DNA from: Methylobacterium sp. NMS14P
Lineage (GTDB): Bacteria > Pseudomonadota > Alphaproteobacteria > Rhizobiales > Beijerinckiaceae
Length of the DNA: 64,000 nt
Reading direction: 5' to 3'
NCBI RefSeq assembly: GCF_028583545.1
Contig: NZ_CP087107.1
Span: forward strand, 1-64,000
The notes below the pieces were generated by a model. The model was given only the letters and a program-made list of their open reading frames with translations. It made no database searches and was not told the origin of the DNA. Each line of letters starts with the position of its first letter. The stretch's first letter is position 1. The translations under genes were made by a program, and so were the position numbers. This document shows positions 1 to 64,000 of this stretch, piece by piece.

Positions 1-126
1 GAAGACGGTTTTAAGGCTCTGATGACTCCAATGAAGCGCGAAATTTCCCAACGCTGCCGTCGCGAGCAGGACCAGGCCTAGCCCGCCGAGCAACGCGACG
101 AGCCGCAGTTTGATCGTCATTTTCAT
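1..126 (-). CDS. Methyl-accepting chemotaxis protein, N-terminal fragment (runs off window edge)
   Basis: A reading frame on the minus strand starts with ATG at 126 and stays open to base 1, giving 42 residues that begin MKMTIKLRLVALLGGLGLVL. It has a short basic N-terminus, then one hydrophobic helix (about residues 6-28), then the start of a periplasmic segment. This is the usual N-terminus of transmembrane chemoreceptors and of some sensor kinases. The rest of the gene is outside the window, so the signalling domain cannot be seen and the family call is an inference. A second methionine codon at residue 3 is an alternative start. Confidence 0.5.
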   Translation of the reverse strand, partial: MKMTIKLRLVALLGGLGLVLLATAALGNFALHWSHQSLKTVF

Positions 127-579
127 GGAGCGGACATCCAGGCGCCGGCACCCAGGACCCGTACGGGAGAGCCTGGGCTAGCAGTCATGAGCAAGTTGCG
201 CAAAATGTACGCAAATTGATTAATAAATATTCCAAAGAGTCTCCCAGCATGGAACGGCGATGCGATCCGGGAGTTGCGGTATCGGGCGGGGAAAAAGCGC
301 TTCTTCAACTTGAGGGTGTCAAAGTAGGCCGAAATCTAGCGCAGTAGTTTTCTCGTCTGGACGGGAGCGTCACCGCAGGTTGCGATCACGCCGGCGAAGC
401 CGTTCTCGGCGGCGTGGGTACGCGGCGCCCTTCCGCGGGCGCGGGTCGAGGGACGCTCGCCGGCTTCCAAGACCGCGCTGCCCCGAAGCATCCCCGTCCG
501 CTCCCGGCAGGCACCGGCCGGCAGGTGGAGCGCGCGGGCCGTGTGAGCTCCGGGCCACGGTGCCCTCTCGGCCGCGGGA
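127..579. other. Gene-free stretch, 453 bp
   Basis: No convincing gene on either strand. The stretch from about 195 to 350 is clearly richer in A and T than the surrounding DNA, so it probably contains the promoter of the minus-strand chemoreceptor gene that starts at 126. No terminator or repeat was recognised. Confidence 0.4.
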
Positions 580-975
580 TCAGCCGAGAAGGGCCGCTAT
601 CGCCCGCACCAGCTCCGTCTCGACGAACGGCTTGTACAGCCGTCGCTGCTCACGGTGGGCGCCCGCCTGGGCGAGCGTCGCCTCGCCCGTCGCGAACAGA
701 TACGGCACGCCGAGCGCGCGGAGCGCGCCGGCGACGGGGAAGACCATGTCGCCGCCGCCGAGGTTCACGTCGAGGACCGCCGCGTCGAGCGTCCCCTGGT
801 CCTCGATCAGGTCGAGCGCCTGCACGACGCTGGGCACGGGCCCGACGACGTCCGCCCCGGCCGCGAGCAGCCAGCGCTTCACCTCCATGGCGATCAGGTA
901 CTCGTCCTCCACCACGAGGACGCGGCGGCCGACAAGCGGAGGGGCAGGTTCACGCACGGCTGGCTTCGCTGGCAT
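580..975 (-). CDS. Single-domain response regulator
   Basis: This 131-residue protein is a receiver domain with no output domain. The acidic pocket is at residues 23-25 (VVEDE), the expected phospho-acceptor is Asp69 in AVLDV, and the conserved lysine is Lys115 in YKPF. It lies 48 bp downstream of the HWE-type kinase gene on the same strand, so it is the likely phosphotransfer partner of that kinase. Stand-alone receivers of this type are common next to HWE/HisKA_2 kinases in alphaproteobacteria and often feed stress-response phosphorelays. The specific output here cannot be read from the sequence. Confidence 0.85.
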   Translation of the reverse strand: MPAKPAVREPAPPLVGRRVLVVEDEYLIAMEVKRWLLAAGADVVGPVPSVVQALDLIEDQGTLDAAVLDVNLGGGDMVFPVAGALRALGVPYLFATGEATLAQAGAHREQRRLYKPFVETELVRAIAALLG

Positions 976-1023
976 GGCGGACCGCGATCCTACTGCGCGC
1001 GGGCATCCAGGCCTTCACACAGG

Positions 1024-3177
1024 CTAAGACACCGGCATCTCGATGCGGCAGCGCACGCCGTCGCGGTCCAGCGCGTAATCGACCGTGGCACCCAGGGCGT
1101 AGGCCAGCGCCTCCTGGATCAGCTCGGTCCCGTAGCCGCGACGGGGCACGCGCTCCCGCTGCTCGGGCAGGCCGCTCTCGATCCAGCTCAGGGCCAGTCG
1201 GCGGCGCTCGCGTCGGTCGCGCACGACCTCCCAGGTGACGCTGAGATGGCCGGTCCCGGTCTTGAGCGCCCCGTGCTTGACCGCGTTGGTGGTCAGTTCA
1301 TGGACGGCCAGGGCGAAGTTCTGCACCTGCCGCGCGGTCAGGTGCACCTCGGGGCCGGCGACCGTCATGCGCTCGGACACGCCGTCCACGTAGGCGGCCA
1401 GCTCGGCGCGCACCAGCGCGCCCACCTCGACCGTGTCGCTGCCGTACTGGCTGAGCAGGCCCTGGGCGCGGCTGAGCGCCTGCAGCCGCGCCTCGAACGC
1501 CTCGACCGGGCTGCCCTGCCGCAGCGTCCTGCCGGCCACGGCGCTGACGACACCGAGCAGGTTGCGCGTGCGGTGCTGCAGCTCGTTGATCAGCACCTCC
1601 TGTCGCGCCAGCAGCCTGTGGTGGTCCGTGACGTCGATGTTCACCCCCGACCACTTGCGGATCGACCCGTCCGGGTTCGTGATCGGCACCGCGCGCACGT
1701 TCGACCAGCGCCACGACGCGCTCGGGGCGTGCCACAGACGGTACTCGTGATCGACCGCCGTCCGCGTCGCGACCGCCTGCCGCCACTTCGCTTCCGTGAG
1801 TGCCCGGTCATCGGCGTGGATCGCGCGGACCCAGCCGTGCCCGAGCCACTCGTCCGGCCGCTGCCCGGTGAACGCGCGCCAGCCCGGACTGTCGACCTCG
1901 ATGAGGCCCTCGGCCGAGGCCTCCCAGCTGAACTGACCGAACCCCTCGACCAGCCCGCGGAACCGCTCCTCGCTCGCGCGCAGGTCGTCCTCCGCCCGCT
2001 TGCGCGCGGTCACGTCGCTGGCGGCGCCGAACCATTCGCGGATCTCGCCGTCGTCGCCGAGCAGCGGCACGGCCCGGGACAGCGCCCAGCCCAGGCTCCC
2101 GTCCGCCTGCCGGACGGGGTGCTCCAGCTCGAACATCGTCTTGGATCGGATCGCTCGCTGGATCGCCTCGCGCAGGCGCGGCTGGTCGGCCGGATCGATG
2201 TACGCGCTCAGCCAGTCGTCGTTCGGGGTGACGGTATCGGCCAGGAAGCCGCGGCCCTCGAGGACGCGCAGCTCGCTCCAGTCCGGGCTCATGCGGTAGA
2301 TGACATCCGAGCTGGCGGTGACGAGGGCGCGGAACCGCTCCTCGCTCGCGCGCAGCCGATCTTCGGCCCGTTTGCGCTGGAGGATGTCCTTGAACAGGAT
2401 CGCCACCTGCCGCCGTTCGGGCGCCCCGATCGGGAAGGCGTAGACTTCGTACCAGCGCCCGAGCGCGTCGGCGCGGTCCTCGAAGCGCTCGGGTTTGCCG
2501 GTGCGCACGATCCGGCCGTAGGTCTCGAACCAGTGCTGCTCGAGGTCCGGCGCCAGCGCCCGGATCGTCCGGCCGACCGCGTCGCTGAGCCCGGTCTGCT
2601 GCTCGAAGGCCGCGTTCACGGACAGGAAGCGGTAGTCGACGGCCTGCCCGGCCTCGTCGACGAGGACCTCGATGGTGCAGAAGCCCTCGTCGATGGCGTC
2701 GAAGAGGTGGCGGTACCGGGCCTCGCTCGTCCGCAGCTTGGCCTCGGCGCGCAGCCGCTCACCGATCTCGAAGCCGGTCATGTGGACGGCCATCACCTGC
2801 CCGTCGGCGTCGCGCACGGGCACCAGGAGCGCGTCGAAGACGTCCACCGCGGCGCCCGCGCCGCGGGTGTCCAGCGGCTGCCCGGTCACCTGCACGGCCT
2901 CGCCCGCGAAGGCGCGGGCGTAGAAGACCGCGACCGTCGCCCACCCCTCCGGGAACGTGCGCGCGAGCGGCCGGCCGAGACCCTCCGGGTGCCGGGTGCC
3001 GTAGAGCCTTGCGGCGGCATCGTTGTAGATCAGGAGGCGCTCGGGCCCGCAGACGAGGGACGCGACCTGCGGGCTGTCGAGCACCTGCTCGACCATCACC
3101 TTGAGGCGCTCCGGCCAGCGGGCGGACGGCCCCAGCGGCGTCTGCTCCCAAGCGAAGTCGCGGATGCGCGCGGCCAT
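1024..3177 (-). CDS. Multi-PAS sensor histidine kinase, HWE family
   Basis: This 717-residue protein has no obvious membrane segment and is probably cytosolic. Four PAS-like units are visible: about residues 30-140, 150-265, 275-395 and 400-520. The last two have PAC-type ends (GAASDVTARKRAE and GVNIDVTDHH). The kinase core has the phospho-accepting His535 in NELQHRTRN, then HELTTNAVKHG, and later SWIES. Together these fit the HWE histidine-kinase family, named for its conserved H and WxE residues. The start is ATG at 3177, which begins MAARIRDF; the frame is open much further upstream but that part is out-of-frame acyl-CoA synthetase DNA. A GTG 30 bp upstream is an alternative. The likely partner is the receiver encoded just downstream. 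The signal sensed is unknown. Confidence 0.88.
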   Translation of the reverse strand: MAARIRDFAWEQTPLGPSARWPERLKVMVEQVLDSPQVASLVCGPERLLIYNDAAARLYGTRHPEGLGRPLARTFPEGWATVAVFYARAFAGEAVQVTGQPLDTRGAGAAVDVFDALLVPVRDADGQVMAVHMTGFEIGERLRAEAKLRTSEARYRHLFDAIDEGFCTIEVLVDEAGQAVDYRFLSVNAAFEQQTGLSDAVGRTIRALAPDLEQHWFETYGRIVRTGKPERFEDRADALGRWYEVYAFPIGAPERRQVAILFKDILQRKRAEDRLRASEERFRALVTASSDVIYRMSPDWSELRVLEGRGFLADTVTPNDDWLSAYIDPADQPRLREAIQRAIRSKTMFELEHPVRQADGSLGWALSRAVPLLGDDGEIREWFGAASDVTARKRAEDDLRASEERFRGLVEGFGQFSWEASAEGLIEVDSPGWRAFTGQRPDEWLGHGWVRAIHADDRALTEAKWRQAVATRTAVDHEYRLWHAPSASWRWSNVRAVPITNPDGSIRKWSGVNIDVTDHHRLLARQEVLINELQHRTRNLLGVVSAVAGRTLRQGSPVEAFEARLQALSRAQGLLSQYGSDTVEVGALVRAELAAYVDGVSERMTVAGPEVHLTARQVQNFALAVHELTTNAVKHGALKTGTGHLSVTWEVVRDRRERRRLALSWIESGLPEQRERVPRRGYGTELIQEALAYALGATVDYALDRDGVRCRIEMPVS

Positions 3178-3443
3178 CTCGCCGCCGCCCTGTGGCCATG
3201 CCGACACTGATACGCCGCCTCGGTGATGTCGCGCGCCAGCATGTCCGCTCGCGGCCCGGGCAGCAACGACCAAGCCCGGCGGGATGCGGAATTCATCGCT
3301 CCGCCGAGCCGTGACGGCATCCGCGGGATCCGGGCGATCTCCGGGACGCGTGACAGCGGCCGCGGGCGGCAGGGTGCGGACGCCGTCAGCCGACACCGCG
3401 CCGGAAACGGCTCGGCCGCTCGGCCGGGATCCGGCCCGCGCCC

Positions 3444-5138
3444 TCAAGCCGTCGCGGATCGCTCGAGGCCCAGCTGCTCCTCCACGCACCGACGCATCAC
3501 GAATTTCTGGATCTTCCCGGAGACCGTCATCGGGAAGGCGTCGACGAACTGGATGTATCTCGGGATCTTGTGATGCGCGATCTGCCCCTCGCAGAACGCG
3601 CGCACCGCCTGCTCCGACAGGGTCTCGCCGTCGCGCAGCCGGATCCAGGCGCACAGCTCCTCCCCGTATTTCGGGTCGGTGACCCCGAAGACCTGGACAT
3701 CCTGGATCTGCGGATGCCGGAAGAGGAACTCCTCGATCTCGCGCGGATAGATGTTCTCGCCGCCGCGTATGACCATGTCTTTGATCCGGCCGACGATGTT
3801 GCAGTACCCCTCGGCGTCGAGCGTCGCGAGGTCGCCGGTGTGCATCCATCCGGCGGCGTCGAGGACCTCCGCGGTCCGCTCCGCGTCGCCCCAGTAGCCG
3901 AGCATGACCGAGTAGCCGCGCGTGCACAGCTCGCCGCGCTCGCCCCGAGGGGTCACGCGCCCCTCGGGATCCACGATCTTGACCTCGAGATGCGGGTGGA
4001 TCCGGCCGACGGTCGTGACGCGCCGCTCCAGCGGGTCGTCGCTCGAGCTCTGGAAGCTCACCGGGCTGGTCTCGGTCATGCCGTACGCGATGGTGACGTC
4101 GCGCATGTGCATGCGCTCCACCACCCGCCGCATCACCTCGATCGGGCAGGGCGCGCCCGCCATGATCCCGGTCCGCAGGGAGCGGAGATCGAAGCGCGCG
4201 AAGTCGGGGTGGTCGAGCTCGGCGATGAACATGGTCGGCACGCCGTAGAGCGCGGTGCAGCGCTCGGCCTGCACGGTCTCCAGCGTCGCGCGGGGGTCGA
4301 AGCCCTCGCCCGGATAGACCATGGCGCAGCCGTGGGTCAGGGCCGCGAGATTGCCCATCACCATGCCGAAGCAGTGGTAGAGCGGCACCGGGATGCAGAT
4401 TCGATCCTCGGCGCTCAGCCGCATCGCGCGGCCGACGAAGTGGCCGTTGTTGAGGATGTTGTGGTGGGTCAGCGTCACGCCCTTCGGGGCGCCCGTCGTG
4501 CCGCTGGTGAACTGGATGTTGGCCGCGTCGTCGAACTGCATCGCGTCGGCGAGGTCGCGCAGGGCGCCGGTGCCGGCCGCGTCGCCCCGGGCCGCGACCG
4601 CGTCGAACGGGACCGTCCCCGGGGCCGGCGGTCCGCCGATCTGGATCACGGTGCGCAGGTGCGGCAGGCGGGCGGCGGACAGCCGGCCCGGCTCGGAGGC
4701 GGCGAGTTCGGGGGCCAGGGTGCCGAGCATCCCGAGATAGTCGCTGGTCTTGAACGCCGTCGCCGTCACGAGGGCGGCGCAGCCGACCGTGTTGAGCGCG
4801 AGTTCCAGCTCCGTCAGCCGGTAGGCCGGATTGACCGTCACCAGGATGAGCCCCGCCCGGGCGGCGGCGAACTGGGTCAGCGCCCACTCGGCGCGGTTGA
4901 GCGACCAGATCCCGATACGGTCGCCGCGCCGGAGGCCGAGGGCGAGCAGGCCGGCCGCGAAGGTGTCGGCGCGGTCCCTCAGTTCGCGCCACGTCCAGCG
5001 CGCGCCCTGGGCGGGCGCGACCAGGGCCGCGCGATCCGGCCACGCCGCGGCGGCGCGATCCAGGGCCTGGCCGATGGTCAGGCCGAGCAGGGGCTCACCG
5101 GCCGCCCCGTGGACGTAACTCACCGCTCTCTCGCTCAT
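3444..5138 (-). CDS. AMP-binding acyl-CoA synthetase in the liu operon
   Basis: This 564-residue ANL-superfamily enzyme activates a carboxylic acid to its acyl-CoA through an acyl-adenylate. The phosphate-binding signature [10 protein letters not shown] is at residues 211-220. The later motifs YGMTETSP and [12 protein letters not shown] and the C-terminal catalytic-lysine segment [10 protein letters not shown] are present, so the enzyme looks intact. ATG at 5138 is chosen because AGGGAGGA precedes it at normal spacing. The gene follows HMG-CoA lyase by 60 bp and is probably last in the operon. Acyl-CoA synthetases of this type recur in leucine and acyclic-terpene degradation clusters. The substrate may be a branched short- or medium-chain acid or acetoacetate, but the sequence alone does not decide it. 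Confidence 0.87.
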
Positions 5139-5198
5139 GTCGTCCTCCCTCGTTCCTCCGAGCACGCGCGGCCGCGGCCTCGAAGGCCGCCCGCTCGA

Positions 5199-6110
5199 TC
5201 AGGGTGTCGGCGGCGCGCCGGCCAGCGCGCGGGCGACCTTCGAGGCCGGTTCCCGGCCGAGGTGGGACGCGATCGACCGCCCGGCCGCGGCGAGGGCATC
5301 GAGGTCGATGCCGGTCTCGATGCCCATGCCGCGGAGCATGTAGGCGACGTCCTCGGTGGCGACGTTGCCGGCGGCGCCCGGCGCGTAGGGGCAGCCCCCG
5401 AGCCCCGCCACCGCGGCGTCCACCACCGAGACGCCGAGTTCCAGGCAGGCGAGGAGGTTGGCCAGGGCCTGCCCGTAGGTGTCGTGGAAGTGCAGGGCGA
5501 CGGCCTGCAGCGGCACGTCGGCGGCCACCCACTCGACCAGCCGCCGGGCCGCGCGCGGCGTCCCGGTGCCGATCGTGTCGCCGAGGGCGATCTCGTGGCA
5601 GCCCATCGCGTGCAGGGACGCGGCGACGCGGGCGACCGCCGCCGGCGCGACGTCGCCCTCGTAGGGGCAGCCCAGGACGCAGGAGACGTAGCCCCGCACC
5701 CGCAGGTCTCGCGCGCGCGCGGCCTCCAGCACCGGGGCGAAGCGGTCGAGGCTCTCGGCGATCGAGCCGTTGACGTTGCGCCGGGAGAAGCTCTCCGAGG
5801 CGGCGGCGAACACCGCGACCTCCCGGACCCCGGAGGCGAGGGCCCGCTCCAGGCCCTGGAGGTTCGGGACCAGCACGGAATAGCCGACATCGGGCCGGGG
5901 GCGCAGCCGCGCCAGGACCTCCGCGGTGTCGGCCATCTGCGGCACCCATCGGGGCGACACGAAGCTGCCGGCCTCGATGCGGGTCAGCCCGGCCTCGGCC
6001 AGGGCCTCGATCAGCGCCACCCTGGCGGCGACCGGCACCCGCGCGGGCTCGTTCTGGAGCCCGTCGCGCGGCCCGACCTCGACCAACTGCACCCGGGCCG
6101 GATAGCTCAT
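5199..6110 (-). CDS. liuE: Hydroxymethylglutaryl-CoA lyase
   Basis: This 303-residue TIM-barrel enzyme cleaves HMG-CoA to acetyl-CoA and acetoacetate, the last step of leucine breakdown. It shows the N-terminal catalytic segment VGPRDGLQNE (residues 12-21, with the essential Arg15). It also has the metal-binding HFHDTYGQALAN and the Cys-containing glycine loop GLGGCPYAPGAAGN, followed by VATEDV. Length matches the bacterial family. Its ATG overlaps the stop of the upstream carboxylase alpha-subunit gene by 4 bp, which implies translational coupling. The symbol rests on the gene set, which matches the liu cluster known from Pseudomonas. Confidence 0.94.
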   Translation of the reverse strand: MSYPARVQLVEVGPRDGLQNEPARVPVAARVALIEALAEAGLTRIEAGSFVSPRWVPQMADTAEVLARLRPRPDVGYSVLVPNLQGLERALASGVREVAVFAAASESFSRRNVNGSIAESLDRFAPVLEAARARDLRVRGYVSCVLGCPYEGDVAPAAVARVAASLHAMGCHEIALGDTIGTGTPRAARRLVEWVAADVPLQAVALHFHDTYGQALANLLACLELGVSVVDAAVAGLGGCPYAPGAAGNVATEDVAYMLRGMGIETGIDLDALAAAGRSIASHLGREPASKVARALAGAPPTP

Positions 6111-8134
6111 GCGGGACGCTCCTCCGCCGCGAAGGTGACGATCTCGGTGCCCTCCTCGACCATGTCGTCGACGGCGTGGCGGACCTCGGCGACGAGGCCG
6201 GCCTGCGGCGCGCGGAGGGTGATCTCCATCTTCATCGCCTCGATCACCGCGAGCGGCGCGCTCTTCTCCACCACGTCGCCGGGCCGCACCCAGACCTGGG
6301 TCAGGCGGCCCGGCACGGGCGCCGTCACCCGGTCGCTGCCGCCCGCCTCGGTCCGGGGCGGGGCGAGGGGATCGACGTGGACCAGCGTCGCGTTCCGCCC
6401 GCCGACGATCACCGTCAGCTCCGCGCCGCGGCGGACCACCCGCAGCCGCCGCCAGACGCCGTCCAGCATCAGCCGCGCGCCCCCGGCGTCCTCAGTGTCG
6501 TCGGCGAGCGCCGCCAGGACCGTGCCCCCCGGCAGGTCGAGGCGGGCGCCGCCGTCGGGGAGGGGGCGTGTCCGCAGGGTGACGGGCGGGTCGTCGCCGC
6601 GGCGGAACTGCAGGTCCTGGCAGGGCTCCCCGTTCATCCGCCACGCGTCCGGATCGGCCCAGGGCGACCACGGGTCGCCGCTCGCCCGCGCCTGCGCGGC
6701 GACCGCCGCGCGCCGGTCGCGCAGGACGGTCAGGGCGGCGGCGGCCCAGATCGCGGGATCGGCCGTGCCGCCGTCCCGGGGCGCCAGCAGGTCGTCCGCG
6801 TGGCGGGCGATGAAGCCGGTGTCGAGCTCGGCCGCCCGGTAAGCGGGATGGCCGGCGACGGCGCGCAGGAGACCCAGATTGGTCGTCACGCCGACCACCT
6901 CGTAGGCGGCGAGCGCGGCCGCGAGCTGCCGGATCGCGGCCGCCCGGTCCTCGCCCCAGACGACCAGCTTGGCGATCATCGGGTCGTAATCCGGGGTGAT
7001 CCGGTCGCCCTGCACGATCCCGGTCTCGACCCGCACCCGCCCCGGCACGTCCTGCGGCTGGCGCAGGTGGGCGAGGGTGCCGACCGCCGGCAGGAAGTCG
7101 CGCGCCGGATCCTCGGCGTAGACCCGCGCCTCGATGGCGTGGCCGCGCAGGGCCAGGTCCTCCGCGCCGAGGGGCAGCCGCTCGCCCGCCGCCACGCGCA
7201 GCTGCCACTCCACCAGGTCGAGGCCGGTGACCATCTCGGTCACCGGATGCTCGACCTGGAGCCGGGTATTCATCTCCATGAAGTAGAAGTCCTCGCCCGC
7301 GGCGATGAACTCCACCGTGCCGGCACCGACGTAGCCGACCGCCCGGGCCGCCGCGACCGCGGCCTCGCCCATCCGCGCGCGGCGGACCGGGTCCATCCCG
7401 GGGGCCGGCGCCTCCTCGATCACCTTCTGGTGGCGCCGCTGGATCGAGCAGTCGCGCTCGAACAGCGAGACGGTGCTGCCGTGGCCGTCGGCGAAGACCT
7501 GGATCTCGATGTGCCGGGGGCGGGTCAGGTACGCCTCGATCAGCACCCGGTCGTCGCCGAAGGACGCCCGCGCCTCGCGCTGGGCGCCCGCGAGGGCGGC
7601 CTCGAACTCCGCGGCCGCCTCGACGACGCGCATGCCCTTGCCGCCGCCGCCGGACGAGGCCTTGATCAGCACCGGGTAGCCGATCCGGGCGGCCGCCTCC
7701 TTCAGCACCGGGAGATCCTGCGCGGCGCCGTGATAGCCCGGCACCAGCGGGACCCCGGCGCGCTCCATCAGCGCCTTGGACTCGGCCTTCGAGCCCATGG
7801 CGCGGATCGCCGCCGGGGGCGGGCCGACGAACACGAGGCCGGCCCCGGCGCAGGCGCCGGCGAAGTCCGCGTTCTCCGACAGGAAGCCGTAGCCCGGATG
7901 GATCGCCTCCGCGCCGGCGCGCCGGGCGACGTCGAGGATCCGCTCGGCCACGAGGTAGCTCTGGCGCGCCGGGGCGGGCCCGATCGGCCACGCCTCGTCG
8001 GCCATCCGGGTGTGGCGGGCGCCGGCATCCGCCTCGGAATAGACCGCGACCGTGCCGACGCCGAGGCGCCGGGCGGTGGCGATCACCCGGCAGGCGATCT
8101 CGCCGCGGTTGGCGATGAGGATCTTGCCGAACAC
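6107..8134 (-). CDS. liuD: Methylcrotonyl-CoA carboxylase, biotin-containing alpha subunit
   Basis: This 675-residue protein charges its own biotin with bicarbonate at the expense of ATP for carboxylation of 3-methylcrotonyl-CoA. The order is biotin-carboxylase N-domain (FGKILIANRGEIACRV), ATP-grasp domain (ASSGGGGKGMRVV, with EMNTRLQVEHPVTE later), biotin-carboxylase C-domain, a linker, and a C-terminal biotinyl domain with EAMKM. The biotin-accepting lysine is about residue 635. The propionyl- and acetyl-CoA carboxylase alpha subunits look similar; the assignment to methylcrotonyl-CoA comes from its place between the hydratase and the HMG-CoA lyase genes. It overlaps the lyase gene by 4 bp and lies 10 bp after the hydratase gene. 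Confidence 0.94.
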   Translation of the reverse strand: MFGKILIANRGEIACRVIATARRLGVGTVAVYSEADAGARHTRMADEAWPIGPAPARQSYLVAERILDVARRAGAEAIHPGYGFLSENADFAGACAGAGLVFVGPPPAAIRAMGSKAESKALMERAGVPLVPGYHGAAQDLPVLKEAAARIGYPVLIKASSGGGGKGMRVVEAAAEFEAALAGAQREARASFGDDRVLIEAYLTRPRHIEIQVFADGHGSTVSLFERDCSIQRRHQKVIEEAPAPGMDPVRRARMGEAAVAAARAVGYVGAGTVEFIAAGEDFYFMEMNTRLQVEHPVTEMVTGLDLVEWQLRVAAGERLPLGAEDLALRGHAIEARVYAEDPARDFLPAVGTLAHLRQPQDVPGRVRVETGIVQGDRITPDYDPMIAKLVVWGEDRAAAIRQLAAALAAYEVVGVTTNLGLLRAVAGHPAYRAAELDTGFIARHADDLLAPRDGGTADPAIWAAAALTVLRDRRAAVAAQARASGDPWSPWADPDAWRMNGEPCQDLQFRRGDDPPVTLRTRPLPDGGARLDLPGGTVLAALADDTEDAGGARLMLDGVWRRLRVVRRGAELTVIVGGRNATLVHVDPLAPPRTEAGGSDRVTAPVPGRLTQVWVRPGDVVEKSAPLAVIEAMKMEITLRAPQAGLVAEVRHAVDDMVEEGTEIVTFAAEERPA

Positions 8135-8144
8135 GGCCGCCCCC

Positions 8145-8933
8145 TCAGTCCCGCCGCCACGGGGGCGGGCGCTTGTCGAGGAAGGCGGCGATGCCCGCCC
8201 GCCCCTCGTCCGAGGCGCGGCGCCGGGCGATGCGCCGGCCCGTCTCGTGCCCCAGCTCGGCGTCCACGGGCCGCCCCTCGCACAGGAAGACGAGGTCCTT
8301 GGCCTCCGCCTGCGCGCCCGGGGCGCCCTGGAGGATGTTGCGCAGCACGTCCTTCGCGGCCGCCTCCAGCCGGTCGTCCGGCACCACCTCGTGCACGAGG
8401 CCGATCGCCCGGGCGCGCTCGGCGGAGAAGACCTCCGCGGTCTGGAACAGGCGCCGGGCCCAGCGGGGGCCGATCGCGTTGACCACGTAGGGGCCGATCG
8501 TCGCCGGGACGAGGCCGAGCCGCACCTCGCTCAGGCAGAACCGCGCGCTCTCGGCCGCGACGGCGACGTCGCAGCAGGCGGCGAGCCCGACGCCGCCGCC
8601 GTAGGCCGCCCCGTGCACGAGGGCGAGCGTCGGCTTCGGCAGCCGGTCGAGACCGTGCATCAGCCCCGCGAGCCCGACGGCGTCGGCGAGGTTGGTGTCG
8701 AAGGACTGGCCGGCGATCCGGCGCATCCAGGCGAGGTCAGCGCCTGCCGAGAAGCTCTGGCCGGCGCCCGCCAGGACGACCGCCCGGATCCCGGGAGCGG
8801 CGCCCAGCCGGTGCAGGGACGCGGTGAGGGCGGCGATCAGGCCGTCGTCGAAAGCATTGTGCTGCTCCGGACGGTTGAGCGTCAGGGTGGCGACCCCGCG
8901 CTCGTCGACCGTCTCCAGCAAGGTGCCGCTCAT
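8145..8933 (-). CDS. liuC: Enoyl-CoA hydratase family protein, probable methylglutaconyl-CoA hydratase
   Basis: This 262-residue crotonase-fold protein would hydrate 3-methylglutaconyl-CoA to HMG-CoA. It has the typical oxyanion-hole segments AGAGQSFSAGADLAWM (about residues 55-70) and HGAAYGGGVGLAACCD (about 108-123). The catalytic glutamate of the family is expected in CLSEVRLGLVPATI, which is present. Position 10 bp from both neighbours, between the two carboxylase genes, gives the pathway step. From its sequence alone it could be another enoyl-CoA hydratase or isomerase, so function rests on context. Confidence 0.9.
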   Translation of the reverse strand: MSGTLLETVDERGVATLTLNRPEQHNAFDDGLIAALTASLHRLGAAPGIRAVVLAGAGQSFSAGADLAWMRRIAGQSFDTNLADAVGLAGLMHGLDRLPKPTLALVHGAAYGGGVGLAACCDVAVAAESARFCLSEVRLGLVPATIGPYVVNAIGPRWARRLFQTAEVFSAERARAIGLVHEVVPDDRLEAAAKDVLRNILQGAPGAQAEAKDLVFLCEGRPVDAELGHETGRRIARRRASDEGRAGIAAFLDKRPPPWRRD

Positions 8934-8943
8934 CCCGCGCCTC

Positions 8944-10551
8944 CTACATCCGGAACAGGCCGAAGCGGGTCTCAGGAATCGGCGCGTTGAGGCTCGCCGA
9001 GAGACCGAGCGCCAGGACGCGGCGCGTGTCCGCCGGGTCGATCACCCCGTCGTCCCAGAGCCGGGCGCTGGAATAGTAGGGGTGGCCCTGCTCCTCGTAC
9101 TGCGCCCGGATCGGCGCCTTGAACGCCGCCTCGTCCTCCGCCGACCACGTGCCGCCGCGGCCCTCGACACCGTCGCGCCGGACCGTGGCCAGGACCGAGG
9201 CGGCCTGCTCTCCGCCCATCACGCCGATCCTCGCGTTCGGCCACATCCAGAGGAAGCGCGGCCCGTAGGCCCGCCCGCACATGCCGTAATTGCCGGCCCC
9301 GAAGCTGCCGCCGATCAGGACGGTGAATTTCGGCACTGCGGCGGTGGCGACGGCGGTGACCATTTTGGCGCCGTCCTTGGCGATGCCGCCGGCCTCGTAG
9401 CGCCGGCCGACCATGAAGCCGGTGATGTTCTGGAGGAACACCAGGGGTACGCCGCGCTGGGCGCAGAGCTCGACGAAGTGGGCGCCCTTCAGGGCACTCT
9501 CCGAGAACAGGATGCCGTTGTTGGCGACGATCCCCACCGGGTAGCCCCAGATATGGGCGAAGCCGCAGACCAGGGTCTGGCCGTAGAGCCGCTTGAACTC
9601 GTCGAAGTCGCTGCCGTCCACCAGCCGGGCGATGACCTCGCGCACGTCGTAGGGCGTCCGGCGATCAGCCGGCACCGCCGCGTAGATCTCCTCGGCGGCG
9701 TAGCGCGGCGGCTCGGGTTTCCGCAGCGCGAGCGCGGGCCGCTTCACCGCGTTCAGGTTGGCCACGATGCGGCGGGCGATGCCGAGGGCGTGGGCGTCGG
9801 TCTCCGCCATGTGGTCGGTCACGCCCGAGGTGCGGCTGTGCACCTCCGCGCCCCCGAGCTCCTCGGCGCTGACCACCTCGCCGGTCGCGGCCTTCACCAG
9901 CGGCGGCCCGCCGAGGAAGACCGTGCCCTGGCCGCGGACGATGATCGACTCGTCGCACAGCGCCGGCACGTAGGCGCCGCCGGCGGTGCAGGAGCCCATC
10001 ACCACGGCGATCTGGGCGATCCCCTGCGCCGACATCGTGGCTTGGTTGTAGAAGATGCGCCCAAAATGGTCGCGGCCGGGGAAGACCTCGTCCTGGCTGG
10101 GCAGATGGGCGCCGCCGCTGTCGACCAGGTAGAGGCAGGGCAGCCGGTTCTGCTGCGCGATCTCCTGCGCCCGGAGGTGCTTCTGCACCGTCATCGGGAA
10201 GTAGGTGCCGCCCTTCACGGTCGCGTCGTTGGCGACGATCACGCACTCGCGCCCCGCGACGCGCCCGATGCCGGTGACGATCCCGGCCGAGGGCACCTCG
10301 CCGCCGTAGAGGCCGTGCCCGGCGAGCTGGCCGACCTCCAGGAAGGGCGAGAACGGGTCGATCAGCGCCCGGATCCGGTCCCGGGGCAGGAGCTTGCCGC
10401 GGGCGCGATGGCGCTCCCGCGCGGCCTCCCCGCCGCCGAGGCGGACGCGGTCGGCGGTCTCGCGCAGGTCCGCCACCAGGGCGCGCATGGCCTCGGCGTT
10501 GGCGCGGGCCTCGGGCGCGCGCGGATCCAGCGCGGATTCGATCACCGGCAC
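8944..10551 (-). CDS. liuB: Methylcrotonyl-CoA carboxylase, carboxyltransferase beta subunit
   Basis: This 535-residue carboxyltransferase moves CO2 from biotin on the alpha subunit to 3-methylcrotonyl-CoA. It has both crotonase-like halves. The N-terminal half carries [20 protein letters not shown] and [10 protein letters not shown], and the C-terminal half carries [19 protein letters not shown] and [17 protein letters not shown]. These are characteristic of methylcrotonyl/geranyl-CoA carboxylase beta subunits. The start is GTG at 10551; a second GTG two codons later is an alternative. It follows the dehydrogenase gene by 86 bp and precedes the hydratase gene by 10 bp. Geranyl-CoA carboxylase is the main alternative and is less likely because the surrounding set is liu rather than atu. 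Confidence 0.94.
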
Positions 10552-10637
10552 GGTGCCCGTCCTCCCCGATCGCGCCGGCGCGGAGCGCCGCCGCAGGCCT
10601 CACGGAAGCTCCCGCGCGCGCCCATGCTCGCCTCCCC

Positions 10638-11807
10638 TCAGGCCGTCTCGGCGAACAGCTCGCGGCCGATCAGCATGCGCCGGATCTCGCTCGTCCCCGC
10701 GCCGATCTCGTAGAGCTTGGCGTCGCGCAGCAGGCGGCCGGTCGGGTAATCGTTGATGTAGCCGTTGCCCCCGAGCGCCTGGATCGCGTCGAGGGCCACG
10801 GCGGTCGCGCGCTCGGCCGCGAACAGGATCGCGCCCGCGGCGTCCCTGCGCGTCGCCCGCCCGCGGTCGCAGGCCCGCGCCACTGCGTAGACGTAGGCCC
10901 GGGCGGCGTTCGTCGCCGTGTACATGTCGGCGATCTTGCCCTGCATGAGCTGGAACTCGCCGATCGGCTGCCCGAACTGCCGGCGCTCGTGGAGGTAGGG
11001 CAGAACGACGTCGAGGCAGGCCCGCATGATGCCGAGCGGCCCGGCGGCCAGCACGGCGCGCTCGTAGTCGAGGCCCGACATCAGCACGCCGACGCCGCGC
11101 CCGACCGCGCCCAGCACGTTCTCCTCCGGCACCTCGCAGTCCCGGAAGACCAACTCGCAGGTGTTCGAGCCGCGCATGCCGAGCTTGTCGAGCTTCTGCG
11201 CGGTGGAGAAGCCGGGAGAACCCTTCTCGACCAGGAACGCCGTGATCCCCCGCGGGCCCGCCTCGGGATCCGTCTTGGCGTAGACCACCAGGACGTCGGC
11301 GTCGGGACCGTTGGTGATCCACATCTTGGTGCCGTTCAGGACGTAGCGGTCGCCGCGCCGGTCGGCGCGCAGCCGCATGGAGACGACGTCGCTGCCGGAG
11401 CCCGGCTCGGACATCGCGAGCGCGCCGACATGCTCCCCCGCGATCAACCGCGGCAGGTAGCGCCGCTTCTGCGCGTCGGTGCCGTTGCGGCGGATCTGGT
11501 TCACGCAGAGGTTGGAATGCGCGCCGTAGGACAGCCCGACCGAGGCCGAGGCCCGGCTGATCTCCTCCATGGCCACCGCGTGCTCGAGGTAGCCCATGCC
11601 GGCGCCGCCGTAGGTCTCCTCGACGGTGACGCCGAGCACGCCGAGGGCGCCGAGCTTGCGCCAGAGGTCCGCGGGAAACGCGTTGCTGGCATCGATCGCC
11701 GCCGCGCGGGGGGCGATCTCGGCGCGGGCGAAGCGCTCGACCTCGGCGCGCAGGGCGTCGGCCGTCTCGCCCAGGCCGAAGTCGAAATCCCGGAGGCCGA
11801 TGGGCAT
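10638..11807 (-). CDS. liuA: Isovaleryl-CoA dehydrogenase
   Basis: This 389-residue FAD enzyme of the acyl-CoA dehydrogenase family oxidises isovaleryl-CoA to 3-methylcrotonyl-CoA and passes electrons to ETF. Visible family motifs are [20 protein letters not shown], the FAD-binding [15 protein letters not shown] and [17 protein letters not shown], and the C-terminal [33 protein letters not shown] (quoted in parts). The glutamate in [14 protein letters not shown] sits where isovaleryl-CoA dehydrogenases place the catalytic base, unlike most family members, which supports the substrate call. ATG at 11807 is chosen because GAGGAG precedes it. It is the first gene of the operon and faces the regulator gene across two operator-like palindromes. 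Confidence 0.94.
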
Positions 11808-11849
11808 CGCGCGTCTCCTCGCCTGAGAATCGGGCACTCGCCTCTTCGA

Positions 11850-11867
11850 AACGAACGTACGTTCGTT
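11850..11867. promoter_or_regulatory. Operator-like palindrome 1 (liu intergenic region)
   Basis: AACGAACGTACGTTCGTT is a perfect 18-bp palindrome in the gap between the divergent regulator (ATG at 11980) and liuA (ATG at 11807). Its core ACGAACGTACGTTCGT differs from the second palindrome only in the two central bases. Form and position fit binding of a TetR-type dimer, here to repress liuA. Confidence 0.8.
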
Positions 11868-11890
11868 AAACCGCGCTGGCAAGGCGATTT

Positions 11891-11906
11891 ACGAACGGCC
11901 GTTCGT
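11891..11906. promoter_or_regulatory. Operator-like palindrome 2 (liu intergenic region)
   Basis: ACGAACGGCCGTTCGT is a perfect 16-bp palindrome sharing the half-site ACGAACG with palindrome 1. The two centres are exactly 40 bp apart, nearly four helical turns, so two dimers would lie on roughly the same DNA face. It is nearer the regulator gene and may serve autoregulation. Confidence 0.8.
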
Positions 11907-11979
11907 TAACCTATAGCGGGTGCCGGCGTGGGCATTCCCCGGTGTTTGTTGCGCTCTGAACTGTCTTCGGAGTGTCTCT

Positions 11980-12582
11980 ATGGGTCGAACCGCCGGATCG
12001 AGCGGGCCGCGCACGGCCGCCGCCATCCGTCAGGCCGGGCTTCGGCTGATCTATCGCCACGGCTACGAGGCGATGACCCTGCGCGCCCTGGCTGCCGAGG
12101 TCGGGATCCAGGCGGCCTCGCTCTACAATCACATCCGCAGCAAGCAGGATCTGCTGTTCGACATCGTCCGCGACCACATGGAGACCTTGCTGGCGCGGAC
12201 CGACGCGGCGCTGGCGACGGCGTCCGGCGGCCCGACGGACCCTCTCCGCGCCTTCGTGGCCCACCACGTCACGTACCATCTCGAGAAGAGGCAGGAAGTC
12301 TTCGTCGCGAATTTCGAGCTGCGGTCGCTCGATCCGCCGCACTACGCGGCGATCGTCGCGCTGCGCCGTGCCTACGAAGACAGGCTGGTCGCGCTGCTCG
12401 ACCGCGGCGTCGACGCGGGCGAGCTGGACATTCGGGACACGCGCGTCGCCGGCTACGCGATGCTCGGCATGCTGACCAGCGCCTGCACGTGGTACCGGCC
12501 CGATGGCCGGATGACCAAGGCGGAGATCGTCGATCTGCACACCGACATGGCGCTGCACGGCTGCGTCCGGCGCCACCGATAG
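11980..12582 (+). CDS. TetR-family regulator, probable local regulator of the liu operon
   Basis: This 200-residue protein has a TetR-type N-terminal helix-turn-helix at about residues 25-60, with TLRALAAEVGIQAASLYNHI and KQDLLFDI. The C-terminal two-thirds is an all-alpha ligand-binding region that is not conserved enough to name the ligand. ATG at 11980 is chosen over upstream starts because CGGAG lies 8 bp before it and the helix-turn-helix begins soon after. It is transcribed away from liuA, and two palindromes lie in the gap. As I recall, a TetR-type regulator of liu genes (LiuQ) has been described in other proteobacteria. That the present gene is its counterpart is an inference, and the effector is probably an acyl-CoA intermediate. 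Confidence 0.87.
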   Translation: MGRTAGSSGPRTAAAIRQAGLRLIYRHGYEAMTLRALAAEVGIQAASLYNHIRSKQDLLFDIVRDHMETLLARTDAALATASGGPTDPLRAFVAHHVTYHLEKRQEVFVANFELRSLDPPHYAAIVALRRAYEDRLVALLDRGVDAGELDIRDTRVAGYAMLGMLTSACTWYRPDGRMTKAEIVDLHTDMALHGCVRRHR

Positions 12583-12837
12583 ATCGTGCCGCGCGAGCAC
12601 TGAAGGCTTCTGCGCGTTCACAGTGTCGGTTCATGTCCCCGACGGGCAGCCGGATCGCGAGGCCCGACTTCGACGCGGTCGTCGGCAAGCCCGAGTGCGG
12701 AGCGCGCGCGCGGTCCACGACCAGGTGCGGGCGCGGCTCCCTCCGCGGGCAAGCCGCGCCCCTGGCGGCGGACGCCTTGGCGTGGCGGACCGGTCCGGCC
12801 CGCGGCTATCCGGATCGTCCAGAGAGCGGTGGTCGGC

Positions 12838-13053
12838 TCAGATCAGGCCGCCGGGCGGTGCGGCGGTGAGGGTCCTGCCGGCCCGCGTGACGAGCTTGGC
12901 GAAGGCCAGCGCGGCCGCCGAAGCCTGGGCCTCCGAGGGGAAGGTGCGGTCCGATGTCAGGACCGGCATCTGCGTCGCATCGAGGAGCACCCAGGTCCAC
13001 AGACGGGTGTCGGTCGCGCGGATCTCGAAATGCATGGCGAACTCGTCGGGCAC
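12838..13053 (-). CDS. Small hypothetical protein (71 aa)
   Basis: I do not recognise this protein with confidence. The translation MHFEIRATDTRLWTWVLLDA continues with VLTSDRTFPSEAQASAAALAFAKLV. This strand-turn-strand-then-helix pattern recalls the small YegP/DUF1508 fold, but the match is weak. The frame opens with GTG at 13053, and an internal ATG at 13035 is equally plausible because GACGAG lies just before it. It stands alone, convergent with the TetR gene. Confidence 0.5.
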   Translation of the reverse strand: MPDEFAMHFEIRATDTRLWTWVLLDATQMPVLTSDRTFPSEAQASAAALAFAKLVTRAGRTLTAAPPGGLI

Positions 13054-13304
13054 TGGGACATGCCCGCACCATGCGCCGCGAAAAGGCCTGCCGCGTTAAG
13101 AGCTTGACTGGCGCAACAACCTGCGTCGCCCGCACCGGGATTGCCCCCGACATCCTCGCAGATCACAGGCGGAACCGCGTGCCAACTCGGGCGGATTCCG
13201 CCCCGGACGCCCCCGACTTGGCATGCCAGCTTGGCTTTATCCGACCATTCGATGTTACCCTCGCCGCGTCGGAGTGCTGTGCCGACGGTGTGAGCAGGAG
13301 CGAC

Positions 13305-13523
13305 ATGGTAGAGCGGTACCATTTCCGCCTGAGGGGCCCGAGCGAGGTCATCGAGGACGAGGAGGGCGTGCTGGCAAGCTCGATCGAGGTCGCGGTGGCC
13401 GAGGCGACGCAGCTGATCGCCGAGATGCACGCGCGGGGTGAGTTGCCCGATCCGGACGAACGCTGGTGCGTGGAGATCCACACCGCCGACGGCGTCGTGC
13501 TCCGCTCCCTTCAGCTGTACTGA
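13305..13523 (+). CDS. DUF6894-like small protein (72 aa)
   Basis: The protein begins MVERYHFRLRGPSEVIEDEE and continues with GVLASSIEVAVAEATQLIAEM and a final beta strand GVVLRSLQLY. This is the layout of the small DUF6894-type proteins that occur in many copies in Methylobacterium: an F-x-hydrophobic strand, an I-x-D-E-G turn, then an EA-rich helix. Their function is unknown. A good ribosome binding site (AGGAG) ends about 5 bp before the ATG at 13305. It is a single-gene unit. Confidence 0.72.
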   Translation: MVERYHFRLRGPSEVIEDEEGVLASSIEVAVAEATQLIAEMHARGELPDPDERWCVEIHTADGVVLRSLQLY

Positions 13524-14352
13524 GCACGGGCCAGAGGGCGCGGGAGCCTGCGCAGGATCCGGCGGATGTGCTCGCGGAGGATGAGTGCTTCGGGCGTCGG
13601 ACCGACATCCGGAGGCTCAGCCGATATCTCCGGATCACCCAGGACCGAGGCGTACATCGAGCTCTCCACGCTTTCCGCGAGCAGTAACCATCAACCTTAG
13701 CAAACCGTTGCGCGCATCATAAGTCAGGTTTCGCCCTACAGGATACGGCCCTTTCTACGCGGGCAGGGATGCCCCGCCCGAAAAATGATCCTGCACAATA
13801 ACGTCGATTTCAGTGTTCGATAATTCTCGCGCGCGCGTGTGGTGGAACTCACGACGCATTCGTCGAGAATAATCGGCGCAACGTCGGAGATGCATGCTCG
13901 CCGATCCAGAGAGAAGAGCGGCGTCGCACGGGCCCATGATCTTGCCGGAATCGCTCGAATGCCTGGCCGAACGCGGAGGCGATTCTCGGGATCTACGGTC
14001 GCGGCGTTCCCGAACGCCGCGATCGGCGGTCTCGAGGTTCGGACCGGCTCGGTCCGGCGGACGGGGACGCGGTCGAACACGATGTGGCCGGGCTCTGAGC
14101 CGGCAGCCCGCTCATCGTCGACCGTCGGGTCGCCGGTATCCTCCACCCGCGACGTGCCGCGCTCCAGATGCGCGCTCGCGCCGCGGCGGCGTCCGGACAG
14201 CGCGACGCGGCCCTGATCCAGGACCATGACCGACGGTTGCCGGGCCTCGCGCCTCCCGATCGCGCGGAGGTCCCGCGTGCCGACCGACCGCGCCGGTCGG
14301 AAATTCTGCGGCAACGCTGAAACAGGCGACCCGTCGGTGCATTTTCCGATGT
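13524..14352. other. Gene-poor stretch, 829 bp
   Basis: No gene could be supported. The stretch from about 13690 to 13900 is lower in GC than its surroundings. It contains a 46-codon minus-strand frame (ATG at 13895) with no recognisable features and no good ribosome binding site. The rest is open in several frames on both strands with arginine- and proline-rich translations, as expected of non-coding high-GC DNA. The promoter of the response regulator at 14353 should lie in the last 100 bases. Confidence 0.45.
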
Positions 14353-14721
14353 ATGTCAGGACCTCGCCCCATCGCCGTCCTCGCCGAGGACGAAGAGTTC
14401 AGCCGCCTCGTCGCAGCCGACATGCTGACGGCGTTGGGGTTCGAGGTGCTGGAGGCGGAACATGCCCACGGCGCGCTCGAGCATCTGGAGGCTTACGACG
14501 GGGCCGTCCTGCTCTACACCGACATCAACATGCCCGGCGCGATGGACGGCTGCGATCTGGCGCACACCGTCCGGGCACGCTGGCCGGAGACCCGGATCAT
14601 CGTCTGCTCGGGCTGCGACCCGCTCGAGGCGACGTTGCTGCCCGAGGAGGCCCACTTCATCGCCAAGCCCTGCGGGGAGAAACTGGTGCGCAGGGCGCTC
14701 AAGGCCCTGCACCTGCACTGA
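14353..14721 (+). CDS. Single-domain response regulator
   Basis: This 122-residue receiver domain has no output domain. The acidic residues are at 12-14 (EDE), the phospho-acceptor is Asp57 in LLYTDINMPG, the conserved threonine/serine position is filled by Ser86 in VCSG, and the conserved lysine is Lys105 in IAKPC. It is not adjacent to a kinase gene on the same strand; the nearest is the hybrid kinase at 17118. A 12-bp tandem repeat follows its stop codon directly. Confidence 0.85.
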   Translation: MSGPRPIAVLAEDEEFSRLVAADMLTALGFEVLEAEHAHGALEHLEAYDGAVLLYTDINMPGAMDGCDLAHTVRARWPETRIIVCSGCDPLEATLLPEEAHFIAKPCGEKLVRRALKALHLH

Positions 14722-14724
14722 GTG

Positions 14725-14769
14725 CGCTGCCGGGCACGCTGCCGGGCACGCTGCCGGGCACGCTGCCGG
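14725..14769. repeat. 12-bp tandem repeat, 3.75 copies
   Basis: The unit CGCTGCCGGGCA is repeated without mismatch at 14725, 14737 and 14749, with a 9-base partial copy from 14761. It lies between the stop of the response regulator (14721) and the stop of the convergent small gene (14777). The unit length is a multiple of three, but the repeat is outside both frames. Slippage-prone, so copy number may vary between strains. Confidence 0.9.
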
Positions 14770-14776
14770 CGCCCCC

Positions 14777-14986
14777 TCAGTTGGCGAGGAAGGCGGCCAA
14801 TCCGGCCAATCCCGACAGGGACGCGCGACTTTCCTCCAAGCACCGCGCGTTCAGGTCCGCGGCCAGGCCGTCGAGCTTGGCCTGGAGCAGGCTGATGCTC
14901 GTCGGGGACAGGGTGCCGGGGAGCAGGACGACCACGTCGCCTTCGTCGAGGTGTATCGTTTCGCGGATCGCAGCAGCATCAGCCAT
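14777..14986 (-). CDS. Small hypothetical protein (69 aa)
   Basis: I do not recognise this protein. The translation starts MADAAAIRETIHLDEGDVVV and continues LLPGTLSPTSISLLQAKLDG. The predicted form is one beta strand, an LSP turn, and a long amphipathic helix ending LAAFLAN. GTGGAGG lies 5-11 bp before the ATG at 14986, a strong ribosome binding site that supports a real gene. Convergent with the response regulator gene. Confidence 0.6.
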   Translation of the reverse strand: MADAAAIRETIHLDEGDVVVLLPGTLSPTSISLLQAKLDGLAADLNARCLEESRASLSGLAGLAAFLAN

Positions 14987-15286
14987 GGAAGCCTCCACCG
15001 GGAATATTGATCTCTCGGCCTGCCGGTAAGTTCTCACGGTCCGGGACAGCCGACCGTGCTGCGGCACACGCGCGCGAACACTGACCCGCGTGCGGAGCGA
15101 TCCGGAGCGATCCGCGTCGGCCAATCCTGCGGCTGCGCCGGGCCGAGAGCGCGCGCGCACGCCGTCGATCATCGCCGTGCAGGCCCCGTTCGACCGCGCC
15201 GGCGGACGCGCGGACGCGGATCTTGCCTCCCGCCGCCCGGCCACCGATGCTGCGGCGCCGCGCGCAACGTGCGATAGGAACGATCC

Positions 15287-16903
15287 ATGGAATCGATCGG
15301 TCGTGACCTGGGGGAGATGCAGCGCATCCCGCTCGCCGCATCGCACGTCGCCGCGCTTCGGGGCATCGGGGTCGAGACGCGCTACCCGGCCGGCACCTTT
15401 GTCGTGCGCGCCGGCGACCCGGCCGATCGCTTCTACTATGTCGAGGCCGGCGAGATCGAGGTGGTCAACCCGTTCACCGACGAGCGGCATCTGCCCTCGA
15501 CGCTCGGGCCGACCCAGTTCATGGGCGAGATCTCGTTCCTGAACGGCGGCGTCTGGTCGATGCCCATGCGGGCGAGCGCCGATACCGCCGTCATCGAGGT
15601 GCCGCGTCCGGCGATGCTGCGCCTGATGTCCGAGATCCCGGAGATGTCGGACATCATCATCACGGTCCTCGCCGCACGGCGACGGCGGCAGCTCGACTCG
15701 CACGACGGCACGCTGGTGCTCATCGGCGAGGACGACGATCGGAGCGTGCGGCGGATCGCGGAATTCGCGAGCCGCAACCGCCTTCCCTACAGGTCCCATC
15801 CGCTGGGCAGCCCGGAGGCGGCGAGCGTGGCCAGGAGCTGCGCGATCGCGCCCGAGCGGCCGGCGGTCATCTTCGGCCGGGGCGTCGTCGTGCCCGAGCC
15901 GACCCCCGCCAAGGTCGCGCGGCTGCTCGGCCTCGACTACGGCCTCGTCGACGACGAGGCCTTCGACGTCCTCATCGTGGGCGGTGGCCCGGCCGGGGTC
16001 GCTGCCGGCGTCTACGCGGGCGCCGAGGGGCTCGGCGCGCTGGTGATCGAGGACGTGGCGATCGGCGGTCAGGCCGGCACCTCGAGCCGGATCGAGAACT
16101 ACATGGGCTTTCCGACCGGCATCTCCGGGGCCGATCTCGTCTGGCGCGGGGAGGTCCAGGCGATGAAGTTCGGCACGCGGTTCGCGATGCCCCGGCGCGT
16201 GGCGAGGCTGGAGCGGCTCGCGGACGGATCGTTCTGCGCGACCTTCGACAACGGCCGGCGCGTCCGGGGCCGGGCCGTGGTCGTCGCGACCGGCGTCCAG
16301 TACCGGAGATTGCCGATCGCGCGCCTCGAGACGTTCGAGGGGGCCGGCGTCTACTACGCGGCGACCGAGATCGAGGCCCGCTACTGCCGGAATGCCGAGG
16401 CGATCATCATCGGCGGCGGCAACTCGGCGGGGCAGGCCGCGATGTATCTCAGCCGCTCCGCCCGGCACGTGCGCCTCCTCGTGCGCGGGCCGTCGCTCGC
16501 GAGCTCCATGTCGAGCTACCTGTCGAGCCGGCTGGAGGCGGAGCCGGCGATCACCGTCGAGTACGGCGCCGAACTCACCGCCCTGCACGGCGACGCGCGT
16601 CTCGAGGCGGTCACGATCCGCACCGTCGCGGATCAGACGACGCGCGCGGTCCCGACCTGTGCCGTGTTCGTCATGGTCGGGGCCGCCCCCAATACGGGCT
16701 GGCTCTCGGGACTCGTCGACCTCGATAGCCACGGATTCGTCCTGACCGGAAACACGATCGGCGCCAGTTCACCCTACGCGACGTCGCATCCCGGCATCTT
16801 CGCGGTCGGCGATGTTCGGGCCGGCTCCGTCAAGCGCGTCGCGGCCTCGGTCGGCGAGGGCTCGGTCGTGATCTCGAAGGTGTGGGAGCACATCCGGACA
16901 TAG
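15287..16903 (+). CDS. Cyclic-nucleotide-binding domain fused to a thioredoxin-reductase-like flavoprotein without redox cysteines
   Basis: This 538-residue protein has an N-terminal CAP/CNB domain (about residues 1-140, with ERHLPSTLGPTQFMGEISFL as the phosphate-binding-cassette region). A linker follows, then a two-dinucleotide-domain flavoprotein. The FAD motif VLIVGGGPAGVAAG is at about residue 228 and the NAD(P)H motif IIIGGGNSAGQAAMYL at about 373. Where thioredoxin reductases carry CATC, this protein reads AATE (about residue 359), so both catalytic cysteines are absent and it cannot reduce thioredoxin by the usual route. The second-FAD-site motif GIFAVGDVR is present, so a flavin is probably bound. 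AGGAA precedes the ATG. It may be a nucleotide-controlled NAD(P)H oxidoreductase; the acceptor is unknown. Confidence 0.85.
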   Translation: MESIGRDLGEMQRIPLAASHVAALRGIGVETRYPAGTFVVRAGDPADRFYYVEAGEIEVVNPFTDERHLPSTLGPTQFMGEISFLNGGVWSMPMRASADTAVIEVPRPAMLRLMSEIPEMSDIIITVLAARRRRQLDSHDGTLVLIGEDDDRSVRRIAEFASRNRLPYRSHPLGSPEAASVARSCAIAPERPAVIFGRGVVVPEPTPAKVARLLGLDYGLVDDEAFDVLIVGGGPAGVAAGVYAGAEGLGALVIEDVAIGGQAGTSSRIENYMGFPTGISGADLVWRGEVQAMKFGTRFAMPRRVARLERLADGSFCATFDNGRRVRGRAVVVATGVQYRRLPIARLETFEGAGVYYAATEIEARYCRNAEAIIIGGGNSAGQAAMYLSRSARHVRLLVRGPSLASSMSSYLSSRLEAEPAITVEYGAELTALHGDARLEAVTIRTVADQTTRAVPTCAVFVMVGAAPNTGWLSGLVDLDSHGFVLTGNTIGASSPYATSHPGIFAVGDVRAGSVKRVAASVGEGSVVISKVWEHIRT

Positions 16904-17117
16904 GGCACGTCTTCCGCGATCCGACGCGGTCGGCCGACACGAACAATGCCGCTTCGAAGAAGTTCTTCGGCCGCGACCCGCAATATTATTCTCTATCGGG
17001 TCGCTCGCGCGCGAGACCGAAAGTCCCGTTTCCGGTCGGCGCCCGGATTGTCGGGACGTCAACAGCGTCGCGTTAACCGCCGCGTGCGACGATCGGGCGT
17101 CCCGGGCCCGATGCATC

Positions 17118-19502
17118 ATGCGGCTGCGCACCCTCCTCGCCCTCGTCTTCGCCGCTGGCGCGCTGCTCCTGACGGCCGCCGCCACGACCCTGGTCTCGCA
17201 GTTCGTCGCCGCGCGCGTGCAGATCCGCGCGGAGGCGCACACCGCCGAACTCGCGGAGCATCTGCGCCAGATCATCGACGCCAACATCGCCGAGCGGCTC
17301 GGCGACATGGCCGTGCTGTCGTCGGTCGCCCGGACGAACGCCACGAGGCCCGAAGCGCAGCGCGCGTGGGTCGATGCCCTGCGCGAGAGCTTCCCCGCCT
17401 ATGCCTGGATCGGCTTCGCGGACCGGTCCGGCACCGTCGTCGCCAGTACCGGCGGCATGCTGGAGGGGGAGAGCGTCGCCGCGCGCCCGTGGTTCCAGAA
17501 GGGCATCGAGGCGCCGTCCGTCATCGACGTCCACGACGCGAAGCTCCTCGCCAAGCGCCTGCCGGCGCTGCCCTACGGGGAGCCCTGGCGCTTCATCGAC
17601 GTCGCGATGCCGCTCCGCGACGCGTCCGGGTCACGGATCGGTGTGGTCGGCGGCCACCTCAGCATCACGTGGATGCGCGAGATGAGCCGGGCGGCCATCG
17701 CCAAGGCCCTGAAGCGCGAGCCGAGCGTCGAGGTGCTGATCCTCGCCGGCGACGGGACCGTCATCCTCGGCCCCGGCGATCAGGCCGGTCAGCGCATCGA
17801 CGCCGTCCTGCCCGCTCTGTCGGCGCTGACGAGCGGCGCCGAGCTCGCGAGCGCGCGCGGAACATGGCCCGACGGGGGTGCCTACTTCACCGGCGCGAGC
17901 CGCGCCCGGCCCTCGACCGATCAGCCGACCCTGCCCTGGACGGTCGTGGTGCGGCAGCCCGTCGAGGTGGCGCGGGCGATCTCCGATCCGATCATCAACC
18001 GGCTGATGCTCGGCGGTGCGGCCTTCACGCTCCTGTTCGCGCTCCTGGGCTGGTCGGCGGCGGAGCGCCTCGCCTATCCGCTTCGCGCGCTGGCCCGGGC
18101 GGCCAGCGGCATCGACGCGTCCGCCGGCGATGCCCGCCTGCCGAAGCCGCGCGGCTACCTGGAGATCGCCGAGCTGACGGACGCGCTGACCTCGCTGCTG
18201 GCGCGCCTGGGTGAACGCGATCAAGCCCTGGCACTCGCCAATGTCGATCTCGAGCGCCGCGTGTCCGACCGAACCGCGGAACTCGCCGAGGCCCGCGATC
18301 GGGCCGAAGCGGCGCAGGCGCGGGCCGAGGCCGGTGAGCGCGCCAAGAGCGACTTCCTGGCCACGATGAGCCACGAGATCCGCACGCCGCTGAACGCCAT
18401 CGTGGGCTTCGGCGACCTGCTCCGCGACGACCCCACGCTGACCGCGAGCCAGCAGCGCTGCGTCGACCAGATGCGCGTCGGGTGCGAGGTGTTGACGACG
18501 GTGGTCAACGACATCCTCGACTACGCGCGCATCGAGGCGGACGGCGTCGCGCTGGAGGCTGCGCCGTTCTCGCCGCGCGCGCTCGTGGAGGAGACCGTGG
18601 CCCTCGTCGCCGGGACCGCCGAGCGCAAGGGCCTCGACCTGCGCTGGGACAGCGCTGAGGGCACGGAGCAGCCCGTCATCGGGGACAAGACGCGGCTGAG
18701 GCAGGTGCTGCTGAACCTCGTCAACAACGCGGTCAAGTTCACGCAGCGCGGCTCCGTGACGGTCGCGCTCACGCAGACGACGCGCCCGGACGGCGTCGCC
18801 CTGCACGTCGCCGTCCGCGACACCGGGATCGGGATCCCGGTCGAGGCGCAGGCGCGGCTCTTCACCCGCTTCGCCCAGGCCGACAGCTCCACGACCCGGC
18901 GCTTCGGCGGCACGGGACTGGGGCTCGCGATCGCCAAGGGCCTGATCGAGACGATGGGCGGCACCATGGGCCTGGAAAGCCGCGACGGCGCGGGCTCGAC
19001 CTTCCGGTTCGACGTGGTCCTCCCGCGCGCGGCGACGCGCGCCCCGGCGCCCGAGCGGCCGGTCCTGGCGGCTCCACCGCACGCGGTCGGGGCGGACGGG
19101 GCGCAGCGCGCGCACCTGCTCCTCGTCGAGGACGGGGCGATCAACCGCGAGATCGCCCAGATGGTTCTGGAGGCGATGGGGTATCGCGTCTCCATCGCCT
19201 GCAACGGCCAGGAGGCCGTGGCCATGGTCCGGGCGCAGGCCTACGATCTCGTGCTGATGGACGTGGAGATGCCGGTCATGGACGGCCTCACGGCGACGCG
19301 CTCCATCCGCGGCCTCGACGGCGCGACCGGCGCGGTGCCGATCATCGCGATGACGGCCCATGTCCTGCCCGAGCAGGTCCGAGCGCTCCGGGCGGCCGGC
19401 GCCGACGACCACGTCGGCAAACCCTTCGATCGCGCCCATCTGCGCGCCGTCATCGAGCGCACCCTCGCGGGAGCGGGCCGCCGGTCACGACCGGCGGCAT
19501 GA
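17118..19502 (+). CDS. Membrane-bound hybrid sensor histidine kinase
   Basis: This 794-residue protein has a transmembrane helix at about residues 5-30, a periplasmic dCache-like sensor region (about 35-285) and a second transmembrane helix (about 294-312). A short linker and coiled coil (about 365-410) follow. The kinase core has His419 in FLATMSHEIRTPLNAIVGF and ATPase motifs LVNNAVKFT, DTGIGIP and GGTGLGLAIAKGL. A C-terminal receiver domain (about 665-785) has Asp715 in LVLMDVEMPVMDG and lysine in VGKPF. Hybrid kinases of this form usually hand the phosphate to a histidine phosphotransfer protein or a separate regulator; none is adjacent. The ligand is unknown. Confidence 0.9.
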   Translation: MRLRTLLALVFAAGALLLTAAATTLVSQFVAARVQIRAEAHTAELAEHLRQIIDANIAERLGDMAVLSSVARTNATRPEAQRAWVDALRESFPAYAWIGFADRSGTVVASTGGMLEGESVAARPWFQKGIEAPSVIDVHDAKLLAKRLPALPYGEPWRFIDVAMPLRDASGSRIGVVGGHLSITWMREMSRAAIAKALKREPSVEVLILAGDGTVILGPGDQAGQRIDAVLPALSALTSGAELASARGTWPDGGAYFTGASRARPSTDQPTLPWTVVVRQPVEVARAISDPIINRLMLGGAAFTLLFALLGWSAAERLAYPLRALARAASGIDASAGDARLPKPRGYLEIAELTDALTSLLARLGERDQALALANVDLERRVSDRTAELAEARDRAEAAQARAEAGERAKSDFLATMSHEIRTPLNAIVGFGDLLRDDPTLTASQQRCVDQMRVGCEVLTTVVNDILDYARIEADGVALEAAPFSPRALVEETVALVAGTAERKGLDLRWDSAEGTEQPVIGDKTRLRQVLLNLVNNAVKFTQRGSVTVALTQTTRPDGVALHVAVRDTGIGIPVEAQARLFTRFAQADSSTTRRFGGTGLGLAIAKGLIETMGGTMGLESRDGAGSTFRFDVVLPRAATRAPAPERPVLAAPPHAVGADGAQRAHLLLVEDGAINREIAQMVLEAMGYRVSIACNGQEAVAMVRAQAYDLVLMDVEMPVMDGLTATRSIRGLDGATGAVPIIAMTAHVLPEQVRALRAAGADDHVGKPFDRAHLRAVIERTLAGAGRRSRPAA

Positions 19503-19588
19503 CCGTCACGGCCGAGCCGCGATCCCCGGGGTAGGTGGCGGGCGGGCGCGTCGTCCGCGCGCGCGGCGCGCGGCCTCGGCCGTCCGCG

Positions 19589-20140
19589 TCACGCCCGAGC
19601 GCGCTGCGCCAGCGCTCGCCCGACCTCGAACAGCGCCAGATCCGACACCTGCCGCAGCCGCTGGTGGCCCATCGCGACGATCGCCGCGCGCGCCTGCAGG
19701 AGGTGATCGACCGCCAGGACCATCGGGTCGTCCGCCGGCAGATCGGCCGGCTCGGCCGGGAGGAAGGGGCCGCGGTGGCTGTCCGTCGTGTCGATGATGA
19801 TGCCGCGGCCGCGCATCCGTCCCGCCGGATCGGGCGTGAGGCTGCCGCGGTCGAGAACCCATCGGACCTCGCCGCCACCCGTGAGGACGCGGTACTCGGC
19901 GGAGACGGGGCCGCCCGTCTCGCGCACCCGGGCGATGCGCGCGAAGACCCAGTCGCGATCGTCCGGATGGGTGCATCGCAGGGCGATCTCGATGGGCAGC
20001 GGTCGACCGGCCAGGGCCACATCCCCGGCGAGCAGCGCCGCCGTCCCTTCGTCGAGGACGGACTGTCCGGCCGACACGTCCGCGGTCCAAGCGCCGACAT
20101 AGCCCGCCGCCCGCAGTGCAAGATCAGCCGCAGTCTGCAA
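19589..20140 (-). CDS. PAS-fold protein (183 aa), TTG start
   Basis: The N-terminal two-thirds looks like a PAS_3-type fold: GYVGAWTADVSAGQSVLDEG, a loop, CTHPDDRDWVFARI, then SAEYRVLTGGGEVRWVLDRG and RGRGIIIDTTD. A helical tail follows with no kinase, cyclase or DNA-binding output domain. It is probably a stand-alone sensory module acting on another protein. The start is a rare TTG at 20140, chosen because GGAGGGAGG lies 8 bp before it and no ATG or GTG fits better. It is convergent with the hybrid kinase gene. Confidence 0.72.
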   Translation of the reverse strand: MQTAADLALRAAGYVGAWTADVSAGQSVLDEGTAALLAGDVALAGRPLPIEIALRCTHPDDRDWVFARIARVRETGGPVSAEYRVLTGGGEVRWVLDRGSLTPDPAGRMRGRGIIIDTTDSHRGPFLPAEPADLPADDPMVLAVDHLLQARAAIVAMGHQRLRQVSDLALFEVGRALAQRARA

Positions 20141-20774
20141 CAGCGTGGCCTCCCTCCGCGCAAATCGGTTCGCGCAAACCCAGTCTCCGGTACTGATATA
20201 CCAAAATCAATGGCCGATACCGGTATCATACCGCCGGGGCCGGAGATTTGGCAACTTCTAGTATCAGTAATGGGCGGGAGCATACAACTCCCCGCCGAAA
20301 GTCGCGCGAACCAAGATCAACCCGATGCGTGGCAAGCAGTCCTCGGCCCCGCCGCAGCAGTCCGGGGCGGCTGTCACCGTATCGATCAACACCGTCACAG
20401 GACGAGGCCCGTCGCGGGGATCCCGCTGTGCTACGTCCGCGGGACAGGTGATCCCGTGCCTGCCGGCAGCGCGCGCTGCGGTTGAGGACGCGCCGGCGCG
20501 CGGCGACCGCGTCGCCCGAGGGGGACGAGCGGCTTCCGAGACAGGCCGGCGCGGCTGCCTTATCGGCCCCATGTCCGCGGCGGGCGGCTGTCCGCCCGTC
20601 CGCTCCCGGTCCCGTCCGGGCCCCGGTGGAGCGTCGGGGGAGGGGACCCTGCGGTGTCGCGGGCGCGGTGACGCCGATCGGATCGGCCTGTCCCGGCGGC
20701 GCGCCCGCGGGCCTCCTTGTGGCGGCGCCCGAAGTTCGACAAACCCGTCCGGACGATATCGAGGACGGGCGCCG
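20141..20774. other. Intergenic stretch, 634 bp, with an AT-rich palindromic part
   Basis: No gene is supported. Bases about 20185-20275 are AT-rich and hold a perfect 12-bp palindrome (20216-20227) and a flanking 8-bp inverted repeat. This is probably the promoter region of the PAS gene on the minus strand and perhaps of the plus-strand glycan genes. The frame upstream of the ATG at 20775 stays open but its translation is arginine/proline-rich and looks non-coding. Confidence 0.4.
20216..20227. promoter_or_regulatory. Perfect palindrome inside nested inverted repeats
   Basis: GATACCGGTATC is a perfect 12-bp palindrome. It is flanked by the inverted pair TACTGATA (20191-20198) and TATCAGTA (20262-20269). 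The local drop in GC and the position 76 bp upstream of the TTG of the PAS gene fit an operator or promoter element. No regulator is identified. Confidence 0.45.
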
Positions 20775-22649
20775 ATGATCATCCGCCATACCCGTAGCCT
20801 GCAGCGATCGGGGGACGCGGTCACGAGCCGCGACGGGCGGCTCGTCGCGCATTGTCCGACGGAGGCCGGCTGGTCCGCGCTCGGCCTGATCGATCTCGGC
20901 GGACGCGCCACGGTGGTCGCGCTCCTGGGTCCGAGCGACGCGCGCGCGTTCCGCTTCCTGAACCCGGACGGCGCGCCGCTGGCGTCCTGCGCGGCGGATT
21001 TCCTCGCCGCGCCACGGGACGGCGCGGGCCCGCTCGACTGGCAGGCCGAGGCGGTTCTCACCGACGACGACGGCGCGTCGGGCCCGCAGGCCATGATCGA
21101 GGATATCCATCTCCTGATCGAGGCCCTCGCGCGCGCGGCCGCCGCGAACCCGGACCAGGCTGTCCGGGTCGTGACGGGCGGAGGTTCCGATCCGCGCGCG
21201 CAGGCGATGCACGCGGCGCTGGCGCGGCTCAACGGCGCGCCGGCGGGGTCTCCGCCCCATCTGCCCGAACTGGTGACGAAGGAGATCGTCGCGCGCGGCG
21301 GGCAGGAGACGCGCCACCCGGACGGCGGCGACCTGCGCTTCTCGATCTACCTGCCCATGCCGGGCTTCCGGTTCGTCGGCTACTCGGTGGACCGGAACGA
21401 GACGCTGTGCACGCTGATCGGCAAGAACTCCCGCCTCGCGTCGGCCCTCTTGGACGTTCGAACCAACACGGCCTACGCCCGGCCGAACCTGGCGAGCGTC
21501 GGGTTCGACGCCGCGACCCTCGTGCAGGTCCGGTTGTGGCGGCAGTACCTCCTTCCGGCTCTGATCGACGGCGCGGCCCGGTCGACCCGGGTCGGGATCG
21601 TCTTCGAACACGCGCATATCAGTCACGCCATCTGGAACGAGCTGGCCGCGGTCGACGACGTGCTGTCGCTCGGCCGCTCGCCGGCGGTGTTCCTGTTCGC
21701 CAGCTGCAACGAGCCAATCTTTCCGGTCGACGCCGTCTTTCCGGAAGTCGCCGGACGTGTGTATCGCGGGATCGAAGGCCCGCTGCCCCTGTTGCAGGCT
21801 GCCGTCACGGGCGCGGCGACCTTCCTGCCGTTTCGCTCCTACCGCGTGAGCCAGCGATTGGCCGATCGCCTCGCGGCCCTGGCGCGGAGCGCCGAACCCG
21901 CGCTCGATGCCCGCCTGACCGACGCGGCGCGCCGGGCCACGATCGTCCTCATCGGCCTGCGGCTGGAGAATCGCCAGTGGGTCCGGCAGCTCGACGGGTA
22001 TGTTGCCCTGATCCGCCGCCTCGGTCGGAGGCGGGGGGAGCGGTTTCTGGTCATCGTCGACGGGCACAACACGCTCGCGCGCGCGACGGGCGGCTTCGTC
22101 GAGAGCTACTGCGAGAGCCTCGTCCCGGTGACGGGGACCGTGCCCTCCATCGTCCAGATGGAGATCGACTTGATCGAGGCGCTCCGCCCCCAGGTCGCGG
22201 ATATCGCCAACGTCGACGTGCTGCCGCTCGTGCCCTGCTCGATGGGCGCGAGCCTCGTGGCCTCGCTCCACACCGACCTGTTCGTGACGCATTTCGGAGC
22301 CGGTCTCGCCAAGTATAAGTGGGTCGCCAACGCGCCCGGCTGCGTCATATCGAGCCGATCCGTGCTCAGCGGAAAGGACGATCTGCGCATCTACGACACC
22401 GAGATCTTTCGGGAGAACGTGTCGGCCTGTTTCTACATCCCCGCCGATCGGGTGACGGATCTCGACACCTCCAGCAACGCCCTTCATGTCCCCGGCAGCA
22501 GGGAGCGCGAGGATTTCGACCTCGACCTCGAAGAGTTCGCCCGCTTCGTCGAGGAGAACCTGCCGAGGAAGCGCGCCGCGCGCGCGCGCTGGCTCGACCG
22601 GCTGAACGTCTTCAAGACTCGCGCCGACACCGGCACGGCAAGGCTCTGA
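20775..22649 (+). CDS. Unrecognised protein with a GT61-like segment, possible glycosyltransferase
   Basis: I do not recognise this 624-residue protein as a whole. It has no signal peptide or clear membrane helix. Near residues 500-512, DLFVTHFGAGLAKYKW resembles the HGAGLxN motif of GT61-type glycosyltransferases, followed by a beta-strand segment as in that family; the histidine precedes Phe-Gly here instead of directly preceding Gly. Other notable segments are GYSVDRNETLCTLIGKNS (about 205-222), FEHAHISHAIWNEL (about 277-290) and FLVIVDGHNTLAR (about 424-436). The next gene (UDP-glucuronate decarboxylase) starts 18 bp after its stop, which supports a sugar-transfer role, perhaps with UDP-xylose. 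ATG at 20775 is preceded by GAGGAC at long spacing. Confidence 0.6.
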   Translation: MIIRHTRSLQRSGDAVTSRDGRLVAHCPTEAGWSALGLIDLGGRATVVALLGPSDARAFRFLNPDGAPLASCAADFLAAPRDGAGPLDWQAEAVLTDDDGASGPQAMIEDIHLLIEALARAAAANPDQAVRVVTGGGSDPRAQAMHAALARLNGAPAGSPPHLPELVTKEIVARGGQETRHPDGGDLRFSIYLPMPGFRFVGYSVDRNETLCTLIGKNSRLASALLDVRTNTAYARPNLASVGFDAATLVQVRLWRQYLLPALIDGAARSTRVGIVFEHAHISHAIWNELAAVDDVLSLGRSPAVFLFASCNEPIFPVDAVFPEVAGRVYRGIEGPLPLLQAAVTGAATFLPFRSYRVSQRLADRLAALARSAEPALDARLTDAARRATIVLIGLRLENRQWVRQLDGYVALIRRLGRRRGERFLVIVDGHNTLARATGGFVESYCESLVPVTGTVPSIVQMEIDLIEALRPQVADIANVDVLPLVPCSMGASLVASLHTDLFVTHFGAGLAKYKWVANAPGCVISSRSVLSGKDDLRIYDTEIFRENVSACFYIPADRVTDLDTSSNALHVPGSREREDFDLDLEEFARFVEENLPRKRAARARWLDRLNVFKTRADTGTARL

Positions 22650-22667
22650 TTGCTGGGACCATCACGG

Positions 22668-23627
22668 ATGAGCGACCGGATCCTGATCACCGGCGGCGGC
22701 GGCTTCATCGGCTCGCACCTGAGCGAGCGCCTGCTGGAGCAGGGCCACGAGGTCCTCTGCGTCGACAATTTCTTCACGGGCAGGAAGAGCAACATCGCTC
22801 ACCTGTTCGACAACCCGCGCTTCGAGCTCATTCGGCACGATGTCACGCATCCGCTCTTCGTCGAAGTGGATCGGATCTACAATCTTGCCTGCCCGGCCTC
22901 CCCGATCCATTACCAGTTCGATCCCGTCCAGACGACCAAGACCAGCGTGATGGGGGCCATCAACATGCTGGGGCTGGCGAAGCGGCTCCGCGTGCCGATC
23001 CTTCAGGCGTCGACCTCGGAGGTTTACGGAGATCCGCTCGTGCACCCGCAGCCCGAGGGGTACTGGGGGAACGTCAATCCGCTCGGGCCCCGGTCCTGCT
23101 ACGACGAGGGCAAGCGCTGCGCCGAGACCCTGTTCTTCGACTATCACAGGCAGCATCGCGTCCCGATCAAGGTCGTGCGGATCTTCAACACCTACGGCCC
23201 GCGCATGCATCCCAGCGACGGGCGGGTCGTCTCCAACTTCGTCGTCCAGGCCCTGCGCGGCGCGCCGATCACGGTCTTCGGCGAAGGGCATCAAACCCGT
23301 TCGTTCTGCTACGTCGACGATCTGGTCCTGGGCCTCCAGGCGATGATGGCCACCGAGACGGCGATCACCGGTCCCGTCAATCTCGGCAATTCGGACGAGT
23401 TCACCATCCGACAGCTTGCCGAACTCGTCGTCGACTTGTCGGGCTCGCGTTCGAGGCTCGTTCACGCCCCGCTCCCGGTGGACGATCCGCGCCAGAGACG
23501 GCCCGACATCGCCCTGGCCGAGCAGCTCCTCGACTGGCGCCCGACCGTGCCGCTGCGGGAAGGGCTCATGAAAACCATCGCCTACTTCGAGAGGCTGCTG
23601 ATCTCGGAGCAGATCAGGCCGGTCTGA
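22668..23627 (+). CDS. UDP-glucuronate decarboxylase (UDP-xylose synthase)
   Basis: This 319-residue extended short-chain dehydrogenase converts UDP-glucuronate to UDP-xylose. The NAD-binding motif [10 protein letters not shown] is at residues 9-18, STSEVYGDP at about 115-123, and the catalytic Tyr145 and Lys149 in [28 protein letters not shown] (in parts) and [10 protein letters not shown] follow. The pair EVYGDP / [15 protein letters not shown] is characteristic of the UXS subgroup and separates it from dTDP-glucose dehydratase and UDP-glucose epimerase. It is 18 bp downstream of the GT-like gene and is likely cotranscribed. Xylose may end up in an exopolysaccharide or O-antigen. Confidence 0.9.
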
Positions 23628-23634
23628 TCCGACC

Positions 23635-23660
23635 GGGGCACACTCGCGGGGCACACTCGC
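23635..23660. repeat. 13-bp tandem duplication
   Basis: GGGGCACACTCGC occurs twice back to back (23635-23647 and 23648-23660), directly after the decarboxylase gene and at the edge of the decayed esterase gene. It is probably a small slippage duplication. Confidence 0.85.
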
Positions 23661-24034
23661 TGCCGGAGCGCGAGCAGGGCATCACCGAGGGCGCCGCGCC
23701 GGGTCAGGTCGTCGGGGCCGCCGGCATAGTCGCGGGCGGTGACGTCGTAGCCGCTGGCCTCGCCGGTGGCGCGCAGGCGCCGCGTGGACGCGAGGATGTC
23801 GCTGGCGCCCGACGGCCCGCCTCGAAGAGCCCGGCCGTGAGATGGACGCGCAGCGCCGCGCGGCGCCCGGGCGACCTGCTCGGTCCCGCCCTCGGACGAT
23901 CCGTCCGGATGCCACCAGAGGGAGCCCGACAGCGCGACCACGTGGCCGAACCGCTCCGGATGCGCCAGCGCCACGGCCATGGCCGCGAGGCCGCCATGGC
24001 TCGGGCAAGCCGTCCGATCGGCCAGAGGCGACAT
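23640..24034 (-). pseudogene. Decayed alpha/beta-hydrolase (enterochelin-esterase-like), C-terminal remnant
   Basis: The minus strand reads GLAAMAVALAHPERFGHVV and ALSGSLWWHPDGSSEGG, typical of the nucleophile-elbow region of Fes/IroE-like esterases. The elbow itself reads CPSHGG instead of the usual GxSxGG. The homology continues in another frame as RAALRVHLTAGLFEAG, then returns to the first frame as SGASDILASTRRLRATGEAS and YDVTARDYAGG. At least two compensating frameshifts are therefore needed, and the N-terminal half is missing. The intact ancestor would have hydrolysed an ester such as a ferric siderophore. The remnant is not expected to be functional. Confidence 0.65.
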
Positions 24035-24380
24035 CGGGCGCGAACCAAGTGCTTCCTCTCCGAGCTCCGGATCGAAATGATTTTCTTTCCCGCCTCAGAA
24101 ATATGACAGCACATTTCCACAGATCCATGACATAAAATGATCTGAAATCTGGAGGCTCAGCATTTCTTCGGTATTCTCTCGACATGCCACGAGGGCGATC
24201 GAGAGTGTTTTGCGGATTCATTGCCGGTTTTATTAGGAATGATCTTCCACAGTAAAGAGTTATCGGTACATTCTCGGCGCTATCAGCGCGTGTATATTGA
24301 AGTTGTTATCGTAACTTTGGATCTGTGAGGCGGCGCGGCCCGCCGACTCGTCAGCACATCCCCGAAGGTATGACGTCCGA
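24035..24380. promoter_or_regulatory. AT-rich promoter region upstream of the organosulfur genes
   Basis: This 346-bp stretch is markedly poorer in GC than the rest of the window and carries no gene. It should contain the promoter of the monooxygenase gene at 24381. I looked for a sigma-54 -24/-12 box, which controls related sfn genes elsewhere, and saw no convincing one. No regulator gene is adjacent. Confidence 0.4.
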
Positions 24381-25790
24381 ATGTCGAGAACCATCCGCTT
24401 CAACGCTTTCGACATGAACTGCGTCGGCCACCAGTCGCCGGGCCTGTGGGCCCATCCGCGTGATCGGTCGTGGCAGTACAAGGATCTCGAGTACTGGCAG
24501 GATCTTGCCCGGACGCTGGAGCGCGGGATCTTCGACGGGATCTTCATCGCCGACGTCGTCGGCTATTACGACGTCTACAAGGGCTCGAACTGGCACGCCC
24601 TGCATCAGGCCGCGCAGATCCCGGTCAACGATCCGCTCCAGCTCGCCGCGCCGATCGCGCTGGCCACCGAGCATCTCGGCATCGGCATCACGGCCTCGAC
24701 CTCCTTCGAGCACCCCTACACCTTCGCGCGGCGCCTCTCGACCGCCGACCACCACACGAAGGGGCGGGTCGGCTGGAACATCGTCACGTCGTATCTCGAG
24801 AGCGGCGCCCGGAACCTCGGCCAGGAGGGCCTGAAGCGCCACGACAACCGCTACGAAGTCGCGGCCGAGTATGTCGAGGTGCTCTACAAGCTGTTCGAGG
24901 GCAGCTGGGAGGACGGGGCGGTCCTGCGCGATCGCGACCGGCGGATCTTCACCGATCCGGCCAAGGTCCACGAGATCGGGCATCGCGGCCGGCATTTCAC
25001 GGTGCCGGGCTACCATCTGTGCGAGCCCTCGCCGCAGCGCACGCCGGTGCTCTATCAGGCGGGCGCCTCGGGGCCCGGCAAGGCCTTCGCGGCCGCCCAT
25101 GCCGAGTGCGTGTTCGTCGCCGCGCCGCTGAAAGCCATGCTCAAGGCCTACGTGGCCGACGTGCGCGCCCAGGCCCGGGCCGCCGGCCGCTCGCCCCGGG
25201 ACGTGCTGATCTACAACCTCACCACGATCATCGTCGCCGAGACCGACGCGGCCGCGCAGAGGAAGTTCGAGGAATACCAGTCCTACGCCTCGTATGACGG
25301 CGCGCTGGTGTTCATGTCGGGCTGGAGCGGCATCGATTTCGGCCAGTACGCGCCGACCGACCTCGTCCGGAAGGTCGAGACCAACGCCATCGTGTCGATG
25401 GTCGAGTACTTCTCGTCGTCCGAGAAGCCCTGGTCGATCGCGGAGCTCGCCCGCTGGGGCGGCATCGGCGGGATCGGACCGGTCTTCGTCGGCTCGCCCG
25501 CGACGGTCGCCGACATCCTCCAGGAATGGGTCGCCGACACCGACGTCGACGGCTTCAACCTCGCCTACGCGGTCACGCCGGAGAGTTTCGAGGATGCCGT
25601 GAACCTGCTGGTGCCGGAGCTGCAGCGGCGCGGCGTCTACCCGAAGGCTTACCGCCCCGGAACCTTGCGCGAGAAGCTGTTCGGCCGGGGGCCAACCCTG
25701 CCGGAGACTCATCCGGCCCACGGCTATCGCGACATCGAGGCGGTGAAGGCGCGCGCGTCGGCGCTCCGTCCCGCCGCCGCGGCCGAGTGA
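24381..25790 (+). CDS. FMN-dependent monooxygenase of the NtaA/SnaA/DszA family
   Basis: This 469-residue luciferase-like TIM-barrel flavoenzyme uses reduced FMN and oxygen to cleave C-S or C-N bonds in small organic compounds. Family segments are visible: an N-terminal barrel strand with RFNAFDMNCVGHQSPGLW, FDGIFIADVVGYYDVY, TFARRLSTADHHTKGRVGWN and IVTSYLESGARNLG. LYQAGASGPGKAFAA, in the FMN phosphate-binding region, follows. It matches the dibenzothiophene-sulfone / dimethylsulfone / nitrilotriacetate group; the exact substrate cannot be read. It heads a likely operon with an ABC importer and a DszC/SfnB-type flavoprotein, which favours a sulfur compound. A separate flavin reductase would be needed and is not in the window. 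Confidence 0.88.
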   Translation: MSRTIRFNAFDMNCVGHQSPGLWAHPRDRSWQYKDLEYWQDLARTLERGIFDGIFIADVVGYYDVYKGSNWHALHQAAQIPVNDPLQLAAPIALATEHLGIGITASTSFEHPYTFARRLSTADHHTKGRVGWNIVTSYLESGARNLGQEGLKRHDNRYEVAAEYVEVLYKLFEGSWEDGAVLRDRDRRIFTDPAKVHEIGHRGRHFTVPGYHLCEPSPQRTPVLYQAGASGPGKAFAAAHAECVFVAAPLKAMLKAYVADVRAQARAAGRSPRDVLIYNLTTIIVAETDAAAQRKFEEYQSYASYDGALVFMSGWSGIDFGQYAPTDLVRKVETNAIVSMVEYFSSSEKPWSIAELARWGGIGGIGPVFVGSPATVADILQEWVADTDVDGFNLAYAVTPESFEDAVNLLVPELQRRGVYPKAYRPGTLREKLFGRGPTLPETHPAHGYRDIEAVKARASALRPAAAAE

Positions 25791-25799
25791 GGGCTGCCC

Positions 25800-26570
25800 G
25801 TGCCCGACACAATCCTCGAGCTCGCCGACGTCACGCTGGCCTTCAAGGGGATCACGGCGATCAACCGCCTGAGCCTCGCGGTCCGGCGCGGCGAGATCTG
25901 CGCGCTCATCGGGCCGAACGGGGCCGGCAAGAGCTCGCTCCTCAACATCCTCAACGGGGTGTACCGGCCGAGTTCGGGCCGCATCACCTTCGAGGACGCG
26001 GGCTTCGACAGGATCCGTCCGGGCGCGGCGGCCCGGCGCGGGATCGGACGCACCTTTCAGCACGGAGCGCTGTTCGGGCCGCTCACCGTGCTCGACAATG
26101 TGCTGGCGGGCCTCGCGCGCCGCAGCCGGACGACGCTCGTGGAGCACGCCTTCGGCCTGCCGCGCGAGGCCGCCGAAGCGCGCCGTTTCCGCGCGGCCGC
26201 AGAGGAAACCCTCGCGTTCCTCGAGCTCGCGCCTTACCGGGACCGGATCGTCGCGACGTTGCCCTACGGCCTCCAGAAGCGGGTGGATCTCGCCCGGGCG
26301 CTGGTCGCGCGACCGAAGCTGCTGCTCCTCGACGAGCCGATGGCCGGCATGAACGGCGCCGAGAAGGATGCGATGGCGCGCTCCATCGCGGCCGCGCGGG
26401 ACACGCTCGGGCTGACAGTGGTGCTGATCGAGCACGACATCGGCGTGGTCTTGCGCCTGTCGGACCACATGGTGGTGCTCGATTACGGTCGGAAGGTCGG
26501 CGACGGGACGCCCGAGGCGGTGCGCACCGACCCGGCCGTGATCGCGGCCTATCTCGGCACGCCGCACTGA
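25800..26570 (+). CDS. ABC transporter ATP-binding protein, LivG type
   Basis: This 256-residue ATPase of a branched-chain-amino-acid-type importer has Walker A GPNGAGKSS (about residues 39-47), Q-loop GRTFQHGALF, and Walker B LLLLDEPMAGM with the downstream histidine in IEHD. The signature reads LPYGLQKRVDLARAL, a variant of LSGGQ as often seen in LivG proteins. It starts with GTG at 25800, 9 bp after the monooxygenase stop. It pairs with the LivF-type ATPase at 29932 and the permeases between them. Substrate unknown, but the setting suggests an organosulfur compound rather than an amino acid. Confidence 0.9.
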   Translation: MPDTILELADVTLAFKGITAINRLSLAVRRGEICALIGPNGAGKSSLLNILNGVYRPSSGRITFEDAGFDRIRPGAAARRGIGRTFQHGALFGPLTVLDNVLAGLARRSRTTLVEHAFGLPREAAEARRFRAAAEETLAFLELAPYRDRIVATLPYGLQKRVDLARALVARPKLLLLDEPMAGMNGAEKDAMARSIAAARDTLGLTVVLIEHDIGVVLRLSDHMVVLDYGRKVGDGTPEAVRTDPAVIAAYLGTPH

Positions 26571-26580
26571 GGGCCGGCCG

Positions 26581-27462
26581 ATGAGCTTCTTCGTCGAGAC
26601 GCTCGCGGGCGGACTCTTGTCGGGCGTGATGTACGCCCTGGTGGCGATCGGCTTCGTGCTGATCTTCAAGGCCTCGGGCGTTTTCAACTACGCGCAGGGC
26701 GCGATGGTGCTGTGCGCCGCGCTGACCTTCGTCACCCTGACGGAGCGGGGCCTGCCCTACTGGCTCGCCGGGCTGACGACGCTGGCCATCATGGTGGGCC
26801 TCGCGGTCGCGGTGGAGCGCTTCGTGCTGCGGCCGCTGGTGAACCGCCCGCAGATCACGCTGTTCATGGCGACGCTGGGCCTGTCCTACGTGATCGAGGG
26901 CGGCGCGCAGCTCCTGATGGGCGCGAGCGTCCACGAACTCGACCTCGGCATCGCCGACCTGCCGGTCGAGCTCGGCCCGATCCAGCTCAGCCGCTTCGAC
27001 CTCGTCGCGGCGGCGAGCGCCGGCGTCCTGGTGCTCGCCCTGTCGCTGTTCTTCGAGCGCACCCGGCTCGGCGTGTCGCTGCGCGCGGTGGCGGACGATC
27101 CGAAGGCCGCCCTGTCGATCGGCATCCGCCTGCCCGTCCTCTGGGCCGCGGTCTGGGCGGTGGCGGGCTTCGTCGCCCTCGTGGCGGGGCTGCTCTGGGG
27201 CGCCCGCCAGGGCGTGCAGTTCTCGCTCACCTTCGTGGTGCTGAAGGCCCTGCCGGTGCTGATCATCGGCGGGTTCACGTCGATCACCGGCGCGATCGTC
27301 GGCGGCCTGATCGTCGGCGCGGCGGACGCGCTGGCCGAGATCTACCTGGGGCCACTCCTCGGCGGCTCCGTCTCCACGTGGTTCGCCTACCTGCTCGCCG
27401 TCGCCTTCCTGCTGGTCCGCCCGGCGGGCCTCTACGGCGAGCGGGCCATCGAGAGGGTCTGA
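26581..27462 (+). CDS. ABC transporter permease, LivH type
   Basis: This 293-residue inner-membrane permease has about eight hydrophobic helices. It starts with ETLAGGLLSGVMYALVAIGF and has KASGVFNYAQGAMVLCAA and the cytoplasmic coupling segment RAVADDPKAALSIGI, which are typical of LivH. It lies 10 bp after the LivG-type gene and 4 bp before the frameshifted LivM-type gene. The set forms one importer with the periplasmic binding protein at 28552. Confidence 0.9.
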   Translation: MSFFVETLAGGLLSGVMYALVAIGFVLIFKASGVFNYAQGAMVLCAALTFVTLTERGLPYWLAGLTTLAIMVGLAVAVERFVLRPLVNRPQITLFMATLGLSYVIEGGAQLLMGASVHELDLGIADLPVELGPIQLSRFDLVAAASAGVLVLALSLFFERTRLGVSLRAVADDPKAALSIGIRLPVLWAAVWAVAGFVALVAGLLWGARQGVQFSLTFVVLKALPVLIIGGFTSITGAIVGGLIVGAADALAEIYLGPLLGGSVSTWFAYLLAVAFLLVRPAGLYGERAIERV

Positions 27463-27466
27463 CCCG

Positions 27467-28526
27467 ATGCCGCCCGCACTCTCCGCCGCCGAACCCGCCC
27501 CGGGCCGGCGCCTCGCGCTGCCGACCCTGCCGGCGCGCTCCGCAGCGCTCGCCCTCCTGCTGGCGCTGGCCGCTCTCGGGATCCCCCCTTGTGGCGACCG
27601 ACTACTGGTACAACGCGATCCTGATCCCGTTCCTGATCATGGCCCTGGCGGCGCTCGGCCTGAATCTGACCATGGGCGTCGCCGGTCAGGCCTCGCTCGG
27701 GACCGGCGCCTTCATGGCCGTGGGCGCCTACGCCACCTACAACCTGCTGCTGCGCCTGCCGCAGTTGCCCCTGCCGGCGAGCCTCGCGCTCGGCGGCCTG
27801 ATCGCGGGCGCGGTCGGCCTCGTGGTCGGGCTGCCGTCGCTGCGGATCAAAGGCTTCTACCTCGTCGCGCCGACGCTCGCCGCCCAGTTCCTGATCGAGT
27901 GGATCTTCAATCAGGTCGGCTGGTTCTCGAACTACGCCAGCTCCAGCGCGATCTCGGCGCCCCGCCTCGCGGTCCTCGGCCACGACCTGTCGAGCCCGGC
28001 CGGCCGCTACGCCCTGACCCTGTCGAGCGTCGTCGTCGCGACGGCGCTCGCTTGGCGGCTCGCGCGCAGCCAGACCGGGCGGAACTGGCGGGCCGTGCGC
28101 GACGGCGAGACCGCGGCCGCGGTGATCGGCGTGCCGGTGGCTCGGGCCAAACTTTCGGCCTTCTTCGTGGGAGCGGCCGTGAGCGGCGTCGCGGGGGCGC
28201 TCTGGGCCTTCGCGTATCTCGGCACAGTCGATGCCCGCAGCTTCGACCTCGACCGCTCGTTCCAGGCCCTGTTCATCATCGTCATCGGGGGCCTCGGCAG
28301 CCTCGCCGGCAGCTTCATCGGCGCGGCCTTCATCGTGCTGACCCCGATCCTGCTCACCCATCTGGCCGGGCTCGTGCCCGGCGGCGCCCTCGACGGCGGG
28401 CAGGTGTCGAACCTGCAGCGGGTGGTCTTCGGCCTCCTGATCATCGGCTTCCTCATCAAGGAGCCGAACGGCCTCGCCGCCCTCATCGAACGCCTCGCGG
28501 CCCGCCTCCCGCGCCGCGCCCGATAA
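27467..28526 (+). pseudogene. ABC transporter permease, LivM type, with a one-base frameshift
   Basis: The ATG at 27467 opens a frame reading MPPALSAAEPAPGRRLALPT up to GIP. Homology then continues one frame away as LVATDYWYNAILIPFLIMAL and GLNLTMGVAGQASLGTGAFM to the stop at 28526. The shift falls in a run of six C at 27583-27588; five C would restore a continuous protein of about 352 residues. The rest is intact: several transmembrane helices, the coupling segment WRAVRDGETAAAVIGVPVAR and GGLGSLAGSFIGAAF. Either the importer is inactive, slippage in the C-run restores some product, or the base is a sequencing error. An internal start near 27591 could give a protein lacking the first helix. 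Confidence 0.85.
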
Positions 28527-28551
28527 GCCCCCCGTACCGGAGACCCGCCCC

Positions 28552-29910
28552 ATGACACGCCTCGCCCGCGCCCTGCGCGCCACGATCCTGGCGGCGAGCC
28601 TCGGACTCGCGCCGGCAGCTTCGGCCGAGCCCGCCAAGGGATCCCCCCAGCAATACTTCCCGCTCGCGACCTTCCGGGTCGGCGCCTACGCGTCCTCCGG
28701 CATCCCGGTCTGGGCCGGCGTGATCGACTATTTCCGCTACGTCAACGCGGTCGAGGGCGGCATCAACGGCGTCAAGCTGGTCTGGGACGAGTGCGAGACC
28801 GAGTGGGCCGTCGAGAAGGGCGTCGAGTGCTACGAGCGGGTGAAGGGCGGCCGGGACGGCTCGCCGGTCCCGATCTTCCTGCCGCACGGCGATCCGATCT
28901 CGAAGGCGCTCACCGAGAAGTCGGTCGCCGACCGGATCCCGCTGGTCACCACCGGCTACGGCCGCACCGAGGCGATCGACGGGCGGGTCTTCCCCTACAG
29001 CTTCCCGGTGCTGTTCAGTTTCTGGAGCGAGGCGTCGTCGGTCGTCAACTACATCGCCGAGCAGGCCGGCGGGAAGGACAAGCTCAAGGGCCTGAAGATC
29101 GCGACCGTCTACCACGACAGCCCCTACGGCAAGGAGACGCAGACCCCGCTGGCGCTGCTGGCCAAGCAGTACGGCTTCGAGAACATCCAGATCGCGGTGC
29201 CGCATCCCGGCAACGACCAGGCGGCGCAGTGGGGCCGCATCCGCCAGATCAAGCCCGACTGGGTGTTCCTGCGCGGCTGGGGGGTGATGACCCCGGTCGC
29301 CATCAAGACCGCGGCCAAGACCGGCTTCGCGGTGGACCACATCATCGGCGGCATCTGGTCGGGCTCCGAGGAGGATGTCCGGCCGGCCGGCAGCGTCGGG
29401 AAGGGCTACCGGGCGATCACCCCGTTCCCGGCCGGCCAGGACTTCGAGATCCTGAAGAAGATCAAGGCCGCGATCGTCGATACCGGCAAGAGCGACCTCA
29501 AGGACCCGCGGAGCTTCGGCTCGGTCTACTACAATTCCGGGGTGATCGAGGCGATCGTCTCGGTGGAGGCGATCCGCACGGCGCAGGCACGCTTCGGCAA
29601 CCGGCCGATCACCGGCGCCGAGGGCCAGTGGGGCCTGGAGCACCTCGTGCTCGACGAGGCGCGCCTGAAGGCGATCGGTGCCGAGGGCCTCGTCCAGCCC
29701 CTGCGCCTCTCGATCAAGGATCACGAGGGCGGCGGCGCCGGGAAGGTGCTGCAATGGGACGGCACGCAATGGGTCGTCGCCAGCAACGGCTGGGTGCAGT
29801 CCGACCGCGACCTGCTCCTGCCCGTGATCTACGCGCGCGCGGCCGCCTACGCCCGGGAGAAGGGCATCGTGCCCCGGGCCGAGGACACCGCCGAGGCGAC
29901 GGCCCGATGA
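28552..29910 (+). CDS. Periplasmic substrate-binding protein of the Liv-type importer
   Basis: This 452-residue type-I periplasmic binding protein has a signal peptide (about residues 1-25, RALRATILAASLGLAPAASA). The mature part begins with AEPAKGSPQQYFPLATFRVG and carries Leu/Ile/Val-binding-like segments: VEGGINGVKLVWDECETEW, YGRTEAIDGRVFPYSFPV and ATVYHDSPYGKET. It would bring the substrate to the permeases encoded upstream. Its mature N-terminal segment differs from genuine leucine-binding proteins, so I do not name an amino-acid substrate. Confidence 0.88.
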   Translation: MTRLARALRATILAASLGLAPAASAEPAKGSPQQYFPLATFRVGAYASSGIPVWAGVIDYFRYVNAVEGGINGVKLVWDECETEWAVEKGVECYERVKGGRDGSPVPIFLPHGDPISKALTEKSVADRIPLVTTGYGRTEAIDGRVFPYSFPVLFSFWSEASSVVNYIAEQAGGKDKLKGLKIATVYHDSPYGKETQTPLALLAKQYGFENIQIAVPHPGNDQAAQWGRIRQIKPDWVFLRGWGVMTPVAIKTAAKTGFAVDHIIGGIWSGSEEDVRPAGSVGKGYRAITPFPAGQDFEILKKIKAAIVDTGKSDLKDPRSFGSVYYNSGVIEAIVSVEAIRTAQARFGNRPITGAEGQWGLEHLVLDEARLKAIGAEGLVQPLRLSIKDHEGGGAGKVLQWDGTQWVVASNGWVQSDRDLLLPVIYARAAAYAREKGIVPRAEDTAEATAR

Positions 29911-29931
29911 GGCGCGGCCGGGGCTGATCCG

Positions 29932-30687
29932 ATGGCGGACGCGCTTCTCGAAGTCGCCGGGATCGAGGCGGTCTACGGCGCCGCGATCCTGGCCCTGCAC
30001 GACGTGTCGCTGCGCGTGGAGCGGGGCGAGATCGTCGCGCTCGTCGGCCCGAACGGCGCCGGCAAGACCACGACGCTCCGGGCGATCTCCAACCTGCTCG
30101 GCGCCGAGCGGGGCACCCTGCGCCGGGGCGCGATCCGCTGGCAGGGCGCGGCGACCGGGCGGCTCGACCCGGCCGAGCTCGTGGCCCGCGGCGTCGTCCA
30201 GGTGCTGGAGGGGCGGCACGTCTTCGGCCAGCTCACCGTGGAGGAGAACCTGCTCACCGGCGGCTACCTGCGCAAGCCGGGCCGGCGGCAGCTCGCGACG
30301 GATCTGGAGCGGATCTACGGCTGGTTCCCGCGCCTCAGGGACCGCCGCCACGCCCGGGCCGGGCTGACCTCGGGCGGCGAGCAGCAGATGGTGGCGATCG
30401 GCCGGGCGCTGATGACCCGGCCGACGCTGCTGCTCCTCGACGAGCCCTCGATGGGCCTCGCCCCGATCGTCGCCGCCGAGATCTTCTCGATCATCGCACG
30501 CCTCAACCGCGAGGAGGGCCTGAGCGTCCTCGTGGCCGAGCAGAGCGCCAACCTGGTGCTGGAGCATGCCCACCGGGCCGTCGTGCTGGAGAGCGGGCGC
30601 GTGGTCGCGACGGGCGCCAGTGCCGGACTCGCCGCCAGCGGCCGCCTGGGCGCGCTGTATCTCGGCGGCTCCGGATCCCTCCAGTGA
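29932..30687 (+). CDS. ABC transporter ATP-binding protein, LivF type
   Basis: This 251-residue ATPase has Walker A GPNGAGKTTTLRAI (about residues 37-50), signature LTSGGEQQMVAIGRAL and Walker B LLLLDEPSMGLAPI, which identify LivF. It is the second ATPase of the Liv-type importer. It follows the binding-protein gene by 21 bp and precedes the SfnB/DszC-type gene by 64 bp, so it is probably cotranscribed with both. Confidence 0.9.
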   Translation: MADALLEVAGIEAVYGAAILALHDVSLRVERGEIVALVGPNGAGKTTTLRAISNLLGAERGTLRRGAIRWQGAATGRLDPAELVARGVVQVLEGRHVFGQLTVEENLLTGGYLRKPGRRQLATDLERIYGWFPRLRDRRHARAGLTSGGEQQMVAIGRALMTRPTLLLLDEPSMGLAPIVAAEIFSIIARLNREEGLSVLVAEQSANLVLEHAHRAVVLESGRVVATGASAGLAASGRLGALYLGGSGSLQ

Positions 30688-30751
30688 AACGCCGCTCCGA
30701 CCGGCCTCGGCGTGGCCCCGATCAACCCTCCCCGCGAACGGGACGACCCCG

Positions 30752-32047
30752 ATGACCCTCTCGATCCTCCCGAATGCGGCCGGCACCGTGACGGCGGACG
30801 CGACCCCCTGGCCCCCCGAGCGCGCCGCCCGGGGCGCGCCGCCGAGCCCCAGCTACGCGGCGCTCGCGGCCCGGTTCCGGCCGATCTTCGCCCGCATCCG
30901 GCAGGACGCCGCCCGCCGGGAGACCGAGCGGGCGCTGCCCTTCGACGCGATCGGCCAGCTGAGGGCCGCCCGGTTCGGCGCCCTGCGGGTGCCGGAGGCG
31001 GAGGGCGGCCTCGGCGCGAGCCTGCCGGACCTGTTCGAACTGCTCGCCGAGCTGGCCCAGGCCGATTCCAACCTGCCCCAGGCCCTGCGCAACCATTTCG
31101 GCTTCGCGGAGGACACGGTCGGCAGCCCCGACGATTCCCGCCGCCGGCACTGGATCCCGCGCCTCGCGGCCGGCGACCTGTTCGGGGGCGCCTGGTCGGA
31201 GACCGGGACGGCCGTGGTCGGCACGTTCGAGACCCGCATCCATCGCCAGGGCGACGGCTGGGGACTCACCGGCCGGAAATACTACACGACCGGCTCGCTC
31301 TACGCTGACTGGATCGACGTGGTCGGCACCGGCGAGGACGGGGAGGAGACCTCGGTGGTGGTGGCCGCGAAGGGGCCGGGCGTCACGATCGACGACGATT
31401 GGGACGGGTTCGGCCAGCGGCTGACCGCGAGCGGCACCGCCACCTTCGCCGAGGCCCCCGCCATCGGTGAGCCGCTGCGTACGGAGGTACGCTTCGCCTA
31501 CGGGACGGCCTTCTTCCAGGCGGTCCACCTCGCGACGCTCACAGGCATCGCCCGGGCGGCCGCCGACGAGGTGACGCGGGCCGTGCGCGAGCGGGCGCGC
31601 ACCTATTCCCACGCGGCGGGGCCGCGGCCGAGCGTTGACCCGCAGGTGCTCCAGATCGTCGGCCGGGTGCAGGCGCTCGCCTATGCGGCCGGCGCCCTCA
31701 ACCGCCAGGCGGCGGAGGCGGTGCAGCGGGCCTACGAGGCCCGGGTCGGGGGTCTGCCCGAGGCCGCGGCCCAGGCGATCAACGTCGCCTCGGAGATCGA
31801 GCTCGCTCAGGCGCAGACCGTGCTGACGAGCCTCGTGCTGGACGCGACCACGATCCTGTTCGACGCGCTCGGGGCCTCCGCCACGAGCCGGAGCCACGCC
31901 CTCGACCGGCACTGGCGCAACGCCCGGACGATCGCCTCGCACAACCCGCGGATCTTCAAGGACCGCATCGTCGGCGACTTCGCGGTCAACGGCACCGAGC
32001 CGCCGTTCCAGTGGAAGATCGGGCAGGTGCTGCCCGCCGCGTCGTAG
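30752..32047 (+). CDS. Acyl-CoA-dehydrogenase-fold flavoprotein, DszC/SfnB type
   Basis: This 431-residue protein has the three-domain acyl-CoA dehydrogenase fold but looks like the desulfurisation monooxygenases: GGAWSETGTAVVGTFETRI, LTGRKYYTTGSLYADWIDV, DDDWDGFGQRLTASGTATF and a C-terminal LDRHWRNARTIASHNPRIFK. It lacks the glutamate context of true dehydrogenases. Members oxidise sulfur atoms using reduced FMN and oxygen (DszC) or belong to sulfone assimilation clusters (SfnB). ATG at 30752. It resembles the protein encoded at 40575, and the two flank the sugar-type ABC genes. It starts 64 bp after the LivF-type gene. Confidence 0.85.
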   Translation: MTLSILPNAAGTVTADATPWPPERAARGAPPSPSYAALAARFRPIFARIRQDAARRETERALPFDAIGQLRAARFGALRVPEAEGGLGASLPDLFELLAELAQADSNLPQALRNHFGFAEDTVGSPDDSRRRHWIPRLAAGDLFGGAWSETGTAVVGTFETRIHRQGDGWGLTGRKYYTTGSLYADWIDVVGTGEDGEETSVVVAAKGPGVTIDDDWDGFGQRLTASGTATFAEAPAIGEPLRTEVRFAYGTAFFQAVHLATLTGIARAAADEVTRAVRERARTYSHAAGPRPSVDPQVLQIVGRVQALAYAAGALNRQAAEAVQRAYEARVGGLPEAAAQAINVASEIELAQAQTVLTSLVLDATTILFDALGASATSRSHALDRHWRNARTIASHNPRIFKDRIVGDFAVNGTEPPFQWKIGQVLPAAS

Positions 32048-32061
32048 GAGCAGGGGAAGCC

Positions 32062-33099
32062 ATGTCCAAGAGTCTCGTTCTCCGTGCCGCCCTCGCGGCG
32101 CTCGGCCTCGCGACGGCTGCCCAGGCTGCCGAGACGAGTGCAGCGCCGCCGCCCTTCGATCGCGGCGGCGTCAAGGTCGCGCTGGTCCGCTACCTGTCGG
32201 TCGGCGATTTTTACCAAGCCTACGAGGCGGGCGCCCGGGTCCAGGCCAAGGCGCTCGGAATCGATCTGCGGATCTTCCCCGGCAAGCAGGACGCGACCCT
32301 GGAGCGCGAGCAGGTCGAGCAGGCCATCGCGCTGGGCGCCCAGGCGATCGTGATCGACCACGGCCTGCCCGAATCCCTGAAGGACGTCGCCCGGAAGGCC
32401 GTCGAGGCCGGCATCAAGGTCGTGGCCTTCGACGTGAACCTCGACGATCCCCGCATTCCGCAGGTCGAGCAGAGCGATCAGGCGCTCGCCCAGGAGGCGC
32501 TGGACCAGATCGTGCAGGAGAACGGGACCAGCTTCCAGGCGGCCTATGTCTACGTGGCCGGCTTCGCGCCGCTCGATCGCCGGGACGCGGTCTGGACCGC
32601 CTTCAAGGCCGCCCATCCGGGCGTGGTCGAGAAGGCCCGCTTCGGCACGGTGAGCGACACCACCGCGAGCGCGGTCGCCGACCAGGCCAAGGCGGCGCTC
32701 CGGGCCAATCCGGGCATCACGGTGATCTTCGCGCCCTACGACGAGTTCGCCCGCGGCGCGAAGCTCGCGGTGAACGAGCTGAACCTCGCCGACCGGGTGA
32801 AGATCTATGCGGCCGACGTCTCGACCGCCGATATCGGCGAGATCACCGAGCCGCATAGCCCCTGGGTCGCCACCGCGGCGACCAACCCGGCCGTGGTCGG
32901 CGCCGTCTCCATCCGGGCCGCGGCGCTCGCGCTGGCCGGCCAGGGTCCCGGACCCCGGATCACCGTCGAGCCGGTTCTGCTGACGCAGGGCGCGCTGCGG
33001 GAAGGCGGCGTGCGGACCATCGCGGATCTCAACGCCCGGATTCCGGCCTTCGGCCGCTCAGAGGCCGCCAGCGCCTCCTGGATCCCGCAGCCGCGCTGA
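32062..33099 (+). CDS. Sugar-type ABC transporter substrate-binding protein (RbsB-like)
   Basis: This 345-residue periplasmic binding protein has a cleavable signal peptide (about residues 1-21, ending ATAAQA). Mature segments GVKVALVRYLSVGDFYQAYE, LGAQAIVIDHGLPESL and VVAFDVNLDD fit the Peripla_BP_4/RbsB group. It starts 14 bp after the SfnB/DszC-type gene with AGGGGAAG before the ATG. It is convergent with the minus-strand permease gene at 33110, and it may serve that permease and the ATPase at 34093, which have no other binding protein besides the one at 39320. Ligand unknown. Confidence 0.87.
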   Translation: MSKSLVLRAALAALGLATAAQAAETSAAPPPFDRGGVKVALVRYLSVGDFYQAYEAGARVQAKALGIDLRIFPGKQDATLEREQVEQAIALGAQAIVIDHGLPESLKDVARKAVEAGIKVVAFDVNLDDPRIPQVEQSDQALAQEALDQIVQENGTSFQAAYVYVAGFAPLDRRDAVWTAFKAAHPGVVEKARFGTVSDTTASAVADQAKAALRANPGITVIFAPYDEFARGAKLAVNELNLADRVKIYAADVSTADIGEITEPHSPWVATAATNPAVVGAVSIRAAALALAGQGPGPRITVEPVLLTQGALREGGVRTIADLNARIPAFGRSEAASASWIPQPR

Positions 33100-33113
33100 G
33101 CGGAGCCGCTCAG
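33096..33113. terminator. Hairpin carrying both convergent stop codons
   Basis: CTGAGCGGAGCCGCTCAG has 8-bp perfect arms around AG. It contains the TGA of the plus-strand binding-protein gene (33097-33099) and the TGA of the minus-strand permease gene (33110-33112). It could act as a two-way terminator, but no T-run follows on either strand, so Rho-independent action is doubtful. Confidence 0.4.
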
Positions 33114-34123
33114 ACCCGCCGCGGCGCGAGGCCGTAGGTGACGGCCAGGGCGCCGATCAGCACGGCGCCCTTGACGAGATCCTGGAGGTAGTAGGGGGCG
33201 TTCAGCATCGTCAGGCCGTTCAGCAGGACGCCGACGAAGACGGCGCCCACGACCGTCCCGAGAATGTTCGGCCGGTTGGCGCCGAGCACGGCATGGCCGA
33301 TCAAAGCCGCCGCGACGGCGTCGAGCATCAGCCCGTTGCCGGCCGAGACGTCGCCGCGGCCGATGCGGGCGGCCAGCAGGACGCCGCCGATGGACGCGAC
33401 GACGGCGGAGATCACGTAGGCGGCCACCCGGTAGCGGCGCGTCGGCGCGCCGGCGAGCCGGGCCGCGAGTTCGTTGCCGCCCACCGCGTAGAACACCCGG
33501 CCGAAGCGGGTCCCATCCATCATGAGCCAGAGGGCGGCCGCCACGATCGCGAGGACCACCACCGGGACCGGCAGGATGTCCCAGAACCGGTGCCGGCCCA
33601 GCGCCAGGAAGGCGTCGGTGAAGGCGCCCTCCGCGGCCGACCCGTCGAGCAGGATCATGCCCGGCGCGATCGAGCGCCCGCCGGTCGGAACCAGCTGGAG
33701 GCCGGCCAGCAGGAACAGCATCCCGAGCGTCGCGAGGAGGTCGGGGATGCCGAGCCGGACGATCAGCACGGCGTTGCCGAGGCCGACCAAGATGCCGAGC
33801 CCGAGGCAAAGCAGGAGGGTGCTCCCGGTCGAGCCGTCGAGCACCACGAGGCTGTAGGCGGCCGCCATCTGCACGAAGGCGGCGAGCCCTCCGACCGAGA
33901 GATCGAAGCCGCCGGCGACCATCGTGACCGTCACGCCCAGGCCGAGCAAAGCCACGATGGCGACGGCCTGCAGGATGCTGAACAGGTTGCTGACGCGCAG
34001 GAAGGCGGGCTCGGCGACGGCGAAGACCGCCACCAGGCCGGCGAGCAGGATCAGGAGCCCGTAATCGATGGCGAGCCGGCGCGGGGACAGGGTCACGGTC
34101 GCGGCGTGGGCGGGCGATGGCAT
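33110..34123 (-). CDS. Sugar-type ABC transporter permease (RbsC-like)
   Basis: This 337-residue BPD_transp_2 permease has eight or more hydrophobic helices. It has TMVAGGFDLSVGGLAAFVQM, which includes the GGxDLSVG motif of RbsC-type permeases, then RLGIPDLLATLGMLFLLAGL and VGGNELAARLAGAPTRRY. ATG at 34123 lies inside the end of the ATPase gene (31-bp overlap), so translation may be coupled. It is the last gene of a six-gene minus-strand unit. Confidence 0.87.
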   Translation of the reverse strand: MPSPAHAATVTLSPRRLAIDYGLLILLAGLVAVFAVAEPAFLRVSNLFSILQAVAIVALLGLGVTVTMVAGGFDLSVGGLAAFVQMAAAYSLVVLDGSTGSTLLLCLGLGILVGLGNAVLIVRLGIPDLLATLGMLFLLAGLQLVPTGGRSIAPGMILLDGSAAEGAFTDAFLALGRHRFWDILPVPVVVLAIVAAALWLMMDGTRFGRVFYAVGGNELAARLAGAPTRRYRVAAYVISAVVASIGGVLLAARIGRGDVSAGNGLMLDAVAAALIGHAVLGANRPNILGTVVGAVFVGVLLNGLTMLNAPYYLQDLVKGAVLIGALAVTYGLAPRRV

Positions 34124-35670
34124 GGCGGGGTCTCGGCAGGGCAGAATGACTGGCTGTCGCCCGAGGCCGTCGCGCCGGCCTCGGCGAGATCGGCGGCCTC
34201 TCCGACCGCGGCACGCCCCGCCATGACGACGACCCGGTCGCCGACCGCGAGGGCCTCTTCGAGGTCGTTGACGAACACGATCGTGGCGCGATCCCGCGAC
34301 GCCGACCGGATCGCCCGGACGATGTCGTCGCGCGCGCCGAGATCGATGCCCTGGAACGGCTCGTCGAGCAGCAGCAGCCGCGCCGGCTCGGCGTGCCAGC
34401 GCGCCAGGACGACCTTCTGCTGGTTGCCGCCCGACAGGGCGGAGGGCAGGTCTCCGGGGCCGCGCGCCCGGATGCCGAAGGCGGCGATACCCCCTTCCGC
34501 CGCGCGCCGCTCGACCGCCGGCGCGACGAGGCCGGTCCGGCTCCAGCGGCCGAGGAACGGGAAGCCGATCGTGCCGGCGATGTGCGCGAACGGCACGGTC
34601 GCCGGGAAGAAGGTGGTCCGCCAGCGGTCCTCGCCGGCCATGAACACGCCGTTCCGGATCGCGTCCCGGGGCGAGCGCGGCCGCCAGGGCTGGCCGTCGA
34701 GCTCCATCCGGCCTTCCGCCAGCGGCCAGAGCCCGAAGATCGCGCCCGCCAGCGTCGATTTCCCCGCGCCGACCGGTCCGGTCACCGCCACGACCTCGCC
34801 CGCCTGCGCGACGAGGTCGAACGGCGCCGCTTCCGGTGCGAGCCGGGCCTGAGACAGGCGCAGGATTGTCCCGATCGCCGGCACCGGACTGCGCGGCGCC
34901 GCCTGCCCGACCGCGCGGCCGACCATCGCGTGGAGCGCGGCTCCGAGATCCAGGGGCTGCTCGAACCGGCCCGCGACCCGGCCGTCCCGCAGCACCACGA
35001 CCCGGTCGGCGATGCGGCGCAGATCGCCCGTCCTGTGCGAGATGTAGAGGAGCGCGACGCTCCGGCTCTTCAGCCGGTCGAGGACCGCGAACAGCCGCTC
35101 GGATTCCGGGCCTGAGAGGCTGGCGGTCGGCTCGTCGAGGATCAGCACGGCCGGGTCGTGCGCGACCGCGCGGGCGATGGCGACGAGCTGGCGCTCGGCG
35201 AGGGAGAGCGTTCCGAGCGTGCGGGACAGGTCGATCTCGAGGCCGACCCCGGCCGCGACCGCCGCGGCGGCGCGCCGGCTCCGCCGGTGGCCGACCCAGA
35301 CCGGGGCGCGCGCCGCGCAGACGCGGTCGAGCAGGAGATTGTCGGCGACCGACAGGGTCGGGACGCCGACATCGGCGATCGCCTGATGCACGGCGACGAT
35401 CCCGTGCGCCCGCGCCTGCCCCGGCGACGCGAACGCCGCTGCCGTCCCGCGGATGCTGATGGATCCCGCATCGGCCCCGTGGCCGCCGCAGAGGATCTTC
35501 ACCAGGGTCGACTTGCCGGCACCGTTGGCGCCCATCAGGGCGAGGGCCTCCCCGGCGGCGAGGTCGAAGGTGACGTCGGCGAGCGCCCGGGTCGAACCGA
35601 AGCACTTCGTCAGACCGCGCACCGCCAGCACCGCGGGCCTGTCCGGTGCCGGATCGGCCCACCCCGACAC
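34093..35670 (-). CDS. Sugar-type ABC transporter ATP-binding protein, two ATPase domains (RbsA/MglA-like)
   Basis: This 525-residue protein has two fused ATPase domains. The first has GANGAGKSTLVKIL (about residues 47-60), a degenerate signature TLSLAERQLVAIARAV, and LILDEPTASL. The second has GPVGAGKSTLAGAI, signature LSGGNQQKVVLARW and LLLLDEPFQGID. This arrangement is typical of ribose/galactose-type importers. ATG at 35670 is 1 bp after the stop of the upstream permease gene. The C-terminal 30 residues are rich in proline and serine and overlap the next gene. Confidence 0.88.
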   Translation of the reverse strand: MSGWADPAPDRPAVLAVRGLTKCFGSTRALADVTFDLAAGEALALMGANGAGKSTLVKILCGGHGADAGSISIRGTAAAFASPGQARAHGIVAVHQAIADVGVPTLSVADNLLLDRVCAARAPVWVGHRRSRRAAAAVAAGVGLEIDLSRTLGTLSLAERQLVAIARAVAHDPAVLILDEPTASLSGPESERLFAVLDRLKSRSVALLYISHRTGDLRRIADRVVVLRDGRVAGRFEQPLDLGAALHAMVGRAVGQAAPRSPVPAIGTILRLSQARLAPEAAPFDLVAQAGEVVAVTGPVGAGKSTLAGAIFGLWPLAEGRMELDGQPWRPRSPRDAIRNGVFMAGEDRWRTTFFPATVPFAHIAGTIGFPFLGRWSRTGLVAPAVERRAAEGGIAAFGIRARGPGDLPSALSGGNQQKVVLARWHAEPARLLLLDEPFQGIDLGARDDIVRAIRSASRDRATIVFVNDLEEALAVGDRVVVMAGRAAVGEAADLAEAGATASGDSQSFCPAETPPCHRPPTPRP

Positions 35671-35671
35671 C

Positions 35672-36655
35672 TCAGCCCGACCGGCCCCGGCCCGCGAAGG
35701 CCAGGATCAGGGTCAGGAGGATCAGCACCCCGGTTCCGACCTGCTGCCAGTAGAAGTTCCAGCCGATCAGCAGCAGGCCGTTGGTCGTGAAGCCGAACAG
35801 CGCGACGCCGAGCAGCGTGCCCGGAACGTTGGCCCGGCCGGTGCGGCTGAGCGCGGTCCCGATGAAGGCCGCGCCGATGCTGTCCAGCAGGTAGGCGTTG
35901 CCCGCGTAGGGCACGTAGGCGTTCACGTGCGCCGAGAGCAGGATGCCGGCGAGCGCCGCGATCACACCGCTCGCCCCGTAGATCAGCGCCAGGATGCGCC
36001 GCACCGGCAGGCCGGAATAGAGGGCGACCGGTGCCTGCACGCCCACGGCCAGGACCTCACGGCCGAACCGCGTGCGCCCGAGGAGCAGCCCGATGCCGAC
36101 GCCCAGCCCGAGCACGAGCCACAGGGCGAGCGGGACACCGAGGCCGGTGCCGTGCCCGATGAAGGCCAGCGCCGGGGTGATCCGGCCGGCCGGGACGTAG
36201 AGCGGATTGCCGCCGTCGGTGGCGAGCTGCTGCAGGCTGTGGCCGATGAACAGGGTGCCGAGCGTCGCGAGGAACGGGGTGATCCCGAGCCGGGCGATCA
36301 GCAGTGCGTTGCACAGCCCGGTGCCGATCCCGGCCAGAAGCCCGAACAACACCGCCAGGGCGACCGGCTGGCCGGCGCTCACCGCCGCGATGAAGGCGAG
36401 GCCGCCGAGATCGACGGCGGTGCCGACCGACAGGTCTGTTCCGCCCGAGGCCACGGCCAGCGTCATGGCGAGCGCCACGATCGCGGTCAGGGCCACGCTG
36501 TTGACCAGCACGCCGGTGACGTTGGCCACCGTGAGGAAGCCCGGCGCCAGGGCCGAGAACACGGCGAGCACCAGGGCCAGCATGGCCGGCAGCCCGAACC
36601 GCAGCAGCTCCGCCAACGGGATCGGCCGGGACGGCCGTGCTCGCGCGAGGCTCAT
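35672..36655 (-). CDS. Sugar-type ABC transporter permease
   Basis: This 327-residue BPD_transp_2 permease has the motif AVASGGTDLSVGTAVDLGGL and the later segment RLGITPFLATLGTLFIGHSL. Its start overlaps the stop of the upstream permease gene by 4 bp, and its stop lies 1 bp before the ATPase start. Two permeases in tandem suggest a heterodimer such as LsrCD. Together with the ATPase at 37763 and the binding protein at 39320 this would make one complete importer. Confidence 0.87.
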   Translation of the reverse strand: MSLARARPSRPIPLAELLRFGLPAMLALVLAVFSALAPGFLTVANVTGVLVNSVALTAIVALAMTLAVASGGTDLSVGTAVDLGGLAFIAAVSAGQPVALAVLFGLLAGIGTGLCNALLIARLGITPFLATLGTLFIGHSLQQLATDGGNPLYVPAGRITPALAFIGHGTGLGVPLALWLVLGLGVGIGLLLGRTRFGREVLAVGVQAPVALYSGLPVRRILALIYGASGVIAALAGILLSAHVNAYVPYAGNAYLLDSIGAAFIGTALSRTGRANVPGTLLGVALFGFTTNGLLLIGWNFYWQQVGTGVLILLTLILAFAGRGRSG

Positions 36656-37668
36656 GCGACGCGCCCCCGGACGCGCCCGACCCCGACCACGGCGACGATC
36701 AGCGCACCCTCGATCCCGTTCACCCAGTAGGTCGAGACGTGCAGCAGCTGGAAGCCGTTGGTCAGGCTGCCGAGGAACAGGGTCGCCAGCAGCGTGCCGG
36801 TAATCGTCGGCACGAAGCGGCGCGAGACCATGAAACCGAGGAAGGCGGTCGCCACCACGGGTAGCAGCATCTCGGACGACCCGCCCGTGGCGCTGTTGAG
36901 GAAGGCCACCGACACGATCCCCGCGACGCCGCCGAGCAGCCCGCTCGCGAGGTAGGATCCGGCGACGTAGCGCCCCGTCGCGATGCCGGCCGCCCGGGCC
37001 GCCGCCGGGTGGCCGCCGACCGCCTCGGCGCGGAGGCCCAGCGGCGTCACGCGCAGCAGCGCGGCGAGACCCAGCGCCAGGGCGAGCAGGAGCCAGCCCA
37101 GGACCGGCACGTCCAGCGGGCCGGTGCCACCCAGCGCGTCGATCAGGGGCGAGGACGCGGGGATCGTGGTGTTCTCGGTGAGCACCAGTTCGAGCCCGGC
37201 GCAGATGTTCATCACCGCGAGCGTCGCCAGGAGCGGCGGGATCCGCAGCCGCAGGATCGACCCCGCGTTCACGAGGCCGACCGCGAGGCCCGTGCCGAGG
37301 GCGGCGGCCGCGCAGGCGGGGTCGCCGTAGCCGGCCTGGTTGAGGCTCGCGAAGGTGGCGGCCGACAGGCCGAGCGTCCCGGCGAGGGAGAGGTCGATGC
37401 CGCCGGCGATCACGTCCGTCCCCCCGGTGATCAGGACCAGCGTGAGGCCGAGGCTCAGGATGCCGAGCACCGCCGACTGGGACAGGATCAGCCCGAGATT
37501 GGCCGGAGCCAGGAAGGACGGCACCCGCAGGGCGAAGACCGCAAGCACGGCCAGGACCAGCAGGCGGCCGCCTGCGCCGCGCAGGCCTACGGCGGCCTGG
37601 ACGGCCTGCGCGATCCGGGATGCCGGGACGGTCTCAGGGGCGGGCGCGGTGAGAGACGGACGAGCCAC
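36652..37668 (-). CDS. Sugar-type ABC transporter permease (start uncertain)
   Basis: This 338-residue permease (from the chosen start) has LTLVLITGGTDVIAGGIDLS, a family motif with an insertion, and RLRIPPLLATLAVMNICAGL. The frame is open upstream to an ATG at 37773 and another at 37731. Those starts would place a REP-like hairpin (37676-37699) inside the coding region and give an N-terminal tail that does not fit the family, so GTG at 37668 is preferred, with GGGGG about 6 bp before it. It overlaps the next permease gene by 4 bp. Confidence 0.82.
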   Translation of the reverse strand: MARPSLTAPAPETVPASRIAQAVQAAVGLRGAGGRLLVLAVLAVFALRVPSFLAPANLGLILSQSAVLGILSLGLTLVLITGGTDVIAGGIDLSLAGTLGLSAATFASLNQAGYGDPACAAAALGTGLAVGLVNAGSILRLRIPPLLATLAVMNICAGLELVLTENTTIPASSPLIDALGGTGPLDVPVLGWLLLALALGLAALLRVTPLGLRAEAVGGHPAAARAAGIATGRYVAGSYLASGLLGGVAGIVSVAFLNSATGGSSEMLLPVVATAFLGFMVSRRFVPTITGTLLATLFLGSLTNGFQLLHVSTYWVNGIEGALIVAVVGVGRVRGRVA

Positions 37669-37675
37669 GACGTGC

Positions 37676-37699
37676 CCCCGCTCCCGTGCGGGAGAGGGG
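37676..37699. repeat. REP-like palindromic element
   Basis: The sequence consists of CCCCGCTCCCG, TG, and CGGGAGAGGGG. The 11-bp arms pair with one mismatch. Elements of the form CCCTCTCCCG-N2-CGGGAGAGGG are, as I recall, frequent intergenic repeats in Methylobacterium and relatives. It sits in the gap between an ATPase gene and the permease gene, and a half copy occurs at 59429. Confidence 0.7.
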
Positions 37700-37762
37700 A
37701 CCAGAGCCCCGCTCGGCACGGGCACATCCATCGACCCCGTCCTGACCCGATCGGGACCAGCG

Positions 37763-39292
37763 CTAGGCGGCACGGGCCACCCCCGTGACGCCGCCGGTCA
37801 GGGCCGCCTGGAGCAGGGTCCCGGCATCAGTGCCGGCAGCGGTGTGCTCCGCGACGATCGTCCCGCGGAACAGGACGAGGATCCGGTCGCACAGGCCGAG
37901 CAGCTCGTCGAGATCGGCGGACAGCAGCAGGATCCCGGCCCCACGCTCCGCGGCGTCGGCGATCAGCCGGTAGATCTCGGCCTTGGCGGCGATGTCGACC
38001 CCGACCGTGGGCTCGTCGAGGATGTAGAGGCGCGCCTCCCGCGCGAGCCACTTGCCGAGCACGACCTTCTGCTGGTTGCCGCCGCTCAGCGTCCGCACCG
38101 GCGCGTCCCGGCCGCCGGCCTCGACCTGCAGCGCCCCGATGAGGTCCTGCGCCCGGCGCCGCTCCGCTTCCCGGTCGAGCCAGCCCCAGCGGCTGAGCCG
38201 CGCCAGGCTCGCCAGCGTCAGGTTCTCGCGGATGCCGAGATCGAGCGCGACCCCGTGCGCGCGCCGATCCTCCGGCACTAGGGCGATGCCCCGGCGCACG
38301 GCCTCGGTGGGAGAGTTCAGGCGCGCGGCCTGCCCATCGACCATCACGGTGCCGGCCGTGATCGGCGCGAGGCCGAACAGCGCCTGGACAAGCTCCTTGG
38401 CGCCGGAGCCGAGCAGGCCCGTCAGACCCAGCACCTCGCCGCGGCGCAGGGTGAAGGAGACGTCGCGCAAAGCCGCGCCCGCACCGACGCCCGCCAGCGC
38501 CAGCACGGGCGCGCCGGGCGCGGCGCGCTGGCGCGGGTAGAGGTCGGTCACCGGGCGGCCGATCATCAGCTGGGCGAGGCCGCCGGCCGGGACCTGCCGC
38601 GGATCGACATGGGCGACGTCCCGCCCGTTGCGCATCACCGTGACGGCGTCGCAGAGCTGCTCGATCTCCGCGAGGTAGTGGGAGATGTAGAGCGTGGTCA
38701 GCCCCCGCGCCTTCAGCCGGCGGATGGCGGCGAACAGATGCTCCACCTCCCGCTGGGCGAGCGCCGCCGTCGGCTCGTCGAAGACGAGGATCCGCGGCTC
38801 GGCGAGCAGCGCCCGGGTGATCTGCACGATCTGCTGCTGCGCGGTGGAGAGATCGCGGATCAGGGCGCCCTTCGGGAGGCTGATGCCGAAGAAGCGCTCC
38901 AGCGCCGCCTCGGCCCGGCGCTGCAGGCTGCCGCGCAAGATTCCGAAGCGGGAGCCCGCCGATTCCCGACCGAGGAACAGCGCTTCTCCCACGGTGGCGG
39001 TCGACACCAGCAGCCGCTCCTGGTGGATGAAGGCGATGCCGAGCGTCTCCGCGCCCTCGGGCGTCATCTCGGTGACCGGGGCGCCGTCCAGCGCGATCGT
39101 CCCGCCCTGCGGCGTCACGAGCCCGGCCAGGACCTTGATGAGCGTCGACTTGCCCGCGCCGTTATGGCCGATCAGCCCGTGGATCGTCCCCGGCGCGACC
39201 GTGAGGGAGGCGCCGTCCAGCGCCCGGGTCGGCCCGAAGGTCGCGACCAGCCCCTGCATCGTGAGGACCGGCGGCACGGCGGAGGTCGTCAT
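37763..39292 (-). CDS. Sugar-type ABC transporter ATP-binding protein, two ATPase domains
   Basis: This 509-residue double ATPase has first-domain GHNGAGKSTLIKVL (about residues 41-54), STAQQQIVQITRAL as a degenerate signature, and LVFDEPTAAL. The second domain has GLLGSGAKELVQAL in place of a standard Walker A, LSGGNQQKVVLGKW and YILDEPTVGVD. The loss of the GKS lysine in the second Walker A also occurs in RbsA-type proteins, so it is not evidence of decay. It is 27 bp downstream of the binding-protein gene. Confidence 0.88.
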   Translation of the reverse strand: MTTSAVPPVLTMQGLVATFGPTRALDGASLTVAPGTIHGLIGHNGAGKSTLIKVLAGLVTPQGGTIALDGAPVTEMTPEGAETLGIAFIHQERLLVSTATVGEALFLGRESAGSRFGILRGSLQRRAEAALERFFGISLPKGALIRDLSTAQQQIVQITRALLAEPRILVFDEPTAALAQREVEHLFAAIRRLKARGLTTLYISHYLAEIEQLCDAVTVMRNGRDVAHVDPRQVPAGGLAQLMIGRPVTDLYPRQRAAPGAPVLALAGVGAGAALRDVSFTLRRGEVLGLTGLLGSGAKELVQALFGLAPITAGTVMVDGQAARLNSPTEAVRRGIALVPEDRRAHGVALDLGIRENLTLASLARLSRWGWLDREAERRRAQDLIGALQVEAGGRDAPVRTLSGGNQQKVVLGKWLAREARLYILDEPTVGVDIAAKAEIYRLIADAAERGAGILLLSADLDELLGLCDRILVLFRGTIVAEHTAAGTDAGTLLQAALTGGVTGVARAA

Positions 39293-39319
39293 GGAGGTTC
39301 TCGGCCTGATCTTCGCGCG

Positions 39320-40330
39320 TCAGGCCTGCCCGAGCTGCCGCTGGACCTCGGCGGCGTTCGCCTTGTTGGCGACGATGGCCGGCACGAAGGTCTGGGACGG
39401 CAGGTTCGTCCGGCCCGCGAAGTAGCGGGCGACGTTGAGCACCGCCGTGCGGCCGATCACCGTCGGCTGCTGCGCCGCCACGGCGCCGGCCGGCGCCTTC
39501 GGGTCCTTGACCAGCGCCAGCACCTCCGGGGTGCCGTCGACCCCGTAGGTGCGGATCTCCGTGCGCCCGGCCGCGATCAGCGCCTGCGTGGCGCCGAGCT
39601 GCGGGATGTCCCAGGCCGACCAGATCGCCGCGATCGAGCCCGGCTCGGGATACTTGGCGAGCAGCGCGGTGATCTGCCCGTAGGCGTCCTGCACCGTGTT
39701 GGGGATCACGTCCCGCAGCTCGGGCTGGACGATCTTCGCGTCCGGGTAGTATTTCAGCACGGTCCGCAGCTGTGTGTAGCGGATCTCGCAGACCGGAACG
39801 CCGGCGAAACCGTTGAACACCACGATGTTGCCCCGGCCGCCGATGTCGGACACGAGCTGCAGCGCCAGCTGCGCGCCCAGCGAGAAGTTGTCCGAGGTCG
39901 CGGTGTTGATGACGTTGGTCGAGGGCAGGTCCACCGAGAAGACCGGGATCCCGGCCTGCCGCAGCTTCTTCAGCCACGGATCGACCACCGCGAGGGTCCC
40001 GAGCGTCTGGATCACGGCGTCGGGCTTCTGGGTGACCAGGGTCTGCAGCTGGCTGACCAGCGCCTTGTCGCTGCGCCCGGCATCGAGGCCGATCGGGGTG
40101 CCGCCCAGTTCCTTCACGGTCTCGACCTGCGCCTGATAGGCCTTGAGGTCGAAGAAATGGTCGGTGCCAGCGACGCTGATCGCGATGGTCCTGCCCTCGA
40201 GCGACAGGGTGCCGTCACTTGCCGCGGCCTCCGCGGCCCGCGCCGTCCCGGGCAGCAGGACCGCCGTGCCCAGCGCCGCTCCCGCCTGCATGAGAGCGCG
40301 CCGCGACAGGGACGAAGACATGTCGGACAT
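39320..40330 (-). CDS. Sugar-type ABC transporter substrate-binding protein with a Tat-like signal
   Basis: This 336-residue periplasmic binding protein of the RbsB group begins MSDMSSSLSRRALMQAGAAL. SRRALM followed by a mild hydrophobic stretch resembles a twin-arginine signal, which would mean export in the folded state. Mature segments ISVAGTDHFFDLKAYQAQVE, KPDAVIQTLGTLAVVDPWLK and TYGVDGTPEVLALV fit the fold. It is the first gene of the minus-strand importer unit and is divergent from the SfnB-like gene at 40575. Substrate unknown. Confidence 0.87.
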   Translation of the reverse strand: MSDMSSSLSRRALMQAGAALGTAVLLPGTARAAEAAASDGTLSLEGRTIAISVAGTDHFFDLKAYQAQVETVKELGGTPIGLDAGRSDKALVSQLQTLVTQKPDAVIQTLGTLAVVDPWLKKLRQAGIPVFSVDLPSTNVINTATSDNFSLGAQLALQLVSDIGGRGNIVVFNGFAGVPVCEIRYTQLRTVLKYYPDAKIVQPELRDVIPNTVQDAYGQITALLAKYPEPGSIAAIWSAWDIPQLGATQALIAAGRTEIRTYGVDGTPEVLALVKDPKAPAGAVAAQQPTVIGRTAVLNVARYFAGRTNLPSQTFVPAIVANKANAAEVQRQLGQA

Positions 40331-40574
40331 GGATGGGTTCCGAAGATTGACCGCTTCAGCGCGGTGCTGAAAGATCGCTCGACGTGATCCGAACGATCAA
40401 GACGTTTTTTGCGCGCGTTGAGAGAATAGATTTTCCGAAGATCCGCCTATGTTGATACGGATATGCTCCTGGGGGCCGTCAGGATTGTGGTGAGATCGGT
40501 AAATCATCTTAAGGTAAGAGGTTTTTTACGCGGTCAAACGTTGACTCGGCGGCGGGTTTGCTTTCGCCTGGGCG
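40331..40574. promoter_or_regulatory. Divergent promoter region
   Basis: The 244-bp gap between the divergent binding-protein and SfnB-like genes must hold both promoters. It has AT-rich stretches at about 40400-40440 and 40495-40530, and a small inverted repeat TTCAGC (40355-40360) / GCTGAA (40366-40371) near the minus-strand start. No regulator gene is adjacent. Confidence 0.45.
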
Positions 40575-41849
40575 GTGCAGCCTTCCATGGGGCGTCTCCC
40601 GGCCTGTTCCCGACGCCCCGCCACCTTCGGAGCCGCCATCACGACAGCCGCGCCGCCCGTACCGCAGCCCCGCGCCCATCGGATCACCACGGAGGCGGAG
40701 GCTCTGCGGATCGCGCGCGACTTGGCGGCGGATTTCGCGGTCGGCGCGGCAGCGCGGGATCGCGACAGGCGCCTGCCGGTCCCGGAACTCGACCGCTTCT
40801 CCGATTCGGGCCTCTGGGGAATCACGGTGCCCGAGGCGTACGGCGGCGCGGGCGTCGGCTTCGCCACGCTGGGCGAGGTGATCGCGCTGATCTCGGCGGC
40901 CGACCCGTCGATCGGTCAGATCCCGCAGAACCACTTCGCGGCCCTCGACGTCATCCGGGTGACCGGCTCCGAGGCGCAGAAGCGGTTGTGGTTCGACCGC
41001 GTGCTGCGGGGCTACCGCCTGGGCAACGCCTTCTCGGAGAAGAACAGCCGTCATGTCGGCGCGTTCGAGACCGCGCTCCGGCCGCAGGGCGACGGCTTCG
41101 TCGTCGACGGCGACAAGTTCTACGCGACCGGCGCGCTGTTCGCCCACTTCATCCATATCGGGGCGGTCGACGCGGAGGGCCGCGTCCACCTCGCCATCGT
41201 TGTCCGCGGCGCCCCCGGTCTGACGGTCACCGACAGCTGGTCCGGATTCGGCCAGCGCACCACGGCGAGCGGCGACGTCGCGCTGCGCGGCGTCGCGGTC
41301 GCGCCCGAGGCGGTGATCCCCGCCTGGAAGGGCGGGGAGCGACCGTCCTCGAACGGCCCGGTCTCGCAGTTCATCCAGGCGGCGGTCGATCTCGGGATCG
41401 CGCGCGGCGCCTTCGACGAGACGATCCGCTTCGTCCGGACGCGGTCGCGACCGTGGATCGACAGCGGGCGGGACCGCGCCTCCGAGGATGCCCTGACGAT
41501 CCGCGAGGTCGGCCAGCTCGTCGTGGCGCTGCGGGCCGCCGAGGCCCTGCTGGCCCGGGCCGGGCGGGCGATCGACGGGATCCTGGACGATCCGACGGAG
41601 GCGGAGGTCGCCGAGGCCGCGATCGCCGTGGCGGAAGCCAAGGTGCTGACCACGGAGATCGCGCTGTCGGCCGCCAACAAGCTGCACGAGCTCGCGGGCA
41701 CGCGCTCGGTGCTGGCGGAGGACAACCTCGACCGGCACTGGCGCAATGCCCGCACCCACACCCTGCACGATCCCGTCCGCTGGAAGTCCTTCCACGTGGG
41801 CAACCACGTGCTGAACGGGATCGCGCCGCCGCGGCATGCCTGGAGTTGA
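40575..41849 (+). CDS. Acyl-CoA-dehydrogenase-fold flavoprotein, SfnB/DszC type
   Basis: This protein of up to 424 residues has SfnB-like segments: HRITTEAEALRIARDLAADF, YGGAGVGFATLGEVIALISA, GNAFSEKNSRHVGAFETAL, VDGDKFYATGALFAHFIHIG and LDRHWRNARTHTLHDPVRWK. It is a probable FMN-dependent monooxygenase in sulfur-compound breakdown rather than an acyl-CoA dehydrogenase. GTG at 40575 is listed as start, with ATG at 40587 equally possible; neither has a strong ribosome binding site. It resembles the protein at 30752 and is divergent from the importer operon. Confidence 0.83.
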   Translation: MQPSMGRLPACSRRPATFGAAITTAAPPVPQPRAHRITTEAEALRIARDLAADFAVGAAARDRDRRLPVPELDRFSDSGLWGITVPEAYGGAGVGFATLGEVIALISAADPSIGQIPQNHFAALDVIRVTGSEAQKRLWFDRVLRGYRLGNAFSEKNSRHVGAFETALRPQGDGFVVDGDKFYATGALFAHFIHIGAVDAEGRVHLAIVVRGAPGLTVTDSWSGFGQRTTASGDVALRGVAVAPEAVIPAWKGGERPSSNGPVSQFIQAAVDLGIARGAFDETIRFVRTRSRPWIDSGRDRASEDALTIREVGQLVVALRAAEALLARAGRAIDGILDDPTEAEVAEAAIAVAEAKVLTTEIALSAANKLHELAGTRSVLAEDNLDRHWRNARTHTLHDPVRWKSFHVGNHVLNGIAPPRHAWS

Positions 41850-41920
41850 TAGTTCGGATGGGCGTCTTTCAGGCTATGCGAGTGGATGCACGCAGTCTCG
41901 ATAGAGTATCTTTCGCGTGA

Positions 41921-42508
41921 TCAGTTGCATCCAATGTTGCCACAGAGCGAGTTGGTTGCATTGAGCGACACGGACGGGCTCGCCCCTCCGCGCAGCACGT
42001 TCAGGGCACTCTTGGCTTCTTCGTTGTCGGGCTTCAGACGAAGAACTTCCTCGTAATCTCGAATCGCCGCCTGCGTGTTTCCGAGCGTGACATTAGCCTT
42101 CGCCCTATTGATGAGCGTGTTCGAGAAGGTCGGCCGCATCGCCAGCGCGCGGTTGAAGTCCGCGATCGCGGCGGTCGGGTTCTGCAAGCCCGCGTAGGCG
42201 ACCCCGCGATTGTGGAAGGCGTAGGGGTACTGATCGTCCGCCCGGATGGCGCCGTTGCAATCCGTCAGGGCGTCCGCGAACGCGCCCCGGTCGATATGCG
42301 CCCAGCACCGTCCATCGAGGGCGATCGCCCGCTGCCGCGGCGTCCGGGCCTCGGCGAGGAGGCGGCTGCACCCGCCGACGCGCGTCTCCGGGCTCCCGGA
42401 CCGACAATCCTGTGCGGGATCGGCCAGAGCGGAGGAACACGGGAGCGCCATCGCGGCGATCAGGCCGGCGTGCACACAGGCGGTGAGGGCGAGCAAGGGT
42501 GCGCGCAT
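41921..42508 (-). CDS. Secreted TPR-repeat protein, end of the Srf-like locus
   Basis: This 195-residue protein has a probable signal peptide (about residues 1-27, hydrophobic to SSALA) and two to three TPR units. They include YPYAFHNRGVAYAGLQNPTA, AIADFNRALAMRPTFSNTLI and QAAIRDYEEVLRLKPDNEEA. The tail contains SLCGNIGCN with two cysteines. It follows the caspase-like gene by 44 bp on the same strand. A periplasmic scaffold role is an inference from TPR content and context. Confidence 0.75.
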   Translation of the reverse strand: MRAPLLALTACVHAGLIAAMALPCSSALADPAQDCRSGSPETRVGGCSRLLAEARTPRQRAIALDGRCWAHIDRGAFADALTDCNGAIRADDQYPYAFHNRGVAYAGLQNPTAAIADFNRALAMRPTFSNTLINRAKANVTLGNTQAAIRDYEEVLRLKPDNEEAKSALNVLRGGASPSVSLNATNSLCGNIGCN

Positions 42509-42552
42509 GATCGATCGGTCCTGCTTCCGGCTTCTCGGGCGGCCCATCGGTC

Positions 42553-44334
42553 TCAGCCGCAGCGATTGTTGAAGACGTCGCGGTTGGGCAGCTGCATCGA
42601 GTTCATCATGCGGAGCAGTTCGGCCCGGTACAGGTCGCTGAACTCGGCGGGGAAACGGCCGCCGATATTCGTGATCGTGCTGCGGTCGTCGCGCCGGATC
42701 GTCGCGAAGTCGTAGAAGCCTCTGTCGTCGAAGCTGTTCTGCGCGACCGCGGTGCCGCGACCTTCGAGCACGAACCCGGCGCGGACCGGCGAGGTATTGA
42801 CCTCCTGAGCGCGGCTGATCTGGCTCCGTCGCGGCCGGATCTGCTCCGTGATGAACTGTTGCGCGCTGCCGCACCGCTCGTTCGGGCTGACCTGCACGTA
42901 CATCACGACCTGCTCGCCGTGCTGCCGCGAGTGCCAGATCGTCGTGTAGGTCTGCTTCTGCGGATCGTACTGGTCGTTGGCCAGCGGCGAGATCTCGAGC
43001 AGGTTGGTCGAGTAGTTCAGCGTCCAGCCGGAGGCGCTTCCGACCGTGGTGCGCTGCTGCAGCTCACGCTGGCGCCGCTCCTCCTCCAGGCGGCGCTGCT
43101 CGTCCTGCTCCCGCTGGCGTCGGGCGTCGGCCCATTGCCGATCCATCTCCTCCTGCCGTCTCCGCCTGTCCTCCTCCTGACGCCGGGCCTCGTCCGCCTG
43201 CTGGCGGCGGGCCTCGTCCTGGCGATCCCGCGTGCGGCCGCACTCGACCGCGAAGGTGTCGACAAGGGCGCGGAAGCGCCCAGCCGGGTAGGACGCGCTG
43301 TAGCTCGCGGTGGCCGTGGGATCGTCGCAGGAGGCGACGGCACGCTGATAGGCCCGCTGCTCCCGCCCCGCCTGGAGCCGGTCCTCGAAGGGACGGGCAT
43401 AGGGATAGGTCCCCGTCATCGCCTCGCAGCCGCGGATCGCGGCATCGAGATTCACCCCGCGCAGCGCGGCCGGCTCGGCATTCGGGTCGATCTTGTTGCA
43501 CTCCGTCCGCAGGCCCGCGAAGAACCCTTGCGGGATGAAGGCGAACGACGTGGTGAGCGCGCCGCTCGCCCGGGGTTCCAGATCGCTGCCGGCGAGGCCC
43601 CGCTTCAGAGTTTCGTGCGACTGCAGAAAGGTCTCGCCCTCCTGCGCCATCGCGGCGAGCATGGGATCGCGCAGCGAGGCGCGGCCCGCGAGCGGCGCGC
43701 CCGAGGCAGTGCGGCGGCCGGCGCGCTCGGCGCCGATGACGCTCGCCCCGGAAGTCCCCGCCGCGGCATCGAAGTCGCAACGCCCGCCCGCCGCGGATTG
43801 ACACTCGTCGATCACGGCGACGAGTTCGCGGGTCCGGCGTCGGGCGACGCGGCGCAGCACGTCGCTCAGCCGCACGCCCTCGCTGTCGAGCAGGCCCGGG
43901 CGCTGTCCGGCGTCGGCCGGGGTGTCCTGCGGCAGGAGATAGACGTCGTCGGCGCCGCCGATGGTCGGCCCGAGGGCGAAGACCGCCACCTGGGCGTCCT
44001 CCGGCAGGCGGCCGACGGCCTCGCGCAGTCCGCGATCCAGCTGCGGGCGGTCGGCCGGGCCGACCGTCCACACCTCGAAGCCGATGTCGCGCAGGCGCTT
44101 GCGATAGGCCTCCTCGTCGGCGTTGGCCGTCGCCGCCCGTCCGCCGGACGCCGCGGCTTGCGGCACGATCAGCAGCGCGATCCGCTGCCCGGTGACGGCG
44201 CTGCTGCGCGCGGCGGCGGCCTGGACCGTCAGGCCGGGCGAGGCCGCGTGCCCGCCGGTGGCGGCGGCGACACCGAGCGCGGTCGCGGCGGCCAGGCGCC
44301 TCCAGCGACGGCCGGTTCGGGCGGGCGGGGCCAT
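42553..44334 (-). CDS. Caspase-fold-like secreted protein apparently lacking the catalytic histidine
   Basis: This 593-residue protein has a signal-like N-terminus (GRRWRRLAAATALGVAAATG). A region resembling a p20 caspase/peptidase C14 domain follows (about residues 50-260), with RIALLIVP, LRDIGFEV, VAVFALGPTIGGADDVYLLP and LVAVIDECQSA. The cysteine of the dyad appears to be Cys178 in DEC, but where caspases have GHG this protein has GPT. A glutamate/arginine-rich coiled coil (about 400-460) and a C-terminal globular domain follow. ATG at 44334 (GAGG upstream) fits the signal. An earlier in-frame ATG at 44406 shares a base with the TGA of the upstream gene (TGATG coupling) and is a real alternative. 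It may be a pseudoenzyme or scaffold. Confidence 0.72.
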   Translation of the reverse strand: MAPPARTGRRWRRLAAATALGVAAATGGHAASPGLTVQAAAARSSAVTGQRIALLIVPQAAASGGRAATANADEEAYRKRLRDIGFEVWTVGPADRPQLDRGLREAVGRLPEDAQVAVFALGPTIGGADDVYLLPQDTPADAGQRPGLLDSEGVRLSDVLRRVARRRTRELVAVIDECQSAAGGRCDFDAAAGTSGASVIGAERAGRRTASGAPLAGRASLRDPMLAAMAQEGETFLQSHETLKRGLAGSDLEPRASGALTTSFAFIPQGFFAGLRTECNKIDPNAEPAALRGVNLDAAIRGCEAMTGTYPYARPFEDRLQAGREQRAYQRAVASCDDPTATASYSASYPAGRFRALVDTFAVECGRTRDRQDEARRQQADEARRQEEDRRRRQEEMDRQWADARRQREQDEQRRLEEERRQRELQQRTTVGSASGWTLNYSTNLLEISPLANDQYDPQKQTYTTIWHSRQHGEQVVMYVQVSPNERCGSAQQFITEQIRPRRSQISRAQEVNTSPVRAGFVLEGRGTAVAQNSFDDRGFYDFATIRRDDRSTITNIGGRFPAEFSDLYRAELLRMMNSMQLPNRDVFNNRCG

Positions 44335-44405
44335 GTCGGGGATCCTCGGCATCGGAGGGGGTGAAACGCGCGGGCGGACGGGCATCGTGGGGTGCGTCGG
44401 GGCCA

Positions 44406-45416
44406 TCAGGGACGACAGATCGCCCGGAGGCGGTCGCTGGCGGCGTTGCCCTCGCACAGCGCCCGGAGCGCCTCGGTGTGGCGGGGGGAGCGGTTGCGCC
44501 ACAGGGCGTAGTAGTAGGCGGCCCGCACGATGTCGGGCCGCGCCGCCTCGCGGTACGCCGCGTCGGCGTTGCCGGGGTCGTAGAAGCGCGCGAGCTGCCA
44601 GGCCGCGTCCGCGCTCGTGACCGGATCGGCCTCCTCGAACGCGCGGAAGGCCGCGCTCCCCTGCCGGGAGGCGAGCGCCGTCTCGCCGAGCGCCAGGAAA
44701 GCGCCGGCCGGCGCGCGCTCGTCGACGAGGCGGGCGTAGCGCTGCCGCAACTCAGCGGCCGTCAGGCGGGAATCCGGCTCGGGAGGCGCGGGCGGCGGGC
44801 CCGGCTCCTGGGGGGGCGCCTCGCGCCGGGCCACGAGGTCGGGCAGCTGGTCGCGGTACAGGTAGGCGCCGCCCGCGGCCAGCGCGAGGAGCATCAGCGC
44901 CACCAGCGGCCAGAGCAGCCGGCTCTTGCGCGCGGGCGGCTCGGGCGCCGGCGGAGCCGCGGGTGCGGCGTCCTGCGGCGGGGCCGGCCCCGGTTCCGGG
45001 ACCGGCACGGCCTCGGCGACCGGGACGGCCGGACCGCCGGTCCCGTCCCGGGTCAGCGTCGGAGCCGGTGCCGGAAGGCCGGCGAGGATGCCCCCGCCGG
45101 ACGGCGCGGGCGAGATAGTCGGCCACGCGACCACGCCGAAGGAGGTGCCGTCCTGCGCGACGATCTCGATCGGGACCAGCTCCTCGATGCGGTCGACGAC
45201 GTTGGGGCCGAAGCGCGCGACGGCCCGCCCGTCCCGCTCGGTCACCGCGAGCGGCGCGAGCCACGCGACCTCCGGCTGCCAGCCCTCCGCCCCGAGATGC
45301 CGCGGCTCGGTATCCTGGCGACGGAACGAGAGCAGGGGCGACGCCAGCGGGCGACCGAGATCGATGAAGGCGTAGCCGCCGGACTCGTCCTCGTCCTCGG
45401 TGATGCGGATCGTCAT
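44406..45416 (-). CDS. Single-span membrane protein with Sel1-like C-terminus (Srf-like locus)
   Basis: I do not recognise this 336-residue protein by family. Residues 1-125 form a beta-rich cytosolic region (GGYAFIDLGRPLASPLLSFR, VPIEIVAQDGTSFGVVAWP). A proline/alanine-rich linker and one transmembrane helix (about 192-213, LLWPLVALMLLALAAGGAYL) follow. The C-terminal helical region reads AAWQLARFYDP and PDIVRAAYYYALWRNRSP, resembling Sel1 repeats. ATG at 45416 is 52 bp after the SrfC-like gene. Its stop codon overlaps a possible start of the caspase-like gene, so the two are probably coupled. Confidence 0.7.
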   Translation of the reverse strand: MTIRITEDEDESGGYAFIDLGRPLASPLLSFRRQDTEPRHLGAEGWQPEVAWLAPLAVTERDGRAVARFGPNVVDRIEELVPIEIVAQDGTSFGVVAWPTISPAPSGGGILAGLPAPAPTLTRDGTGGPAVPVAEAVPVPEPGPAPPQDAAPAAPPAPEPPARKSRLLWPLVALMLLALAAGGAYLYRDQLPDLVARREAPPQEPGPPPAPPEPDSRLTAAELRQRYARLVDERAPAGAFLALGETALASRQGSAAFRAFEEADPVTSADAAWQLARFYDPGNADAAYREAARPDIVRAAYYYALWRNRSPRHTEALRALCEGNAASDRLRAICRP

Positions 45417-45468
45417 GGCGAAGGCTTCTTGGGCAAAGCGGGGCAAGCGGGTGGAGCGGGCGAAGCGG

Positions 45469-48084
45469 TCAGGCGGCACGCGCCTGGAGACCGGCGAGGA
45501 TCGCGCCGATCCGGGCGTTCTGCGCGAGGTCGACCGTGACGCCGGACGCGCTCTTGGCGTTGTCCTCGACGACCCGGTAGAAGCCGTGGAACCAGTCGGT
45601 GGCGTAGGTATGGGCGAAGGTCGCGGGGGCCTGCCCGATGCTGCGGGCATCGTAGCTGACCGGCCGCTGGGCGAAGGCGACCCGATCCCCCGCCTCGTCC
45701 TGGATCGCGGGGCGCTCGCCGGCCGGCGGGACGAGGGTGAACCCGAGGCTGCCGGTCAGCCGGTTGAGGCGGGTCGCGGCGATAAGCGCGAGCTTGACCG
45801 TCGACTGCTCGGAGCGCTCGACGGTCGCCAGGTCCCGCAGGTCGGACGCGATGCCACCCTCGATATCGGCCCGTCGGGCCAGGACGATCAGCTCGCTGAC
45901 CACGATCTCCAGGGCGGTCAGCGGGACGGCGAAGCGGCGCGCGAAGTCCTCGGCCTCGATCGTGCGGCGCAAGGCCCCGATCCAGGCGGCGACCACGGCC
46001 CGCGCCATCGCGCGCTCCCGGTCGCTGCCCGGGCTCGACGCCTCGACCCGGGGCGTCGGCGCCGCGCCCGGCCGCGGGATCGCCCCGGGGCGGGCGATGC
46101 GCGGCGCCGCGACGGGGAGCGCGGCCTCGGTGGTCGCGCCCTCGGCCCCGTGCAGGGCGTGCGCGAGCGCCGCGGGGTCCACCATGAGCGCCCGCAGGAG
46201 CGAGCCGAACTGGCCGGCCGCCACGACCCCGTCGAGCGCGTCGAAGACCTGGCCGGCCGCCTCGCGCCGCTCGGCCAGCCGCGTCTCGATGTCGAGGGCG
46301 ACGTGGAAGCGGGCGAGCCGCTCCCGCATCTCGGCGCGCAGGGCCTCCAGCCGGGAGGCGATCTGCTGCGCCTTCAGGGCCGGTCGGCAGACCCGCGACA
46401 GGTTCTCGACGAGGTAGCTCACGCCGCCGTCGTTGAGGCGGAGGGCCTCGTCGAAGGCGCGGCCCGGATCCACGAAATGCGCGGTCGCCTCGGGTAGGGC
46501 GGCGAAGCCGGCGCGCAGCTCGGCGATCCGCTCCTGCTTCTCGGGCAGGAACGCCACCTCGCGCCGCCCGTCGTAGCGGATGACCGATTCCGCCGGGTAG
46601 TTCGGGTTCCGGAACCAGTAGGTGTTGCGGAACGGCGCGCCCGGGATCCACTGCCGCGGCCACGTGTGCGCCTTCCCGAAGAATCCGAGCAGCGAGGCCT
46701 CGATCCGGTTGCGGAAGCGCAGGCCCGCATCCTGGCCGACGTCGCCGGCCTTGTCGACGAAGTGGCTGTCGAACCACGTGAGCACGAGGAACAGCAGGTT
46801 CGGCAGCTGCGCCCGCGCCTCCGGGCTCGATCCGTGCGTGAGCGTGATCCAGCGCTCCACGAGGTCGGGCAGCGTCACGACCTCCTGGTTGGAGGGGCGG
46901 ACGCACAGCATCATCGCTGTCAGCTCCTGCTCGGCGACGTAGCGGTCGAACAGGTAGGCGACCTTGCCGCGCAGGAAGGTCTCCTTCAGCGCGTCCGGGT
47001 GCGCGGTCAGGAAGTGGGTCAGATCGACCTTCTGCCGGCTGCGGGCGCCGGGGAAGTCGAGTAGGTCCGCCTCCTGCAGGAAGGCCCGGGGCGTGTCGGC
47101 GATCTCGATGCGCAGCTCCGCGGTGATCGCCGCCACCGTGGCGCGCGCCAGCGTGACGGCCCGGCCGCCGGCCGCGTGCACCGTCAGGGTATCGTCCGAG
47201 CGGGCGGCCCCGAGACCCGCCAGGGTCGCCACATCGAGGATGCTGCCCTCGCGGGGCACCAGAGCGGCGAGCGGCGCGAAGATCTCCTCCGGATGGTCGA
47301 GGCGTTCCAGCGCCTCCGCGAGCTGGCGGTAGAGGGCCGTGAAGGCCGCGTGGCCGCCCCAGAGCGGCGCGAACAGGCGGGCGCGCCCGTCGAGGTCGAG
47401 GCTCCCGGCCAAGCTGCGGGCCTCGTCCCAGTAGCGGGCGAGATCGTCGAGGGGCCGCGTGCCGCGGGCCTGGTCGCGCACGTAGTCCTGCAGGTCGTCG
47501 ATCGCGACGTCGCCGAAGCGCGACGTGCCGGGTCGGGCCTGCGCCTTCAGGCTCGCCAGCAGCGCCGAGATGGCCTCGGGGTCCGGCGGCGTCTCCTTGG
47601 TGGCGTCGCCGTCGTGCAGGAAGGTGTTGCACAGGACCTTGACGAGATCGGCCTCGCTGAGGACCCGCAGGCGGACCGGCGCGCCGGGCGGCGTCCGCCC
47701 GGCCGGGGCTCCCGCACCGGCCGTGAAGCGGGTGACCAGCCCCGTGGCCTCCTTCTCGCCGATCGGGTTGATCTCGGCCAGGAAGTCGACCGGCTCGTGC
47801 CCGTCGAAGCGGGCCCGCAGGGCACCGTCCTCCGGACGCGCCAGGACCTCGACCAGGTAGGATTTGCCCGCCTGGCTCGGCCCGAACACGCCCGCGCACA
47901 TCGGCCGCGCCGCCGCGCGGGCCAGCCGCTCGGCCCGGTTGGCCGCCTTCCGGACGTAGCGGATGAGATCCGCGCGCTCCCGTCCGACCGCGCCGGCATT
48001 GGCCGCGTCGCCGAGCCACTGCTCGGCGTCCTCGGCCAGCCGACCCGTGGTCCTGCAATCCTGCGCCAGATGTTCGGTCGACAT
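45469..48084 (-). CDS. srfC: SrfC-like P-loop protein (putative virulence factor family), possible GTPase
   Basis: This 871-residue protein matches the SrfC (Virul_Fac) family in length, in gene order after SrfB and in its N-terminal P-loop, GPSQAGKS at residues 68-75. A candidate G3 motif DFPG is at 343-346 (DLLDFPGARSRQ), followed by a region that could hold G4 (LVLTWFD). This pattern would make it a large, possibly dynamin-like GTPase; that is an inference. Long helical stretches make up much of the C-terminal half. Its ATG is 8 bp after the SrfB stop. srfC was named in Salmonella as an SsrB-regulated gene, but its biochemical role is not established. Cytosolic, no signal. Confidence 0.85.
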   Translation of the reverse strand: MSTEHLAQDCRTTGRLAEDAEQWLGDAANAGAVGRERADLIRYVRKAANRAERLARAAARPMCAGVFGPSQAGKSYLVEVLARPEDGALRARFDGHEPVDFLAEINPIGEKEATGLVTRFTAGAGAPAGRTPPGAPVRLRVLSEADLVKVLCNTFLHDGDATKETPPDPEAISALLASLKAQARPGTSRFGDVAIDDLQDYVRDQARGTRPLDDLARYWDEARSLAGSLDLDGRARLFAPLWGGHAAFTALYRQLAEALERLDHPEEIFAPLAALVPREGSILDVATLAGLGAARSDDTLTVHAAGGRAVTLARATVAAITAELRIEIADTPRAFLQEADLLDFPGARSRQKVDLTHFLTAHPDALKETFLRGKVAYLFDRYVAEQELTAMMLCVRPSNQEVVTLPDLVERWITLTHGSSPEARAQLPNLLFLVLTWFDSHFVDKAGDVGQDAGLRFRNRIEASLLGFFGKAHTWPRQWIPGAPFRNTYWFRNPNYPAESVIRYDGRREVAFLPEKQERIAELRAGFAALPEATAHFVDPGRAFDEALRLNDGGVSYLVENLSRVCRPALKAQQIASRLEALRAEMRERLARFHVALDIETRLAERREAAGQVFDALDGVVAAGQFGSLLRALMVDPAALAHALHGAEGATTEAALPVAAPRIARPGAIPRPGAAPTPRVEASSPGSDRERAMARAVVAAWIGALRRTIEAEDFARRFAVPLTALEIVVSELIVLARRADIEGGIASDLRDLATVERSEQSTVKLALIAATRLNRLTGSLGFTLVPPAGERPAIQDEAGDRVAFAQRPVSYDARSIGQAPATFAHTYATDWFHGFYRVVEDNAKSASGVTVDLAQNARIGAILAGLQARAA

Positions 48085-48092
48085 GCGTGATC

Positions 48093-51000
48093 TCAATCCA
48101 GGGCGAGGATGCCGGTATCGAGCCAGTATCCCTGCTCCGAGGCCAGGGTATCGAGCACGAGCTCGATCTTGCGTCCGACGTCGAGACCGTCCGCGTCGTA
48201 GGCGTCGGTGATCTCGAACTCTTCCTTCAGTGATTCCGAGCGCAGCAGGGCGTCCGGCCCCTCGTCGTCGGGCCGGCCGTCGCCGCTGCGCTCCAGGGTG
48301 ATCTCGAGGGGCAGCCGCAGCTTCGCCGCCTCCTGGCCGGCGCGCATCCGCAAGCGGTAGAGCGGCGTCGCGATCCAGCGCTCCACCGGCAATTGCCGGT
48401 ACCCCAGGCGCATCGGCGCGTAGTACCGGAGCTTCGCGCTCATCGCCGGTCCCTGGCGCCGGGCCGAGGCCGTGGCGTCGAGATCGACCTCGCGGAAGAC
48501 CAGGCCGGCGTCGCGGAGCTGGCCGCTCAGCTCCAGCTCGCCGATGTAGCGGGCCGTGGAGCGCAGCGCGAGGCGGCGGGTGAACAGGGTGAAGTTGGTG
48601 AGCTGGCCCTCCGCGAGCGCGCAGAGCATGCCGCCCACCGCCGTGGTGGTCTTGGGATCGCCGATGCGGCGGTTGTCCCGCTCCCGGAACGGGTACCACG
48701 TGCCGGCCTGATACTGGTGGAGCGGCACGATCCGGTCCGGCGAGACCGCCAGCTTGTCGACGAGGCAGTCGACGAACGCCTGGAGCCGGGACGGGCGGCC
48801 CGAGAGCAGCACCACGTCGACGTCGAGGGCGTGCACGGCCTCGCACAGGTTGTCGAGGACGAGGCCGAGCGTCGCGACCACGCAGGCGCCGACCACGTCG
48901 GCCCGGCTCTCGAAGACGCAGTCGGTCAGGGCGAAGTCCGCCGCGCCGCCGGCGCGGGCCGGGATCTCGAGGAAGTCGAGCAGGCGCTGCTGCGGCAGGG
49001 CGCGGCGCAGGATCCGGCCGCCGCGTTCCGGGAAGAACTCGGCGAAGGGGCGGGCGGTGATTTCGGCGCCCGCCTCGACGTCGCCGAGGATGCGCAGGCC
49101 GATCGGCTCCAGCACCCGCGACACGAACTGCCGCCGCAGGTGCTTCTCCTGCTCGGCCATGTTGGCGCGGTCGCCGCCGAAGCGCTCCAGCAGCAGGGCG
49201 TGCGGGTCGGGATGCCCGGCCGAGCGCAGGGCCGCCTCGATCGTGGGCAGGACGAGGCGCTCGATCACCCGCTTCAGGATGTCGTCGCCGGCGATCCGGA
49301 ACCCCTCGCGGAAGTTCTGCACCGGTTTGATCGCCCGGTTGCCCTCCGCGTAGTAGGTCGTGATCATCAGGTCGGTGGTGCCGCCGCCGACGTCGATGCT
49401 GGCGATCCGCACCGACGGCTCCGGGCGTATCTCGGGGCCGGGCGCGGTGTCGGGCTCCGCGAAGGGCCGGGGGCGGCCGACGAGCCGCAGGAAGCCGTCA
49501 ACGGCGCCGCCGAGCTTCTGGGTGATCTCCCCGTACAGGTAGACGAACTGAACGCAGCTCGCCTCGTCCCACGCGACGTGGACCTCGGGCTGGGTCAGGC
49601 CGGGGGGCGGATTGTCGGCCCAGCCCATGAGCTGCCAGATGAGCTTCACCGCACCCTCGGCGCGGGACCGGAGCAGGCGCTGCTCCTGGACCGGCATGGC
49701 GGGCGGCAGGGTCAGGATGATCCGGCGCAGCTTGCGCGGGGCGTCCTTCGTGCGCCGGCGCTCGCGCACCCCGGCATTGTTGATGGTCGACAGGGCGTGG
49801 CAGACCACCTCGGCGACCATGAAGGTGAAGTAGGACGAGCGCGAGAAGGTCAGGCGCGAGGCGCCGACGCGGTCGTCCGGCAGGACCCGGATCCCGTAGC
49901 GCTTCCGGTCGGCGTCGAGCTGCGCGATGACGTCGCCGCGGCTGTTGACGAACTGCCGGATCGTGCGGTCGATCAGCGGGCTCGTCCCGTCGGCGCCGTA
50001 GTCGCGGTCCGGGAATCGCCATTCCTGGTTCACCGGGCGGACGTCGCACAGGTAGCGCTTCGGGCTCGACAGGCCGCCCACCGCCTCGGTGCCCTGAGCG
50101 AGCTCGCGGAACCGGCTGGCCTCGGGCCCGACCCGGACGGGGCTCGGCCAGAAGAACGCCCGCGGGCGCGCCGACAGGCGCGAGAGGTGATCGCGGCCGA
50201 ACCGGGCGTGCGACAGCTCGACATGGCTCTCGAACGGCTCGGTGTAGACCTGCTCGGGCTCGGACAGGTCGCGCAGCTGCAGCACGAACGAGTTGTTGAG
50301 GTCGACCCGGTCCTCGTTCGGGTGGGACTCGATCAGGATCCCGCAGGTGCGGCTGTTGCCGATGTCGAGGATCAGGTCGACCGTGACCGGCCGGATCGCC
50401 GGCTCGGCCGTCACCGTATCGGTCAGCCGCAGGGTCCGGGGCCGGACCGCCATCTGCAGGTACTCGAGGAAGACCAAGTAGCGGGCGTAGTGCTCGAGCG
50501 CGTTCGGGAAGTCCGTATCGCGCAGGGGGCGGTCCGGCCGCTGCGCCGCCTTGAACTCGCGGAACTGCTCCAGCAGCCAGGCGGGGACCCATTCCTGGAA
50601 GCCCGCCAGCCGGCGGGTCTCCTCGTCCTCCCCGGCGGCACCCAGGAACCAGCCGATGTCGCGGAAGCGATGGGCGAAGCGGAACTCGTGCTCGTTGGCG
50701 GCGTCCTCCAGGCACGGCGCCGTGTAGGGCCGGTTCGGGCGCCGCTCGAGCAGCTCGGTGTCGAAGGCGAAGATCACCCGGTGGCTGATCGGGCTGTCCG
50801 GCGCCCGGTCGGCGACCTCGACGATCCGCACGCGCGCCCAGTTGGTCGGTCCGAGGTCGAGTTCCTCGCCGCCCTCGACGCCGGCCTTGACCCGCAGCAT
50901 CGGCACCGGGGTCCATTTCTCCAGGAAGACCTCGAGGGCGCCGCGCTCGCCGACCGCGTATTCCCGGTCGTCGCCGCGCGCGGTCTCGACCGCCTCGGCG

Positions 51001-51203
51001 CCCGGGTCGTCCTCGTTCCAGGTCGGGAGCAGGCGGTAGGTCCGCCGCCCGTCCCCCTGGGGCGTGCCCGTGACCGCGCGCTCGACGAAGCGGCGGGACA
51101 GGCGCCCGACCGTGTCGATGTGGAAGGCGTATTCCACGAACTGGACGCCGCTGTGCGGGACCAGCCGGATCGTGGGGCCGAAGGGGACGGGATCGACGAA
51201 CAT
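48093..51203 (-). CDS. srfB: SrfB-like protein with actin/Hsp70-type ATPase fold
   Basis: This 1036-residue protein has the ASKHA nucleotide-binding motifs in order. Phosphate-1 DIGNSRTCGILIE is at residues 280-292, phosphate-2 IDVGGGTTDLM at 603-613, and an adenosine-type motif VVLLSGRPSRL at about 797-807. These, its size and the SrfC-like partner downstream identify the SrfB family. The first 270 residues are a separate domain of unknown role. ATP-dependent conformational switching on a client or polymer is expected from the fold. The gene starts 65 bp after the DUF2135-like membrane-protein gene. Cytosolic. Confidence 0.88.
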   Translation of the reverse strand: MFVDPVPFGPTIRLVPHSGVQFVEYAFHIDTVGRLSRRFVERAVTGTPQGDGRRTYRLLPTWNEDDPGAEAVETARGDDREYAVGERGALEVFLEKWTPVPMLRVKAGVEGGEELDLGPTNWARVRIVEVADRAPDSPISHRVIFAFDTELLERRPNRPYTAPCLEDAANEHEFRFAHRFRDIGWFLGAAGEDEETRRLAGFQEWVPAWLLEQFREFKAAQRPDRPLRDTDFPNALEHYARYLVFLEYLQMAVRPRTLRLTDTVTAEPAIRPVTVDLILDIGNSRTCGILIESHPNEDRVDLNNSFVLQLRDLSEPEQVYTEPFESHVELSHARFGRDHLSRLSARPRAFFWPSPVRVGPEASRFRELAQGTEAVGGLSSPKRYLCDVRPVNQEWRFPDRDYGADGTSPLIDRTIRQFVNSRGDVIAQLDADRKRYGIRVLPDDRVGASRLTFSRSSYFTFMVAEVVCHALSTINNAGVRERRRTKDAPRKLRRIILTLPPAMPVQEQRLLRSRAEGAVKLIWQLMGWADNPPPGLTQPEVHVAWDEASCVQFVYLYGEITQKLGGAVDGFLRLVGRPRPFAEPDTAPGPEIRPEPSVRIASIDVGGGTTDLMITTYYAEGNRAIKPVQNFREGFRIAGDDILKRVIERLVLPTIEAALRSAGHPDPHALLLERFGGDRANMAEQEKHLRRQFVSRVLEPIGLRILGDVEAGAEITARPFAEFFPERGGRILRRALPQQRLLDFLEIPARAGGAADFALTDCVFESRADVVGACVVATLGLVLDNLCEAVHALDVDVVLLSGRPSRLQAFVDCLVDKLAVSPDRIVPLHQYQAGTWYPFRERDNRRIGDPKTTTAVGGMLCALAEGQLTNFTLFTRRLALRSTARYIGELELSGQLRDAGLVFREVDLDATASARRQGPAMSAKLRYYAPMRLGYRQLPVERWIATPLYRLRMRAGQEAAKLRLPLEITLERSGDGRPDDEGPDALLRSESLKEEFEITDAYDADGLDVGRKIELVLDTLASEQGYWLDTGILALD

Positions 51204-51268
51204 CGCGGGAGACGGATCTCGTGTGGCGCGTGGCGGCGGGTCGGGGGGCGTTCTGGGCGGAGGGGTGG

Positions 51269-52645
51269 TCAGGGCACGGCCGCGCTCCCGGTCGGGGCCT
51301 GGGGGCCGCTCTGCGGCGGTGCCGCGATCGGCAGGTCGAAGGATAGAACGGCCTGCGCGACCCGCTCCGCCGAGATCCGGCCGGCGCGCTGCTCGACGAC
51401 CTCGCCGTGGCGCGAGAGGATGACCTGGAACGGGATCTCCGGCCTCGCCTCACCGTGACGCGCGAACAGCCCGACCTCGACGCCGTAGCGGCCCTCGGGG
51501 GCGGGGGCGTCGTCCCAGATCACGTGCTCCACCGGCCGGCTGGCGCTGCTCCCGCCCTTCTCGTTCTGGTCGGCCACGAGGCGGGCGCCGCAGGAGGCCC
51601 GGTGCTCGAAGCTGATGCGCGTGCGGTCCGGACAGACGACCTGGAGGTCGAGATCGGACGCGCCCTCCCACGCGAGCGTCAGTTCGAGACCCTGCCCGCG
51701 CTCGATGCCGGTGAGACGCCGCGCGAGGTCGGGCGGGATCACCTGCGGGGCCTCGCGCGCGGCCCGGCGCGGCGGCACCGGGCAGCTCGCGTCGCAGGTG
51801 AGCGCCCGGCGCGTGAGGGCGAGTTCGGCGGCCCGCACGGCGTCGTCCGTGGTCCGGATCGCCGCGAGGATCGCGCCGCCGTCGGGATCCAGGGCCACCG
51901 ACGGTGCGGGGCAGTGATCGGGCAGCGCCGCGCGCATCCAGGCGGGCCAGTCGCCGCTGCCGACGGCGCAGGCGCGCAGGAGCCGGTCCGCGAGGACGCC
52001 GCAGAGCAGGACGAAGACGAGCCAGAGGATCGGCGCGAGCCATGGCCGCCGCGCGGGCGCGAGCCGGGCGCCGGGCCGCGGGTCGGCCGCTCCGGCCGTG
52101 TCGGGCGGCGACGCCGGCGGCGGCGCCCAGGGGCTGGCCGGCGCTTCCACCGCCGCGGCGCTCGCCGTGATCGCGGCGCCGCGCGCGACGGCCGGGCCGT
52201 CCGAGCCCGCGCGCCGGTAGCCCCAGGCCACCAGGACCGGCTGGCCGTCGACCGACCACAGGTGGTCGGCGTCCGGGACAACGAGCGCGTCCCGCAGCAG
52301 ACGGGCGAGGTCGCGCGAGGCCTCGCCCTCGCGCTCCAGGCCGTCCGCGAAGGCGCTGATCTCGGCGACCAGACGGGCCGCGGTCTCGCGCAGGGTCGCG
52401 GCGGCGGCGGGATCGAGCGCGGTCACGGGCCGCGCGTCGCCGTCGACCGCGGCGAACCACGCGAAGCCGGGACGTCCGGTGCCGGCGACCGCGACGGGGG
52501 CGGGTTCGGCGAACAGGTGGGCGTGCGCCGGGCTCAGACGGCGCGCCAGCAGGTCGACGAGCTGCTCGTACTGCTGCGCGAGCTTCGGATTGACCGGGTC
52601 GAGGCCGAGGCGCGGCGTCTCGGTGAGCTTCGTGGTCGCGGACAT
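51269..52645 (-). CDS. Membrane protein: shared N-terminal domain, one helix, DUF2135-like C-terminal domain
   Basis: Residues about 20-145 of this 458-residue protein match the N-terminus of the protein encoded at 52658. Shared features are LFAEP, a tryptophan strand, LDPxxAxxLR, and xVPL/QPVLVxWG before a linker. A proline/alanine-rich linker and a transmembrane helix (about 202-222) follow. The periplasmic part has LTLAWEGASDLDLQVVCPD and GRYGVEVGLFARHG, typical of the DUF2135/YfaP-like beta-sandwich. By gene order it occupies the SrfA place. It is 12 bp after the protease gene and 65 bp before srfB. Confidence 0.72.
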   Translation of the reverse strand: MSATTKLTETPRLGLDPVNPKLAQQYEQLVDLLARRLSPAHAHLFAEPAPVAVAGTGRPGFAWFAAVDGDARPVTALDPAAAATLRETAARLVAEISAFADGLEREGEASRDLARLLRDALVVPDADHLWSVDGQPVLVAWGYRRAGSDGPAVARGAAITASAAAVEAPASPWAPPPASPPDTAGAADPRPGARLAPARRPWLAPILWLVFVLLCGVLADRLLRACAVGSGDWPAWMRAALPDHCPAPSVALDPDGGAILAAIRTTDDAVRAAELALTRRALTCDASCPVPPRRAAREAPQVIPPDLARRLTGIERGQGLELTLAWEGASDLDLQVVCPDRTRISFEHRASCGARLVADQNEKGGSSASRPVEHVIWDDAPAPEGRYGVEVGLFARHGEARPEIPFQVILSRHGEVVEQRAGRISAERVAQAVLSFDLPIAAPPQSGPQAPTGSAAVP

Positions 52646-52657
52646 GGTGACGGCCCC

Positions 52658-54436
52658 TCAGCGTGCCGGCGGCCGGGCGTCGCGCCCCGGCCGTGGGGCG
52701 GTCCGCGCGTCCGGCCGCGGGGCCGTCTGGCCGGTCGGCGCGGCCGGTGCCGGGGCGGGCGGCGTCGCGGCAGCCTCGGCCGGCTCCGCCGCGGCGGTCG
52801 CCGCCGGGCGGGGCGTCGCCTGGAGATCGCAGGGACGGTCATCGACAGCCGCGGTCACGCCGGCGCCCGCCAGGAACGCCGCGAGACCGTCCGCGCCGAG
52901 GGCGTAGCGCGCGGTGACCGGCATGCGGTCGTCCGTGCGGCCGAAGGCGTTCACGCCGACGACGCGGCCGCAATAGTCGACGAGCGGGCCGCCGCTGTTG
53001 CCCGGCGCGATCTCGGCCCCGTGCAGCACCAGCGTCACGGCGGCCTCGTCGTAGCGCTGCAGGTGGTTGACCACGCCGGTCTGGACCACCGGGACCAGGT
53101 CGCGGCTCGCCGCGGCGTCGCCGTCCCGGAGGCGCGCGAAGGTCGGGTCTGTGCCGAGATAGAGGCCCGGGAACCCGGCCGCGACCACCGGCGTCAGCGG
53201 GCGGCCCGGCTTCGCGAGGGCGAGGGGCCGCCCCCCCGAGCGCGGCGGGACCCGCAGCAGGGCGAAGTCGGTCAGGGTACCCGGAGCGCCGACCTGCACC
53301 AGGGTCGCCGGAGCGACGCCGGCGTGCCGCCCGGCGATCATCAGCGTCGAGGCGCCCTCGACGACGTGGCGATTGGTGACGACGAGATCGTCCGCGACGA
53401 AGAACCCCGAGCCGGTGGCGTCGCCGGCCAGGACCAGGACCGTGCTGCGCTCCAGCCGGTCGACCAGCCCGTCGGTGGCCGGCGCGCCGGGCCGGCCGGA
53501 TTCTGCCGGTGGCGCCGACGGCTCGACGGCGGCGCGGGCCGCGGGCGGCGCCGCCGGATCCGTGGGCAGGCGCACGCCGGCGGGGCTCTGCGGAACGAGC
53601 CCGGGCAGTTCCGTCCGGAGGCGGGGGCAGGCGAAGCCGTCCGCCGCGGCGAGGGCGTCGCGCCGCCGGCGAAGACCGTTGAGCCAGGCCGTCTGGAAGG
53701 CCCTGGACTCGGCCGAGACGGCTTGGGGCAGCGGCGGGAAGACCAGAACGCCCGGCACGTAGGAGAGCGCGACCAGGGCCGCCGCGATCCCGGCCGCGAC
53801 GACCGGCGCGATGCTGCCGCGCCAAGCCGGCCGGGCGGGAACGCCGAGCCGCGGTCCGGGCGACGCCTCCTGGCCGGCCGGGGCCGCCGGCTCGAAGCGG
53901 GCGGCCCAGTCCTCACGGTCGACCGGCGGATAGGGGAGGTGACCGGGGGCGACCGCGCCTAGCGTCGACGCGTAGTGGCGCACGCGTCCGCGCTCGTCCG
54001 CGGCCAATCCCTGAGGGAGCAATCCCCAGTCGACGAGGAGCGGGACGTCCCCGACCGCCAGCACGGCGGACGGTCCCGCGAGATTGAGGCACGCCGCCGC
54101 GAACGCGCCCGCCTCGCGGTCCCGCAGCGCCGGCTCCAGCGCCGCCAGCGCGGCGCCGAGGCGGTGCCTGAGGTGGACGGCGCTGTCCGGATCGAGGTCG
54201 GCCAGCAGCCGGATCGGACCTTCGAGATTCGTGTACCAGTCCACGCGCGCCGGGGCCGCCCCGTTGCTGCGCGAGATGACCGGCTCGGCGAAGAGTTCGG
54301 CAGCGGCGTCGCCGCCGTGCTGGCGCAGAACCCGCCGCAGCCGGTCATAGGACTCGATGACCGGCCGGTCGTCGGTGCGGACGGCATCCAGTCCGGCCAG
54401 CGTCCGGCTGGCGACGAAGCGCGTGGCGCCGGTCAT
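52658..54436 (-). CDS. Membrane-anchored trypsin-like serine protease with the shared N-terminal domain
   Basis: This 592-residue protein has an N-terminal domain (about residues 20-145) related to the one in the 51269 gene product. A transmembrane helix (about 209-236, IAPVVAAGIAAALVALSYVP) leads to a periplasmic S1/HtrA-like protease domain (about 325-540). The triad is complete: His357 in VVTNRHVVEG, Asp390 in TDFALL and Ser481 in APGNSGGPLV. No PDZ domain is seen, which separates it from DegP. A cytosolic sensor linked to an outward protease is the likely design. It is 33 bp after the Sel1 gene and 12 bp before the next gene. Confidence 0.85.
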   Translation of the reverse strand: MTGATRFVASRTLAGLDAVRTDDRPVIESYDRLRRVLRQHGGDAAAELFAEPVISRSNGAAPARVDWYTNLEGPIRLLADLDPDSAVHLRHRLGAALAALEPALRDREAGAFAAACLNLAGPSAVLAVGDVPLLVDWGLLPQGLAADERGRVRHYASTLGAVAPGHLPYPPVDREDWAARFEPAAPAGQEASPGPRLGVPARPAWRGSIAPVVAAGIAAALVALSYVPGVLVFPPLPQAVSAESRAFQTAWLNGLRRRRDALAAADGFACPRLRTELPGLVPQSPAGVRLPTDPAAPPAARAAVEPSAPPAESGRPGAPATDGLVDRLERSTVLVLAGDATGSGFFVADDLVVTNRHVVEGASTLMIAGRHAGVAPATLVQVGAPGTLTDFALLRVPPRSGGRPLALAKPGRPLTPVVAAGFPGLYLGTDPTFARLRDGDAAASRDLVPVVQTGVVNHLQRYDEAAVTLVLHGAEIAPGNSGGPLVDYCGRVVGVNAFGRTDDRMPVTARYALGADGLAAFLAGAGVTAAVDDRPCDLQATPRPAATAAAEPAEAAATPPAPAPAAPTGQTAPRPDARTAPRPGRDARPPAR

Positions 54437-54469
54437 GGCCGCACCGCCCGCGCTGCCCGCGACCGCCGG

Positions 54470-55120
54470 CTAATCACAGCGCACACCCGTGCCGGTGCCG
54501 TCGAGTTCGAGACGCACGAGCGCGTCCCGCGCCTTCGCGGTGCCGCGCTCGGCGGCCTTCACGTACCAGGCCCGGGCCGCCGCAGCGTCGGGGGAACCGC
54601 CGATCCCGTTGTCGAGGGCGACCGCGTAGCAGTACATCCCTTCCGGAATGCCCGTCGCGGCCGCGTCGCGGAACCAAGCGCGCGCCTTGGCATCGCTCTT
54701 CTCGAACCTGCGACCCTGCTGGTAGAGGATGCCGATATTGACCTTGGCCGCACCGCTGCCCAGTTCGGCCGCGCGCCGGTAGGCCTCGAAGGCATCGTTG
54801 TTCGCGCCCTGACGGTCGTAGGCGCGGCCGAGCTGGAAATGGAGCCGCCGCAGCCGCGGGGCCTCGGCAACCGCCGCCCGGCACGCCGCTACGGCCGCGC
54901 CGGCGCGTAGATCCCGGAAGTTGACGGTCCGCTGCGCGTCGGGGGCATCCGGATCCCACGGAGCGCTCGCGAGACGGTCGCAGGACTGAACAGCCCCGAC
55001 GCCCGGATCGCCGTCGTGCGCAGAGGACACGCCACAGGAGAGAGAACCGACCACCACAAGAAGTCCAATACTTACCGTAGATCTCAGCCTGTTCTCGCTA
55101 GAACTGCTCAAGGTCGGCAC
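54470..55120 (-). CDS. Secreted Sel1-like repeat protein
   Basis: This 216-residue protein has a signal-like N-terminus (about residues 12-35). Sel1/TPR-type repeats follow: FQLGRAYDRQGANNDAFEAY, AAKVNIGILYQQGRRFEKSD, AKARAWFRDAAATGIPEGMY and AARAWYVKAAERGTAKARDA. The start is GTG at 55120 with a weak ribosome binding site. It is the first gene of the tightly spaced Srf-like run, followed 33 bp later by the membrane protease gene. Sel1 proteins are usually adaptors; the partner is not visible. Confidence 0.8.
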   Translation of the reverse strand: MPTLSSSSENRLRSTVSIGLLVVVGSLSCGVSSAHDGDPGVGAVQSCDRLASAPWDPDAPDAQRTVNFRDLRAGAAVAACRAAVAEAPRLRRLHFQLGRAYDRQGANNDAFEAYRRAAELGSGAAKVNIGILYQQGRRFEKSDAKARAWFRDAAATGIPEGMYCYAVALDNGIGGSPDAAAARAWYVKAAERGTAKARDALVRLELDGTGTGVRCD

Positions 55121-55352
55121 CAGAGGGTCTCTCGAACACGATCGCTGCTTTCCACTTACGCGCCCGCAGGTTAACGTGTCTACAATCTTAAGTGGTTAAG
55201 ACGCGCGCGCTGAGATTGCGTGCGAAAACTCAAGGTGATTGTCGTGGGCCGTGGCAGGCTCGCCACATGCGGACCGGGGATCCCCCATCGCGGGGCGGTG
55301 CCGCCAGAGTGGTCGGCTGCCGGAGAGCGGCCCTGTTACGGCAGAGCCGGCC

Positions 55353-56534
55353 TCAACGGCAGGTGATCTGAACCGTGAAGTCGCGAGCCTTCTCGGCGAT
55401 CGCGGCGCCGTCCATCGGGTCCGTCATGCGCACGTTGATCGGCGCCTCGACGCCGTTCGCCTCGAGGAAGTTGAGGGCGATCGTGGACTTGATGGCGAAG
55501 TTGACGTTCTGCGGCACGTCGCCGGAGGCGAACGCGACCTGCTTGGATTGCACCACCCCGATCACGTTGCCGAACTGGTCGAGGGCCGGTCCGCCGCTGT
55601 TACCCTGCTGGACCGGCGCCGAGATCTGGATCTTGCGGGTGTCGTCGCCCGAGCCCGCCGTCGCGGTGACGCTGCCGATCGTGAAATTTCCCGTCGAGGC
55701 CAGGACGTTGCTCTGCGGATAGCCGTAGACGTAGACGCTCTCGCCGAGTCGCGCCCGGATCGAGAGCGGCGGCACCACCTTCTGCGGAAAGTCGGTGGTG
55801 AGCACCGCGAGGTCGTTGGCGGCGTCCCGGGCGACGAGACGGGCCCGGAGGGCGGTATGGCCGGGCTGCTGCACGGAGATGTCCGAGCACGCCTCGACCA
55901 CGTGGTTGTTGGTCAGCAGGTGCCCGCGTTCCGACACGTAGAAGCCGGTTCCGGTGCTGGTCATGCCGGCCTCGAGCTTGCGCGGGTTATCGGGCGCGGG
56001 CTCCGCCTTCGCGGCGGCTGTCGTCACGTCCTTCTGGCAGCCGATGACGGCGTCGAACGCCTCCGTGGACCCGACGAGTGACAGCACGGCGATCTGCCGC
56101 CCTTTGAAGATCACGTTGATGCTGCCGGACTCGGACAGGTCGGCCACGAAGCGTTCCTTCAGTCCCGACTGGTACAGCCCGTGCGCGTCGCCGCGCTCGA
56201 AGCCCGTGAACGTCCCGTGCCACTTCTGGCGGCCCGCGATCATGTGGAGCTCGTACTGTCCGCCGACCTCGAGCGAGCGCCACTTGGCGTTGGTGAGGGC
56301 CAGGTACGACGCGCCGCGGGCACCGTTGAAGCCGAACCACAGCGTCGTCCCGTCCCCGTAGCTCGCCGCCGCCAGGCAGCCGCCGAGGCTCTCGCTGTAG
56401 CCGATGGACCAGCCCGCGACCTTGCCGAAGCTCTTGTCGACCGTCAGCTTCGGGGGCGCGGGCGAGGCCGCGGTGGGTTGAGCCACGCCGCCGACGGCCG
56501 CCAGAACGGCGAGGGCAACCTTCATGCGAGACAT
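55353..56534 (-). CDS. Secreted trypsin-like serine protease
   Basis: This 393-residue protein has a signal peptide (about residues 1-23). An N-terminal domain (about 30-165) with two cysteines (CLAAASYGDG and VIGCQKD) precedes a trypsin-like domain. The triad is His211 in LLTNNHVVEAC, Asp241 in ANDLAVL and Ser313 in QQGNSGGPAL. No PDZ domain. The protease domain resembles that of the membrane-anchored protein at 52658 in motifs, but the front domains are unrelated. A gap of 232 bp separates it from the Sel1 gene, so it may be a separate unit of the same locus. A second in-frame ATG lies three codons downstream. Confidence 0.87.
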   Translation of the reverse strand: MSRMKVALAVLAAVGGVAQPTAASPAPPKLTVDKSFGKVAGWSIGYSESLGGCLAAASYGDGTTLWFGFNGARGASYLALTNAKWRSLEVGGQYELHMIAGRQKWHGTFTGFERGDAHGLYQSGLKERFVADLSESGSINVIFKGRQIAVLSLVGSTEAFDAVIGCQKDVTTAAAKAEPAPDNPRKLEAGMTSTGTGFYVSERGHLLTNNHVVEACSDISVQQPGHTALRARLVARDAANDLAVLTTDFPQKVVPPLSIRARLGESVYVYGYPQSNVLASTGNFTIGSVTATAGSGDDTRKIQISAPVQQGNSGGPALDQFGNVIGVVQSKQVAFASGDVPQNVNFAIKSTIALNFLEANGVEAPINVRMTDPMDGAAIAEKARDFTVQITCR

Positions 56535-56569
56535 GCGCGTCGATCCGGCGTGCGTCCTGGAAGTGGTTC

Positions 56570-56956
56570 TCAGCGCGTCTGGTTGACCGAGGTCGTGGCG
56601 TTGCCCCGCGGCGAGGCGAAGGGGTCTGCCGACGCGTTGACCACCTGCGCGCCCGTCGGGCCGGCGGCGGGCTGCATGGGCTGGCGGTTCGCGCGAACGA
56701 CCTTCCGCCGCGGGGCTGGCACGCGCCGCACCTCGTGGATGACCCGGACGGTACGGCGCGGCGCGGCGTAGACGACCACGGGGCGCTCGCGCGCCGCCTG
56801 CGCGGCAATCGAGCCCGCGATGACGCCACCGAGGACGCCTCCGGCCAAGCCGCCGAACACGGCGCCCGCACTCTGAGCGTGAGAGGGCGTCGGCGCCAGA
56901 CCCAGTACGATGACCGCGCCGGCTGCACCGGCCGACAACAGGAAACGCCCTCGCAT
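56570..56956 (-). CDS. Small exported glycine-zipper protein
   Basis: This 128-residue protein has a signal peptide (RGRFLLSAGAAGAVIVLGLA, cut after SHA) and then a glycine-zipper segment AGAVFGGLAGGVLGGVIAGS. A basic middle part and a low-complexity tail end it. ATG at 56956 is preceded by GAGGGTGAG. Glycine zippers usually insert in or bind a membrane. It lies 35 bp upstream of the secreted protease gene on the same strand and may be cotranscribed. Confidence 0.72.
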   Translation of the reverse strand: MRGRFLLSAGAAGAVIVLGLAPTPSHAQSAGAVFGGLAGGVLGGVIAGSIAAQAARERPVVVYAAPRRTVRVIHEVRRVPAPRRKVVRANRQPMQPAAGPTGAQVVNASADPFASPRGNATTSVNQTR

Positions 56957-57793
56957 CAACTCACCCTCTACAGACCAAACGCAGGAATGACCGCGGTCCG
57001 AGGGAAGCTGAGCTATATGAATGCCCCTGGGAAGGGGGAGCGACCAGCTTTTGCCCATTTAAGGTTGCTTGTCGCTGAGAAAGGGCAACGGAAAGTTACG
57101 TAGACGGGTCGGCGCTGACGGTACAGGTGCCAGGGCTGGCCGCGATCTGTGTCGTATTGGACTGTTCGAGCGCTGCGTGGCCTCGGACCTCGCGAGCACG
57201 GCGGAGACTCGCGTCGCACGCTGAAGCCGCTGCGACGCCGCCGCACCAGCACGTCGTGTTCTGCGGATTGCAGGCAACGGAGATCCCGCGCTGCCGGATC
57301 CGATGCACCCTCTCAACCCACCGCTCGCGTATCGTCCGCCGTGGCGCGCGCCGCGAATGCCTGCGCCAGGCGGCCCGCGAAGGCTCCGGCCAACGAAGTC
57401 TCGGCCGCTCTCCTGCAGGCGCGGTCAGGCGCAATGATCCGTGACCTGGCCCATGAGCGAGCGTTGACGGGACGCCGCGCGTTTCAGCCGGGTCGTCACG
57501 AACCCGCCTGCCTGTCTGGCGGATCCACCTCGAAGCCCGATTGCCCTCACCGCCACCGACGGCGACAGGGGCACGTCCATCACCGACATGGTCTCCGGTT
57601 CGACGGGGCCGGGACGGTCGGACTGGCGATCGGCCGCCATGCGCCGAGACGTTCAGGCCTCGGGCGTCGCCGATAAGTGAGCCGCGCGCTCGGACGCGGA
57701 CGGCGCTCGGCCCGGTGGGTTCGCACCCTCGAACGTCCCGCAGCGCCAGGCCCGTCGACGGAGCGGCGGTCGTCCCATCGACAGGATGACGCG
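56957..57793. other. Gene-free stretch, 837 bp
   Basis: No gene supported. Several frames on both strands stay open, but their translations are rich in Arg, Pro and Ser with no recognisable domain and no good start sites. Bases about 56985-57120 are less GC-rich and are the likely promoter region of the glycine-zipper/protease genes on the minus strand. Confidence 0.4.
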
Positions 57794-58072
57794 CTAGGCG
57801 GCGAACCGGTCGAGCGCGGCGTGATCGGAGGCGTCGCTCACCAGATTGCGGTTCCGACGATGGGGACTGTCCGGCACCTCGTCGTCCGGCACCCATCTGC
57901 ACGCCAACCGCCCGCCGGCGGGATCGATCGACCAGACTGCGCGCAGAGGAGCGCGGAGGCGGTGCTCGACCAACCTCGGAACCTGGACGCGGTGCGTGTC
58001 GCACGGGGCTTGCCGGCGCGCGGCGAATGGCGCGAGGCGCGCGCCTGCGCTGTGAGAGACGATCGTCTTCAT
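57794..58072 (-). CDS. Small hypothetical protein (92 aa), weak candidate
   Basis: I do not recognise this frame. It starts with ATG at 58072 behind GAGGTG at good spacing, and its middle reads APLRAVWSIDPAGGRLACRW, a short strand-turn-strand resembling small uncharacterised Methylobacterium proteins. The flanking DNA is gene debris, so it could be a chance frame. Confidence 0.35.
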   Translation of the reverse strand: MKTIVSHSAGARLAPFAARRQAPCDTHRVQVPRLVEHRLRAPLRAVWSIDPAGGRLACRWVPDDEVPDSPHRRNRNLVSDASDHAALDRFAA

Positions 58073-58421
58073 ACTGCACCTCGGAGGCGTCCGGCCGCTC
58101 GCGCGGCCGTGTCCCGAGGCGCGCCGGTCAGGCGTCCATGCGAGAGGCGGCCGGCGCGAACGGCGCGGACAATCGACTGTGACTGTCGCTGGGCATGGGG
58201 TTCAGGAATCCTGACGGTGAAGCGCGGAGCCGAGAGCGGCCGTTCGCGCCCTCGCCAGAAGCCACGGGGCCACCGCTCGGTCAAGCGCGCCGGCCGCGCA
58301 TCCCCGGCGGCTCGCCGCTTCGTGACGCCTGTCCGAGATCCGGTTCTCGTGGCCACAGGCGCGCGTCTCGGCGCGTCGGCGGGCGGACGCGTCGCCCGAC
58401 GGCCGCACCTCGCTCTGCGTG
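58073..58421. other. Gene-free stretch, 349 bp
   Basis: I see nothing that supports a gene here. It separates the weak small-protein candidate from the 3' end of the broken efflux-pump gene. Confidence 0.4.
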
Positions 58422-59145
58422 TCACGACGGGCCGCGCGATGTCGCCGGATCCGCGGGCAGGAGCACGAGCCGAAGGGCCGGGACGACCAGCAACAGCATC
58501 GCCGGGTGGACGATCATCACGCCCACGACCACGGTCGCCAGCAACTTCTGGACCTGCGAGCCGATGCCGTTCGAGAGGGCCGCCGGGAACAGGCCGATGC
58601 TGGCCGAGAGCGCCGCCATCAGCATCGGGCGCATCCGCTGCTCGGCGGCGTGCGTGGTACATCGCCTGCCGCACCGGCAGACCGGCCCGGTGCGCCTCGT
58701 TGTAGTCGGTCAGCATCAGGATGCCGTCCATCACCGGCACGCCAAACAGCGACACGAAGCCGATCCCCGCCGAGACGGAGACGCTGAGGCCCGTGACCCC
58801 CAGCGCCAGGATCCCGCCAGCCACCGCGAACGGGATGCCCGTCAGCACCGGCAGCGAATTGAGCAGGCTGTAGAGCAGCACGAGGATGAGGCCGAGCGAG
58901 ACCGGCACCACGACCATCAGGCGCGCCTCGGCCTTCTGCAGGTCGTCGAACTCGCCGGCCCAGATCGCCCGGTCGCCGTGCGGCAGCGGGACGTTGCGCC
59001 GGACCCGGTCCTGCGCCTCCGCGACGGTTCCTCCGAGGTCCCGCCCGCGCTTAGAGAACTTGATCGGCAGCACGTGCTGCGTCTGCGCGCGGTAGGTGGA
59101 GGAGGCGCCGGTCTCCAGCTTGGTGTCGGCGAGAGCATGCTCTGG
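58422..59145 (-). pseudogene. Remnant of a CusA/CzcA-type heavy-metal RND efflux pump
   Basis: Read from about 59145 downward, the frame gives HVLPIKFSKRGRDLGGTVAE, FDDLQKAEARLMVVVPVSLG, IPFAVAGGILALGVTGL, IGFVSLFGVPVMDGILMLTD and AMYHA. The homology then moves to another frame as MRPMLMAALSASIGLFPAAL and SQVQKLLATVVVG to a stop at 58422. The break looks like a 4-base insertion (CGCC) near 58650. A few residues are also missing after YSLLNSL. Only the C-terminal third of a pump of about 1000 residues remains, so it cannot work. Confidence 0.8.
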
Positions 59146-59154
59146 TTGAAGTCG

Positions 59155-59265
59155 ACAGAGCCGGTCCACCGCTACGCCCAGGCGCGTGGCGGCGAGCTGG
59201 AGATCGAGAGCGCGGCCGAACGCGGGACGGTGGTCCGGCTCCATCTGCCGGGCGCGGTGCCGTGA
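59155..59265 (+). pseudogene. Remnant of a histidine-kinase ATPase domain
   Basis: The last 30 or so codons before the TGA at 59263 read RYAQARGGELEIESAAERGT and VVRLHLPGAVP. This is the typical end of a HATPase_c domain (G-box to final strand). Nothing upstream in this frame continues the domain, because the DNA there is the opposite-strand efflux-pump remnant. It is a truncated leftover. Confidence 0.6.
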
Positions 59266-59279
59266 GCCCGCGGAGCCAC

Positions 59280-59381
59280 TGCGTCGAGGACGACGCGGCC
59301 ATGGTCGAGCTGATCCAAGAGGTGCTGGTCGAGTCGGGCTCGGCCCGATCGAACCGTGACGCCGCGGGCGCGGCCTTCTAG
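59280..59381 (+). pseudogene. Remnant of a response-regulator receiver domain
   Basis: The frame reads CVEDDAAMVELIQEVLVESG followed by a degenerate SARSNRDAAGAAF and TAG. It matches the first 35 residues of a receiver domain (VEDD acidic pocket, first helix). Phospho-acceptor and lysine are lost. It directly follows the kinase remnant, so the pair was probably a two-component system or a hybrid kinase. Confidence 0.6.
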
Positions 59382-59428
59382 AGTCGTTCCCGATCGAACT
59401 GAGGCGGGGTTGTCGCCGAGTGCCCACG

Positions 59429-59447
59429 CCGCACGGGAGAGGGGGCA
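59429..59447. repeat. Half copy of the REP-like element
   Basis: CCGCACGGGAGAGGGGGCA equals one arm and loop of the element at 37676 (reverse strand) with one difference. The other arm is missing. It sits at the edge of the debris region and may mark a past rearrangement. Confidence 0.55.
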
Positions 59448-59652
59448 TGGCAGCGGCGGCATGGTGCGGCTGTCTCGACCGGAGTCGCTCTCCCTCCAGA
59501 CCGTTGCGACATGATCGGGTGCGGCTCTAGCGGCAGGGATGTCCCGGTGGGCAGGCCGGTCGCGGATTGCCGCGGGAGGGCTGCGGACCCGGATGAACCG
59601 CCCGTGGGGGCGCCGGGTGTGGTCGCGCCATCATCTGCTGCCGCTGGGCGGC

Positions 59653-60000
59653 CTACTGCTGCCGTTGGGCCACCTGCTGCTGGCGCGCGGCCTGGACCTG
59701 CTGTCGACGCTGCGCCGTCTGGGTCTGAGCGGCGTCGCGCCGGGCGAGGGCCTCCTGTCGCTGGCGAGCCATCACCGCGGTGCGGACGCTGCGCCACCCG
59801 TGATGCCAGTCGCCCAGGCGGTGCGGCCCGCCCCGACGGTGATGCGCGACGTCGGCACGCCGATGCCGGCCCCCGAGATGCCGGTGGCCACCACCGTGGT
59901 GAACCCCGTGATGACCTCCGTGGTCATGCGCGAAGGCGGGCGCGGCCGCGACTGTCCGTGCCACCGGTTGCGATGACTCGCCAAACGTCGCGTTGCGCAC
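59653..60000 (-). CDS. Small His- and Gln-rich protein, weak candidate
   Basis: The frame starts with GTG at 60000 and contains TVAAAPAFAHDHGGHHGVHH, resembling the end of a signal peptide followed by a histidine-rich stretch. A helical Arg/Gln-rich tail (ARQRQEALARRDAAQTQTAQ) follows. Such small exported His-rich proteins occur in this group and might bind metals. The signal's hydrophobic core is short, so the gene may be decayed at its 5' end or be a chance frame. Confidence 0.35.
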   Translation of the reverse strand: MRNATFGESSQPVARTVAAAPAFAHDHGGHHGVHHGGGHRHLGGRHRRADVAHHRRGGPHRLGDWHHGWRSVRTAVMARQRQEALARRDAAQTQTAQRRQQVQAARQQQVAQRQQ

Positions 60001-60150
60001 CTACGACGGCATCGATCTCGCCGGCTGGTCCTCAAATCCCCCTTCCGAGCGCGGTACAGCCGTCCGATGAGGGTTCACAGGCCTTGCGGGTGGCGTCGGG
60101 GATCCGTTGAGTGGGCAGCCCGGGAAGACATCCCGTTCGCGGTGTGCCGA

Positions 60151-60864
60151 ATGAGCAGTGCAGTCGTCTTCGGAGCTTCGGGCGGTATCGGTCAGGCGCT
60201 CGTCGCAGCCCTCGCGGAGGCCGGAACGTACAAGCGCATCTTCGCCCTCTCGCGCTCGCAGGTGTTTCAGCCCGATCCCGTGCAGTCCCTGTCCGTCGAC
60301 ATCACGGACGAGGCTTCGATCGCGGCGGCGGCCGAGGCTGTCGGCGCGGCGGGACCGGTCGGGCTGGTCCTCGTCGCCAGCGGTCTGCTGCACGGGCCGG
60401 GCATCGCGCCGGAGAAGGCGATCCGCGCGCTCGATCCGGCCGCGATGACCGCGGTGTTCGCCGTCAACACCGTCGGCCCCGCCCTCGTGGCCAAGCACTT
60501 CATTCCGTTGATGCCGCGTGTTGGGCACGGCGTTTTCGCCGCGCTCTCGGCGCGCGTCGGATCGATCGGCGACAATCGCCTGGGCGGATGGTACGCCTAC
60601 AGAGCCTCGAAGGCGGCGCTCAACCAGATCCTCCGCACGCTCGCCGTCGAGACGGCGCGCACCCATCCGGAGCTGATCGTCGTCGGTCTCCATCCCGGAA
60701 CCGTGCGGACGGCTCTGTCCCGGCCGTTTCGCCCGGATGCCGGCACACCCGGCGTCTTCGCGCCGGACGAGTGTGCGGCTCGGCTGCTGCAGGTGGTGTC
60801 CGGGCTGCGGGCCGAGGATTCCGGTCACACCCTGGCGTGGGATGGGCAGCTGATCCCGCCGTGA
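60151..60864 (+). CDS. Short-chain dehydrogenase/reductase
   Basis: This 237-residue classical SDR has the cofactor motif VVFGASGGIGQAL (residues 5-17), VLVASGLLHG at the NAG-like position, FAVNTVGPALVAKHF, FAALSARVGSI with the catalytic serine, and YRASKAALN after YAY (Y-x3-K). A C-terminal LHPGTVRTALSRPF follows. It resembles the CsgA/YciK-like group of unknown substrate. ATG at 60151 gives the proper N-terminus; the frame is open upstream but out of family. It stands alone. Confidence 0.87.
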   Translation: MSSAVVFGASGGIGQALVAALAEAGTYKRIFALSRSQVFQPDPVQSLSVDITDEASIAAAAEAVGAAGPVGLVLVASGLLHGPGIAPEKAIRALDPAAMTAVFAVNTVGPALVAKHFIPLMPRVGHGVFAALSARVGSIGDNRLGGWYAYRASKAALNQILRTLAVETARTHPELIVVGLHPGTVRTALSRPFRPDAGTPGVFAPDECAARLLQVVSGLRAEDSGHTLAWDGQLIPP

Positions 60865-61099
60865 GGCAGGCCCGATCCGGACACCGGGCCGGCACGGTCC
60901 GCGACTGTCTGCGCCTCCGCCGCCACTCTGCCCGGGCCTCGATCCCGGCGCCCGTGTCGGCCCGACCGGTGGGCGGACCGCGCCGTGGTGCGGAAGCGCA
61001 CCCGGCGGGCCGAACAGCGCCGCTTATGCGCGCGATCCGGCCTGCGCACGGTTGTTCACGGCGCGACCTCTGCCCAGATCAGTCGTGCCAGGTCGCGAT

Positions 61100-61178
61100 G
61101 GCGTCGCGATCCTGCAGCCCTCTCCGAGGGCGTTTCCTCCCAAGACTTCGGGCCGCTCCACCGGGGCGGCCTTTTTTC
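61100..61178 (+). ncRNA. Candidate small RNA ending at a Rho-independent terminator
   Basis: Just before the terminator, CCGAG (61124-61128) can pair with TTCGG (61147-61151) to expose a loop containing TTTCCTCCC, an anti-Shine-Dalgarno-like motif. A hairpin with a CCTCCC-type loop followed by a terminator hairpin resembles the short cuckoo-type/alpha-r RNAs of alphaproteobacteria. The first stem shares its last base with the terminator stem, so the two compete slightly. The 5' end is a guess and no promoter was identified. Confidence 0.3.
61151..61177 (+). terminator. Rho-independent terminator
   Basis: Stem GGCCGC (61151-61156) / GCGGCC (61166-61171), a 9-base loop, and a run of six T (61172-61177). 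It is the clearest terminator in the window and points to a transcript ending here on the plus strand. Confidence 0.8.
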
Positions 61179-61331
61179 TGCCCGCAGGCCGGCGACACCG
61201 CCGTCTCCCGGTCCGCGTGCTCGAGGGCGCCGCGACGCCGCACGGCGCGGTCGCACACCCATGAGGCGCGGCTCGAGAGTGCCTGCTCCCCGATCGCGCC
61301 GTTCGACGCGGGCCGCCGCACCGTGTCGCGC

Positions 61332-61988
61332 TCAGTCGCCGGGCTTGAACGGCGGCTCCTTGCCGGGCGGCACGCCTTCCTCGGCCATGCTCAGCAGCAT
61401 GGCGACGGTCACGTAGGTGCCGGTCAGCGCGGTCAGGTCGACGACGCCCTGCTCACCGAGCACGTCCTTGGCACGGGCGAAGGTTTGATCCGAGACCGCG
61501 CGCTGCGTGGAGAGCTCCATGCAGAAATCGTACACGGCGGCCTCGTCGGGCTTCATGGCAGCGGGACGCCTGTTGGCCTTCAGGTCGGCCGCCACCGCCT
61601 CCGAGAGTCCGGCTCTGATCGCCAGCGGATAGTGGGCGTACCACTCGACCTGCGAGCGCCAGAGCCGACCCTGGATCAGAATGGCGAACTCGTTCAGACG
61701 CGTCGGCACGGATGTATGCCAGCGCAGGTAGTCGAGGAGGTCGTACATCCGCTGCGCCATCTCGGGGCTGCGGATCATCGGGTTGTAGGGTCCCGCCAGA
61801 CCGACGCTCGAGATCTTCACGATCTTCTCGCCGAGGGGGCGCTGCGCGGGCGTGAGCTGATCCAGCGTCAGCTGCGGGAAGCGCGGCTCATGAGCGGACG
61901 CACCCCGCGATGTCTGCGCCGCGAGCCATCCTCCGATCGCCGCCGCTATGGCGACGGTCGCGACCCCCTTCGCGCCGAGCGAGCCCAT
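61332..61988 (-). CDS. Secreted carboxymuconolactone-decarboxylase-like protein
   Basis: This 218-residue protein has an N-terminal signal or anchor (about residues 8-32, [17 protein letters not shown]). The rest resembles the CMD/AhpD-like all-helical fold: [60 protein letters not shown] and [19 protein letters not shown]. The CxxC of AhpD peroxidase partners is absent; the EWYAHYP segment with a histidine is the usual form in the decarboxylase-like subgroup. Substrate unknown, periplasmic location inferred. Confidence 0.8.
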
Positions 61989-62322
61989 CGATCCCTCCCT
62001 GGTCCGGGCACGCTCAGGCGCGCCTCTGTCTCCGGGGATAGTCCGCCATGTCTCGGCCGAGATCCAGCCCGTCGGCTCGGCACGAACCTGTTGCTACGAT
62101 CGCGGTCCCGGCACTCCATGTTCCGGTTCTGGCCGGCGAGGACCGCTGACCCGCGCCCTCGTTGCCCTCCCGTTGCCGGCCACCTCGCCGTGTCCACGCT
62201 GCCGGAGCGCCGGGGGAGCAAGGCTGCCGGGCCCTCTCCGAAACCGTTCGGCGCCTCGCCGCCGTGCGGCAGCGTGCCGATGCCGTGACGGCTCACCCCC
62301 TGGCACAGCGCTCGCGAACGAG
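61989..62322. other. Decayed 5' part of the chemoreceptor gene
   Basis: No intact gene. Plus-strand segments in three frames look like pieces of the chemoreceptor's sensor region: [13 protein letters not shown] in one frame, [20 protein letters not shown] in a second and [11 protein letters not shown] in the third, which joins the intact frame. The first transmembrane helix was not found. Part of this stretch must also hold the promoter of the minus-strand gene starting at 61988. Confidence 0.45.
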
Positions 62323-63978
62323 GTGGCGGGGATCGTGCAGGCCTTGGTCGCCGTCCCGCCGACGCTCGACGAAGCGTTGAATGCTGTCGACGATGCGACA
62401 ACGGCGGCCGATCGGAACCTGGGCTCCTGGCTGACGATGGCCCGGACGGCGACGGCGCTGCGCGACTTCGCCGGTCAGATCGGCTCCGTCTTCACCCCTG
62501 CTCTCGTGATCAGGCGGCGTATGACGGAGGATGAGATCGGGCAGTACAATCGATTGAGCGGCTACGTCGACGCGCAGATGCGGCAGATCCTGCTGGCCCG
62601 CGGGGAAATCGGCGATGACACGCGTGTCGATGAGCTCATGCGGACCATGCGGTCTCACTATGTCGAGGGCGGCCAGAAGCTGGCCGCCGACGTCGTGGCG
62701 CAGAACTCGGCCGGCCGGACGGCTGCCCTGACGGTGCAGGATTTTGCCGACCGCTATGTTCCGGCCATGAGCTCCATCGTCGAACTTCACGATCGATTGT
62801 TCGTCCGCGTCTTCGACCTGATCAATGCCCGCATCGCCGCGACTCGGGCGCGCTTCGTCCTGTTCCTTCTGGGCGGTGGCACGGTGCTCATGATGTGCGG
62901 CGGCGTGATCGTGGTGTGTGTCCGGACAATCTCGATGCCGATCCGGCGCATGGCCCAGGTCATGGGCCGGATCTCGGACGGTGATACCGGCATCGTCGTT
63001 CCCGATACGGCCACGAAGAACGAGATCGGCGCGATGGCGGCGGCCGTGCAGGTCTTCAAGGATCATCTGATCCGCAGCCGACACCTGGAGCGAGAGGCTG
63101 CGCGAGCTCGGGCCACCGTCGAGGAGCCGCGCAAGCGCACCGTGCTGGAGCTGGCCGACGGGTTCGAGCGGGCGGTCGGGAGCGTCGTCGGCCAAGTCTC
63201 GTCCTCGGCCGCAGAACTGCAGGCCACCGCGCAGGCCATGACCGCCACGGCCACCGAGACAGCCGGCCGGTCCACCACCGTGGCCTCCGCGGCCGGGCAG
63301 GCCGCGAGCAACGTGAACACCGTGGCGGTCGCCGCCGAGGAGCTCGGCGCGTCCGTGCAGGAGATCGGCCGGCAGGTGGACGGCTCGGCCAAGCTCGCGC
63401 GAGCGGCGGTGGACGAGTCGGATCAGACGGCGGCTCTGGTGCAGGAACTGAGCGGGACGGTCGCGCGGATCGGCGATGTGGTCGGGCTGATCTCATGGAT
63501 CGCCGGGCAGACCAACCTGTTGGCGCTGAACGCCGCGATCGAGGCGGCCCGCGCCGGTGCCGCCGGGCGCGGCTTCGCGGTGGTCGCCGCCGAGGTCAAG
63601 GCGCTCGCCGCGCAGACGGCGAGGGCGACCGAGGAGATCTCGGGCCAGATCGCGCGCGTGCAGGGCGTGACGGCCGAGGCGGTCGGTGCCATCGGGGCGA
63701 TCACCGGGCGGATCCGGGAGATCAACGGCGTGGCGGTCACCATCGCGGCGGCGGTCGAGGAGCAGGCCGCCGCCACGCAGGAGATCGTGCGCAACGTCGC
63801 TCAGGCGGCGACGGGTACGGACGAGGTGACGCGCAACATCGCCGGCGTGGCCGAGGCCTCCGAGGAGACGGGTGCGGCCGCGGCCCAGGTGCTCGACGCG
63901 GCGGACGGGCTGTCCCGCCAGTCCGGGCATCTCGGTGCGGAGGTGGCACGTTTCCTCGCGACCGTCCGGGCGGCCTGA
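62323..63978 (+). CDS. Methyl-accepting chemotaxis protein, 5' end lost (possibly a pseudogene)
   Basis: From GTG at 62323 the frame encodes about 551 residues. It has part of a helical sensor domain (to about residue 175), one transmembrane helix (about 181-202, [20 protein letters not shown]), a HAMP domain ([36 protein letters not shown]) and a full signalling domain. The hairpin tip is [20 protein letters not shown] with [20 protein letters not shown]. There is no CheB/R pentapeptide at the C-terminus. The normal N-terminal helix is missing, and a one-base loss near 62308 separates it from its 5' sequence. Alternative starts are GTG 62335 and ATG 62437. If translated, it would be a receptor lacking its first membrane span. 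Confidence 0.7.
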
Positions 63979-64000
63979 GACTTGCTCGAGCCCCGACGCG

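What the first reader, a model, noticed from the sequence alone, without database searches (positions are those of the whole stretch)
41921..56956. An Srf-type locus packed with proteases: SrfB ATPase, SrfC P-loop protein, two trypsin-like proteins and a caspase-like protein
Seven to eight minus-strand genes with gaps of 8-65 bp combine an actin/Hsp70-fold ATPase, a possible GTPase, a membrane-anchored serine protease, a caspase-fold-like protein and Sel1/TPR adaptors. A second secreted trypsin-like gene and a glycine-zipper gene lie just upstream. srfABC genes are known from Salmonella and other proteobacteria, but their function is not established. Inference: NTP-dependent sensing in the cytosol controls proteolysis in the envelope, for stress response, interbacterial conflict or defence.
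Basis: partly seen in the sequence, partly recalled or inferred. Interest (0 to 1): 0.8.

Follow-up and report, generated by a model that had tools for sequence, protein, structure and literature searches.

The report
Srf membrane machine with protease adaptors
A 15-kilobase gene cassette encodes an Hsp70-like ATPase, a dynamin-like GTPase and membrane proteins that share one docking domain but carry different outer parts, one of them a protease; this gives the poorly understood SrfABC family a testable mechanism.

Summary
Window 41921-56956 is a conserved minus-strand unit of ten genes. Three close relatives share the same ~15 kb block but not its flanks; all genes are under purifying selection.

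SrfB and SrfC are clear family members. SrfC has GTPase motifs, and its AlphaFold model (pLDDT 89) matches bacterial dynamin-like protein first. The membrane-anchored trypsin is a SrfA relative: it and its neighbour share an N-terminal domain (SrfA_N). In 145 non-redundant proteins this domain carries trypsin (33), DUF2135-like (41), other beta domains (41 and 11), vWA (7) or nothing known (12). In 385 class genomes, the 22 with SrfA_N are exactly the 22 with SrfB; some copies lie away from srfB.

The trypsins keep their triad. The caspase is degenerate: histidine lost, cysteine kept. Caspase-like, Tryp2, Sel1, TPR and glycine-zipper genes are local additions; many other loci carry a vWA-ABC-FtsX-FGE module instead.

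Best reading: an NTPase-driven inner-membrane machine that assembles or activates SrfA_N-tagged exported domains, here a protease. Physiological role unproven; no clear defence-island signal. The tag-gene association was reported in 2013.

The parts
41921..42508 (-). TPR protein with N-terminal signal-like segment (195 aa)
   Evidence: TPR_1 57.5 bits; dN/dS 0.10-0.17 within genus, dS near saturation in two pairs; matched in all 5 genus loci with SrfB
42553..44406 (-). Caspase-like protein, degenerate: Cys kept, His lost; export by a signal-like N-terminus is inferred by eye; long charged region and C-terminal part
   Evidence: HMM of two true C14 proteins finds it at E 2.4e-15; His column P, Q or A, Cys kept in all eight
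44406..45416 (-). P3: N-terminal domain, one TM, C-terminal repeats; conserved gene after srfC
   Evidence: own HMM (clusters 10/14 plus this protein) finds P3 in the slot after srfC in 22 of 37 sampled and 50 of 54 named loci; no Pfam family above cut-off
45469..48084 (-). SrfC, dynamin-superfamily GTPase (871 aa)
   Evidence: PF10139 754 bits; GxSQxGKS and DFPG in 53 of 53 rows, G4 aspartate invariant, here TWFD; model pLDDT 89; Foldseek top hit BDLP, E 2e-5
48093..51203 (-). SrfB, actin/Hsp70-fold ATPase (fold recalled from motifs, not modelled)
   Evidence: PF07520 899 bits; DxGN...CG and DxGGGTTDL invariant in the 7 rows of A1
51269..52645 (-). SrfA1: SrfA_N domain + TM + DUF2135-like exported domain
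   Evidence: NCBIfam SrfA_fam 54.7 bits over residues 27-148, below its cut-off of 150; SrfA_N HMM; DUF2135 weak, in 4 of 33 rows, not in this protein
52658..54436 (-). TrySrfA: SrfA_N domain + TM + trypsin-like domain with intact His-Asp-Ser
   Evidence: Trypsin_2 72.3 bits; SrfA_fam 24.3 bits over residues 7-143, below cut-off; triad HDS in 47 of 47 rows
54470..55120 (-). Sel1/TPR protein with signal-like N-terminus (start uncertain)
   Evidence: Sel1 32.2 bits; dN/dS 0.15-0.31
55353..56534 (-). Tryp2: probably secreted trypsin-like protein without SrfA_N, triad intact
   Evidence: Trypsin_2 93.5 bits; HDS; dN/dS 0.05-0.10 in four relatives, 0.37 in L197
56570..56956 (-). Small glycine-zipper-like protein
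   Evidence: matched in 4 of 5 genus loci, dN/dS 0.03-0.16; the glycine-zipper name is by eye
41921..57329 (-). Whole cassette: block shared between genomes while flanks differ

Best explanation
The locus is a protease-bearing variant of the SrfABC system. SrfB (Hsp70/actin-fold ATPase) and SrfC (dynamin-like GTPase) form a cytosolic machine at the inner membrane. SrfA proteins are its membrane adaptors or clients: each has the same cytosolic SrfA_N domain, a membrane segment and an exchangeable exported domain. I infer that SrfBC bind SrfA_N and use nucleotide cycles to cluster, assemble or switch these proteins, so that the exported domain (here a trypsin-type protease beside a beta-sandwich binding domain) acts in the periplasm. 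P3, TPR, Sel1, Tryp2 and the pseudo-caspase would be scaffold or control parts; the local ones may stand in for the vWA-ABC-FtsX-FGE module found in other loci. Shown: gene content, shared domain, co-occurrence, triad, motifs, dynamin-like model. Inferred: docking, topology, direction of control, and the biological trigger.
For: SrfA_N HMM: 157 proteins in 89 loci, no hit in reversed sequences. Exported parts of 145 non-redundant SrfA_N proteins: DUF2135-like 41, LC 41, trypsin 33, third beta (BS) 11, vWA 7, none 12. A hydrophobic segment follows the domain in 144 of 145. SrfB in 22 of 385 class genomes, SrfA_N in the same 22 and no other at E 1e-5. SrfA_N genes away from srfB, e.g. 2.9 Mb away in G333 and four on another contig in G746. 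Trypsin within 3 kb of SrfA_N in 12 of the 17 genomes whose SrfA_N loci I held, of 22 SrfB genomes; background 113 domains in about 63.8 Mb. SrfC model and fold match. Published co-immunoprecipitation of Xenorhabdus SrfA, SrfB and SrfC (PMC6950479, passages). Cassette unity and selection.
Against: No binding, nucleotide or protease activity was measured. The N-side of the first segment is more positive in only 80 of 144 proteins (33 ties, 31 opposite), and 29 have more than one segment, so N-in topology is weakly supported. Neither SrfA-type protein reaches the NCBIfam SrfA cut-off. Foldseek TM-scores are low (0.14-0.25 of the query for the first eight hits), so only the GTPase kinship is safe. 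SrfB was not modelled and no PDB sequence match was found. In tblastn both protease genes of L192 split into two pieces, and L194 has a split P3 and one stop in the caspase-like gene. Sixteen of 16 sampled loci from other classes lack trypsin. Xenorhabdus work describes SrfABC as a cytotoxic complex, which fits this reading poorly.
Confidence: 0.55

Rival explanations
1. An envelope-stress protease pathway like DegS/HtrA: SrfBC sense membrane damage and the trypsins cut a regulator.
For: Trypsin domains match HtrA/MarP-type models below cut-off; the alternative vWA-ABC-FtsX-FGE module has a Lol/Mac/Dev-type ATPase; Salmonella srf mutants have a swarming defect (PMC4219756, passage).
Against: No PDZ domain and no sigma or anti-sigma family among the ten proteins in Pfam; no substrate known.
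Confidence: 0.2
2. SrfABC is a toxin or injected effector complex, and the neighbouring genes are its delivery or processing factors.
For: Published cytotoxicity of Xenorhabdus SrfABC to insect and HeLa cells (PMC6950479, part 1 of 4 and passages). SrfC once predicted an effector (PMC3608642, passage).
Against: SrfA proteins carry a membrane segment; SrfC is dynamin-like and SrfB has Hsp70-type motifs, usually cytosolic machines; records come also from soil, river water and root nodules; some SrfA_N genes are dispersed. I did not search for secretion genes.
Confidence: 0.12
3. A conflict or anti-phage system of the GTPase-Hsp70 type with trypsin and caspase-like effectors.
For: Such systems combine TRAFAC GTPases, Hsp70 and shared adaptor domains (PMC7159879, passages); patchy spread within the genus and partial copies.
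Against: PADLOC gives the locus only protease-domain matches (RT-Protease_XI, PDC-M35A) and weak others; no dominant defence family among 135 neighbours, though PbeA, RTasHel, GajB and mads_2 models match a few; 'srf' does not occur in that paper; the protease probably faces the periplasm.
Confidence: 0.1
4. Separate genes that merely neighbour each other.
For: Sel1 and glycine-zipper genes have no blastp counterpart in the other Srf loci compared; TPR and Tryp2 have only domain-level ones.
Against: Shared block with different flanks, shared SrfA_N domain, few trait changes on the tree.
Confidence: 0.03

Closest known systems
SrfABC operon (Salmonella, Xenorhabdus; SrfB PF07520, SrfC PF10139, SrfA NF040486)
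   Same: srfA-srfB-srfC order; SrfB and SrfC far above Pfam cut-offs
   Different: Two SrfA_N proteins, one with a trypsin domain; pseudo-caspase, P3, TPR, Sel1 and a second trypsin around it
srfABC with tagQRST/ppkA and a Hap-like gene in Deltaproteobacteria (PMC3608642, passages)
   Same: srfBC core; a Hap-like neighbour, which may be the same protease slot (my guess: trypsin lies beside srf in L170 and L175)
   Different: This genome and eight relatives searched have no match to the vWA protein of the alternative module
Bacterial dynamin-like proteins (BDLP), mitofusin, Drp1
   Same: SrfC fold match and GTPase motifs
   Different: About 10% identity, low TM-scores, different partners
GTPase/Hsp70 conflict systems of Kaur et al. 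2020 (PMC7159879, passages)
   Same: Logic: NTPases plus adaptors with swappable effectors
   Different: No component compared by sequence here; membrane-bound and exported effectors
MarP/HtrA periplasmic serine proteases
   Same: Trypsin fold, hydrophobic anchor, intact triad
   Different: SrfA_N at the N-terminus; no PDZ found; below NCBIfam cut-offs

Membership tests
SrfB (PF07520) | Pfam gathering score 27.1 bits | tested here: met
   899 bits over positions 7-991 of 992
SrfC (PF10139 Virul_Fac) | Pfam gathering score 28.1 bits | tested here: met
   754 bits, positions 3-878 of 878
SrfA (NCBIfam NF040486) | Curated cut-off 150 bits over the whole protein | tested here: not met
   54.7 and 24.3 bits, N-terminal part only; homologous domain, not filed as SrfA equivalents
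Dynamin superfamily (SrfC) | G1, G3, G4 motifs in a dynamin-type G domain | tested here: met
   G1 and G3 in 53 of 53 rows; G4 [TS]xxD in all 52 rows printed, lysine in 42 of these, W here, Asp invariant in 53; Foldseek ranks 1-22 are dynamin-family entries, four at E 0.001 or better
Dynamin superfamily (SrfC) | GTP hydrolysis and membrane binding or remodelling | not testable with these tools
   -
Hsp70/actin fold (SrfB) | Fold of the ATPase domain | not tested
   motifs only; no model made
Caspase, peptidase C14 (PF00656) | Gathering score 21.4 bits | tested here: not met
   13.3 bits, though homologous
Caspase, peptidase C14 (PF00656) | Catalytic His-Cys dyad | tested here: not met
   His replaced by P, Q or A; Cys kept
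Trypsin-like S1 peptidase (PF13365) | Score over cut-off and His-Asp-Ser | tested here: met
HtrA/DegS | NCBIfam cut-off, PDZ domain | tested here: not met
   TIGR02037 51 and 80 bits against 416; no PDZ
T6SS threonine-phosphorylation (Tag/Ppk) module | ABC-FtsX-FGE genes and vWA partner in the locus | tested here: not met
   no vWA, FtsX or SUMF1 HMM hit among the window's ORFs; no match to the vWA protein in the whole genome
Known anti-phage systems (PADLOC) | System-specific model match | tested here: not met
   protease-domain matches to RT-Protease_XI (best E 2.5e-19) and PDC-M35A, weak mad8 and Avs1b; no reverse transcriptase in the ten proteins
SrfABC toxin | Cytotoxicity to animal cells | not testable with these tools
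   literature only

The most novel reading that the evidence does not exclude
SrfBC is a general Hsp70-dynamin machine of the inner membrane that services, in cis and in trans, every protein carrying the SrfA_N tag: a bacterial platform that displays exchangeable exported modules (protease, vWA, beta-sandwich binders), some encoded far from srfBC. The cassette studied here loads a protease and a pseudo-caspase regulator onto that platform.
Probability: 0.4. Interest if true: 0.85.

Novelty: new variant of a known kind. Interest (0 to 1): 0.7.

Why it matters
SrfB and SrfC carry virulence-factor names, and a 2013 paper says their function is still unclear (PMC3608642, passage). Here they become a dynamin-like GTPase and an Hsp70-type ATPase tied to a tag domain found in the same 22 genomes and in none of 363 others. 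The tag's exchangeable exported domains make the function directly testable: pull-down with the tag, GTPase assay, protease assay. It would link a dynamin-type GTPase to control of periplasmic proteolysis, which would be surprising in bacteria.

Tried and rejected
Active caspase: rejected, His absent. Defence island: not supported, not fully tested. Of 302 neighbour proteins I drew 145 at random, kept the 136 that fit a residue limit, left out one very long one (L097) and scanned 135; only the first 25 families of each list were shown, and the window's own neighbours were not among the 135. Empty site: homologues of the two flanks of L192 in 79 genus genomes; the left flank is found elsewhere (in the window's genome at C2:318 kb) and I saw no genome with both flanks side by side in the matches listed, so the mode of movement is open. 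Repeats at the block ends: nothing useful. Promoter and terminator scan: at chance level. PDB sequence searches for SrfB, SrfC, SrfA1 and the caspase-like protein: nothing significant. Structures of SrfA1 and of the caspase-like protein: not obtained. Whether SrfC's model resembles dynamins beyond the G domain: not resolved.

Rows dropped before counts: nine duplicate loci; L006, L048 and L049 (too short) left out of the sampled set; loci with under 4.5 kb upstream or 8 kb downstream left out of the relevant denominators. The named set is the best 80 of 502 confirmed stretches, less seven duplicates. A5 contains sequences of at least five of the 22 positive genomes (G000, G333, G746, G817, G618); one search scored at most 10 candidates per genome. 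The tree is a FastTree with long-branch warnings. The binomial figures assume independent loci, which they are not, and are not used.
Full report
What is there. Ten minus-strand genes fill window 41921-56956. SrfB (PF07520, 899 bits) and SrfC (PF10139, 754 bits) are certain; two trypsin-like genes, a Sel1 gene, a TPR gene and a weak caspase match are also found. Neighbouring genes are 65 bp apart or less, except 232 bp before the second trypsin.

It is one unit. Of 39 genus genomes given to (chosen partly for a caspase-like match), five carry SrfB, and all five have the caspase-like gene beside it. Four of these loci match all ten genes; L197 lacks a glycine-zipper match and has Tryp2 at the other end. 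Three of them match the window's DNA over 15.1-15.4 kb and show no other piece over 150 bp. Those three also share only about 15.2-15.3 kb with each other, with different flanks. So the block travels or survives as a cassette; no mobile element was identified and no empty site was found. Four further genomes hold parts of the block without SrfB: caspase-like and TPR genes with a P3 piece (L195), caspase-like and TPR at a contig end (L198), Tryp2, TPR and a caspase-like piece (L199), Tryp2 and a caspase-like fragment (L200). Within the genus dN/dS is 0.03-0.37 for all genes and 0.04-0.12 for SrfB. In tblastn both protease genes of L192 and P3 of L194 appear in two pieces, and the caspase-like gene of L194 has one stop, which may be error or decay.

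The trypsin is a SrfA relative. NCBIfam's SrfA model matches the N-terminal part of both upstream proteins, below its cut-off. A model built from these two proteins and iterated finds 157 proteins in 89 of the loci held, and none in reversed sequences. A hydrophobic segment follows the domain in 144 of 145 non-redundant members; the charge rule favours an inside N-terminus in 80, the opposite in 31, with 33 ties. Behind it sit different exported domains: DUF2135-like 41, another beta domain (LC) 41, trypsin 33, a third beta domain (BS) 11, vWA 7, none 12. LC, BS and vWA are models of my own; 'beta' is by eye, the vWA name is supported by the GenBank label of one member (L055), and the DUF2135 name rests on weak Pfam matches in 4 of 33 rows. 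The commonest pairing is DUF2135-like plus trypsin (21 loci); in others vWA (7) or BS (6) pairs with LC; 20 loci have one LC protein alone. This suggests alternative occupants of one slot.

The tag follows SrfB. In the 385 genomes of the class searched twice, SrfB occurs in 22 and SrfA_N in exactly the same 22. At least five of these contributed sequences to the SrfA_N alignment. Several SrfA_N genes are away from srfB: on the same contig but 2.9 Mb off in G333, on other contigs in G746 (four), G904, G833, G732 and G821; their exported parts are LC, BS or DUF2135-like. In G234 and G483 a srfA cluster with a trypsin fusion lies about 26 and 12 kb from srfB and was missed by the locus count.

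How common is the protease? Same-strand trypsin within 7 kb upstream: 9 of 38 loci from sampled genomes and 24 of 46 named nearest loci; none of the 16 sampled loci from other classes of the phylum (L084-L099, list). By genome, 12 of the 17 class genomes whose SrfA_N loci I held have trypsin within 3 kb, 6 of them fused; the other five of the 22 had no SrfA_N locus fetched. Background is 113 Trypsin_2 domains in 13 genomes of about 63.8 Mb. On a SrfB tree of 79 loci trypsin needs 5 changes and the vWA/FtsX module 6, against 20 or more in each of 200 shuffles. In the 27-row clade that holds the window, 24 have trypsin, and the other three (L051, L105, L120) keep a short SrfA_N protein without a known exported domain. 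All aligned trypsin domains keep His-Asp-Ser: 47 of 47 rows, the window's two entered twice.

The alternative module. Many loci continue after srfC with P3, a vWA protein, a Lol/Mac/Dev-type ABC ATPase, an FtsX-like permease (weak Pfam match) and an FGE-like protein: vWA in 17 of 37 and FtsX in 17 of 37 sampled loci, 43 and 43 of 54 named loci. The association of srf with tagQRST/ppkA and a Hap-like gene was reported for Deltaproteobacteria in 2013 (PMC3608642, passages), and T6SS-control genes beside srfABC were noted in Xenorhabdus (PMC6950479); I did not test kinship with the T6SS genes. The window's genome and eight relatives have no match to the vWA protein anywhere; two control genomes do. 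The Mesorhizobium plasmid instead has PAN and GH3 genes.

The caspase-like protein. True C14 proteins of the same order (L190, L191; Pfam 104 and 120 bits) align with it; the histidine of their GHG motif is P, Q or A in all eight sequences, while the cysteine stays. It is best called a pseudo-caspase. Among the Srf loci scanned it is found only in the window and L058, besides the genus loci.

SrfC is dynamin-like. Across 53 sequences G1 (GxSQxGKS) and G3 (DFPG) hold throughout; G4 keeps its aspartate, mostly TKFD, here TWFD. The model has pLDDT 89 and pTM 0.80. Foldseek ranks bacterial dynamin-like protein first (E 2.0e-5, probability 1.00), then Drp1, MxB, Fzo1 and mitofusin; TM-scores are low, so I claim kinship of the GTPase, not of the whole architecture. 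By sequence alone the profile finds no significant PDB match. SrfB's Hsp70/actin fold rests on its nucleotide motifs and recalled knowledge.

Mechanism. Xenorhabdus SrfA, SrfB and SrfC co-precipitate (PMC6950479, passages). With a tag domain found only where SrfB is, the simplest scheme is that SrfBC bind SrfA_N at the inner membrane and, by ATP and GTP cycles, cluster or switch the exported parts. Here one part is a protease. P3, TPR, Sel1 and the pseudo-caspase would tune it. Docking, topology, regulation and trigger are inferred.

What is in print. Searches for SrfB with SrfC (28 papers, 25 listed), srfABC (37, 25 listed), 'virulence factor SrfB' (8), SrfC with TagF (0), two of SrfB/Hsp70/SUMF1 (39, 12 listed), SrfA/SrfB/SrfC with periplasm (6) and SrfB/SrfC with serine protease (2) showed no listed title or abstract start on a modular SrfA domain or a dynamin-like SrfC. 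Four papers were opened, in part. Many subscription papers are not held, so this is not proof of novelty.

Noticed in passing
L101:15682-18068 and beyond: A Rhodoblastus locus has further genes downstream of srfC that cluster with SrfA proteins; two carry the DUF2135-like domain without SrfA_N.
   Followed up: partly
L121-L124, L128, L133 upstream of TrySrfA: Conserved upstream genes include a haem-NO-binding protein and a diguanylate cyclase: a possible NO/c-di-GMP link.
   Followed up: no
L050, L051, L102, L120: Rhizobial Srf loci share a gene cluster that is PAN-domain in L050, with a GH3 glycosidase annotated in L050 and L051.
   Followed up: no
L195, L198, L199, L200: Partial copies of the cassette in genus genomes without SrfB.
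   Followed up: partly
window 58069-59448: Upstream of the cassette an ORF contains a piece that looks like an RND pump fragment, probably decayed (by eye).
   Followed up: no
L192: Both protease genes split into two pieces in tblastn.
   Followed up: no
plasmids collection: SrfB matches 141 plasmid records, 114 of them Klebsiella.
   Followed up: no
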